Below are positions 1 to 43,458 of a stretch of 43,458 bases of DNA, in pieces (within the stretch, counting starts at the first letter, position 1; every line of letters begins with the position of its first letter). The stretch is from assembly GCA_918272565.1 (NCBI GenBank), contig CAKJYW010000038.1, positions 1 to 43,458 on the forward strand, written 5' to 3'. Position numbers and translations under genes: made by a program. Below the pieces are notes generated by a model. The model was given only the letters and a program-made list of their open reading frames with translations, made no database searches and was not told where the DNA came from. Source of the stretch: Bacilli bacterium. Its GTDB lineage: Bacteria; Bacillota_I; Bacilli_A; ML615J-28; CAG-698.

Positions 1-119
1 AGAGTTTGGTGATGATGGCAAAGTGGATACACCTGTTCCCATCTCGAACACAGAAGTTAAGCACTTTTACGCTGATGATAGTTGGTTTCGACCCGCAAAA
101 GTAGGAAGTTGCCAAACTC
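1..119 (+). rRNA. rrf: 5S ribosomal RNA
   Basis: The 5' and 3' ends pair (GAGTTTGG with CCAAACTC), and the interior carries the conserved 5S core around 38-62 (CCCATCTCGAACACAGAAG). The gene sits immediately upstream of a tRNA cluster, as at the end of a 16S-23S-5S operon; the 23S gene would lie before the window. The 5' end may be a base or so off because the window begins here. Confidence 0.93.
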
Positions 120-143
120 CTTTCTATTAAATTATAAATAAGT

Positions 144-219
144 GGAGGTCTAGCTCAGTTGGGAGAGCATCTGCCTTACAAGCAGAGGGTCAGCGGTTCG
201 AGCCCGTTGATCTCCACCA
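144..219 (+). tRNA. tRNA-Val (anticodon UAC)
   Basis: Full cloverleaf: acceptor GGAGGTC pairs with GATCTCC, anticodon loop CTTACAA, T-loop GTTCGAG, and CCA is encoded. First tRNA after 5S. Confidence 0.97.
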
Positions 220-223
220 TTGT

Positions 224-300
224 GCCGACTTAGCTCAATCTGGCAGAGCAACTGACTTGTAATCAGTAGGTTGCGGGTTCAATTCCTGCAGTCGGCACCA
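224..300 (+). tRNA. tRNA-Thr (anticodon UGU)
   Basis: Acceptor GCCGACT pairs with AGTCGGC, anticodon loop CTTGTAA on an ACTGA/TCAGT stem, CCA encoded. Only four bases separate it from tRNA-Val. Confidence 0.97.
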
Positions 301-306
301 TTACTT

Positions 307-382
307 GTCTCCGTAGCTCAGTCGGTAGAGCAACTGACTTTTAATCAGTGGGTCGAGCGTTCGAATCGCTTCGGAGACACCA
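307..382 (+). tRNA. tRNA-Lys (anticodon UUU)
   Basis: Acceptor GTCTCCG pairs with CGGAGAC, anticodon loop CTTTTAA, CCA encoded. Confidence 0.97.
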
Positions 383-390
383 AATTATTT

Positions 391-476
391 GGCCCTGTGG
401 CGGAAATGGTAGACGCGAGGGCTTAAAATCCCTTGCCAGCAATGGCGTGCCGGTTCGACTCCGGCCAGGGCCACCA
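391..476 (+). tRNA. tRNA-Leu (anticodon UAA) with a shortened anticodon stem
   Basis: Class II tRNA with a long variable arm; acceptor GGCCCTG pairs with CAGGGCC and CCA is encoded. The anticodon loop reads CTTAAAA (UAA). In other bacterial tRNA-Leu(UAA) the D stem is followed by one base and a five-base stem strand (for example AGGGA-loop-TCCCT in E. coli). Here only AGGG precedes the loop opposite TCCCT, so one base appears to be missing at position 31, leaving a 4-bp stem with an unpaired T39. Confidence 0.9.
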
Positions 477-497
477 AAACTTAATATTTCAACATGT

Positions 498-573
498 GGG
501 TCCTTAGCTCAGCTGGGAGAGCGCCTGTTTTGCACGCAGGAGGTCGACGGTTCGATCCCGTTAGGATCCACCA
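498..573 (+). tRNA. tRNA-Ala (anticodon UGC)
   Basis: Acceptor GGGTCCT pairs with AGGATCC, including the G3-U70 wobble that marks tRNA-Ala. Anticodon loop TTTGCAC; CCA encoded. Confidence 0.97.
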
Positions 574-607
574 TTTTTTTAATAAAGTTGTTTTTCTGGA
601 GGTAACT

Positions 608-684
608 GGCGGTGTAGCTTAGCTGGCTAGAGCGTCCGGTTCATACCCGGAAGGTCGAGGGTTCAAATCCCCCCGCCGCTACCA
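608..684 (+). tRNA. tRNA-Met, elongator (anticodon CAU)
   Basis: Acceptor GGCGGTG pairs with CGCCGCT (G1-U72 wobble), anticodon loop TTCATAC, CCA encoded. It closely matches the Bacillus elongator tRNA-Met and lacks the initiator C1xA72 mismatch, which separates it from the two other CAU tRNAs here. Confidence 0.93.
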
Positions 685-695
685 TTTCTCGATAA

Positions 696-772
696 GGACC
701 CGTAGCCCAGTTGGTTAGAGCTACCGGCTCATAACCGGTTGGTCGCAGGTTCGAGTCCTGCCGGGTCCACCA
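696..772 (+). tRNA. tRNA-Ile2 (CAU, presumably lysidine-modified)
   Basis: Acceptor GGACCCG pairs with CGGGTCC; anticodon loop CTCATAA, CCA encoded. The body resembles the Bacillus tRNA-Ile(CAU) that follows elongator tRNA-Met in the same order. Reading AUA would need TilS to convert C34 to lysidine; this assignment rests on similarity and gene order. Confidence 0.85.
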
Positions 773-819
773 GATTATTGACTTTTACTAAAAAAATTAT
801 TATAATAATATAGCAATAT

Positions 820-910
820 GGAGGAATACCCAAGCCTGGCTGAAGGGGTCGGTCTTGAAAACCGAAAGGCGTGAGAGCGCGCGCGGGTTCGAATCCTGCT
901 TCCTCCGCCA
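820..910 (+). tRNA. tRNA-Ser (anticodon UGA)
   Basis: Class II tRNA with an extended variable arm; acceptor GGAGGAA pairs with TTCCTCC, discriminator G73, anticodon loop CTTGAAA, CCA encoded. Confidence 0.96.
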
Positions 911-932
911 TTTTTATTTTTAAACTTAATAT

Positions 933-1008
933 CGCGGAGTGGAGCAGCTGGCAGCTCGTTGGGCTCATAACCCAGAGGTCGAAGGTTCAAATCCTTCCTC
1001 CGCAACCA
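933..1008 (+). tRNA. Initiator tRNA-fMet (anticodon CAU)
   Basis: Shows both initiator signs: the C1xA72 mismatch at the acceptor end (CGCGGAG against CTCCGCA) and three G-C pairs closing the anticodon stem (GGG-loop-CCC). CCA encoded. Confidence 0.95.
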
Positions 1009-1011
1009 AAT

Positions 1012-1088
1012 GGTCCTGTGGTGTAGCGGTTTATCACGTCTGCCTGTCACGCAGAAGATCGCGAGTTCGATTCTCGTCAGGACCGCCA
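1012..1088 (+). tRNA. tRNA-Asp (anticodon GUC)
   Basis: Acceptor GGTCCTG pairs with CAGGACC, discriminator G73, anticodon loop CTGTCAC, CCA encoded. Confidence 0.97.
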
Positions 1089-1093
1089 TGTGT

Positions 1094-1169
1094 GGCTCGG
1101 TAGCTCAGTTGGTAGAGCACAGGACTGAAAATCCTGGTGTCGCCAGTTCAATCCTGGCCTGAGCCACCA
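1094..1169 (+). tRNA. tRNA-Phe (anticodon GAA)
   Basis: Acceptor GGCTCGG pairs with CTGAGCC, anticodon loop CTGAAAA, CCA encoded. Last tRNA of the cluster. Confidence 0.97.
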
Positions 1170-1195
1170 TTTTTTTGTCCAATGTTTTATATAAA

Positions 1196-1233
1196 TAAAA
1201 AAGCATTTTGTTTTAAACAAGATGCTTTTTTTC
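1196..1233 (+). terminator. Rho-independent terminator of the rRNA-tRNA operon
   Basis: AAAAAGCAT pairs with ATGCTTTTT, with an inner TTGTTT/AAACAA pairing and a run of T. It directly follows the last tRNA. Confidence 0.85.
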
Positions 1234-1295
1234 TTTTTATATCTTTTTTATAAATAGGAAATTATTATTAAAAGATAAAGACAAAAATAAAGTTT

Positions 1296-1493
1296 TTATT
1301 CTTTAAATTTATCATTAATTTCGGTAATTACGCTGGTGTATAACACTATCTTTTTATCATTTACAGTCACCACTATTACTCCATATTTACCAGTTTTTTG
1401 ATGGGTAGCAATAATCGCACAAGTGCCATCAAAGATAACTTTATAAACATGATGGTTTATTTCTTCTTTTGTTTCTTCTATAGGCTTTTCAAT
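1296..1493 (-). pseudogene. Remnant (or ATT-started small ORF) of a lipoprotein C-terminal Ig-like module
   Basis: An open frame of about 65 codons with no ATG, GTG or TTG start. Its product matches the C-terminal tail of the GH5-like lipoprotein encoded at 26802-28838: here GTCAIIATHQKTGKYGVI, there GICGIVAIHRDTGKYGVI, with similarity continuing to the end. It looks like the last part of a bacterial Ig-like (Big2) fold. A good RBS (GAGGAGGT at 1502-1509) lies seven bases before an ATT codon at 1493, and a TATAAT lies at 1519-1524 on this strand, so low-level expression from a rare ATT start is possible. I favour a decayed paralogue. The in-frame stop just upstream (1497-1499) rules out a longer product in this frame. 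Confidence 0.6.
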
Positions 1494-1518
1494 TTCTTAT
1501 ACCTCCTCTCTATCTAAT

Positions 1519-1524
1519 ATTATA
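1519..1524 (-). promoter_or_regulatory. Possible -10 box for the remnant ORF
   Basis: TATAAT on the minus strand, followed by the RBS GAGGAGGT at 1502-1509. The -35 is poor (TTAAAA). It is divergent from the glucan operon promoter. Confidence 0.4.
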
Positions 1525-1560
1525 ATATTAAAAGAAAATTAGTTTTAATGTTTATTTTGC

Positions 1561-1589
1561 TTTTCAAAATGTATATTTCATGTTATAAT
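1561..1589 (+). promoter_or_regulatory. Promoter of the beta-1,2-glucan operon
   Basis: Extended -10 TGTTATAAT at 1581-1589 with a weak -35 (TTTTCA, 1561-1566) at 17 bp spacing. The expected start near 1596 lies at the edge of the palindrome at 1598-1617, and the first gene starts at 1639. No comparably good promoter is seen further down the operon. Confidence 0.7.
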
Positions 1590-1597
1590 TAAATTAG

Positions 1598-1617
1598 TTA
1601 TTGAATCGTTTCAATAA
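1598..1617 (+). promoter_or_regulatory. LacI-family operator
   Basis: Perfect 8-bp inverted repeat TTATTGAA-N4-TTCAATAA with central CG, the usual form of LacI/GalR operators. It covers the transcription start, so binding would block initiation. The likely ligand is the LacI-family protein encoded at 25623-26603, the last gene of the same operon. The CG spacing is shorter than in a canonical CcpA cre site, so a dedicated repressor is favoured. Confidence 0.75.
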
Positions 1618-1638
1618 AATTATTAAAGGTGATAAAAA

Positions 1639-4600
1639 ATGTTTGAAAAATTGGAGAGAAAAAAGTACCAAATTAAAGCAGAAAATTTCAATATTTCACT
1701 GCTAGAAAGTGGCAATATTTTAGAGATTAGAGATGACATTGTTAGATTAAACACCTATCTAGGGAATAACTTAGAAGAAACTATTGGAAATGTATTTATT
1801 AGAGTAAAAGAAAATGGTGAATATTTTTATGCACCGATGATTGGTATTGGATCAAATTCATACTTTGAAATTAACGAGGAAGAAAACTATTGTACTTACA
1901 AAGGAGAGTTTAGAGAAGTTCAATACCTTATTATTTTAACAACTTTTGAAAACGCTTGCGTAATTGATGTTAAACTCAAAAAGAACGATAAAGAAAAGAT
2001 AGTTGATGTAATATTTGGAATAGATGTAGCTATTAACAATATTTATGCTATTAGTAGTAATGAAGCATACGTTAGTCAGTATATTGATCATTATGCTTAC
2101 CTTAATAGGGATGGCTACACTATTTTATCAAGGCAAAATCAAGGTGGAGGATACTATTTAGAAGTAGGATCACTTACTAAAAATGTTGGGTATACTACTG
2201 ACGGATTTGATTTTTATAAGAATAGTTATAAAAAAGATAATGTTATTAGTGCTTTAAAAGAAGGTAGACTAGTATCTCGCATTAATCAATATGAGTTTTC
2301 TTTTGTTTCGTTAGAGAGTGAAGCAATGGATTTAAGTGAAGATAGAAATGTTATTTTCTATTTTGCTTATACCAAAGATATTAATTATAAAGTTGAAAAG
2401 CCGTTATTTAAAGAAAATATCATAAATTACAAAAAGAAAGATATTAAAGTAGGTAAAGGAATTAAATTTAATAATAATATTAATTTTAATGAGTGTATCT
2501 TTGGAAAAGAATTAACAGAAGATGAAATAGATAATCTATTTGGGGATAGGCGTTACGAAGAAAAGAAGGAAGGTAAATTATTATCATTCTTTAGAAACGA
2601 TTATTCACATGTGGTTTTACCTATTAAAGAAGAAATGATGGAAAGACCAAGCGGTAATATCATCATTTCTAATTGTTTAAAGAGTGATGCCACATTCGAT
2701 TTTGAGAAGATTATTGGTGAAACATCATATATTTACGGAGTATTCCTCTCACAAGTGGTTTTAGGAAACACTTCTTTTAATAAATTATTAACAAATATTC
2801 GCAATCCTTTAAATATTAGTAAAATAAGTGGAACCAGAATTTTTATAAAAAGTGATGGAAGTTATAAGTTACTAACAATGCCTTCAGCTTTCATTATGGG
2901 GCTTAATTATTTTAGTTGGTATTATAAATTAGATGATGACTTGATTAAGATTAATGTATTAGTTAGTAAAGATAAAGGAAAGATTGAACTTAGTTACGCA
3001 TCTAGAAAGAATAGAGATATTCTAATTACTAATAATTTAGTCATGGGCGAAAGAGAACATGAGAATGATTATGAAGTAATAAATAATTGTAGTGGAATAG
3101 ATATTAAGTTTTTAAATAGGTTTATTAGTGATAAATATCCTGACCTTTTCTTTAAGATTAGGATAGATAAAGAATTTGAAGTTTATGATGACGCATTTTT
3201 CTTTGAAGATAAAAAAAGAAAAGGCGAAGATATCGTAGTATTTAAATTAAAGAATAAAGAATTTAATTATTTAATATCTTCAGGATATGAAGACGAAAAG
3301 CATTTAGACTTTAGTAAAGAAACAAAAAATTATTTAGATGGATTCAATTCAATGCTGAATGGTTTTGAGATAAAGTCAAAAGATGAGAATTTAAATTCAT
3401 TTAATATCTTAAGTCGTTGGTTTTTACACGATGCGCTTATTCATTACTTATCACCTCACGGGCTTGAACAATATAATGGAGCTGCGTGGGGCTTAAGGGA
3501 TGTATGTCAAGGACCTGCTGAGTTGATGTTATCTTTAAGTAAATATGAAGAGGTGCGAAACATTATTAAAACAGTTTATTCACATCAATTCTTAGAAACT
3601 GGCGATTTCCCTCAATGGTTTATGTTTGATAAGTTCTATCAAATTCAGGATTTATCTAGTCATGGGGATATAATCGTATGGCCTATTAGGATGCTTGCTA
3701 TGTATTTAAAAGAAAGTGGAGATTATTCAATACTTGAAGAAGAAGTTCCATATACTAAAAAAGAAGGAATTATATTTACTTCAAACACAAAAATAATTGA
3801 ACATCTAGATTATGAAATAGAGGCAATTAAGAAAAATGTAATTAATGGAACGCATTTACCAATTTATGGTGGCGGAGATTGGGACGATACTCTTCAACCA
3901 GCTATAGCTAGTTACAAAAAAGAGATGGTTTCAGGTTGGACACCGTTACTTACATATGAAGCACTAATGAAGATAGCTGATGCTTTATGCTTATATGATA
4001 AAAACAGAGCAAGTAGCTATTTGGATTTAGCTTCAAAGATTAAAGCCGATTACAATAAATATGTTATTAAAGATGGAGTTCCTGCGGGATCTATTCGATT
4101 TACCGATGATAATATCATCTATGTTTTACATCCAAGTGATGAAGTAACAAAGATTAAATACCGCTTACTTCCACTTACTCGTAGCATAATAAGTGAATTT
4201 GTAACACTAGATGATGCACTTAAGTATTCTAAGATAATCGATGAAAACTTAAGTTTTCCTGATGGCGTTAGACTTATGAGTAACGCTGTAGAATATAATG
4301 GCGGAATAAAGAAGTTCTTCAATAGAGCTGAAACAGCTTCAAACTTTGGACGTGAGATAGGTTTAATGTACACTCATGCAAATATCAGATACACGGAAGC
4401 TATGCATAAATTAGGTGATGGAAACAAAGTTTATTTAGGTTTACAAAAAGTTAATCCAGTTATTTATGATAAATTCGTTTCAAACGCTAAAGAAAGACAA
4501 AGGACATCTTATTTCTCTAGTAGCGATGGAGAATTTATTAATCGCTATGAAGCATACCGTAATTTTAATAAATTAAAAGATGGTAGCGTTAAAGTAAAAG

Positions 4601-4920
4601 GTGGCTGGAGAGTATATTCAAGCGGACCTGGAATTTATTTAAGTATGATTATTAGAGGATTCTTTGGACTAAATAACTATAATGATAAAATCCTAATTGA
4701 TCCCGTTATTCCAAAAGAGTTATTAGGATTTAGTTTTAAATATAAAATCAATGGAAAGAATGTATTAGTTAAGTATCTAAGTGGAGATAATAACTTAATA
4801 GTTAATGGTGAAGTAGTTAACTCTAGAGCCACTAATAAATATCGAGGTGGCGGATTTATCTTTGATAGTAGCTTACTAAACAAAGAAGAAAATGTTATTG
4901 AGGTATATTTAAATGGCTAG
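1639..4920 (+). CDS. GH94 phosphorylase, probable 1,2-beta-oligoglucan phosphorylase
   Basis: Predicted to phosphorolyse beta-1,2-linked gluco-oligosaccharides (sophoro-oligosaccharides) to alpha-glucose-1-phosphate and a shortened chain in the cytoplasm. Seen: 1093 residues, no signal peptide, an N-terminal beta-sandwich half and a C-terminal (alpha/alpha)6 barrel with GH94 signatures (GAAWGLRDVCQGPAE near 613; YGGGDWDD near 743-749 with Asp747 in the catalytic acid motif; SSHGD near 673). The length is well above cellobiose phosphorylase (about 800) and fits the characterised 1,2-beta-oligoglucan phosphorylases (EC 2.4.1.333), such as Lin1839 of Listeria innocua. Start chosen at ATG 1639 behind AAAGGTGAT. 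It overlaps the next gene by 8 bp. The specificity is inferred from length and from the GH144 and GH3 neighbours; laminaribiose or cellobiose phosphorylase is less likely. Confidence 0.87.
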   Translation: MFEKLERKKYQIKAENFNISLLESGNILEIRDDIVRLNTYLGNNLEETIGNVFIRVKENGEYFYAPMIGIGSNSYFEINEEENYCTYKGEFREVQYLIILTTFENACVIDVKLKKNDKEKIVDVIFGIDVAINNIYAISSNEAYVSQYIDHYAYLNRDGYTILSRQNQGGGYYLEVGSLTKNVGYTTDGFDFYKNSYKKDNVISALKEGRLVSRINQYEFSFVSLESEAMDLSEDRNVIFYFAYTKDINYKVEKPLFKENIINYKKKDIKVGKGIKFNNNINFNECIFGKELTEDEIDNLFGDRRYEEKKEGKLLSFFRNDYSHVVLPIKEEMMERPSGNIIISNCLKSDATFDFEKIIGETSYIYGVFLSQVVLGNTSFNKLLTNIRNPLNISKISGTRIFIKSDGSYKLLTMPSAFIMGLNYFSWYYKLDDDLIKINVLVSKDKGKIELSYASRKNRDILITNNLVMGEREHENDYEVINNCSGIDIKFLNRFISDKYPDLFFKIRIDKEFEVYDDAFFFEDKKRKGEDIVVFKLKNKEFNYLISSGYEDEKHLDFSKETKNYLDGFNSMLNGFEIKSKDENLNSFNILSRWFLHDALIHYLSPHGLEQYNGAAWGLRDVCQGPAELMLSLSKYEEVRNIIKTVYSHQFLETGDFPQWFMFDKFYQIQDLSSHGDIIVWPIRMLAMYLKESGDYSILEEEVPYTKKEGIIFTSNTKIIEHLDYEIEAIKKNVINGTHLPIYGGGDWDDTLQPAIASYKKEMVSGWTPLLTYEALMKIADALCLYDKNRASSYLDLASKIKADYNKYVIKDGVPAGSIRFTDDNIIYVLHPSDEVTKIKYRLLPLTRSIISEFVTLDDALKYSKIIDENLSFPDGVRLMSNAVEYNGGIKKFFNRAETASNFGREIGLMYTHANIRYTEAMHKLGDGNKVYLGLQKVNPVIYDKFVSNAKERQRTSYFSSSDGEFINRYEAYRNFNKLKDGSVKVKGGWRVYSSGPGIYLSMIIRGFFGLNNYNDKILIDPVIPKELLGFSFKYKINGKNVLVKYLSGDNNLIVNGEVVNSRATNKYRGGGFIFDSSLLNKEENVIEVYLNG

Positions 4921-6151
4921 AGTTCTAACAAAAAAACTCATAATGGAAGAAATCAAAGGTTGCTTTGATTATTTCTGGAATGAGTCGGGAGAAGAAGGTA
5001 AAACAGGGTATGGCTTAACGCTTGATAAAGTGTTCTTAAGTAAAGAAGGAGACGACTTATCAAGTATTGCTAGTATTGGTTTTGCTTTAGCAGGTTATGT
5101 TATTGGAGCTGAACGAGGGTTTGTGTCATTTGATGATGCTTATAAAAGAACTTTTAAAACTTTAGAAGCACTTCTAAAAATAGAAGACTTTCATGGGTTT
5201 TTACCTCATTTCATTTATCAAAAAAGTGCTAAGTCAAATGGAAGTGAGTTTTCAACAATCGATACTGCAATCCTACTTATGGGAGCTGTAACAGCCGGTG
5301 AGTATTTTAAAGGTGAAGTTTTAGATTTATCAAATAAACTTATTAATAGAGTTGACTGGCTTCACTTCTTAAAAGAAAACAAAGGCAAGAAGCAATTAAT
5401 AATGGCTTATTCCAATAAATACTGGGGAGAAAATGGTGGATATAGCCTGGCTTGTTGGGACCATTACGCAGAACAATTAATGATTTATTTATTAATTGGG
5501 GGAAGATGCGATATAGATGAAAGAATTGCTTTAGAACTATTTAATGGATTTAATAGAAATATAGGACATTATAAAGGCGATGATTTCGTTTATTGCTTTG
5601 CTAATCCATTATTTATTCATCAGTTTACTCATTGTTTCTTTGATTTTAAAAAGTATTTAGATTCAAATGGTTATGATTGGTTTAAAAATAGTGTTGATGC
5701 CACAATTGCTAATAGAAGATATTGCATGGATCAAAAGTGGAGTAAGAGCTTTAATAAAGATAGTTGGGGTTTGAGTGCTTTCCAAGGCAAGAATAGATAT
5801 ATGGTTTTAGGAAGTCCGCCTCAAGGATTTGAAGGGATTGAGTGTAAGCAGCACTTAGAAGGGTATGTAGCTCCATATGCGGCACTATCATCTATTTGTT
5901 TTACACCAAAAGAATCAATTAAAGCGCTTAGGTACTTTAATAAAATAGATGGGTTAAAACAAAAATATGGTTATACTGATTGTTATAACCTGGATATTAA
6001 CTATATTAGCGATTGCTATATTGGAATTGATAAAGGGCCAACAATGATTATGCTTGATAATTATTTGTATGGAACTACATGGAAGTATTTCACTAAAAGC
6101 AGTACATGTCAAAATGCAATCAAGAGATTGAAATTTATAAATAGAGAATAA
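4913..6151 (+). CDS. GH144-family enzyme, cytoplasmic (beta-1,2-glucanase or sophorohydrolase type)
   Basis: Belongs to the GH144/'glycoamylase-like' (alpha/alpha)6-barrel family, whose characterised members are endo-beta-1,2-glucanases (EC 3.2.1.71) and exo-acting sophorose-releasing enzymes. Seen: 412 residues, FDYFW near the N-terminus, STIDTAILLMGA (Asp117), WDHYAEQLMIYLL (Glu187), KDSWGLSAFQG (near 283) and a C-terminal YIGIDKGPTMIMLDNY. No signal peptide, so it should act on imported oligosaccharides. It starts inside the end of the GH94 gene, with TGAGG nine bases ahead. The lipoprotein at 18586 is a second family member; having one inside and one outside suggests a division of labour. 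An exo-acting role here is inference. Confidence 0.83.
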   Translation: MARVLTKKLIMEEIKGCFDYFWNESGEEGKTGYGLTLDKVFLSKEGDDLSSIASIGFALAGYVIGAERGFVSFDDAYKRTFKTLEALLKIEDFHGFLPHFIYQKSAKSNGSEFSTIDTAILLMGAVTAGEYFKGEVLDLSNKLINRVDWLHFLKENKGKKQLIMAYSNKYWGENGGYSLACWDHYAEQLMIYLLIGGRCDIDERIALELFNGFNRNIGHYKGDDFVYCFANPLFIHQFTHCFFDFKKYLDSNGYDWFKNSVDATIANRRYCMDQKWSKSFNKDSWGLSAFQGKNRYMVLGSPPQGFEGIECKQHLEGYVAPYAALSSICFTPKESIKALRYFNKIDGLKQKYGYTDCYNLDINYISDCYIGIDKGPTMIMLDNYLYGTTWKYFTKSSTCQNAIKRLKFINRE

Positions 6152-6163
6152 AAGGAGAGAAAA

Positions 6164-7636
6164 ATGAAAAAATTCTTATTATTATGTTTAACAATCACTG
6201 TTTCTTTGTTACTTTTTGCTTGTGGAGGAGAGAAACAAAACGAACAAAAAGTTAAGAAAACTGTTATTACTTATTGTAACTGGAATATCGGTACAGAAGA
6301 AGATAACAATTTGTGTCGTAGAAGAGTTGAAGCTTTCAATAAGAGCCATGATAAAGTTCGTATTGAAATCATTACTCAACCTGATGGAACAAGCTATGAT
6401 GACTTCTTAGCAACTTTAGCTTCAGGTGGAGATTTACCTGATGTATTTATGGTTAATAGTGTTCCAACAGCAGTTATTAATAAATGGGCACTAGAAATCA
6501 CTGATATTGCGCTAGGTGATAGCGAATGGAATGATATTCCTCAAGCATTACGTGATTCAATCACTTATGATGGACACATTTATGCTATTCCTGCTGGACA
6601 ATATTATATGGGATTATTTGCTAACCTTGATTTAATTGAAGGATTCTTGAAGAAAGGTGAAAGTGCAGAAGAAGTATTCGCTCCTGGTGAATTCACTACT
6701 GAAAAATGGATTGAAACTGTTAAGGCAATGCGTAACATCACTCCAAGAGACGGAAGTGGAACAATTGGTATGAATGCCGTTGGTGATATGCTTAACTGGT
6801 TACCAAGCGTTGTTGATAAGACTGGTCAAACTAAGCACTTCGTATGGGATGGAAAGAAATTTAATTTCACAAGCGATGTTTTACTTGATGCTTTCCAAAT
6901 CATCGCTGATTTAGGTGATCCTAATAGCCAATATGTTTACGATGCAGTACCTGCAACAGAAGGTGAAGGCGATAACATCACTGAATTCCGTTCTCAAATC
7001 TTTGGACCTGGATCTGCTAGTGATGTATTTACTGCTGGTAGAATGGGATTCATTCAAGAAGGTTCATGGGCTGGTGGATATAGCAATGTAGATTTCAATT
7101 GCATGTTTACATCATACCCTGATGGTAAAATTGTAGCTGCTACTGACTTTATGGTTATCAGTAAGAGCTGTACACATGTTGAAGAAGCTTATGAAGTAGC
7201 TAAATATATGACATTTGGTGCTGAAGGCGCTAATGCAATGTTTGATATTTTAGACAACAATCCAGATAGCAACTTAACACTTACTTGTATTCCTCTAAAT
7301 ACTAATGAAGAAATTTCAACAAAATGGTTTAAATATTTAGATATGAAGGGATTAAAGGAAGTGTTTGAAGCAGTTGAAGCTGGAAAGTGCGAAGTAATTG
7401 TTGAAGGTAATAAGACAATTCCTGGATTCTTAAAAGCAAGATACACAGTTAATACTGGTTTATCATTCCCTGGTGTAAGAGAAGGTTCATTACTAACAAT
7501 TGGTGACTTCTTATGGGAAGTATGCTTAGGTAATATCTCAATTAATGAATATACAGCTAATATGACTCCACAACTAGAAGCAAAGCTTAACGAACAAGTA
7601 ACAAATGACTATGCTTCTATGGGATTAACTCAGTAA
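6164..7636 (+). CDS. Sugar ABC transporter substrate-binding lipoprotein
   Basis: Extracellular solute-binding protein, family 1, anchored as a lipoprotein: signal peptide with lipobox LFAC and Cys20, then a GGEKQNE linker. The 490-residue mature part has the usual SBP elements (ITYCNWNIGTEEDN, then ASGGDLPDVFMVNS near 85, KMGF-like AGRMGFIQEGSWAGG near 290). Presumed ligand: sophoro-oligosaccharides, from the neighbours, by analogy with Lin1841. RBS AAAGGAGAG. Its codons look more biased than those of the enzymes, and an intercistronic hairpin follows, both consistent with high expression. Its permease could be 10611/11569 or the fused 16683. Confidence 0.9.
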   Translation: MKKFLLLCLTITVSLLLFACGGEKQNEQKVKKTVITYCNWNIGTEEDNNLCRRRVEAFNKSHDKVRIEIITQPDGTSYDDFLATLASGGDLPDVFMVNSVPTAVINKWALEITDIALGDSEWNDIPQALRDSITYDGHIYAIPAGQYYMGLFANLDLIEGFLKKGESAEEVFAPGEFTTEKWIETVKAMRNITPRDGSGTIGMNAVGDMLNWLPSVVDKTGQTKHFVWDGKKFNFTSDVLLDAFQIIADLGDPNSQYVYDAVPATEGEGDNITEFRSQIFGPGSASDVFTAGRMGFIQEGSWAGGYSNVDFNCMFTSYPDGKIVAATDFMVISKSCTHVEEAYEVAKYMTFGAEGANAMFDILDNNPDSNLTLTCIPLNTNEEISTKWFKYLDMKGLKEVFEAVEAGKCEVIVEGNKTIPGFLKARYTVNTGLSFPGVREGSLLTIGDFLWEVCLGNISINEYTANMTPQLEAKLNEQVTNDYASMGLTQ

Positions 7637-7650
7637 TAAACAACAAAAAA

Positions 7651-7680
7651 GATATTTAAGACAAATAATACTTAGATATT
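7651..7680 (+). other. Intercistronic hairpin after the binding-protein gene
   Basis: GATATTTAAG pairs with CTTAGATATT (10 bp, two G-U) around a 10-base loop. The next bases are A-rich rather than T-rich, so this is not a classical terminator. It more likely protects the 3' end of the upstream mRNA, as seen after binding-protein genes in other sugar operons. Confidence 0.5.
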
Positions 7681-7704
7681 CAAAAATAAAGAAAGAGGAT
7701 TGCG

Positions 7705-10611
7705 ATGAAAAAAGTAGCAAATCTTATTAAAATTTACATCTTAAGAATATTAGGGGTATTATTTCTCTTTTTCTTGCTTTTAGCAATCATTTCGATTTTT
7801 GTAAAACTCGATAAAGAGGCGCTATCTACTAGTGAAGCACCGACCGATGTTTCGATGCTTAACTTTGATGAAAATAGAAAATATGTAAAAATAGAGATTG
7901 AAGACATCTTTAACCCAGTAGTACTAGATAATGATTCTGATTATAAAAGTTTAGTATATAAGTGGGAAAGTGGTGAAGATATCACTTTTGAAGTTGATAA
8001 TTTGAATGGTGAATATGAAATTGCCATAGATTATATGTCGCTTCAAGAAGATGTTCAAAATATCTCGATTAATATATTAGTAGATGGTGAAGGTAGTGAT
8101 TTATTAACTAATGTTATCCTACCAACTTATTGGACTGATTCAACAAAAGAAAAGATATATGATATTTATCAAAATGAAGTAGTTCCTGTACAACAGGTTT
8201 ATAAAGAATGGACTAAATATTTCTTATATGACCAAAGGTATTATGGTAAAGACCCACTATCAATTAATTTAAGTAGTGGTAAACACACTATTACCCTTCA
8301 TAAGAATCATGGTTCACTACTACTTGGTGATATTTATCTATTTGAAAAAGAGAAATATAGTAATTATAAAGAACAAAATGTAAGTAGTAATAGTAACGCG
8401 ATAATAATTGAAGGAGAGGAGCCTTTGTTTAAGTCTTCTCCTGATATTCGCGGAACATCTAGTCAGCTTACTCATCTTTCTCCTTATTCTACTAGCAAGA
8501 ATATGATTAATAACTTATCTGGAGATTCATTTAATGAATCTGGATATAGTGTCACATATTCATTTGATGTTAGTGAAGCGGGATATTATAAAATTGCCCT
8601 TAAATATTACATTTCCCAGACATTCACAAGCGTCTACTCAAAGATATTAATTGATAATGTTGTGGCGTATGATGAATTAAATGGGTACCGTTTTGATAAT
8701 AGACTGAATGATAGAAAAGGATCATTTGATTATGAAGTATTAAGTAGTAATGGTGATGAAATGTATTTCTATTTTGAAAAAGGAACACATACTATTACCT
8801 TGCAACTAGATGCCTCTCTTCAGTCAGAAATCTATTATGAACTTGTTAGTTTAATTAACGAGATAAATGAACTTTATCTAGAAGTTATTAAATTAACAGG
8901 TGGTAACAACGATAAAAACAAAACTTGGAATATTGAATTATATATTCCAACTGCTAAAAGTAGACTTGATGGTTGGTGTGAAAGAGTAGAAGACTTGATG
9001 GAACTTATTAGTGAAGTAAGTATGTCAAGTAAGGAAAAAGAAAATAGACTTTACCAACAAATTAAGAATGCTCATAGGAAACTTAAAAAACTTGCGAAAG
9101 AGCCTAATAAGTTACCAAGTAGACTTAATATTTTGTATGAAGGAAGTTCTTCAGCATCAATGATGCTATCTAATAGCTTACACACATCAACATTTAATCC
9201 ACTTTCAATTGATAAAATCTATGTATATGGAAGTGATTATAAGCTTCCTAAGATTAGAAATAACTTCTTTTTAAATTATTTTTCTATAATACAGAGGATT
9301 TTTAGATCAAAAGTAACAGAAGCTACAAGCGATGTTGTGGAAATATGGGTTAACAGATCTACTTATTATGTTTCTGTTATGCAACAATTTGCGGATGCTT
9401 ACTATACTCCAAATAGTGGAATTAAAGTAAGGCTATCACTGCTACCTGATGAATCTAAATTAGTTTATGCTAATGCATCTAACACTGAACCAGATGCGGC
9501 ACTAGGCGTTGGAGCATCTACCCCTTACTCGCTTGGATTAAGAGGAGCAATATGTGATTTACACACACTAAATGGATTTAGTGAGGTAATTAAGAACTTT
9601 GCTCCAGGAGCTTTGCTTAATTATGTTGAGGGAGAGAAGGTTTATGGTCTACCTGAAACCCAAAACTTCCAAGTAACATTCTATCGTAGTGATATTTTAG
9701 AGACTTTAAATTTAGAAGTTCCTGAAACTTATCAAGATATCATTGATATTTTACCGACACTTCAAAGGTATGGAATGAATTATTACATGCCAATGGCTGG
9801 TGGTAGCGGACTTAAGTCTATCGAAATTACTGCTCCGTTTATTTATCAGTATGGTGGAGATATTTATTCGGCTGATGCGTTTGAGGCAGGAATTGATACA
9901 AAAGAAGGTATTGAAGCATTAACGATGATGGTTGATTTATTCACTATCTATAGTTTGCCTCTTACTACTCAAAACTTCTATAACGATTTTAGAACTGGTC
10001 TTTCTCCAATTGGAATTGCGGGATTTGGTGAATATTTACAATTATCAAATGCTGCTCCGGAGATTCAAGGTAAGTGGAAACTAGCTTTAGCTCCAGGTGT
10101 AGAGCAAAGTAACGGTTCAATTAGGCGTGACCAAACAGCCGGTTCTCAAGCTGTTATGATCTTTGAAAAGAGTGATAAGAAGTTAGAAGCTTGGGATTTT
10201 ATTAAATGGTGGCTATCAACTGATGTACAATCATCATTTGCTAACACAATTCAAGCAACATATGGCGAGACTTATCTATGGAATACGGCTAACTTAAATG
10301 CTTTTAAGACTTTAGCAATTCCTGAAGAAGATAAAGAAATCATCTTAAAACAATGGGAATATATTCATCAAGTTCCTCAAACACCCGCAACCTACATGGT
10401 TGAACGTGGAATTAGTAACGCGTGGAACTCATGTGTATTTAATCAAGTGAGCGTAAGAGCTGCTGTTACTGACTATTCACTTGAAATTAATCGTGAGATT
10501 AAGCGTAAAATGCAAGAGTTTGGTTACCTTGATAAGAATGGTGAAGTTATTAAACCATATTATATTCCAACTGTTGATGATATTAAAAAATGGATAGAGG
10601 AGGGTAAATAG
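7705..10611 (+). CDS. Membrane-tethered solute-binding protein with N-terminal carbohydrate-binding-like modules
   Basis: 968 residues. Seen in order: one N-terminal membrane segment (about 11-33) without a lipobox Cys; two beta-rich modules (about 50-225 and 233-375) with CBM-like phrases ([66 protein letters not shown]); a charged helical linker (about 375-480); and a family 1 solute-binding domain from about 540 ([56 protein letters not shown]). It overlaps the next gene by 1 bp (TAGTG). A normal SBP is about 400-450 residues, so this is a surface-fixed receptor with added sugar-binding parts. It may hand substrate to permeases 10611/11569. The modules are not assigned to a numbered CBM family. 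Confidence 0.8.
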
Positions 10612-11588
10612 TGAAGAATTTTCTTTTAAAGACTAAGAAATTCTTTTCTAACATGGGCACTAAGATTAGTGAATGGTTAGATAAAGGAAATCGTACTACT
10701 GTTTTATTCCTCATCCCTTATGTAACAATGTTTTTGGTATTTATTGTTTTACCAATTATAATCGCTATTGGATTAAGTTTTACTTATTACAATGGAATTA
10801 GTGCACCGAAATTTATTGGATTTAATAATTATATTTATTTATTCACTCAAGATTCGGTGTTCATGAAAACAATTTTACCAAACACTTTACTGTTTGCTTT
10901 AGTAGTTGGGCCAGGAGGATATGTTTTATCGTTCCTTCTTGCATGGGTTTTATCACAACTACCTCATAAATCTAGAACAGTTCTAGCATTAATTGTTTAT
11001 TCACCATCAATGACTTCAGGTGTAGCAATGACAGTTTTGTGGAAGACTATCTTTAGTGGTGATGAACAAGGTTACTTAAACTCTATTCTACTTCGTTTCA
11101 ATTTCATTAACGAGCCTATTCAATGGCTTCAAAGCCCTGAATACTTGATGCCAGTAATGATCTTTGTAACGCTTTGGAGTAGTATGGGTATTGGTTTTTT
11201 AGCAATGCTATCTGGACTAATTAATGTAAATAAAGAGTTATATGAAGCGGCATATATCGATGGAGTTAGCAATAGATTCCAAGAGATAATTCATATAACT
11301 ATCCCATCAATGAAAAACCAAATGTTATTTGGTGCTGTTATGGCGATTGTTGGGGCATTCAGTGCTGGTTCAATTGGTGTACAACTAAGTGGAAGTAATC
11401 CGACCCCGCAAAATGCCGGGCAGTTAGTTGTTAACCATATTGATGACTATGGAATATTAAGAAAAGAACTCGGGATGAGCGCGGCGCTTTCAGTAATACT
11501 ACTTATTATTGTTTATATCTTTAATAGGTTATTCACTCGACTTTTCTCAGAAAGAGAGGCGAAGAAGAATGTCAAAGCTACTAAATAG
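10611..11588 (+). CDS. Sugar ABC transporter permease, MalF/LplB type
   Basis: Inner-membrane subunit with six hydrophobic segments and the ATPase-contact EAA loop ([23 protein letters not shown], near 208-230). GTG start at 10611 overlaps the previous stop by one base and has a strong RBS (GAGGAGGG, about 10597-10604). Pairs with the MalG-type permease that follows (20-bp overlap). No ATPase gene is present in the operon. Confidence 0.92.
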
Positions 11589-12444
11589 TTCGCGTTTTAA
11601 TCCTCAAAAGTTCAATCGTAATCAAATAGTATTCTATGTGATTATGATTCCGATTGCCATTTTTATGGCACTACCGATTGTTTATTTGTTTGTTTCAGCT
11701 TTCAAACCTTTGGATGAATTATTAGAATTCCCTCCAAAATTCTTTGTAAGACACATAACATTCCAAAACTTTATTAACCTCTTTGAACAAAGTGGTTCTA
11801 CAGGACTACCAATTTATAGGTATTTAATCAATAGTATTATTGTTACATCTATTGTTACGGTATTATCAGTTATCCTTAGTTCAACTGCTGGTTATATTCT
11901 TTCAAAGAAAAAGTTTAAGATGAGAAAAGTGTTATTTGAAATCAATACTTTATCACTTATGTTTGTTAGCTGTGCTGTTGTTATTCCAAGATTCTTAATT
12001 ATTAGTAAGATTGGAATAATTAATACTTTATTTGCTCATGTATTGCCACTACTTGCTATTCCAGTCGGACTGTTTTTAATCAAACAATTTATTGATGAGA
12101 TTCCAAACGAGCTAATTGAAGCAGCAAAGATTGATGGTGCTGGAGATTTCTTTATTTATCTAAAGATAATCTTGCCACTTATTAAACCTGCTTTAATAAC
12201 AGTAGCAATACTAGCCTTCCAAATGGCATGGAATAATGTTGAAACATCTAATTTGTATGTAAACAAAGAAGAGTTCCAAACATTTGCTTATTACTTGTCC
12301 ACTTTAACAAATAACTCGAATTCGATTGCGGGGGCTGGTGTTAGTGCGGCTGCTGCCCTCATCATCTTTGTTCCGAATTTAGTTATATTCATCTTCTTAC
12401 AAGCACAAGTAATGGATACTATGGCTCATTCAGGTATCAAATAA
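11569..12444 (+). CDS. Sugar ABC transporter permease, MalG/YtcP type
   Basis: 291 residues from the ATG at 11569, chosen because AAAGAGAGGCGAAG precedes it and the overlap with the upstream permease is then only 20 bp; a longer frame from 11509 has no RBS and would overlap by 80 bp. Six membrane segments and an EAA loop ([22 protein letters not shown]). Partner of the permease at 10611. The stop overlaps the next start (TAATG). Confidence 0.9.
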
Positions 12445-14498
12445 TGAGTAAATTAAAAAACGCAAGCCGCGTACTTATTATCCTTTTAACATTAACTATA
12501 GTATTAGCACTAAGTAATATTAAATTAAGTGCAAGTGGAGAATTAAATAATGATCCATATGATACTTATACAATAGGGTTAAAAGGCGAAAAGATTGTTT
12601 CACCTCTAGCATATGAGGGTGTTAATGTAATTGGACTTGGTTTAGAAGATGCTAAGGATATTTATATTGACGATAATGATGTGGTTTGGATTAGTGATAG
12701 AAGCGCTAAAAAGATAATTAGGTACGAAATTAATACCGGGGCAATTAGTAGTGTTGGTGAAGGAATTCTTATGGGACCAACTGGAGTATGCCTTGATAGC
12801 GCAGGGAATTTGTATGTAGCGGACTTTGATGGAAAAACTGTTTATAAAATGAAGCAAGACGGAACTGTTTTACAAAAGTTTGAACGTCCGACTGAAGCTT
12901 TATTTGGTGAACAAAGTCAGTATAGACCAACCAAGGTTGTTGTGGATAATGAAGGAAACTTATATATTACTTCAGATGGTAATAGTAATGGTATCATTCA
13001 AATCAACAAATATGGCGAGTTTATGGGCTACTTTGGACCAAACAATGTCAATCTTACTTTAGAATTATTCTTTAAAAGATTGATGCTTTCTAAAGAAGAT
13101 AGAGAAACTTATGCTTCCCTTACTCCTAAAGCAACCACAAACCTTTCAATTGATAGTAAGAATATTATCTATACAGTTATTGAAGGTGAAACAGGTGTAA
13201 GTTTAAAGAAATATAACATTAGTGGATCTAATGTTTTACCGAAAGATTCGTTCTTCTCATCAACTTATCAAGATATTACTGTTGATAAAAATGGATTTAT
13301 CTATGCGGTTGATACATCACAATCAGGATGTGTTCAAGTAATGAACCAAGATGGTAGCCTACTATTTATGTTTGGTAGCCAAAAGACTGGTAGTGTATTG
13401 ATGGGTCAATTTGATAAACCTACAGGTATTAGTGTTGATAGTAATAATAACATTTGGGTTCTTGATGGTGGTGGAAGATGTGTTCAAGTATTTAAGAAAA
13501 CCGAGTTTGCCACAATCGTTATGGACGCAATACTCGCCTATAACAATGGTGAATATGACAAAGCGGTTGAATTATATAATAGCATTATTAGGCAAAACGC
13601 TTCATTTGTTAATGCCTACGTTGGACTTGGTAGAATTAACCAAAGACTAGAAAACTATAAAGAAGCTTTGAATTATTTCAAGATCTCTAATTATAAGAGT
13701 GGGTATAGTGAAGCATATTGGGAATTAAGAGATAATTGGTTAGAACGTAATCTTTTATGGCTTATTATTTTAATAATTGTATTAATCTTAATGAAGATAT
13801 TTAAAGTTTGGGGAAGATTATTCAAACTCTTAAAGATTGACTTTAGTAAGATTAAAGAAAAATTAGGTAGCTATAAGATTACTAAAGAGCTTAGATACCT
13901 CTTAAGGATGTTTAAAGACCCTAAAGATGTCTTCTATGATATTAAATATGGAGTAAAAATAAGATATAGAACTGCATGGATATTATTTTTAGTGTTCATT
14001 CTAATCAATATCTTCTGTGATTACTTCATTAAAGGATACTTGTTTAGAAGTGTAAATGCATCTGATATGAACTTTGCATATGAGCTTCTTAAATGGGGAT
14101 TAATTATCATGATATTTGCGGTAGGTAACTATTTGATATCTACTTTGCAAAATGGTGAAGGATTCTTTAGAGATATCTTTATTGGAGCAGTATTTAGTTT
14201 TGCACCAATTCTATTATTTAAACTTCCAATAGATTTAATAAGTAATGTTTTAACTTATAATGAAGGATATTTATACAATATCTTAAATGGTGTTTTGTGG
14301 ATATGGACATTCTTTAATTTGATTTTGATGATTAAAGAGATTCATAACTACACTCTAAAAGAATTAATACTAAATATAATATTGACGTTTGTTGCGGTAA
14401 TTATATTAGTATTACTATTCTTAGTTGTTTATGTTTTAGCTAACCAACTTATTCAATTTATTGTTGGTTTAGTAAGGGAAGGAGTGTATAGAACATGA
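12444..14498 (+). CDS. Membrane protein with NHL-type beta-propeller, TPR and YIP1-like domain (function unknown)
   Basis: 684 residues. Seen in order: signal or anchor segment (about 9-30); NHL/beta-propeller repeats (about 50-360) with recurring blades such as PTGVCLDSAGNLYVADFDG, PTKVVVDNEGNLYITSDGN and PTGISVDSNNNIWVLDGGG; a TPR pair (about 362-425, NGEYDKAVELYNSII and ENYKEALNYFKIS); a membrane helix (about 435-453); a basic cytoplasmic stretch; and a five-helix YIP1-like membrane domain (about 508-684). The propeller and TPR should face outward. It overlaps the previous gene by 1 bp and the next by 4 bp. YIP1 and DUF5696 proteins recur beside sugar ABC transporters in Firmicutes, but the role is undescribed as far as I know; a docking scaffold or sensor is a guess. 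Confidence 0.78.
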   Translation: MSKLKNASRVLIILLTLTIVLALSNIKLSASGELNNDPYDTYTIGLKGEKIVSPLAYEGVNVIGLGLEDAKDIYIDDNDVVWISDRSAKKIIRYEINTGAISSVGEGILMGPTGVCLDSAGNLYVADFDGKTVYKMKQDGTVLQKFERPTEALFGEQSQYRPTKVVVDNEGNLYITSDGNSNGIIQINKYGEFMGYFGPNNVNLTLELFFKRLMLSKEDRETYASLTPKATTNLSIDSKNIIYTVIEGETGVSLKKYNISGSNVLPKDSFFSSTYQDITVDKNGFIYAVDTSQSGCVQVMNQDGSLLFMFGSQKTGSVLMGQFDKPTGISVDSNNNIWVLDGGGRCVQVFKKTEFATIVMDAILAYNNGEYDKAVELYNSIIRQNASFVNAYVGLGRINQRLENYKEALNYFKISNYKSGYSEAYWELRDNWLERNLLWLIILIIVLILMKIFKVWGRLFKLLKIDFSKIKEKLGSYKITKELRYLLRMFKDPKDVFYDIKYGVKIRYRTAWILFLVFILINIFCDYFIKGYLFRSVNASDMNFAYELLKWGLIIMIFAVGNYLISTLQNGEGFFRDIFIGAVFSFAPILLFKLPIDLISNVLTYNEGYLYNILNGVLWIWTFFNLILMIKEIHNYTLKELILNIILTFVAVIILVLLFLVVYVLANQLIQFIVGLVREGVYRT

Positions 14499-16681
14499 GA
14501 AAAAGATTATTTCTGTATACTTTACTAATTATTGTTGGGGCTTTCCTTGCTACAATCTTATTCGATGCTAAACAGAAGAATAATGTAGAGATAAAAGTAG
14601 ATGGTAATGATTATTCAGTTAGTTCTAGTAGCGATGTATTCTTAGAAAGTGGTTTGTTTACTCAAGTTGATGATATGACCATATATAATCAAGGAGAAGT
14701 TGATCAAACTGATTTTAGTAAAAAGTTAGAAAATAGTGAATTAGCGCTATTTGTTAATGATGATAATGGCTCTATTAGAGTAGTGAAGAAAGATACAGGC
14801 TACGTTTGGGCAAGTGACATTATCGATGAAGAGGATGATGAAATCACTAATGCCATTTATAAGATTGCTGAATCAGCTTTCACTGTTAAATACCTAACAG
14901 CTGATAATGCGATTAAAGAGTTTTATGCAATTGATACAAAGACTAAAATCACTAGTAGTGTTAGTGGAAATAAGATTAGTTTTAAAGTTAATAACAGTAA
15001 TTTAAAGATATCTTTTAATTATTCAATTTCTTTAATTGATAATAAAATTGATGTAGAGCTTGATGCTAGTAGCATTAAAGAGGATGGAGATAATAAGATT
15101 TCATCTATTACGATGTATCCATATTTAGGTAGTGAGCATAAGCAAGATATACCAGGATATATCTTTTATCCATCTGAAGCTGGAGCCTTAATTAGATATA
15201 ATAAGGTCCCAACAATCACTTCAAGTTCGGTTAGTAAGTTCTATGGAACTGATGCTAACATTACCCGTCAACAAGAAGATGAGGTTTTATCACTACCGAT
15301 TTATGGTGTAGTGCACGGAATTGAACAAAATGGTATGCTTGTTGAAGTAAAAGATGGTACAGGGTTTGCAACTCTCACATACTCACCTTCAACTGTTAAA
15401 GAAAATATCAATTTTAATTTGATTTATCCATCATTTAACTACCGTGAGCAATACATTATTTCTATTCCTGGAGCTTCATCAGTCTTAGTTGTTCCTAGTG
15501 AATGTTATAAAACTAATGCTAATATCGAATACACTTTCTTAAGTGGAACTGATGCATCTTACTTTGGATTTGCTAAAACATATCAAAAGACTTTAGAAAA
15601 TCGTGGTGTATTAACAAAGAAAAATGATTACACAAGTGATATTGGAATTCAAATCGAAGCCTTTGGTAGAGATTATACAAAGGGATTAATCTTCAATGAA
15701 TATCACAATATGACTACAACAAAAGATATTTTATCAATCAATGAATATCTAACTAGTAATAATGTTAAAAATCTAATGTATACGCTACGTGCTTTTAATA
15801 GAGGAGGTTACTCAAAACAAAGTGTTAGTAACTACTCGTTTGATAGTAAGCTCGGAAGTTTGCATGATTTAGATGATTTGGAATACTATTTCTACTATAA
15901 TCCAGTTGAATCTTATAGCAAGAAAAAGCAGTTTCCTAATCAAGTTTTAGTTAATTTGTATAATGAAAAGAGTTTTATTCAAATAAGCGAGAACAAATAT
16001 AAGTTCTATGCTAATGTTAAAGCGATACTTAAATATACCATCCAAGCAGTAGAGAAGTACGATAGTCGTATTGCTTTGGACGGAATTGGTTATCGTTTGT
16101 ATGGTGATAAGAATAATAAATATTCTAGGACGGATACTTTAAATAGCTATAGTGAGTTACTTGGTAGTAATAAGGTTGCTATGTATAAACCAAATTATTA
16201 TTTTCTAGAAAACACTAGTAGTTATTTAAACATGAATCTATATTCAAGTAGGTTTAGATTTGTGTCTGACTCAGTTCCGTTCTTACAAATTCTACTTAAT
16301 GGATATATGGATTATTTTTCACCATTCTTGAATTTCTCATCTAATATCGAATTAGATGTTCTTAAGTGTGTGGAGTTTGGTTGCAATCCAGCATATTTAG
16401 TTACTAATCTCCATAGTTACTTACTTTCTGATGCCTTATCAAGTAATTACTATGCTACTTACTTTGAAGCAATCGAAGAATTGATTGTTAGTGAATATAA
16501 CTATATCAACACTGCTTTAAAAGAAGTTAGAGGCTCTTCTATGACTAGTAGACAAGTCTTAAAGGCTGGAGTAGTAGTTGTTAGTTACTCAAATGGCAAA
16601 AAGATTATAGTAAATTACACTAACAGTGACTATATCTACGGTGGTAGTGTAGTTAAGGGAATGGATTATAAGGTACTATAA
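14495..16681 (+). CDS. DUF5696-like membrane-anchored extracellular protein (function unknown)
   Basis: 728 residues with an N-terminal anchor (about 4-21) and a large outward domain. The first part (about 80-330) looks beta-rich (ELALFVNDDNGSIRVVKKDTGYVWAS, YPYLGSEHKQDIPGYIFYPSEAGALIRY), the rest alternates strands and helices (KGLIFNEYHNMTTTKDILS, IALDGIGYRLYGDK), possibly an enzyme-like barrel, and ends with MTSRQVLKAGVVVVSYSNGK. The ATGA overlap with the previous gene and RBS GGAAGGAG indicate translational coupling. I place it in DUF5696 from overall appearance and context; no catalytic motif was identified. A barrel-like polysaccharide-processing or -binding role is possible but unproven. 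Confidence 0.65.
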   Translation: MRKRLFLYTLLIIVGAFLATILFDAKQKNNVEIKVDGNDYSVSSSSDVFLESGLFTQVDDMTIYNQGEVDQTDFSKKLENSELALFVNDDNGSIRVVKKDTGYVWASDIIDEEDDEITNAIYKIAESAFTVKYLTADNAIKEFYAIDTKTKITSSVSGNKISFKVNNSNLKISFNYSISLIDNKIDVELDASSIKEDGDNKISSITMYPYLGSEHKQDIPGYIFYPSEAGALIRYNKVPTITSSSVSKFYGTDANITRQQEDEVLSLPIYGVVHGIEQNGMLVEVKDGTGFATLTYSPSTVKENINFNLIYPSFNYREQYIISIPGASSVLVVPSECYKTNANIEYTFLSGTDASYFGFAKTYQKTLENRGVLTKKNDYTSDIGIQIEAFGRDYTKGLIFNEYHNMTTTKDILSINEYLTSNNVKNLMYTLRAFNRGGYSKQSVSNYSFDSKLGSLHDLDDLEYYFYYNPVESYSKKKQFPNQVLVNLYNEKSFIQISENKYKFYANVKAILKYTIQAVEKYDSRIALDGIGYRLYGDKNNKYSRTDTLNSYSELLGSNKVAMYKPNYYFLENTSSYLNMNLYSSRFRFVSDSVPFLQILLNGYMDYFSPFLNFSSNIELDVLKCVEFGCNPAYLVTNLHSYLLSDALSSNYYATYFEAIEELIVSEYNYINTALKEVRGSSMTSRQVLKAGVVVVSYSNGKKIIVNYTNSDYIYGGSVVKGMDYKVL

Positions 16682-16682
16682 T

Positions 16683-18578
16683 ATGGAACAAGAATTAACT
16701 ATTAAGAAGAAAAAGCGTTTGACTAATGCGCAAAAAGATGCGATTGCTGGGTATCTTTTCATTGGTCTTTGGGTTATTGGTTTCTTAGTATTTGGATTAT
16801 ATCCAATACTGTATTCTCTTTTCTTAAGTTTTAATAAAGTAATACCTGGTGCTTTTGGTATTGAAACAACGTGGATAGGACTACAAAATTATCAAGTAGC
16901 ATTCACAACCGATAGGACGATGCTTGATGCTTTGATTGGCTTCCTAAAAGATGATCTAATTATGGTATTTGTCATCAATGTGTTTGCGGTAATATTTGCG
17001 GTACTACTAAGTGGAAATATCAGAGGAAAAGGATTCTTTAGAACAGTTTTCTTCTTACCTGTTGTTATTATTTCAGGTTCAGTTATGGGGCAACTTGTTG
17101 ATAAGAACATTATCATCATGAATTCGCTTCAAAACTTTAGTATTATTGAAATGATTGGTCAGACATTAGGTAGTGAAGTACAAGAATTTATTGTAAAGAT
17201 ATTTAAAGATTTATTCTATATGTTCTGGTTTAGTGGTGTACAGCTAATTGTTTATATGACTACACTACAAAAGATGGATAAGAGCATGTATGAAGCAAGT
17301 CAAATGGATGGAGCATCTGTTTGGGAGCAATTTTGGAAGATTACTTTACCAGCATTAAAGACTGCTATCTTTATCAATTTAGTATATACATTAATTTTAC
17401 TTGCTACATTTGATAATAATGGTGTAATAGCCACAATCAAGAATGTAATGTTTGATACTCAACCTCAAAGAGGATTTGGATTTGCGGCGGCACTGGCATG
17501 GCTTTACTTTATTGTTTTGGTAATAATCATTGTAATATTGTTCTTAATATTCTTTGGCATTCCAAAGAAGAGCAAGAAGCATCATGGATTTAGTGAAGTA
17601 AGTTTCAGGCCTAAAACAAGATATGAACTTCAACCTAACTTCTTTAATTCAACAGAAAAAGGAAAGAAGATTAAGAAAATCGTTTTAGGAAAGAACGTAA
17701 GTGATGGAATATTAGCTAAAGTATTTAGTTACGCTTTACTAATTGTTGTGTCATTCGCCTTCTTATATCCTCTGCTTTGCTTATTCTTAAAGAGTATTCA
17801 GTCTCCTGATGATGTACTTAATCCGATGGTTAGCTTACTACCAACGTCCTTATATCTTGATAACTATGTAAAAGCCTTCAAGGTTTTAGGATTCTGGCAT
17901 GCTTTAGGACAGTCGTTCCTTTATGCTTTTGTTCCTTCTGTGTTACAAGTTATCTCGACAGGACTTGTTGGGTATGGACTAGCTAAGTTTAAGTTTAAAG
18001 GCAAAAAGATTGTATTTGGTTTAATAATTGCGTCATTCGTAATTCCTCCACAAATACTAATGATACCTACATATGTAGCATATTCTAAGATGAATATATT
18101 AGGATCAATTTTAACTTTTGCTCTTCCTGCTGCATTTGCACAAGGGTTAAAGAATTCAATATTTATCCTATTATTCTATTCATCATTTAGTGTTTTACCT
18201 AAGGAATTAGATGAAGCAGCAATGTTAGATGGTGCAAGTAGACTTAAGATTTTCTTGAGAGTTGCAGTACCTCTATCAGTTCCAATTATTATTGTTTGTT
18301 TCATTTTCTCATTTGTTTGGTATTGGAATGAAACATATCTATTATCACTTTATGTAAATGGAGCACAGACATTACCAATGCAACTAAATAGTTTTGCTGC
18401 AAGTTTCAATTCTATTTATTCAAGCGCATCAAGTTCTTCATCATACGCTGACAAGTTGAATGAAGCAATTTATATGGCTGGTACTTTAATTAGTATCCTT
18501 CCATTGTTGATTGTTTACTTCATCTTACAAAAGTGGTTTGTTAGAGGAATTGACCAAACTGGTCTTGCGGGAATGTAG
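16683..18578 (+). CDS. Fused sugar ABC permease (MalF-type + MalG-type in one chain)
   Basis: 631 residues containing two complete permease units. Half 1 (about 20-292): six membrane segments and EAA loop EASQMDGASVWEQFWKITLP (about 206-225). A basic cytoplasmic linker (about 293-345, IPKKSKKHHG...KGKKIKKIVLGK) follows. Half 2 (about 346-631): EAA loop DEAAMLDGASRLKIFLRVAVPL and the C-terminal WFVRGIDQTGLAGM ending typical of MalG-type subunits. The reading frame is continuous through the junction with no leftover internal start, so this is a true fusion. It gives the operon a second transport channel; its binding protein is either 6164 or 7705, and its ATPase is encoded elsewhere. Confidence 0.88.
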   Translation: MEQELTIKKKKRLTNAQKDAIAGYLFIGLWVIGFLVFGLYPILYSLFLSFNKVIPGAFGIETTWIGLQNYQVAFTTDRTMLDALIGFLKDDLIMVFVINVFAVIFAVLLSGNIRGKGFFRTVFFLPVVIISGSVMGQLVDKNIIIMNSLQNFSIIEMIGQTLGSEVQEFIVKIFKDLFYMFWFSGVQLIVYMTTLQKMDKSMYEASQMDGASVWEQFWKITLPALKTAIFINLVYTLILLATFDNNGVIATIKNVMFDTQPQRGFGFAAALAWLYFIVLVIIIVILFLIFFGIPKKSKKHHGFSEVSFRPKTRYELQPNFFNSTEKGKKIKKIVLGKNVSDGILAKVFSYALLIVVSFAFLYPLLCLFLKSIQSPDDVLNPMVSLLPTSLYLDNYVKAFKVLGFWHALGQSFLYAFVPSVLQVISTGLVGYGLAKFKFKGKKIVFGLIIASFVIPPQILMIPTYVAYSKMNILGSILTFALPAAFAQGLKNSIFILLFYSSFSVLPKELDEAAMLDGASRLKIFLRVAVPLSVPIIIVCFIFSFVWYWNETYLLSLYVNGAQTLPMQLNSFAASFNSIYSSASSSSSYADKLNEAIYMAGTLISILPLLIVYFILQKWFVRGIDQTGLAGM

Positions 18579-18585
18579 GTGAGAG

Positions 18586-19902
18586 ATGAAAAATATAATT
18601 AAAAAGATATGTATTGTAATAATTGTATTCACTTTTGGCTTTGTTCTTAGTAGTTGTAAAGAAAATAGTTCAAGTGGCAATAACAAAAAGAACCCAGTCA
18701 CAAATGAGTATATGTTAGCCGAAGAAGAAGCGTGTTTCAATTTCTTCTGGGAAACACAAAACATCAATGAATTATCAAAAGGATGCGGATTAATCCCCGA
18801 TAGATATCCATCTAATGGACTTGCATCTATTGCATCTGTTGGTTACGGACTAGCCGCATTCGTCGTTGGTGTTAAAAATGGATGGATAACTAAAGAAGAA
18901 GGATATGATAGAGCCTTACTTACTCTAACTAAATTAAAAGACATAGAAAGAGTAAAAGGATTCTATTATCACTTCTATTATGAAAAAATAGGTGGAATAG
19001 CTAAAGATTCAGAAGTATCAAACATCGATACTGCGATATTCCTTTGTGGAGCTTTAACTGCTGGTAGTTATTTTAAGGGTGATGTTGAGCGTCTTGCAAA
19101 TGAAATATATGATGAGGTTGATTGGAACTGGTTTATTGATAAGAGTGTAAATCAATTCTATATGTCATATAACGCTTCAACTAGTAAATTCGGTGGACAT
19201 TGGGACACTTACGCCGAACAACTAATGATGTATTTCTTAGGAGCTGGTAGTAAAACTCATCCAATTGAGAAGAAAGTTTATTATTCATTCAAGAGATATT
19301 ATGGTAAATATAAAGGAGAAAGATTCATAAATTCTTGGTTTGGCTCAATATTTACTTATCAGTTCTCTCATGCATTTATCGACTTTAGATATATGACAGA
19401 TGAAAACGGAGTTAACTGGTTTGATAATTCAGTTGAAGCAACCCTTGCTAATTACCATTATTGTGTTAATAACCCTGAAGGATTTAATACGTTTATGAAA
19501 GATCAGTGGGGTATTACTGCTTGTGATACACCTACTGGTTATAGTGGCTTGCTCGGTTCACTTCCTAGTGGAAATAACACTAAGATGTTTACAAATGACG
19601 GAACTATCGCTCCGTGCGGGGCTATTGGCTCAATTGTATTTGCTCCTGATCTAGTAATTCCTTGTTTTAGAAACTATTCAACATTACTTGATGGTAGTTT
19701 AATTGGTGAATATGGATATAAAGATGCCTTTAATTTTGATGGAGTTCGTCCATGGATAGCTTCATCTACTATTGGAATCGATAAAGGTATTAGTTTACTA
19801 ATGATAGAAAACTATAGAAGTGAACTGATTTGGGAGTATTTCATGCAATGTGAATTCATGGATAGAGCCATTAATGTATTAGGATTTACAAAGGATAGTT
19901 AA
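18586..19902 (+). CDS. GH144-family surface lipoprotein, probable endo-beta-1,2-glucanase
   Basis: 438 residues: signal peptide with lipobox LSSC (Cys24), short Ser/Asn/Lys linker, then a GH144-type (alpha/alpha)6 barrel. Family motifs: ACFNFFWETQ, SNIDTAIFLCGA (Asp148), HWDTYAEQLMMYFL (Glu211), KDQWGITACDTPTGY (about 305-318), GTIAPCGAIGSIVFAP and IGIDKGISLLMIENY. It is collinear with the cytoplasmic paralogue at 4913 but keeps the more canonical WGI-A-D-P-GY signature (the other reads WGLSAFQG). As a lipoprotein it should face outward and open long or cyclic beta-1,2-glucan to chains the transporters can carry. RBS GGTGAGAG. Confidence 0.85.
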   Translation: MKNIIKKICIVIIVFTFGFVLSSCKENSSSGNNKKNPVTNEYMLAEEEACFNFFWETQNINELSKGCGLIPDRYPSNGLASIASVGYGLAAFVVGVKNGWITKEEGYDRALLTLTKLKDIERVKGFYYHFYYEKIGGIAKDSEVSNIDTAIFLCGALTAGSYFKGDVERLANEIYDEVDWNWFIDKSVNQFYMSYNASTSKFGGHWDTYAEQLMMYFLGAGSKTHPIEKKVYYSFKRYYGKYKGERFINSWFGSIFTYQFSHAFIDFRYMTDENGVNWFDNSVEATLANYHYCVNNPEGFNTFMKDQWGITACDTPTGYSGLLGSLPSGNNTKMFTNDGTIAPCGAIGSIVFAPDLVIPCFRNYSTLLDGSLIGEYGYKDAFNFDGVRPWIASSTIGIDKGISLLMIENYRSELIWEYFMQCEFMDRAINVLGFTKDS

Positions 19903-19907
19903 ATCTT

Positions 19908-22070
19908 ATGGCAAAAGTAATTAAATATGAATTTGTTGAAGAGTTGATGAGAAAAATGACGCTATCAGAAAAGATAGGTCAAATGTATCAAACTAATTAT
20001 GAAGGTTCAGCTCAAACTGGTCCTGCAATCGACACTTCTAAGACAATGGATTTGATTAAAGAAGGAAAATTAGGATCAATTTTGAGCCTTTATGATAACG
20101 ATACAATCAAAAGACTTCAACTTGCTGCAGTTAATACGAAAAATAAAATACCACTACTCTTTTGTAATGATATTATTCATGGCTGTAGGACAATGCTTCC
20201 TATTAATTTAGCTATGAGTACTTCTTGGAATCCTAAACTAGTTGAAGAAAGCTCTAAGATGGTGGCGTATGAAGCAAGTCACAGCGGGGTTCAAGTGACA
20301 TTCTCACCAATGGTGAATTTAAGTCGTGACCCTAGATGGGGTAGAGTGATGGAATCAAATGGTGAAGATGTCTACCTATCTAAAGAGCTTACTAAAAGTT
20401 ATATTAAAGGTTACCAACAAGGAAACTTGAAAAGTGAAAACTCAATTGGAGCTTGTATTAAGCACTTTGCCGCATATGGTGCTGCAATTGGGGGAAGAGA
20501 TTATGACGGAGTTGATATGAGCGAGGGTGAATTATTCAATAATTACCTTGACCCATACAAAGAAGCCATAAAATGTGATGTAGCGATGATGATGTCATCA
20601 TTTAATAGCTATAACGGAATTCCTGCAGTAGCTAATAAATATCTACTTGATGATGTTTTAAGAAAGAAGTTAGGATTTAATAAAGTTGTAATAACCGACT
20701 ATGCTTCAGTTAATGAACTAAGAAAGCACAAAGTTGCAAAGGACGAAAAAGAAAGTGCTTATCTTGCTATAAAAGCTAAAAATGATATCGAAATGGCTTC
20801 AACAAACTATCTTGACTCTTTAGAAGAATTAGTAAAGTGCGGTATGGTAAGTGAGAGTGAAATAGATGAAGCCTGTAGAAGAGTTCTAAATCTAAAGTAT
20901 GAACTAGGTTTATTTGAAAATCCTTTAAAAAACATTTATTCAGATTTTCCAAAATATTGGTTAAAAGATGAAAGTAGAGCCATTGCTAAAAAAATGGCAG
21001 ACGAATCAATTGTTTTACTTGAAAATGATGGAGTGCTTCCTTTAAAGAAAGAAAAAGTTTCCTTCATTGGACCATTTGTTAAAGAAAAGAAGGTTGTTGG
21101 TGCTTGGGGTGGTAAGTGTGATTATAATGACACAGTTACAATTTATGAAGCGCTTAACAATAAAAATAAAAAATATAGCTATGCGCTTGGATCTAATATC
21201 TTTGATACTTCCGAAGAATTAATTAGTGAAGCGATTAATGTATCTAAAAAAAGTAGCGTAGTTATATTAACAGTTGGTGAAGAGCAGTGGATGAGTGGAG
21301 AATCTCATTCAAGAGCACTCCTTGACTTACCTTCTAGTCAAGAAAGGCTTATTGATGAAATCACCAATTTAGGTAAAAAGGTAATACTTATTATCTTTGC
21401 TGGTAGACCTCTAGTTTTAACAAAATATAAAAAGATGTATCTAGAAGGCAAAATTAGTGCGATTCTTTATGCATGGTATTTGGGAACAGAAAGTGGAAAT
21501 ACGATTGTTGATACGCTATATGGAGTAAATAATCCATCAGCTAAGTTAACTATGAGTTTTCCATATGATGTTGGGCAAATCCCTGTATATTACAACCACT
21601 TACCAAGTGGTAGACCAATTGAAGATAAGAATAATACTGATTACTGTCTTCGTTACATCGATATGCCTCTTGAGCCTTTATATCCATTTGGATATGGTTT
21701 GTCCTATTCAGAGGTAAAATACGGTAAAATAGAACTAGATAAAGATAAGTTATTTGATAATAGTAAAATAACTGTATCTATTTCTATTACAAATACTTCT
21801 AGCGTTAAAACAAAAGAGGTTGTTGAAATGTATATTGAAGCAATGTATGGCGTTGTCTCTCGTCCTGTAAGGGAACTAAAAGGCTTTAATAAGGTATTAT
21901 TAAAACCAGGTGAAACTAAGAAAGTGAGCTTTACTATTAACAAAGATACTCTTAGTTACTATAAAGGTTCTAAGAAAGTTAATTGTTATGGTAAATATCG
22001 CGTTTATTTAGTCAGTGATTCAAGCAAAGAAAATTTTGTAGAGATTGATTATTCAAAAAATACGAAATAA
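19908..22070 (+). CDS. GH3 beta-glucosidase, probably sophorose-active
   Basis: Predicted cytoplasmic hydrolase releasing glucose from beta-linked disaccharides. Seen: 720 residues, no signal peptide; N-terminal TIM-like domain (MTLSEKIGQM, FSPMVNLSRDPRWGRVMES, IKHFAAYG), nucleophile motif VVITDYASV (Asp264); a second alpha/beta domain with the acid/base region GEEQWMSGESHSRALLDLP (candidate Glu465); and a C-terminal fibronectin III-like domain (EPLYPFGYGLSYSEV through SRPVRELKGF). This is the usual three-domain GH3 layout. The L. innocua phosphorylase locus also carries a GH3 (Lin1840) that prefers sophorose, so sophorose left by the phosphorylase is the likely substrate here. Confidence 0.88.
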   Translation: MAKVIKYEFVEELMRKMTLSEKIGQMYQTNYEGSAQTGPAIDTSKTMDLIKEGKLGSILSLYDNDTIKRLQLAAVNTKNKIPLLFCNDIIHGCRTMLPINLAMSTSWNPKLVEESSKMVAYEASHSGVQVTFSPMVNLSRDPRWGRVMESNGEDVYLSKELTKSYIKGYQQGNLKSENSIGACIKHFAAYGAAIGGRDYDGVDMSEGELFNNYLDPYKEAIKCDVAMMMSSFNSYNGIPAVANKYLLDDVLRKKLGFNKVVITDYASVNELRKHKVAKDEKESAYLAIKAKNDIEMASTNYLDSLEELVKCGMVSESEIDEACRRVLNLKYELGLFENPLKNIYSDFPKYWLKDESRAIAKKMADESIVLLENDGVLPLKKEKVSFIGPFVKEKKVVGAWGGKCDYNDTVTIYEALNNKNKKYSYALGSNIFDTSEELISEAINVSKKSSVVILTVGEEQWMSGESHSRALLDLPSSQERLIDEITNLGKKVILIIFAGRPLVLTKYKKMYLEGKISAILYAWYLGTESGNTIVDTLYGVNNPSAKLTMSFPYDVGQIPVYYNHLPSGRPIEDKNNTDYCLRYIDMPLEPLYPFGYGLSYSEVKYGKIELDKDKLFDNSKITVSISITNTSSVKTKEVVEMYIEAMYGVVSRPVRELKGFNKVLLKPGETKKVSFTINKDTLSYYKGSKKVNCYGKYRVYLVSDSSKENFVEIDYSKNTK

Positions 22071-22085
22071 AAAAAGGAGAGAAAA

Positions 22086-25000
22086 ATGAAAAAAGTATTT
22101 TTGGGATTAGTTGTATTCTTTTTAGCTTTAGTATTAATCGCTTGTGGTGGAAAGAATGTAACGGTTACTTTCGAGACTAACGGTGGAAATGAATTATCTC
22201 CAATCGTTGTAAAAGCTGGAGCAAGTGTTGAAAAACCTGCTGATCCAACTAAAGAAGATTTAACATTTGGTGGTTGGTATAGCGATGTTGACTTGCTTGA
22301 AGCTTGCACATTCCCATTGGTAGTAGAAGCTGATACTACACTTTATGCTAAATGGGTTGTAACTTTGACTTTTGATTCACAAGGTGGACCAGAAGTTGCA
22401 CCAATTGTTGGTGAAGCTGGACGTACATACACAATGCCTGCTGACCCTACAAGAGATGGTTATGTATTCATTGGATGGTATACAGATAATACTTATACAA
22501 CTAAGTTATCTTATGTAATGCCTAAGAAGAATACTACAGCTTATGCTAGATGGCAAGTTTATGAAACTGGTTCAAAAGTAAGTGTTCCTGTAAGTAACTT
22601 CAGTGACAACGATAAAGTATTTGCTTTAACACCTGAAGGAAACGGTACTAAAGTTACTGCTACATCTGCTAAGGGTGAATGGAGCTATGTAGCTACATTA
22701 CTTCCTTTTGCTGTAAAGCATAACACAACAATCGTTGTTGAAATTAAAGGTACAGCTGGAACTAAAGTAACACTAAAACTTGAAGGTGGGGATGCATCTC
22801 CTACTGAAACAACAGTTGAAATGACTGGTAATGATCAAACTGTTATTTGGACTTGTGAAGAAGCTAACTTAAGTACAGTTGTTGGTCAAAAGTTCTTAGT
22901 ATTCTTAAATGGTGGAACTGCTGGATGTGGTGATACTCCTGAATATGTAATTATCAAGAGTATAACATTATATCGTACAGTAGAAGCTACTGATGAACAA
23001 AAAGCAGCTCTATACTTCGCTACAAACGGTGGAGATGAATATGATGAATTATATGCAGCTCCTGGAACAGCTATCACAATGCCTGCTGACCCAGCTCGTC
23101 CTGGATATAGTTTTGCTGGTTGGTTTAAAGACAGTGAATTAACTCAACCATTTGACCTAACTACTTTACCTAAAGACGGCGCTGTTGCTTACGCTAAGTG
23201 GGAAAAGGATAAGGAAATCTTAGGTGATATCAACTTATTAGGCCATGAATTTGGTGAAGTTGGTGGATATGAAGTTAAGACAACTGAAGAAGGATACGAA
23301 TTCAAGAAGTTAGAAAATGGTGAAGAGTGGACTGCTCTAATCGTTCCATTCCCAGAAGGCGCAGATGTTGCTGGATATAACCATGTAAGAATTACATTTG
23401 TAGGTCCTAAGGGACAACAACTATTAGTTAAGATTAACGATAGACATGAAGAGTGGATTAATTGTACAGGAGAAGTTCAAGAATTTGACTTTGAAATTGA
23501 CTTTGATTTAGATTTAACTAAGGGCGCAGTAGTATTATTTGCTAATGCTGGTGTTGCTGGTGAAAGTGGAGTATTCAAAGTTACTCGTCTTGCACTTGGT
23601 AACCATGTAAATAAAATTGATTTACTAAAAGAAACTTGGGAAAGCACTCCTGACATTACAACTGTAGATTTAGTTGATGGCAAGGTAGTTATTTCTAAGA
23701 ACGATGCTGATGGTGCTGAATGGGATTGTGCAAAAGTACTTGTTGATAGTCCTCTAGTTGGATTTAACCGTTTGCACATCGAAGTTAAGGGACCTGATGG
23801 AGAAAAACTTCTTGTTAAGATTTATGACGTAAATGCTGGTGAAAATTGGATTACATGTAACGGATCATTACAAGTATTTGATTTCACATATAACCTAGAA
23901 CTTGCAAAAGGTAGTTATCCTCTAGTAATTTTCGCTAATGCTGGTGAAAAAGGAACAGAACATACATTTGAAATTTCTAGTTTAGCATTCTATCTAGATA
24001 CTGAAGAAGCTAAACCAGTTGAACCAACTGAAAACTTAGAAGACTTAGACTTATTAAGTGGAAAAGCATCACTTGGTGCTGGATACACTCATGAAGTAGA
24101 AGCAACTGTTAAGAAAGTTAATGGTTCTGGTTGGGAAAACTTCGGTCTAAAGGTTGAAGATGCTGACTTTACTGGAATCATTAAATTAGTTGTTGAAGTA
24201 CAAGGAACAAGTGGCGAACAAATTTTATTCAAGCCTTGGGATGCAAAAGATTGTTGGGTTACAGCTGATGGAACAAAACAAACATTAGAATTTGATTTAT
24301 CAGATTTAACACCTAACCCTGATAAACCTACTGTTGTAGTATTTGCTAATGCTGGTGCTGCACCTACTGGTAATAGCTTTGTTATTACTAAGCTAATTTT
24401 AACAGATGGTGCTGATAAGGTTATCGATCTAATGACAGAAGCTGCATGGCCAGAAGGTGGAGATCATGAAATCAAGACAGTTCATAAATTCACTAAGACT
24501 GGTGGAGAAGAATGGGCATTTGTATCATTCAAGTTCGATGGTGATTTATCTGGATATGACACACTTAAATATACAATTAAAGCTGCTAGTGGCAAACAAA
24601 TCATCTTAAAAGTTAACGACCAAGCTGAAAAGTGGGTTGATATGACTGGTGCAGAATTAAGTGGTGAATTTGAATTTAATATCAATTATGATCCAAATAA
24701 GTTAACATTCTTATTCTTCTTAGAACCTGGTGCTTTAGGAAGTGGTGAAACATTTGAAATCACTGAATTAAAGTTTGCTCAAACAAAGAAGGTTGAAGAA
24801 AAAGTTGAAGATATCGACTTGTTAACTAAGAAAGCATCTTTAGGAAATGGATTTAGTCACACTGTAGAAGCAACTGTTAAGAAAGTTAATGGTTCTGGTT
24901 GGGAAAACTTCGGTCTAAAAGTTGAAGATGCTGACTTTACTGGAATCATTAAATTAGTTGTAGAAGTACAAGGAACAAGTGGCGAACAAATCTTATTCAA

Positions 25001-25556
25001 GCCTTGGGATGCAAAAGATTGTTGGGTTACAGCTGATGGAACAAAGCAAACATTAGAATTTGATTTATCAGATTTAACACCTAACCCTGACAAACCTACT
25101 GTTGTAGTATTCGCTAATGCAGGTGCTGCTCCTACTGGTAATAGCTTTGTTATTACTAAATTAATCTTAACAGATGGTGCTGATAAGGTTATCGATCTAA
25201 TGACAGAAGCTGCATGGCCAGAAGGTGGAGATCATGAAATCAAGTTAGCTCATACTTTCAGTAAGAACAACGGTGAAGAATGGGCATTTGCATCATACAA
25301 GTTTGATGTTGATCTAACTAAATACAATAGCTTAGAATTCACTGTTAAAGGTGATTCTGGTAAGACAATCGTATTTAAAGTTAATGACCAAGTTGAATCA
25401 TGGGTTAGTATGACTGGTGAACCTGTTACTGCTAATTTCGATTTCAATATCACTCATGACCCTAACAAACTTACACTTCTATTCTTCCTAGAACCAGGAG
25501 AAGCAGGATCAGGCGCTGAGTTTGTAATTACAAGTCTTAAGTTTACAAAAAAATAA
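22086..25556 (+). CDS. Large modular surface lipoprotein with InlB-type repeats and seven beta-sandwich modules
   Basis: 1156 residues. Lipobox LIAC (Cys20); two InlB B-type repeats (about 24-155: VTFETNGGNELSPI, FGGWYSDVDL, LYAKW; then a second copy); a first beta-sandwich module (about 156-300); a third InlB repeat (about 300-376, YSFAGWFKDSEL); then six similar modules of roughly 130 residues, each with a 'GxEWxxxxxxF' strand and a 'VxFANAG/LFFLEPG' strand before an 'F-I-LxF' end. Modules 4+5 and 6+7 form a 256-residue duplication. No catalytic motif is seen. It is probably a carbohydrate-binding surface protein that retains glucan, an inference from its position between the GH3 gene and the regulator. 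RBS AAAGGAGAG; codon use looks strongly biased. Confidence 0.75.
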   Translation: MKKVFLGLVVFFLALVLIACGGKNVTVTFETNGGNELSPIVVKAGASVEKPADPTKEDLTFGGWYSDVDLLEACTFPLVVEADTTLYAKWVVTLTFDSQGGPEVAPIVGEAGRTYTMPADPTRDGYVFIGWYTDNTYTTKLSYVMPKKNTTAYARWQVYETGSKVSVPVSNFSDNDKVFALTPEGNGTKVTATSAKGEWSYVATLLPFAVKHNTTIVVEIKGTAGTKVTLKLEGGDASPTETTVEMTGNDQTVIWTCEEANLSTVVGQKFLVFLNGGTAGCGDTPEYVIIKSITLYRTVEATDEQKAALYFATNGGDEYDELYAAPGTAITMPADPARPGYSFAGWFKDSELTQPFDLTTLPKDGAVAYAKWEKDKEILGDINLLGHEFGEVGGYEVKTTEEGYEFKKLENGEEWTALIVPFPEGADVAGYNHVRITFVGPKGQQLLVKINDRHEEWINCTGEVQEFDFEIDFDLDLTKGAVVLFANAGVAGESGVFKVTRLALGNHVNKIDLLKETWESTPDITTVDLVDGKVVISKNDADGAEWDCAKVLVDSPLVGFNRLHIEVKGPDGEKLLVKIYDVNAGENWITCNGSLQVFDFTYNLELAKGSYPLVIFANAGEKGTEHTFEISSLAFYLDTEEAKPVEPTENLEDLDLLSGKASLGAGYTHEVEATVKKVNGSGWENFGLKVEDADFTGIIKLVVEVQGTSGEQILFKPWDAKDCWVTADGTKQTLEFDLSDLTPNPDKPTVVVFANAGAAPTGNSFVITKLILTDGADKVIDLMTEAAWPEGGDHEIKTVHKFTKTGGEEWAFVSFKFDGDLSGYDTLKYTIKAASGKQIILKVNDQAEKWVDMTGAELSGEFEFNINYDPNKLTFLFFLEPGALGSGETFEITELKFAQTKKVEEKVEDIDLLTKKASLGNGFSHTVEATVKKVNGSGWENFGLKVEDADFTGIIKLVVEVQGTSGEQILFKPWDAKDCWVTADGTKQTLEFDLSDLTPNPDKPTVVVFANAGAAPTGNSFVITKLILTDGADKVIDLMTEAAWPEGGDHEIKLAHTFSKNNGEEWAFASYKFDVDLTKYNSLEFTVKGDSGKTIVFKVNDQVESWVSMTGEPVTANFDFNITHDPNKLTLLFFLEPGEAGSGAEFVITSLKFTKK
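24096..24476 (+). repeat. Internal 381-bp repeat, copy 1
   Basis: Encodes 127 residues identical to those of the copy at 24864-25244, 768 bp away. By eye there are 11 base differences, all synonymous. Confidence 0.95.
24864..25244 (+). repeat. Internal 381-bp repeat, copy 2
   Basis: Second copy of the repeat at 24096-24476, same frame and same protein sequence. The flanking modules are related but clearly diverged. Confidence 0.95.
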
Positions 25557-25572
25557 AAACTAAATAAAAATG

Positions 25573-25602
25573 TTGGTTGTTCCTATTTTTAGGAACAACC
25601 AA
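25573..25602 (+). other. Perfect 13-bp hairpin before the regulator gene
   Basis: TTGGTTGTTCCTA and TAGGAACAACCAA pair perfectly around TTTT. A T-run (TATCTTTTT) begins a few bases after the stem, so it could work as a partial terminator or as a 3' mRNA stabiliser for the lipoprotein gene. No promoter is visible before lacI, so the regulator seems to depend on readthrough. Confidence 0.65.
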
Positions 25603-25622
25603 CCTATCTTTTTGGAGAAAAT

Positions 25623-26603
25623 ATGAGTGTAACAATAAAAGATGTTGCAAAAGAAAGTGGATATTCAGTAACTACAGTATCGTATGCATTAAATGATCAT
25701 GCAGGTATTCCTAGTAAAACCAAAGAAAAAATTAAAGATGTAGCTAAAAAACTTAATTATGTTCCTAGCGCTTATGCTAGTAGCTTAAAGAGTAAGAAGT
25801 CTTTTAACATTGGAGTGTTTGTAGCGGACTTTGATGGTCCTGTTCACCAAACAATCATCTCAGGAATTGCTAAAGGAATAAATGAAGTAAAAGGCCCATA
25901 TAAGATTTTTGTAACAGTTGCTAAAAGTTCAATGAATTTAATCAAAAGTGGTATTGTTGATTTGGCTGTTATTATGGATAGTAGAGTATCTAATGCTGAG
26001 GTGACAGAGATATCTAAAATAGTGCCTGTTATCACTTTTGATATGAAAGTTGATGGAGATAATATTTATTATACAGATATTACTAATAAAAGAAGTGTTT
26101 ATGAAGTAGTAATGTATCTATATAAAAAAGGATTAACTAGAATTGGTTATCTACTTGGAGCTGAAAAATCTTATCACAACCAAATGAGATTTGAAGGATA
26201 CAAGATGGCACTTGATACTTTAGGATTAAAGCTTGATAAATCGATTGTCTTTAATGGTGGCAAATTTATCGAAGAAGCAGGGTTTGAAGTAATAAACTCT
26301 TATCTAAAGAAGGGTAAGATCGAATTTGATGCCTTAGTTTGTGCAAACGATGAACTAGCAATAGGAGCCCTAAAAGCTTTAAGCTTAAATAATATTAATT
26401 GCCCTAAAGATGTTAAGGTGACTGGATTTGATAATGATGCTATAGGACAAACAATCAAACCAACCCTTTCAACAATCTCAGTTGACTGGCAAGAGTATGG
26501 TAAAAAGATTGCAAGATATGCTATTGACATTATCAGTGGTGAAAAAGTAGATAAACAGATGATTATTGAAACAACATTTATTGAAAGAGATAGTACAAAA
26601 TAA
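25623..26603 (+). CDS. LacI-family transcriptional regulator
   Basis: 326 residues: N-terminal helix-turn-helix (TIKDVAKESGYSVTTVSYALND, 4-25), hinge helix region (NYVPSAYASSLKSKK), then the periplasmic-binding-like effector domain (FNIGVFVADFDGPVHQTIISG; DALVCANDELAIGALKAL; VTGFDNDAIGQTIKPTLSTI). RBS TTTTTGGAG before ATG 25623. As the last gene of the operon and matching a LacI-type operator at its promoter (1598-1617), it is most simply a repressor relieved by an imported oligosaccharide such as sophorose, and autoregulated by readthrough. The ligand is inferred. Confidence 0.92.
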   Translation: MSVTIKDVAKESGYSVTTVSYALNDHAGIPSKTKEKIKDVAKKLNYVPSAYASSLKSKKSFNIGVFVADFDGPVHQTIISGIAKGINEVKGPYKIFVTVAKSSMNLIKSGIVDLAVIMDSRVSNAEVTEISKIVPVITFDMKVDGDNIYYTDITNKRSVYEVVMYLYKKGLTRIGYLLGAEKSYHNQMRFEGYKMALDTLGLKLDKSIVFNGGKFIEEAGFEVINSYLKKGKIEFDALVCANDELAIGALKALSLNNINCPKDVKVTGFDNDAIGQTIKPTLSTISVDWQEYGKKIARYAIDIISGEKVDKQMIIETTFIERDSTK

Positions 26604-26691
26604 GGCCCTATAAATTAGTGTAGGGTTTTAAGAAATAGACCTTTAAAGAAGTGTAGGGCTTTACGACCTATAAACTTGTATAGGGTCGTTA
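26604..26691 (+). repeat. Three short imperfect tandem repeats with hairpin potential
   Basis: Units start near 26604, 26638 and 26665 and share the pattern GACCTATAAA-n-TTGTGTAGGGTTTTA. The first folds as CCCTATA/TGTAGGG. The third folds as CGACCTATA against TATAGGGTCG with one bulge. The second is weaker. They fill the space between the lacI stop and its terminator; no coding potential is seen. Confidence 0.6.
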
Positions 26692-26699
26692 ATGAAAGA

Positions 26700-26728
26700 G
26701 GCTGTGCGTCATCGCACAGCCCTTTTTT
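26700..26728 (+). terminator. Rho-independent terminator at the end of the glucan operon
   Basis: Perfect 9-bp stem GGCTGTGCG-TCAT-CGCACAGCC followed by CTTTTTT. The complement also ends in a T-rich stretch, so it may serve the convergent gene at 26802 as well. The remaining 26729-26801 is AT-rich with nothing recognisable. Confidence 0.93.
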
Positions 26729-26801
26729 GCTCAATAATTATCTGCTTGTTTATTTGATATTTTTAAATGGTACATCTTTATTAATTGAGTAAATAACTTT
26801 T

Positions 26802-28838
26802 TTATTGTATTATTGGTGGTTCAACTTCAGTTATCTTACTAGAAAATGAAACAATCTTTAAATCTTTAATCTCTACTTCAATTACTCCATACTTACCAGT
26901 GTCTCTATGAATTGCCACAATTCCACAAATGCCATCAGAATAGATAGAGATTGTTGAATACTTGTTAATAGTTAGAATTGAAGTATCAGTAGAGAACCAA
27001 TCATAGCTTACACGTGTAGCTGGGAATGGTTTAGTTTTTTTTGTTAGGATATAACATTGTAATAATCCACCACTGTTTTCTTTAATTTCTAATTCAAATG
27101 AAGTCTCATATTTTTCCCAAGTAGGAAGAATAGTGTATTTGTAATAATAAGTGTGGTTATTATAAACAAAATTAAATAAGATATCACCAATTTCTTTTGG
27201 ATATAACTTATTATCAATAGTTATTAATTTATCACTATCATAAGTAACATTAACACTTACTTTTTCACCTGTTAAATTGTTAGTAACTTCACTTGGAATA
27301 ACTATTTCACTATCTAAATAATGAATACTGCTTCCTAGTTCTTTAAAATAAGGTGTATAGTTATTATTCTTAGCTAAATCAACTAATTTATCGGCTAGGT
27401 TTGTAAATAACCATGTTAGAGTTGTACGATCAAATAAACTAAAAGTAAACTCATTTTTCATTTGTAAGTGGTGAGCGTCCCAAATAAATGTTTTAATATT
27501 AAAACTATTAGCGATACTTACATAAGTATCAAGCCATTTTGCACGATCCAAATCATTATTTTTATCTCTACTACCATATTCACCAATATAAACTGAAATA
27601 CCTTTATCAATAAAATTAGTTTTAATGGTATTAAATACGTCAAATAGTTCTATTTGATAGTCAGCTTCTTTTGCATCCCAACTAGCATTTAAATAATCTT
27701 CTTCATGAGTAAATTCAAATGGTGCATAAGAATTAATTCTTACAAATGTGTGATCATCATCAACCATTCTAAAGTATTCATAACCAGTAGATGTGGCACT
27801 GCTATTGCCGGTTGTAATGATAATGTTACGATATAAGTTATTACCACCAGTTGATCGTACCATTTCTACATATTCTTTATTAGCGTCGTTTAGTACCCAC
27901 ATTGCTTCTCTATCAATACCGTTATCATCATAATCACGTGGCTCTACTAAGAAGGAAAATACTAATCTTTCATCATAATCTTTAAAATAAATAGCTAATT
28001 CTTTTAATGCAGTATCAATTATTCTTAAGAATCTATCATAGTTACGATAATTAAGGCTACTCCAACGATATGAATAATAATCATATGGTGCCACAATCAC
28101 ATACATTCCCTTATTATAGGCAATGTCTATTATTTCTTTTATTTTACTAAGTTCCACTAAATCAAGGTGTTCATAATTTTCATCAACAATTAAATCAAGT
28201 TGGAAAGGAAATGTTATGGCGTTAATACCATTTTCTAACAAGAAAGTGATTAATTCTTCGTGATTGATTTCAGTTTCTAAAGAGAATGCTGAGTAATTGT
28301 AACCAAAATTGACATTGTTAAGCCATTCATTTGGTGAAATATCTTTAATAGTTAAGTCTTTATAATTAGCAGTATAAGTAATTGTTTTACTTTCTTCATC
28401 AATATTTTCGGTAAATGATACAAATTCTTTCAAGTAATATGAATAAGTTGGATAAGTAATATCATCTTTACTTGATACGTACTGCACTTCGTCCCCCTCT
28501 ACTAGGGTTCCACCATTAGCGTTAAATATAATCTTATAAACATTATGATAAAATGGAGGAGGATTCTCTATTTTTTCATAGATTGGATAAATGATTTTAT
28601 CGCTTGTAGCTATAAGTGAATCAATATTCCATTTAATGAAATTATATCCATCTATAATTGGAGGGTCGATTAGTGTTATATTTTCACCTTCATCAAGATA
28701 GAATTCATTAATTACACCACCATCTTTATCTAAAAATGTCATTTTGTATTGTTCTTTGTTAATTGGATTGTTAGTCTCTTTACAGCTAAAGAGAAATAAA
28801 GAGCCTATTATTAATAAAGCATATAATAATTTACGCAT
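26802..28838 (-). CDS. GH5-like (clan GH-A) surface lipoprotein with InlB-type repeats and Ig-like tail
   Basis: 678 residues: lipobox LFSC (Cys19); two InlB-like repeats (about 30-90 and 95-160); a TIM barrel (about 165-510) resembling GH5 endoglucanases; and beta-rich C-terminal domains (about 515-678), the last being Big2-like (WFSTDTSILTIN...DGICGIVAIH). Both acidic motifs are in place: LVEPRD (Glu299, acid/base position) and VYIGEYGSRD (Glu420, nucleophile position), plus INSYAPFEFTHEE and FIWDAH. But several residues usual in GH5 are changed: Val298 stands where the Asn-Glu pair normally has Asn, and Thr209 where Arg is usual (AITFPF for VRIPV). Its specificity is therefore open. Own promoter and RBS GAGGTGAT; it is convergent with the glucan operon. 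Confidence 0.72.
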   Translation of the reverse strand: MRKLLYALLIIGSLFLFSCKETNNPINKEQYKMTFLDKDGGVINEFYLDEGENITLIDPPIIDGYNFIKWNIDSLIATSDKIIYPIYEKIENPPPFYHNVYKIIFNANGGTLVEGDEVQYVSSKDDITYPTYSYYLKEFVSFTENIDEESKTITYTANYKDLTIKDISPNEWLNNVNFGYNYSAFSLETEINHEELITFLLENGINAITFPFQLDLIVDENYEHLDLVELSKIKEIIDIAYNKGMYVIVAPYDYYSYRWSSLNYRNYDRFLRIIDTALKELAIYFKDYDERLVFSFLVEPRDYDDNGIDREAMWVLNDANKEYVEMVRSTGGNNLYRNIIITTGNSSATSTGYEYFRMVDDDHTFVRINSYAPFEFTHEEDYLNASWDAKEADYQIELFDVFNTIKTNFIDKGISVYIGEYGSRDKNNDLDRAKWLDTYVSIANSFNIKTFIWDAHHLQMKNEFTFSLFDRTTLTWLFTNLADKLVDLAKNNNYTPYFKELGSSIHYLDSEIVIPSEVTNNLTGEKVSVNVTYDSDKLITIDNKLYPKEIGDILFNFVYNNHTYYYKYTILPTWEKYETSFELEIKENSGGLLQCYILTKKTKPFPATRVSYDWFSTDTSILTINKYSTISIYSDGICGIVAIHRDTGKYGVIEVEIKDLKIVSFSSKITEVEPPIIQ

Positions 28839-28844
28839 AGTACA

Positions 28845-28870
28845 ATCACCTCATATATATATATTATAAC
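28845..28870 (-). promoter_or_regulatory. Promoter and RBS of the GH5-like lipoprotein gene
   Basis: Extended -10 TGTTATAAT (complement of 28863-28871) with no clear -35, then GAGGTGAT six bases before the ATG at 28838. The T-run of the upstream terminator sits in the promoter's spacer. Confidence 0.6.
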
Positions 28871-28892
28871 AAAAAAAAGCCATTAAATGGCT
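28870..28892 (-). terminator. Terminator of the ABC ATPase gene
   Basis: AGCCATT-T-AATGGCT (at least five closed pairs) followed by eight T on the minus strand; the stem overlaps the stop codon at 28891-28893. Confidence 0.75.
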
Positions 28893-29775
28893 ATTTTCTT
28901 TCTTTAAGTTCCTTTAAATTTACTAAGTAGATAAATATTTTCTCAAACGGAACTTCACTTATTTTGATTAAATACTTTTGGAATTTACGAATTTCATCTT
29001 TTGTAAGTTTTTTGTGAACGCAGACTGTTAAAGTATTGCTTCTTTGCTCAACGCCTATTACTTTAATGCCACTAATTAAACTCTTTAATACTTCACTTTT
29101 ACCGCTTAGGTACCTAAAATTGTTTTTTAAGTCCTCGTTAGTGAAATCTTCAATTAGTTTTCCTTTATCTAAGAATAATACTTTATCAAACATATAATCG
29201 ATTTCATCGATATAATCATTACAAATGATGATTGTTCTTGGATATCTTTGATGATGTTCATAAACAAATTTAAAGAAATCGTAACGATCTTTTATATCTG
29301 TTGAATTAATTGCTTCATCAAACAAAGTGATATTAGCTAGACTTGCTAGGCTAATAATAGAATGAAGGATATTCCTTTGATTATCAAGAAGCCTACCATA
29401 TAAAGTATTTGGCTTAATATTATAATAACTTAAAAGTTCATGAGCATAGAAATTATCCCATTTAGGGAATTTCTTTTCCATTGATGAAAAAATCAATTTA
29501 ACACTCTCTAAAGGACTAAAGCTAAAATCTTTAGGGAAGTAGCATAGTTTTTGTGTTAGATTGCTATTTTTAGTTAGAACTTCTCCATCTAGGTAGATTG
29601 CTCCACTATCGACTTTAGTCTTTGCTCCTAGTAAATCAAGTAAAATAGATTTACCAGAATTACTCTTTCCTAAAATCGCATAGATTTTGCTTTCTAAGAA
29701 ATTATAATTAAAGTTCTTTATTGAGTTGTGATCTTGGTTTATTTTTGTTATGTTTTCACAAACTAAAACAGACAT
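28891..29775 (-). CDS. Solo ABC-type ATP-binding protein with degenerate signature and H-loop
   Basis: 294 residues. Walker A GKSNSGKS (about 36-43) and Walker B ITLFDEA are intact, and the layout (FPKWDNFYAHELLSYYNI) resembles YtrB/EcsA-type ATPases. The signature expected as LSGGQ or LSKGM reads RLLDNQ, and the H-loop His of a THYIDEI-type motif is replaced (CNDYIDEI). An accessory domain of about 80 residues ends the protein. No permease gene is adjacent, and it is monocistronic between two terminators with its own TATAAT (29823-29828) and RBS AAAGGTGAT. ATP binding looks likely, normal hydrolysis less so. It is not an obvious partner for the sugar permeases, since MsmK/MalK-type ATPases are longer and canonical. 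Confidence 0.75.
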   Translation of the reverse strand: MSVLVCENITKINQDHNSIKNFNYNFLESKIYAILGKSNSGKSILLDLLGAKTKVDSGAIYLDGEVLTKNSNLTQKLCYFPKDFSFSPLESVKLIFSSMEKKFPKWDNFYAHELLSYYNIKPNTLYGRLLDNQRNILHSIISLASLANITLFDEAINSTDIKDRYDFFKFVYEHHQRYPRTIIICNDYIDEIDYMFDKVLFLDKGKLIEDFTNEDLKNNFRYLSGKSEVLKSLISGIKVIGVEQRSNTLTVCVHKKLTKDEIRKFQKYLIKISEVPFEKIFIYLVNLKELKERK

Positions 29776-29822
29776 TTTATCACCTTTTAAATAATTACAT
29801 TTTTTGATTTTTTCTTATCTTA

Positions 29823-29828
29823 ATTATA
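29823..29828 (-). promoter_or_regulatory. -10 box of the ABC ATPase gene
   Basis: TATAAT on the minus strand with a fair -35 (TTTACT) 17 bp upstream and an RBS (AAAGGTGAT) just before the start at 29775. Confidence 0.55.
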
Positions 29829-29856
29829 CACTAAATAGATAAACAAGTAAACAAAT

Positions 29857-29885
29857 TAAAAAGAGGCTTAATAATTTATAAGCCT
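29857..29885 (-). terminator. Terminator downstream of the yigZ-like gene
   Basis: On the minus strand AGGCTT-N10-AAGCCT is followed by CTTTTT. It closes the transcript that starts at 30595. Confidence 0.7.
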
Positions 29886-29924
29886 TTAAATGGATTTAAA
29901 ATTTATACTACTTACTAATAAAGT

Positions 29925-29974
29925 TTTGCCTTAAATGCGATTTAGGGCGAAATTAGAGGTCTAAATCAGGCAAA
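29925..29974 (-). other. Two-part hairpin in the 3' untranslated region of yigZ
   Basis: Minus strand TTTGCCT-GATTTAG pairs contiguously with CTAAATC and AGGCAAA, with a 7-base bulge on one side (29932-29938) and a 15-base loop. It lies between the yigZ stop and the terminator. No known RNA family is recognised. Confidence 0.5.
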
Positions 29975-29986
29975 TAGAAGCATCAA

Positions 29987-30595
29987 TTAAATGAATTTGG
30001 TTAATTTCTCGATTATTTCTATTTTTGCCTTATTTTTAGTGATTTCTTTGATATCTTTTGATATTAAAGAAAAATCATCTTCCTTTAGTTCATAATACAA
30101 ATAAACATCTTCTAGAAACTTTTTATCATACAATTTGTAATTATTCATATAATTCATAACGGGAGTCACTTGTTGGTATGAGATAGTGAGTTCAATTTTT
30201 ACGGTTTTTGTTAGTGAGAGAAATGAGGCACTAGTTAGAGATAAAGAAGCACTACTAGAATAGGCTCTAATTAATCCACCTGCCCCTAGTTTTATTCCTC
30301 CAAAATAACGAGTAACAATACACAAAACGTTAGTTAGGTCGTTTTTTTCTAAGGTGTTTAATATTGGCATGCCACTTGTTCCGCTTGGTTCACCGTCATC
30401 TGATGACTTTTTGATACTAGCATCTTCACCTAAAATATAAGCATAGCAGTTGTGAGTAGCATCATAATACTTTTTCCTTACCTCACTTAAAATAAGTGAT
30501 ACTTCATCAATTGATGAAACAGGGTATAAATTAGTTATAAACTCACTTCTATTAATTGTTTGAGTTACTTGAATGTGTTCTTTTATAGTTTTCAT
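29987..30595 (-). CDS. YigZ/IMPACT-family protein
   Basis: 202 residues with the family signatures: SEFITNLYPVSSIDE, YDATHNCYAYILG, SDDGEPSGTSGMPIL and VTRYFGGIKLGAGGLIRAYS; a ferredoxin-like C-terminal domain follows (about 130-202). The family is widespread and linked to translation-related regulation, but the bacterial biochemical role is unsettled. The first ATG at 30595 gives the normal N-terminus. There is no RBS: the -10 box lies only six bases upstream, so the mRNA is probably leaderless. Divergent from the gene at 30702. Confidence 0.9.
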   Translation of the reverse strand: MKTIKEHIQVTQTINRSEFITNLYPVSSIDEVSLILSEVRKKYYDATHNCYAYILGEDASIKKSSDDGEPSGTSGMPILNTLEKNDLTNVLCIVTRYFGGIKLGAGGLIRAYSSSASLSLTSASFLSLTKTVKIELTISYQQVTPVMNYMNNYKLYDKKFLEDVYLYYELKEDDFSLISKDIKEITKNKAKIEIIEKLTKFI

Positions 30596-30601
30596 AAATA
30601 A

Positions 30602-30630
30602 ATTATATGTTATTTATCTAAACTTAACAA
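30602..30630 (-). promoter_or_regulatory. Promoter of yigZ giving a leaderless mRNA
   Basis: Minus strand TTGTTA (30625-30630), 17-bp spacing, TATAAT (30602-30607). Transcription would begin at or next to the ATG at 30595, and no purine-rich RBS intervenes. Confidence 0.65.
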
Positions 30631-30671
30631 GGGAAATAAAAAAATTAATAGTAAATAAGAATAAATTAGGT

Positions 30672-30677
30672 TATAAT
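30672..30677 (+). promoter_or_regulatory. -10 box for the 30702 gene
   Basis: TATAAT with no clear -35; an RBS-like AGAGG follows at 30690-30694, eight bases ahead of the ATG. Confidence 0.45.
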
Positions 30678-30701
30678 TAAATTAAGTATAGAGGCAGAAA
30701 A

Positions 30702-32165
30702 ATGTTTAATTATAAAGAAATATTAGAAAAAGGAAAAATCATATTAAGAGCCATCAATAATAAAGGCTATAAAGCATGGATTAGTGAAGAGAGCGTGATT
30801 AATGTGGTTATGGGAATAGACTCTAAAACTCTATCCCTCTCAACAAACGCCCCCCTAGAAGACGTTAAGATGCTATTTAATGGGTATAATACATATAATA
30901 TCAACGATTATTCATTTTTGATTGATTATGATAATATTCAATTTATTATTATCCACTTAAATAAAGTTGATAGCAGTGGAGATAGAGTATTGTGCTTTGA
31001 TTTAGAAGAATATCTTTTATCACGCGCCTATTCTGTTAAAGCTTTAGCTATGGGGCTTGACGAGAAAATTACTGATTATGTAGATGGGTATAAAGATATT
31101 CAAAATAGATGCCTTCGCTTAAATAAAGGAATTAATAAAAGATTAAAAGAAGATCCTGCTATCATTTTAGAAGGGTTAAAACTTGCATCTTTATATGGCT
31201 TTAATATAGCACTAAGTACGGCTTCACAAATTAAAAGAAGTAAAGCGATAAGAAAACTAGAATATAGTGAGTTAGTAGATAGTCTAACTAGTGCTTTAAG
31301 AAGCAAAAACCAAAAACAAGTATTAAAATTTGTTAATAAAACGAAGATTTATAAATACATCGATATCTTAGGTGAAGAATTTAAGCATCAAATTAAGAAA
31401 AAGCAAAGAGTTGATAGCGACACTTTCATCCAAATGGCACTTGTTAGGGCCAAGATGAGTGGAAGCTATAATGAAGCAAATTACGAAATATGCTTAAACG
31501 AGACTACAGATAAAGATAGATCAGAAAGGATTGTGGAACTAGCTTTAAAGAGTAGAGAAGGGCAATACACTAAACTCGATTTATTTAATTACGGGCTTAA
31601 TATTTCTTTAGTAAGTAATAATATCAATTATTTATTAGGACTTACTCCAAGAAAAGATAAGAAAATTAAAAAAGAATATGGTGATTTGTGCATAAAGTCT
31701 AACGCAGATATAAGATATTTTGAAGAAGACATCATCAAAGACTTCAAAGAGATAAGTGTAGCAGGGATTTATGATGTCTTAGAGAAGGTTAAAGAAGCAA
31801 TACTTGAAGGAAAGCTTTTAAATGATTATTACGAGATCAAAGAATTTGTTTCTCAGTATGCTTATAATGAAAGAAATGTTATTAATAGTACTAAAAAAGT
31901 AGAAGAAAAAGAAGAGACTGTTAATAACGACGAAGAAATCTTCAAATTAAAAGAAGAATTAAAGAGAAAAGAAGAGATTATTCAAGAGCTAGAAGAAAAT
32001 AATCTACTTGAAGAATTAGAAAAAGAAAGCGAAAGGATTGCAAGAAGCATCGTTAAAGACTTAAATATCTATAAAGATGAGAAAGATAAAGTCTATAATG
32101 AGTTAAAAGAAGCATATCGAAATATATTAATTAAAAATACACAGAAGTATGAGAGGTTAAAATAG
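30702..32165 (+). CDS. CCA-adding-enzyme-like protein lacking the catalytic residues (pseudoenzyme)
   Basis: 487 residues. The first about 230 align by pattern with the head and neck of class II CCA-adding enzymes/poly(A) polymerases: GYKAWISEESVINVVMGIDS (22-41), LSTNAPLEDV, RAYSVKALAMG (108-117) and KEDPAIILEGLKLASLYGF (149-167). In true enzymes these read VGGxVRDxLLG, DxDxAT, RDFTxNAL and EDPxRxLRAxRFA. Here GG has become SE (28-29), RD has become VI, the metal-binding DxD has become T43-L44-S45, and the EDxxR arginine is Ile154. The fold seems kept but catalysis and nucleotide selection should be lost. The C-terminal half is helical, ending in a coiled coil (about 400-460). It abuts the YhaM gene with no gap. 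Role unknown; RNA binding is a reasonable guess. Confidence 0.75.
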   Translation: MFNYKEILEKGKIILRAINNKGYKAWISEESVINVVMGIDSKTLSLSTNAPLEDVKMLFNGYNTYNINDYSFLIDYDNIQFIIIHLNKVDSSGDRVLCFDLEEYLLSRAYSVKALAMGLDEKITDYVDGYKDIQNRCLRLNKGINKRLKEDPAIILEGLKLASLYGFNIALSTASQIKRSKAIRKLEYSELVDSLTSALRSKNQKQVLKFVNKTKIYKYIDILGEEFKHQIKKKQRVDSDTFIQMALVRAKMSGSYNEANYEICLNETTDKDRSERIVELALKSREGQYTKLDLFNYGLNISLVSNNINYLLGLTPRKDKKIKKEYGDLCIKSNADIRYFEEDIIKDFKEISVAGIYDVLEKVKEAILEGKLLNDYYEIKEFVSQYAYNERNVINSTKKVEEKEETVNNDEEIFKLKEELKRKEEIIQELEENNLLEELEKESERIARSIVKDLNIYKDEKDKVYNELKEAYRNILIKNTQKYERLK

Positions 32166-33119
32166 ATGAAGATTAAAGATTATAAACCTTTAGATAAAGC
32201 CACATTAGTTTTAAAGTTCTCTGATTTATCAATCAAGAAGACTACATCAGGTCAAGACTATGCTAGCTTTTTAGGATTTGATGGTGTTAGTATGATTGAA
32301 GCTAAGATTTGGGCACTAAATGAAGACACTAAAGCTATATTAAAAAGCGGTGAAATCTATGTAGCTAGTGGCATGATGAAAGATTACCAAGGAAAGATGC
32401 AGTTTAATATTAGTGAAATTAGACTAGCAACTGATGATGATTTGTATGACGAGGGTATGAGTAGAGATGATTATTATGAAAGAGCTAAGCTTGATGTTAA
32501 TGTTTTAGCTGAGGCTTTGAATCATTATGCTAATTCTATCAGTAATCCAATCCTAAAAGAACTTGTTACATCAATTCTAAAAGAGATTGGTCCAGAGAAT
32601 TATCTAAATTATCCAGCAGCTTTATCTATGCATCATAATTATTATTCTGGTCTTGCTTATCATGTATATTCAATGCTTACTTTAAGCGATGCTTACCTTG
32701 ATTTATATCCATTCTTAAATAGAGATCTAATCTATTCAGGAATAATCTTACATGATATTGGAAAATTAAAAGAACTAAGCGGTCCTAAAGGAACTGAATA
32801 TACTAAAGTTGGTAATTTGTTAGGTCATATTTCAATTGGTGCTAATATGATTTATGCTAAGGCTAAAGAATTAGGCTATGAAGAGACTGACGAAGTGATT
32901 AGCTTACTTCATATCGTCTTATCACATCATGGTGTAAACGAATATGGTTCACCAAAAGAACCTCAAATGGCAGAAGCGGTTTTAGTTTATCTACTTGATT
33001 TTTCTGATAGTAGAATGGCAGCGCTAGAAAAAGAGATTCCTCAAACTAAAGAGGGAGAGTTCTCAAATCAAATAGGAGCTTTCGATAGAAAGAATTTCTA
33101 TAAACCTGATATTAAATAA
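32166..33119 (+). CDS. yhaM: YhaM-family 3'-5' exoribonuclease
   Basis: 317 residues: N-terminal OB-fold (about 10-90, TLVLKFSDLSIKKTTSGQDYASFLG...EAKIWALNEDTKAILKSGEIYVASG) and an HD metal-dependent domain with ALSMHHNYYSGLAYHVYSML (about 156-175), the HD pair in IILHDIGKL and HIVLSHHG. This is the Bacillus YhaM layout and length; the enzyme degrades single-stranded RNA (and DNA) from the 3' end. The start directly follows the stop of the preceding gene, with RBS GAGAGG inside that gene, so the two are co-translated. Confidence 0.93.
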   Translation: MKIKDYKPLDKATLVLKFSDLSIKKTTSGQDYASFLGFDGVSMIEAKIWALNEDTKAILKSGEIYVASGMMKDYQGKMQFNISEIRLATDDDLYDEGMSRDDYYERAKLDVNVLAEALNHYANSISNPILKELVTSILKEIGPENYLNYPAALSMHHNYYSGLAYHVYSMLTLSDAYLDLYPFLNRDLIYSGIILHDIGKLKELSGPKGTEYTKVGNLLGHISIGANMIYAKAKELGYEETDEVISLLHIVLSHHGVNEYGSPKEPQMAEAVLVYLLDFSDSRMAALEKEIPQTKEGEFSNQIGAFDRKNFYKPDIK

Positions 33120-33126
33120 ACATAGT

Positions 33127-33166
33127 AAGAGTAGGTTGAGTTTTGTATCAATTTACTCTTTTTTTA
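33127..33166 (+). terminator. Terminator after yhaM
   Basis: AAGAGTAGGTTGA pairs with TCAATTTACTCTT (13 bp, two G-U) and is followed by TTTTT. Confidence 0.85.
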
Positions 33167-33229
33167 TCAAATAATGACAAAATATGTAAATCTATTAGTT
33201 GGTTTAAACAAACAAAAGGAATTTTTCTG

Positions 33230-33257
33230 TTTACTTTTTTTTAAAAAGTAGTATAAT
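33230..33257 (+). promoter_or_regulatory. Promoter of the PrsA-like gene
   Basis: TTTACT (33230-33235), 16-bp spacing, TATAAT (33252-33257). The untranslated leader is about 65 bases long. Confidence 0.65.
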
Positions 33258-33280
33258 ATAAACGTTAATGATTTATTTGG

Positions 33281-33298
33281 TAGCATCATAAGATGCTA
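33281..33298 (+). other. Leader hairpin before the PrsA-like gene
   Basis: TAGCATC-ATAA-GATGCTA, a perfect 7-bp stem followed by TTTTA, between the promoter and the RBS (AAAGGAGAA at 33319). It could be a weak attenuator or a 5' stability element. Confidence 0.5.
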
Positions 33299-33331
33299 TT
33301 TTACTACTACAGTATATAAAGGAGAACGAAC

Positions 33332-35890
33332 ATGAATAGTCAAAATGTTATTAAGAAGACTTTACCATTAATAATCATTTTAGTGCTTATTATTGGATTT
33401 GCTGTTACATGTACAGTATTAAAGAAAGATAAATCTAATCCTGTCATCTCTAACAGTGAAGAAGTTTACCTATCTGCTAAAGAAGGTGAATTCACATACA
33501 GCATTTCAAAAGGAAAGATGTATGATGAATTAAAATCTAATGTTGGTTTATCAACATTAATTACTCTTGTTAATAAAGATTTATTAACAAAAGAAGGTTA
33601 CTATGCAAAGGTGACTGATGAAGAAATCGATAAAGCTATCGAAGAAGCTACATTTACTGATGGCAAAGATGATTTAACTGAAGAAGAGATTGCTGAAAAA
33701 GAAGCAGACTACGTTGAATCAATGTTTAGTAACTATGGTTTAAGAAACGAAGATGAAATTAGAGAATACCATAGATTAATTTTAGCTAAGAAAGCTTATG
33801 CACAAAGTAGATTAGATAAAGAAATCTCTGATAAAAATGCTTCAGCTACAACAAATTCTGAAAAGTATTTCACTGATACAGATTATGCTGATTATTACAA
33901 TAGCAATTATCAAGAAGAATTCTGGGCAATTATTGTTCCATTCACTACTGAAACTCAAGCTAAGAACGCTTTAGCACAACTTGGTATTAGCTTACACCAA
34001 ACAAACGCAGAAGTTGCTGATGACTTCAATTATTGGTATTGGACTGATACTGAAGTTACTCTAACTCCTCAAGAAGTTGTTAAAGCTATTATTGATTTAT
34101 ACAATGTTGTTTATCAATACAAGTGTGAAAACTATCCTACTGAAAAGATTTTAGTTAAGGAAGGCGTTCAATATACTATCAATGAATTTGGTGATTATGA
34201 ATTTAACACTACAGTTGATGAAGAAAATGAATTAAAGAACACATTCCATTATACTTATAGTGAATTATCAACATATCAAACAAGTATTCTTAACTCAATG
34301 AAGAACACTTGGGTTGCATACAACGCTAATAGTAAAGTTGAAGCAAACGCTAAATGGTATACACCTGTTGTTCAAAGCTACAATAGTGGCGCTTTATATT
34401 GCTATGTATTAAAGATTGCTGAACAAGCAGCAGTTGATATGAGCGATGTTTATGATGAAATCACTGAAGCATTAGTTGAAGCTAAGTTAACAACAACTTA
34501 CATCGAAACTAAGATGGCTGAATTAAGAGAAGACAATGGCTTCACAATTTATGATGCTGATATGGAAAAGAACTACATCTCTAGTATGACTAACTATGGT
34601 GTTACTCATAAAGCTACTAAGAAGTCAAGCAGTAGCGTTGTAGCATTCACAAATGATAAAGAATATACTACTGATGATTTATTCAATGCAATGGATTATA
34701 AATATGGTCCATCAATCAGTTTATCTTTATTAAATTACGAAAGATTCTTAACTAATAAGAACTATAACACTTATTATGATTACACTAAAGAAGGTAAAGA
34801 AAAAGATAAATGGTTAGATAAAGACAAATACAATAGTCTAAAAGAACAAGTTGCTAATGAAAAGTTAGTATTCACAAGTGGAACATATTCTAGTTATGGA
34901 TATAGCCCAAGCGATATGACTTGGTTAGAGTTCATCAAAGATATCTACGGAGCTAATGATGAAAACGAACTATTACTTCAATATTTATTCAGTGATTTAG
35001 TAAGTGATTATCAAAAGAAATTAGCTGATGTAACTGATCTTGATGAAGCAAGTGAATTATGGCAATACTATCTAAGAAACATGCAACCTAAGGCTGACAA
35101 ATACTTCAAAGTAACTGGTGTACATATCTTAATTTGTGTATATGTTGATCCAGGAAGCACAACTCCAGTTGATCCTAGTGAATGGAGCGATGCTCAAAGA
35201 GAAGTTGCACTTGAACTTCAAGCTGCAATTAACAAGTACTTAACTGAAAACGAAGGTACTGTTCAAGACAAGATGAAAGACATCGTTGATGGATACAAAT
35301 CTTGCTTAACATATTTACCAACTGTAGATGTTGAAAATCAACCAGAAGTTGAAGGCGCTAAATATAGTTGGAACGAAATCGAATGTGCTAAATACCGTGC
35401 TTATGGATTATCACTTAAGTATGAGGATTTAGGCGAATTCGAAAATGGTAAGATGGTTGAAGAATTTGATGCAGCTGTTAAGTCAATTTATGACAAGGAT
35501 CCTTCAAGTGAATCAATGACTCTTTACACTGATGAACTTAAGACTAAATATGGATACCATGTATATGCTAACCTAACTTGTACTAAACAAGCTACATGGG
35601 ATGACAATGGTACTGAAAAAGTATTACCTTCATTAGAAATTGTTAAGAAGTACTTAGCTGATTCATCAGACGAATCATTAACTGATGAAATGAAGACTGC
35701 AATTACTACATACTTCAATCCAATCAAGACTGAATTATCTGGTAGTTATAATACTTACATCAATGAATACAAAGACTTCAAGGCTTTAACTTATGATCTA
35801 AAGAATACTAATTATGACCAAGAAGTATTATTTAAGACAATTGATTCATCAATTGAATCATGGCAAGAGAAATTAACATATACTGAGTAG
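33332..35890 (+). CDS. Large PrsA/SurA-type membrane-anchored foldase (parvulin-like)
   Basis: 852 residues. N-terminal membrane segment (about 9-30; the Cys in VTCT does not form a good lipobox). A SurA/PrsA N-terminal-like domain follows (GKMYDELKSNVGLSTLITLVNKDLL, VTDEEIDKAIEEA). Parvulin-like stretches occur at about 193-225 (EFWAIIVPFTTETQAKNALAQLG) and about 590-745 (VTGVHILICVYVDP, closing with DELKTKYGYHVYANL, the usual parvulin end), the second carrying a long insertion. Typical PrsA is about 300 residues, so this is a much enlarged form. It likely helps fold exported proteins at the outer membrane face. Strong codon bias, own promoter and terminator suggest high expression. Whether it isomerises prolyl bonds is uncertain. 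Confidence 0.72.
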   Translation: MNSQNVIKKTLPLIIILVLIIGFAVTCTVLKKDKSNPVISNSEEVYLSAKEGEFTYSISKGKMYDELKSNVGLSTLITLVNKDLLTKEGYYAKVTDEEIDKAIEEATFTDGKDDLTEEEIAEKEADYVESMFSNYGLRNEDEIREYHRLILAKKAYAQSRLDKEISDKNASATTNSEKYFTDTDYADYYNSNYQEEFWAIIVPFTTETQAKNALAQLGISLHQTNAEVADDFNYWYWTDTEVTLTPQEVVKAIIDLYNVVYQYKCENYPTEKILVKEGVQYTINEFGDYEFNTTVDEENELKNTFHYTYSELSTYQTSILNSMKNTWVAYNANSKVEANAKWYTPVVQSYNSGALYCYVLKIAEQAAVDMSDVYDEITEALVEAKLTTTYIETKMAELREDNGFTIYDADMEKNYISSMTNYGVTHKATKKSSSSVVAFTNDKEYTTDDLFNAMDYKYGPSISLSLLNYERFLTNKNYNTYYDYTKEGKEKDKWLDKDKYNSLKEQVANEKLVFTSGTYSSYGYSPSDMTWLEFIKDIYGANDENELLLQYLFSDLVSDYQKKLADVTDLDEASELWQYYLRNMQPKADKYFKVTGVHILICVYVDPGSTTPVDPSEWSDAQREVALELQAAINKYLTENEGTVQDKMKDIVDGYKSCLTYLPTVDVENQPEVEGAKYSWNEIECAKYRAYGLSLKYEDLGEFENGKMVEEFDAAVKSIYDKDPSSESMTLYTDELKTKYGYHVYANLTCTKQATWDDNGTEKVLPSLEIVKKYLADSSDESLTDEMKTAITTYFNPIKTELSGSYNTYINEYKDFKALTYDLKNTNYDQEVLFKTIDSSIESWQEKLTYTE

Positions 35891-35894
35891 TATA

Positions 35895-35931
35895 AAAGGG
35901 GCATTAAGATTAAACTTAATGCTTCTTTTTT
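35895..35931 (+). terminator. Terminator after the PrsA-like gene
   Basis: GCATTAAG-N6-CTTAATGC followed by TTCTTTTTT. Confidence 0.88.
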
Positions 35932-35937
35932 ATGTCC

Positions 35938-35966
35938 TTGAAATGTGAAAAATAAAATAGTATAAT
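35938..35966 (+). promoter_or_regulatory. Promoter of the walJ-recD2 operon
   Basis: TTGAAA (35938-35943), 17-bp spacing, TATAAT (35961-35966), then AAGGTG five bases before the ATG at 35988. Confidence 0.75.
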
Positions 35967-35987
35967 AGCATAAGTAAGGTGAAGAAT

Positions 35988-36755
35988 ATGAAGTTTAGCG
36001 TAATAAGTAGTGGATCTAGTGGTAATATGACTTACATCGAATTTAGAGATGTAGCGTTTATACTCGACTCTGGGATATCACTACCAAATGCCAAAGAAAG
36101 AACTAATATCGATTTTAATAAAGTAAAAGCACTCTTTGTTACTCACGAACATGGAGATCACACAAAGTTCTTAAGAACTGTTAGTAAAAAGCTCGATGTT
36201 CCAATCTATATTAGTAAGAAGAGCTTTGGTGGACTATTAAAAAAAGATAGAGATATGATTAAAGAAGACTGCAAAGTGTTCTTTATTGAAGAAGATAGCC
36301 ATTATAATATCTTAGGAATTGATATTTATACATTGAAGTTATCACACGATGCTAAAAGTTGTTTGGGCTTTATTTTTAAAGAAGATGGTAAATCTTTAGC
36401 TTATATTACTGATACCGGCTTTTTCCCAACAAACTATCTTAATGTTGTTAGTGGAGTTAATGCACTAATAATAGAATCTAATCATGATATCGAGATGCTT
36501 AAAGAAAGCTCTAGACCTCCTGAATTAATTGCTAGAATATTATCACCAAGAGGCCACATGAGTAATTATATTTGCTATCAAGTGCTAGAAAAAATAGCAG
36601 ATAACATTGATACGATCGTTTTAGCTCATGTTTCAAGGGAATGTAATAGTATGGAGTGCCTTGCACGTGATGTTATTAATCCACTAAAAGAAAGATATAA
36701 GGGTAGGATTGTTGTAGCTAGTCAAGATGAGGCAACGGAGTTAATTGAAATATGA
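35988..36755 (+). CDS. walJ: WalJ/YycJ-type metallo-beta-lactamase-fold hydrolase
   Basis: 255 residues from ATG 35988. I prefer this to the GTG at 35979 because AAGGTG, which contains that GTG, is the RBS. Begins with the typical MKFSVISSGSSGNMTYIE and carries the metal motif THEHGDH (about 45-51), later Asp/His ligands (LSHDAKSCLGF, YITDTGFF) and SPRGHMSN. The family (YycJ/WalJ) is a probable nuclease or phosphodiesterase often linked to the WalRK regulon; here no walRK genes are adjacent. Stop TGA overlaps the next start. Confidence 0.9.
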   Translation: MKFSVISSGSSGNMTYIEFRDVAFILDSGISLPNAKERTNIDFNKVKALFVTHEHGDHTKFLRTVSKKLDVPIYISKKSFGGLLKKDRDMIKEDCKVFFIEEDSHYNILGIDIYTLKLSHDAKSCLGFIFKEDGKSLAYITDTGFFPTNYLNVVSGVNALIIESNHDIEMLKESSRPPELIARILSPRGHMSNYICYQVLEKIADNIDTIVLAHVSRECNSMECLARDVINPLKERYKGRIVVASQDEATELIEI

Positions 36756-37213
36756 TGAATATCAATTTGATTGTTGTGGGGAAGATTAAGGAAGATTATT
36801 TAGAAAGTGCAATTAGTGAATACCAAAAAAGGATTAAGCCTTATTGCAATTTAAAGATAATAGAGATTAAAGAAATTAATACCCTAGATACAAACAAGAA
36901 TCTAAATATGGAAGCCGATTTAATATTAGATAATATTAAGGATGACTATGTTGTGACGCTTGAAATTGAAGGAAAAGAGCTATCAAGCGTAGAATTTAGC
37001 CAAATGATAGAGAAGCATTATAGTTATAGCGATAAAGTGATTACTTTTGTAATTGGTTCTAGTTTCGGTTTATCTAATAAAGTGAAGATTAGAAGCGATT
37101 ATAAGTTATCATTTTCTAAGATGACTTTTCCTCATCAATTGATGAGAGTTATCTTTTTAGAACAATTATATCGAGCTCTAACAATCATTAATAATATAAA
37201 GTATCATAAATAG
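36752..37213 (+). CDS. rlmH: 23S rRNA (pseudouridine1915-N3)-methyltransferase
   Basis: 153 residues, a SPOUT-type SAM methyltransferase of the RlmH/YbeA family. It shows the N-terminal INLIVVGKIKEDYLESAISEYQKRI, the SAM-binding knot (VITFVIGSSFGLSNKV, where Ser replaces the second Gly usual in IGGS) and the C-terminal SFSKMTFPHQLMRVIFLEQLYRA ending YHK. Walks directly on from walJ (ATGA overlap), a common arrangement in Firmicutes. Modifies pseudouridine 1915 in helix 69 of 23S rRNA. Confidence 0.95.
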   Translation: MMNINLIVVGKIKEDYLESAISEYQKRIKPYCNLKIIEIKEINTLDTNKNLNMEADLILDNIKDDYVVTLEIEGKELSSVEFSQMIEKHYSYSDKVITFVIGSSFGLSNKVKIRSDYKLSFSKMTFPHQLMRVIFLEQLYRALTIINNIKYHK

Positions 37214-37231
37214 ATAAGAAAGGAAGCACAG

Positions 37232-39205
37232 ATGTTTGATTTAGTTACTAAGATGACACCAAGTGGTGATCAACCAAAAGCAATTGAAGAACTAGTTAGT
37301 GGCATTAAAAGTGGCAAAAAGCATCAAGTGCTACTTGGAGCAACAGGAACTGGTAAAACATTTACTATGGCAAATGTTATTAAAGAAGTAGGGAAAAAGA
37401 CTTTGGTTTTAGCTCACAATAAGACTTTAGCGGGTCAACTTTATAGTGAGCTTAAGACTTTGTTTCCTAATAATCATGTTGAATTTTTTATTTCTTATTA
37501 TGATTATTATCAACCAGAAGCATATGTTGCAAGTAAAGACTTATATATTGAAAAAGATTGTAGCATCAATGATGATATCGATCAAATGAGGCATAGTGCA
37601 GTAACTAGCCTACTTGAATATGATGATGTGATTGTTGTAGCGAGTGTTAGTTGTATATATGGAATAGGTGATCCTAGTGATTATAAAGAGAATATGTTAC
37701 TTCTAAAAGAAGGAGAACACTATAACCTAAAAGATTTACTAGAGAAGCTTGTTAGAATGCAATATACTAGAAACGATTATGAGGTTAAAAGAGGAATCTT
37801 TAGATTAAAAGGTGATACATTAGAGATTATCCCACCTTATAGTAAAGATGAAGCGATTAGAGTAGAGTTTTTTGATGATGAGATCGATAAGATTAAGATT
37901 ATTGATACTATCACTCATAAGACAATCAGTCAAAAAAAGATTATATCTTTAACTCCCGCAACTCTCTTTGCCACAACATCTTCTAAAACTCAAGAAGCAA
38001 TCAGAAGAATTAAAGAAGAATTAGATGAAAGAATTAAATATTTTAATGATAATCATATGCCACTAGAAGCTGAAAGAATCAAAAGTAGAACTACTTATGA
38101 TTTAGAGATGCTTACTGAAGTGGGATATTGTTCAGGAATTGAAAACTATTCAAGGCATTTATCATTAAGGGAGGAAGGAGAGACTCCTTATTGTTTAATC
38201 GATTTCTTTGGAGATGATTTCCTTTTGATGGTTGATGAAAGCCATGTAACACTACCTCAAGTTAGAGGAATGTATAATGGTGATAGGGCTAGAAAGCTTA
38301 GTTTAGTTGAAAACGGCTTCCGTTTACCTAGTGCACTAGATAATAGACCACTAACATTTAGTGAATTTGAAGAAAAAATCAAACAAGTTATATACGTTAG
38401 TGCTACACCCGCTGAATATGAACTTGAACTAGCTGGTTCATACACTGAACAAATCATTAGACCAACGGGTCTACTTGATCCATTAATTGAGGTAAGACCT
38501 ATAAAAGGTCAAATTGATGATCTAATTATTGAAATTAGAAAAAGAATTGCTAAGAATGAGCGTACGTTAGTAGTAACTTTAACTATCAACATGAGTGAAG
38601 ACTTGACAAAATATTTAAAAGATTTAGGAATAAAAGTAGCATATTTACATAGCGAAGTTAAATCTCTAGAACGTCTTGAAATCATTAGAGCTCTAAGAAT
38701 GGGTACATATGATTGTTTGGTTGGTATTAATCTACTTAGAGAAGGTCTAGATTTACCAGAAGTATCTCTAATTGCTATTTTAGATAGCGATAAAGAAGGG
38801 TTCTTAAGAAGTGAAACATCACTTATTCAAACAATCGGTAGATGTGCAAGAAACGCTAATGGTAAAGTTATAATGTATGCTGATATGATTACTAAATCAA
38901 TGGAGAATGCTATTAATGAGACTTTCCGTAGACGTAGTATTCAAGATAAATATAATAAAGAGCATGGAATTATACCAAAGACTATCTATAAAGATATCCA
39001 AGAAGCCGTTGTTATAACAAATAACGATGTAGATAGTGAAACAGGTGTAGTTGATATGGTTAATCTAGATGAGATGAGTGCTATTGAAAAACGTAAGATT
39101 ATAGCTGATTTAGAAATAAAGATGAAAGAAGCTGCTAAGAAGCTTGATTTCGAAGAGGCAATGTCACTTCGTGACATTATCTTTGAGCTTAAAGCTAGCT
39201 TGTAG
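37232..39205 (+). CDS. uvrB: Excinuclease ABC subunit B
   Basis: 657 residues, the normal UvrB length. Walker [11 protein letters not shown] (about 38-47), beta-hairpin region ([21 protein letters not shown]), helicase motifs ([48 protein letters not shown]) and a C-terminal UVR domain (about 620-655, [19 protein letters not shown]). Acts with UvrA and UvrC in nucleotide excision repair; uvrA is not beside it here. RBS AAGAAAGGAAG; 18 bp after rlmH. Confidence 0.97.
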
Positions 39206-39212
39206 GTGAAGT

Positions 39213-40340
39213 ATGGAAAAAAAGAAAGTTGTTGTTGGGCTAAGCGGCGGAGTTGACTCTGCTGTTTGTGTAATTAAACTACTTGAAGCGGGATATGATG
39301 TTGAAGGGATGTTTATGAGAAACTGGGATTCATCACTTAATAATGATATTCTAGGTAATCCTCATACATTAGATGACGTATGTCCTCAAGAGGTAGATTA
39401 CATGGATGCCCTTACTACCGCAAAAGAACTAGGTATAAAATTACATAGAGTTGATTTCGTATTAGAATACTGGGATAGAGTGTTTAAATATTTTATTGAC
39501 GAATATAAAAATGGTAGAACTCCTAACCCTGATATCTTATGTAATAGTGAAATCAAATTTAAAGCTTTCTTAGAAAAAGCTTTAGACATGGGATATGACT
39601 ATATCGCTATGGGTCACTATGCTAGAATCACACATCACGATGATGGAAGCTTAGAAGTCTATAGAGGAATAGATAAAAATAAAGATCAAACTTATTTTTT
39701 GTGTCAACTAACAAAGAAGCAACTAGAGAAAGCTTTGTTTCCAATTGGCGACTTAGAAAAAAGTGAAGTTAGACGTATTGCTAAAGAGCATAATCTAACT
39801 ATCGCAAATAAAAAAGATTCTACAGGTGTATGTTTTATTGGAGAAAGAAACTTTAAAGAATTCCTTAAAAACTACATTCCTGCAACCCCTGGTAATATTG
39901 AAACCTTAGATGGCGAAATCGTAGGTAGACACGACGGTATAATGTATTATACAATTGGTCAAAGAAAAGGCCTTGGCTTAGGTGGCGCAGGAGATGCTTG
40001 GTTTGTCTTAGGTAAAGACATTAAGCGTAATGTTTTAATTGTTGGGCGTGGTGGCGAACAAGAATATCTATATAGTAATAGATGCTTAGTAAGTAAAATG
40101 AACTGGATTGGTGAAGAGCTTGATCCTAATAAAGAATATCTAGCTAAATTTAGATATCGTGGTCAAGATTACAAAGTATTTATTAAAGCGCTTGGTGAAG
40201 GGATTTATGAAGTAAATTACCCTAGCAAAGCTAAAGCCGTTACTCCTGGTCAGGAAGCGGTATTTTATGATGGTGAGCGCTTAATGGGTGGCGCCACAAT
40301 CGATAAAGTATATATGGATAACTTAGAAAGGCGTGTATAA
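39213..40340 (+). CDS. mnmA: tRNA-specific 2-thiouridylase
   Basis: 375 residues. PP-loop GLSGGVDSAV (about 9-18) activates U34 as an adenylate. The two catalytic cysteines are in NPDILCN (Cys110) and GVCFIG (Cys207). C-terminal beta-barrel with TIGQRKGLGLGG and KFRYRGQDY. Adds sulfur to position 34 of tRNA-Lys, -Glu and -Gln (tRNA-Lys UUU lies at 307-382). RBS TAGGTGAAG; the stop overlaps the next start (TAATG). Confidence 0.97.
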   Translation: MEKKKVVVGLSGGVDSAVCVIKLLEAGYDVEGMFMRNWDSSLNNDILGNPHTLDDVCPQEVDYMDALTTAKELGIKLHRVDFVLEYWDRVFKYFIDEYKNGRTPNPDILCNSEIKFKAFLEKALDMGYDYIAMGHYARITHHDDGSLEVYRGIDKNKDQTYFLCQLTKKQLEKALFPIGDLEKSEVRRIAKEHNLTIANKKDSTGVCFIGERNFKEFLKNYIPATPGNIETLDGEIVGRHDGIMYYTIGQRKGLGLGGAGDAWFVLGKDIKRNVLIVGRGGEQEYLYSNRCLVSKMNWIGEELDPNKEYLAKFRYRGQDYKVFIKALGEGIYEVNYPSKAKAVTPGQEAVFYDGERLMGGATIDKVYMDNLERRV

Positions 40341-42610
40341 TGGATAAAATTAGAGGCCTTGTTGAAAGAGTAACTTTTTATAATGAGGATAATGGGTATG
40401 GTGTTATAAGACTTCGCCTAGATTATAAAGACGAAATAGTTAAAAAATACATCGATACCTTTTTTTCTAACGTTGTTAGCGTTGTAGCGTTCTTTGATAG
40501 AAAGCCACTTGAAGATGAAGAATATATCTTTAGTGGGGATATTGTAACTGATCCTAAGTGGGGACTTCAATTTAAGGCAACTACCTTTGAAAGATGTAAT
40601 GACACTTTAGAAAGTGTTGTAGCATATCTATCAAGTGATATGTTTCCGGGAGTTGGGGAGAAGATTGCTAAAAAGATTTATAAAGAATTAGGACCTAATT
40701 GTATAGATGAAATCACTAAAGATAAAAAAGTATTGGATAAGATTAAAATAAATGAAGGATTAAAAAATACCATCTATAATACAATTAGTGAAAACAAGGA
40801 GAAAGAAACGGATATTCTAGGGCTTCTTTCACTTGGGCTAACCATGAAAATGGCAATTAGGATTAGTAGCGTTCTTACTAAAGACGCCTTTGATACTGTT
40901 AAAAAGAATCCTTATTTATTAATCGATTTAGTTGATGGAATTGGTTTTATTAGAGCTGACGCTATTGCACTAAACAATGGTATTAAACCTAATAGCCAAA
41001 TAAGAATAAAAGCCTATATTAATTATTATTTAAATGAATTAATTAATAGAACAGGTGATACTTATATTGAAGAGGATTTATTAAAGGACAAATTATTTGA
41101 AGCATTAAACAAAAAAGAAGATTTGATTACTTTAGAATCTTTTAATAGAGGTATTAAAGGATTAATTAGAAACAAAAAGATTTTTGTTGATGAAGATAGG
41201 AATGTATATAATTATAGGATTTATAATAGCGAAAATGAGATTGCTAATTTCGTTAGTTCAGTATTAAAGAGTGAAAGCAGTAAAGAATTTAATAAGAAGA
41301 ATATCGATATTGCAATAGAAAGAATTAAACAAGGATTTAATATTGAATATAACGAAAAGCAAGAAGCAGCTATTAGAAATGCTTTGAAAGAAAACATTTC
41401 AATTGTTACTGGTGGTCCAGGAACTGGTAAAACTACCATTATTAAAGGAATAATTGAAGCTTATGTCTTAATTAAGAAAAAAGAAGTAGTTAGAGATAAG
41501 ATTAGTTTACTTGCTCCAACGGGACGTGCCGCAAAGCGTCTTAGTGAAGTAACACTTCACAAAGCTCAAACAATTCATAAGTTTTTAGGTTATAATAGTG
41601 ATGGCTTTAAATATGGTAATGATGAAAAAATTGATACTGAGTTAGTGATAATCGATGAATTTTCGATGGTTGATACGCTTCTTTGTGCTCATCTTTTTAG
41701 TGCGTTAAATGAAAGCACTAAAATAGTGATTGTTGGGGACGTGAATCAACTACCATCAATTGGAGCTGGTGAGGTTTTAGCAAACCTAATTGAATCAAAA
41801 GAAGTCACAACAACCACTCTCAATAAGATTCATCGTCAAGCTCAAGATTCATCTATTATTTCTCTTGCCCATTCTATTAATAATGGGTTAATTCCAGATG
41901 ATATCTTAGAGAAAAAGAAAGATAGATCATTTAGTATTGTTTATAATGAATATATTGCTTCTAGTACTATCACTATAATAAAAAAAGCCCTAGAAAAAGG
42001 GCTAGATATTATTAAAGATATTCAAGTTCTAGTTCCTTTATATAAAGGAAAAAACGGAATTGATGCTTTAAATAAATTAATACAAGCAACAGTTAATCCG
42101 CTTGATGGAGTTGAAATAAATAGAAAAGAATATTCATTTAGAGAAAAAGATAAAGTTATTCAATTAGTTAATAGAGCTGATAAAGGTGTAATGAATGGTG
42201 ATATTGGCTATATAAAAAGGATTGAAAAGATTGATAGCTTGTATAATGTTACAGTTTCATTTGATAATGGTGAAGTTGAATACGATTATGATGAATTAAG
42301 TGATTTAAGATTAGCTTATGCTATATCAATTCATAAAGCGCAAGGCAGTGAATTTAGTTGTGTTATCGTTCCTTTTTCTATGGAATACCGCTTTATGCTT
42401 CGTAGAAAGCTAATTTATACTGCATTAACTCGTGCTAAAGATTATTTAATAATGCTTGGTAGCATCGAAGCTTTATCACTTGGAGTTGAGGGAATTGAAG
42501 CAAGACGAAAGACAAAATTACTAGAAAAAATAAAAAAGGTAGTTAATTCTAATCTGCTTGAAGTAGATATAGATGATAGTGATCTTTCTCCTTTTGATTT
42601 TATGGAGTAG
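40340..42610 (+). CDS. recD2: RecD2-type ATP-dependent DNA helicase
   Basis: 756 residues, the RecD2/YrrC form that works without RecBC. N-terminal OB-like domain (RGLVERVTFYNEDNGYGVIRL), helix-hairpin-helix region (FPGVGEKIAKKIYKELG, VDGIGFIRADAIAL), Walker A GGPGTGKTT (about 358-366), LLAPTGRAAKRLSE, Walker B LVIIDEFSMVD, VGDVNQLPSIGAGEV, an SH3-like region and motif VI LIYTALTRAKDYLIM. A 5'-3' helicase with roles in replication and repair. In many Firmicutes it also follows mnmA. Confidence 0.96.
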   Translation: MDKIRGLVERVTFYNEDNGYGVIRLRLDYKDEIVKKYIDTFFSNVVSVVAFFDRKPLEDEEYIFSGDIVTDPKWGLQFKATTFERCNDTLESVVAYLSSDMFPGVGEKIAKKIYKELGPNCIDEITKDKKVLDKIKINEGLKNTIYNTISENKEKETDILGLLSLGLTMKMAIRISSVLTKDAFDTVKKNPYLLIDLVDGIGFIRADAIALNNGIKPNSQIRIKAYINYYLNELINRTGDTYIEEDLLKDKLFEALNKKEDLITLESFNRGIKGLIRNKKIFVDEDRNVYNYRIYNSENEIANFVSSVLKSESSKEFNKKNIDIAIERIKQGFNIEYNEKQEAAIRNALKENISIVTGGPGTGKTTIIKGIIEAYVLIKKKEVVRDKISLLAPTGRAAKRLSEVTLHKAQTIHKFLGYNSDGFKYGNDEKIDTELVIIDEFSMVDTLLCAHLFSALNESTKIVIVGDVNQLPSIGAGEVLANLIESKEVTTTTLNKIHRQAQDSSIISLAHSINNGLIPDDILEKKKDRSFSIVYNEYIASSTITIIKKALEKGLDIIKDIQVLVPLYKGKNGIDALNKLIQATVNPLDGVEINRKEYSFREKDKVIQLVNRADKGVMNGDIGYIKRIEKIDSLYNVTVSFDNGEVEYDYDELSDLRLAYAISIHKAQGSEFSCVIVPFSMEYRFMLRRKLIYTALTRAKDYLIMLGSIEALSLGVEGIEARRKTKLLEKIKKVVNSNLLEVDIDDSDLSPFDFME

Positions 42611-42612
42611 AT

Positions 42613-43146
42613 ATGAATAAAAAGTTTATTAATAAAACAATCATTTTATATAGATTAATAGTATTTTTGTTTTTAGTTTGTTCTCTTCCTGCTCTAACAA
42701 TTCTCTTTGGTTTAAAGATTTTTTGTAATGAGAGTTTCTATTCTGTTTATTTAGGAGCATACACTGTAAGTAATATTTGGTTAGTGATTGTTGAAACGGT
42801 TCTTTTATTGATTGAGTTGATATCTGCTCTCTTAATTAATAAAGATTTAAAGAAAGTAACACTAGAATATGATAAAAATCTAGAAGAAAACGAAACGGTA
42901 ATCAAAAATTACAGTAAATATTCTTTAGAATATTACTACGTTATCCCAACATTTTTAGCAGTAGTATTAAGTTTATTATCTCATTTAGATATTTACAAAG
43001 AATGTTCTACAGGGTTATTGTTTATAATAATTATTGGGATAGTACAATTATTAATAGGATTAAATGTTTTTTATAATTATATTCAGTACGCTTTATTTTT
43101 AGAAAGCAATAACTTAAAGAAAAAACCAAAAAGAAAAGCATATTAG
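42613..43146 (+). CDS. Four-helix membrane protein of unknown function
   Basis: 177 residues; I do not recognise the family. Four hydrophobic segments (about 12-33, 49-71, 107-128 and 133-158), a short charged loop between helices 2 and 3 (INKDLKKVTLEYDKNLEENE) and a very basic tail (NNLKKKPKRKAY), so both ends should be cytoplasmic. Starts two bases after recD2 and is the last gene of the operon. The stop codon lies inside the terminator stem. Confidence 0.75.
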   Translation: MNKKFINKTIILYRLIVFLFLVCSLPALTILFGLKIFCNESFYSVYLGAYTVSNIWLVIVETVLLLIELISALLINKDLKKVTLEYDKNLEENETVIKNYSKYSLEYYYVIPTFLAVVLSLLSHLDIYKECSTGLLFIIIIGIVQLLIGLNVFYNYIQYALFLESNNLKKKPKRKAY

Positions 43147-43180
43147 ATTAGATAAGCCTAATCCAATATGCTTATTTTTT
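43136..43180 (+). terminator. Bidirectional terminator after the recD2 operon
   Basis: AAGCATATT pairs with AATATGCTT, with an inner GATTAG/CTAATC stem; followed by ATTTTTTA on the plus strand and TTTTCTTTTT on the minus strand. It serves both the 42613 gene and the convergent partial gene at 43179. Confidence 0.9.
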
Positions 43181-43458
43181 ATGATATATTTCCATATGCA
43201 TCACAAGAAACACTTAGATTAATATCAATAGTGCTTATTGTGATAAATAGAATTTTCTTTTTAAATGTTCCCTCTCCATAAGCAGTATTAGCTGAATAAT
43301 AATTGTAAGAATCGTGGAATGACCAATAATTTGAATAAATATCTGTAGAATATGTAGAGTTGTAACAAACACAAGAAACACCAGGATTTATTGTGAAATA
43401 ACCTGTTAAGGTATACTTCCATGATAATGTGTCGCCATCATAATATGTTTGCTCATTA
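43179..43458 (-). CDS. C-terminal part of an unrecognised protein (runs off the window)
   Basis: About 92 codons open to the window edge in the minus frame, ending in TAA at 43179-43181. The product is rich in Tyr, Ser, Thr and Asn (LSWKYTLTGYFTINPGVSC, SNYWSFHDSYNYYSANTAYG) with three Cys, ending LSVSCDAYGNIS. The composition and alternating strands suggest an exported beta-rich protein. Family not recognised, and no start is visible. Confidence 0.65.
   Translation of the reverse strand, partial: NEQTYYDGDTLSWKYTLTGYFTINPGVSCVCYNSTYSTDIYSNYWSFHDSYNYYSANTAYGEGTFKKKILFITISTIDINLSVSCDAYGNIS

What the first reader, a model, noticed from the sequence alone, without database searches (positions are those of the whole stretch)
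12444..16681. Beta-propeller/TPR/YIP1 and DUF5696-like proteins inside the transporter genes
Two large membrane-anchored proteins of unknown function are translationally coupled (ATGA overlap) and sit between the two permease sets. One puts an NHL propeller and TPRs outside and a YIP1-like domain in the membrane; the other has a large outer domain. Their position suggests they belong to the uptake machinery, for example a docking platform linking tethered SBP, permeases and glucan.
Basis: partly seen in the sequence, partly recalled or inferred. Interest (0 to 1): 0.7.

Follow-up and report, generated by a model that had tools for sequence, protein, structure and literature searches.

The report
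Fixed importer cassette with unknown subunits
Two proteins of unknown function turn out to be invariable parts of a seven-gene bacterial sugar-uptake cassette that is re-used for different glycans, including in many bacteria what looks like cell-wall recycling, so they are probably structural parts of an undescribed kind of ABC importer for long sugar chains.

Summary
12444-14498 encodes a six-bladed NHL propeller, TPRs, a TM helix and a Yip1 domain; 14495-16681 encodes a DUF5696 protein (E 3e-117) with an N-terminal TM anchor. They overlap by ATGA and lie between two permease sets. Five of the other six are cut by a contig or region end, and one has an ORF-calling gap. Four further records, from Paenibacillus, Butyrivibrio and human gut, match. 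Within the order, 50 of 54 cassette Yip1 domains have DUF5696 next to them. The pair is therefore a fixed part of a double-permease ABC importer, not a beta-1,2-glucan accessory. One branch sits with GH144/SOGP (beta-1,2-glucan), another with NamZ-NagZ-kinase-MurQ-NagB (peptidoglycan sugars). NamZ and NagZ lack secretion signals, and GH144 often occurs as an outside/inside pair, so long chains are probably imported intact. DUF5696 is distantly related to GH129-like glycosidases but keeps no conserved acidic pair. Most likely the two form a membrane scaffold and chain guide. Physical assembly and transport were not tested. No paper describing the cassette was found.

The parts
7705..10611 (+). 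SBP2, 968 aa: N-terminal TM anchor (15-33, no lipobox), CBM35-like beta-sandwich region(s), helical/coiled-coil stretch, C-terminal SBP_bac_1 domain nearest the Listeria Lin1841 sophorooligosaccharide binder
   Evidence: Pfam SBP_bac_1 6.7e-16; CBM_35 in 20 of 35 relatives, best 3e-7; profile hits the CBM35-bearing CITase 5x7g 1e-7 and coiled-coil designs; SBP domain vs Lin1841 5ysb 2.7e-14; TM
10611..11588 (+). Permease F1 (MalF type), EAA motif EAAYIDGV
   Evidence: Pfam BPD_transp_1 8e-13; own clade in tree, support 100
11569..12444 (+). Permease G1 (MalG type), EAA motif [11 protein letters not shown] can also be read from TTG 11509
   Evidence: Pfam 5.8e-17; own clade, support 97
12444..14498 (+). 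NHL six-bladed propeller (about 57-352), TPR helices (about 354-415), TM 437-455, Yip1 domain (488-659)
14495..16681 (+). DUF5696 protein: N-terminal TM anchor 5-23, large outer part distantly related to GH129-like glycosidases
   Evidence: Pfam 2.9e-117; family profile vs DagB 8rzg/5opq 2e-11 and NagBb 5wzn 0.005
16683..18578 (+). Permeases F2 and G2 fused in one 631-aa protein (separate genes in most relatives); EAA motifs EASQMDGA and EAAMLDGA
6164..7636 (+). SBP1, ordinary lipoprotein SBP (LFAC lipobox); common neighbour, not part of the invariable core
1639..4920 (+). [quoted passage not shown] substrate marker
   Evidence: LpSOGP 5h3z 2e-209
4913..6151 (+). GH144-like (PF10091) enzyme without signal peptide, cytoplasmic; substrate marker
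18586..19902 (+). GH144-like (PF10091) lipoprotein, outside; nearest XcSGL 8xul 1.4e-64; endo-beta-1,2-glucanase 5gzh 2e-37
19908..22070 (+). GH3 beta-glucosidase-like enzyme, cytoplasmic; accessory
25623..26603 (+). LacI-family regulator; accessory

Best explanation
The two proteins are fixed subunits of a CUT1-type ABC importer that has two permease heterodimers (F1G1, F2G2) and a membrane-anchored binding protein with carbohydrate-binding-like domains (SBP2). The seven genes are inherited as a unit; neighbouring enzymes and a lipoprotein SBP1 adapt the unit to a glycan. Shown: gene content, order, domain make-up, co-inheritance, intact EAA motifs in the window's four permeases, no ATPase gene in the window's operon. 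Inferred: the NHL-TPR-Yip1 protein is the membrane scaffold that holds the two permease pairs together, with its propeller as outer docking surface; DUF5696 is a TM-anchored glycosidase-fold protein that binds or guides the glycan chain rather than cutting it; the machine takes up long oligosaccharides intact, which cytoplasmic enzymes then degrade (GH144/SOGP/GH3 here). Energy would come from a shared MsmX/UgpC-type ATPase such as the orphan gene on contig C3.
For: Complete order in 56 of 62 loci; the rest are cut by ends or have an ORF-calling gap, and one cut case was completed from the genome. Same order in Paenibacillus, Butyrivibrio (Clostridia) and two gut contigs. Reciprocal pairing of Yip1 and DUF5696, 50 of 54 within the order. 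F1, G1 and F2 each form one clade, G2 too except for one long-branch row, and all four split into the same two subtypes. Fusions: NHL-Yip1 fused or split, F2-G2 fused in the window clade. EAA motifs. SBP2 is rarely a lipoprotein (4 of 60) and DUF5696 never (0 of 64), SBP1 usually is (37 of 48). Enzyme placement: NamZ 0 of 15 and NagZ-type GH3 0 of 35 with a signal; GH144 and GHL10 often as one secreted plus one cytoplasmic copy. DUF5696 related to GH129-like enzymes, with no conserved acidic dyad in the barrel region. Orphan 373-aa ATPase.
Against: No interaction, structure of the complex or transport data. DUF5696 AlphaFold model is useless (pLDDT 36.6). Gene order shows common function, not contact. 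The DUF5696 match to GH129-like proteins covers only the N-terminal half of the barrel; catalytic positions could not be aligned. Distance-matrix correlation is equally high for SBP1 (0.92-0.97), so it does not single out the core. All four EAA motifs are intact in the window, so two independent transporters are possible.
Confidence: 0.6

Rival explanations
1. DUF5696 is an active membrane-bound glycosidase of a GH129-like family that trims the glycan at the permease mouth; the NHL-Yip1 protein anchors it.
For: Significant profile match to DagB, an active exo-galactosidase; always next to glycan importers.
Against: No acidic residue near the expected active-site strands is conserved across the family (best are D606 in 31 of 45 and E/D627); the same protein accompanies chemically different glycans, unusual for a specific enzyme.
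Confidence: 0.17
2. Two separate importers (F1G1+SBP2 and F2G2+SBP1) share an operon; NHL-Yip1 and DUF5696 act as assembly or quality factors or as sensors rather than as transporter subunits.
For: Intact EAA motifs; two SBPs; the NHL domain resembles the sensor domain of PknD; Yip1 proteins are membrane-traffic and assembly-like in general (own knowledge).
Against: The two permease pairs are never found apart in 62 loci although a bare F-G pair is the normal transporter; SBP1 is variable while the rest is fixed.
Confidence: 0.2
3. Chance or passenger association: the pair merely sits in a sugar operon.
For: None found.
Against: Order conserved across families and in Clostridia; reciprocal pairing.
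Confidence: 0.02

Closest known systems
CUT1 ABC sugar importers (MalFGK2, MsmEFGK, Listeria innocua Lin1841 system for 1,2-beta-oligoglucans)
   Same: MalF/MalG-type permeases with EAA motifs, sugar SBPs, ATPase shared and encoded elsewhere, LacI regulator; SBP2 nearest solved relative is Lin1841
   Different: Two permease pairs in one unit, TM-anchored SBP with CBM-like domains, plus NHL-TPR-Yip1 and DUF5696 subunits in between
GH129-like glycosidases: DagB (ZGAL_3152, 5opq) and NagBb (5wzn)
   Same: Detectable sequence relation over the N-terminal sandwich start and first half of the TIM barrel
   Different: TM-anchored, in an importer cassette, no family-wide acidic pair
PknD extracellular domain / NHL proteins
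   Same: Six-bladed NHL propeller outside a membrane helix
   Different: No kinase; TPRs and a Yip1 membrane domain instead
Alginate polysaccharide ABC importer of Sphingomonas (AlgM1M2SS; own knowledge)
   Same: Works-like: an ABC importer for long glycans with cytoplasmic depolymerases
   Different: One permease pair, no NHL-Yip1 or DUF5696 known; not compared by sequence here
YejBEF-YepA peptidoglycan-recycling ABC importer (PMC9790009)
   Same: Works-like for the second cassette branch: an ABC importer feeding peptidoglycan recycling
   Different: Peptide-type importer of Alphaproteobacteria, whereas this is CUT1-type, Bacillota and double-permease

Membership tests
CUT1 ABC importer | MalF/MalG-type permease domains with EAA motif | tested here: met
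CUT1 ABC importer | Sugar-binding SBP in the operon | tested here: met
CUT1 ABC importer | MalK/MsmX-type ATPase available | tested here: met
   three OB_MalK genes in the genome, one orphan on C3; none within the window operon
CUT1 ABC importer | One F-G pair per transporter | tested here: not met
   two pairs in every complete cassette; hence filed as a variant
DUF5696 (PF18952) | Score above Pfam cut-off over the full model | tested here: met
   393 bits vs 25.6, model positions 4-612 of 612
GH129 / DagB-like glycosidase | Pfam Glyco_hydro_129 (PF11308) match | tested here: not met
   not among the listed matches of 46 members at E<=1 (25 of 36 families shown)
GH129 / DagB-like glycosidase | Catalytic Asp (NagBb Asp435 = DagB Asp486) and acid/base | tested here: inconclusive
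   no conserved acid in the probable corresponding region, but no residue-level alignment there
Yip1 (PF04893) | Pfam match above cut-off | tested here: met
   29.8 bits vs 28.6 here, 48-50 bits in split-gene relatives; one fused relative below cut-off
NHL propeller | NHL repeats forming a six-bladed propeller | tested here: met
Long-glycan (polysaccharide) ABC importer | Transports chains of high DP | not testable with these tools
   only indirect: cytoplasmic depolymerising enzymes
Peptidoglycan-recycling importer (second cassette branch) | Linked MurNAc/GlcNAc salvage enzymes | tested here: met
   NamZ in 15 of the sampled loci, NagZ-type GH3 with NagB or MurQ in many; transport itself not tested; does not apply to the window's cassette

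The most novel reading that the evidence does not exclude
The cassette is a distinct class of Gram-positive importer: a double-permease ABC supercomplex held together by an NHL-TPR-Yip1 scaffold, in which DUF5696, a catalytically silent glycosidase fold, and a TM-anchored CBM-SBP feed long glycan chains into the cell. One branch would be the missing ABC importer for peptidoglycan glycan chains in many Bacilli.
Probability: 0.33. Interest if true: 0.78.

Novelty: new variant of a known kind. Interest (0 to 1): 0.62.

Why it matters
A family of unknown function (DUF5696) for which no paper was found, and a prokaryotic Yip1-domain protein, get a concrete and testable role. The cassette is common: DUF5696 is above cut-off in 100 of 296 sampled Bacilli genomes, with up to four full-length copies seen per genome. 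If it imports long chains, it explains how such bacteria take up beta-1,2-glucans whole, and it offers a candidate importer for cell-wall sugars in bacteria whose salvage enzymes NamZ, NagZ and MurQ are cytoplasmic.

Tried and rejected
tblastn for DagB relatives to fetch a full-length GH129 sequence: none in plasmids. PF11308 search: no hit in 198 Bacilli genomes, with no positive control, so uninformative. Mirror-tree correlation: not discriminating. Literature: DUF5696 in 0 papers; Yip1 + NHL + sugar permease: only unrelated papers; no description of the cassette found. Passenger association was considered and rejected on the survey.

Full report
What is there. The window carries one collinear run of genes on the + strand: SOGP, a GH144-like enzyme, SBP1, SBP2, permeases F1 and G1, the NHL-TPR-Yip1 protein, DUF5696, a fused F2-G2 permease, a second GH144-like enzyme, GH3, a Flg_new repeat protein and a LacI regulator. 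The two proteins of the finding are at the stated coordinates, with a TAATG junction before and an ATGA junction between them. Substrate markers point to beta-1,2-glucan: SOGP matches LpSOGP at 2e-209, and the outer PF10091 enzyme matches XcSGL (XCC2207, identified in PMC12102758) at 1.4e-64 and endo-beta-1,2-glucanase 5gzh at 2e-37.

The NHL-TPR-Yip1 protein. Pfam finds NHL, weak TPR and Yip1. The AlphaFold2 model shows 24 strands that read as six blades, with high confidence in the first blades and low confidence in the membrane half. Foldseek returns NHL domains including TRIM71 (8e-18) and the extracellular domain of PknD (5e-13). Hydropathy and charge put the propeller and TPRs outside. 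A motif at the TPR-membrane junction (type GYSEAYWELR; YYSKAYKGYR in the other branch) is kept in both branches by inspection. In one branch NHL and Yip1 are usually two genes, in the other one gene; the separate Yip1 proteins match Pfam at 1e-12 to 5e-13.

The DUF5696 protein. It is a full-length DUF5696 member. A profile of 46 relatives matches DagB (8rzg/8rzk/5opq, 2e-11 to 3e-11) and NagBb (5wzn, 0.005) over the start of the N-terminal domain and the first half of the barrel. DagB has a beta-sandwich, TIM-barrel and Ig-like architecture and was itself argued to be a separate family from GH129 (PMC5698469). No acidic residue in the probable nucleophile region is conserved in DUF5696; position 529 is S, D, N, E, G or A. 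I could not align the C-terminal half of the barrel to NagBb or DagB, so 'non-catalytic' is an inference. A lipobox is absent in all 64 scored proteins, and nearly all have a single N-terminal hydrophobic segment.

The survey. DUF5696 is above cut-off in 100 of 296 sampled Bacilli genomes and in 35 of 40 of the window's order. I fetched stretches of up to 20 kb around 60 hits plus own-genome and database loci. After removal of two duplicates, 62 loci with a called DUF5696 ORF remained (one stretch, L091, was not scored because ORF picking missed the gene). 56 show the complete order SBP2-F1-G1-NHL(-Yip1)-DUF5696-F2-G2. Five are cut by a contig or stretch end; one of these, in the own genome, was completed by fetching more. 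One (L083) lacks a called G1 because an antisense ORF was chosen there, which I did not check further. The loci come from related genomes and are not fully independent. Outside this sample, records from Paenibacillus cellulosilyticus and Butyrivibrio fibrisolvens (a different class, Clostridia) and two human-gut contigs show the same order. In the reverse direction, 50 of 54 cassette-type Yip1 hits in 40 genomes of the order have DUF5696 directly downstream; some of the four others lie at or near a contig end, and they were not examined one by one. The own genome has three cassettes.

Inheritance as a unit. In a permease tree with own-genome background permeases, F1, G1 and F2 are each one clade (100, 97, 99) and G2 is one clade except for one very long background branch. 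All four split into the same two subtypes. EAA motifs are intact in the window's four permeases and in nearly all scored G1, F2 and G2 sequences; the pattern missed about half of the F1 sequences, which were not inspected one by one. Pairwise distance matrices correlate at 0.85-0.97, but so does SBP1, so this adds nothing.

One cassette, several glycans. One branch is found with GH144 (13 of 29 loci so labelled) and SOGP (9). The other is found with DUF624, NamZ, NagZ-type GH3, a BadF/ROK-type kinase, MurQ and NagB, in full in L077-L081, L086 and L088, and sometimes with paired GHL10 enzymes. The labels I/II are by gene fusion and misplace a few long fused or truncated loci (L052, L064, L067, L070, L087). 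The second own-genome cassette carries a NagZ-like GH3 and NagB. NamZ (0 of 15) and NagZ-type GH3 (0 of 35, a set that includes the beta-glucosidase-like GH3 of the glucan cassettes) have no secretion signal, while GH144 and GHL10 often come as one secreted and one cytoplasmic copy. A cytoplasmic endo-enzyme makes sense only if chains rather than disaccharides enter. This is the main argument that the cassette imports long glycans, and it is indirect.

Mechanism. Best reading: SBP2 (TM anchor, CBM35-like region, coiled coil, SBP) and DUF5696 capture and guide a chain at the membrane. The NHL-TPR-Yip1 protein scaffolds two permease pairs. A shared ATPase, probably the orphan 373-aa MalK/MsmX-like gene on contig C3, drives transport. 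Composition and co-inheritance are shown; assembly, chain guidance and chain length are inferred.

Compared with what is known. It is a CUT1 importer by its permeases and SBPs but departs from that kind by two permease pairs and two extra fixed subunits, so I call it a new variant of a known kind. No paper on DUF5696 or on the cassette was found in the library searched; subscription papers are missing from that library. An ABC importer for peptidoglycan recycling is known in Agrobacterium (PMC9790009) but is of another type.

Noticed in passing
L071, L074, L077-L083, L085, L086, L088 (downstream of the cassette): DUF5696 cassettes followed by DUF624-NamZ-NagZ-kinase (most also with MurQ and NagB): apparently complete cytoplasmic peptidoglycan-sugar salvage operons with their own ABC importer, in many Bacilli.
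   Followed up: partly
L072, L073, L075, L076: Cassettes followed by two GHL10 glycoside-hydrolase-like proteins, one secreted (about 760 aa) and one cytoplasmic (about 650 aa); possibly peptidoglycan glycan-strand hydrolases.
   Followed up: no
L132 (MT835600.1), L133 (MT835587.1): Two records labelled 'Bacteriophage sp.' (unverified) from human faeces carry the whole importer cassette and look like bacterial chromosome fragments.
   Followed up: partly
L099 (Paenibacillus cellulosilyticus plasmid, 3948-25571): Cassette preceded by a ugpC ATPase gene and followed by several LLM flavin-dependent oxidoreductases; substrate unknown, perhaps a sulfonated or other unusual compound.
   Followed up: no
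window 144-1169: Dense cluster of 11 tRNA genes just upstream of the operon; one (391-476) is read with a four-base anticodon (taaa) and no assigned amino acid.
   Followed up: no
window 22086-25556: 1156-aa protein with Flg_new (Listeria-Bacteroides) repeats at the end of the operon; other cassettes are followed by large Ig-like surface proteins (L040, L089), a possible further partner.
   Followed up: no
window 16683-18578: F and G permeases fused into one 631-aa protein, seen only in the window clade (also L007/L042, L008/L054).
   Followed up: partly
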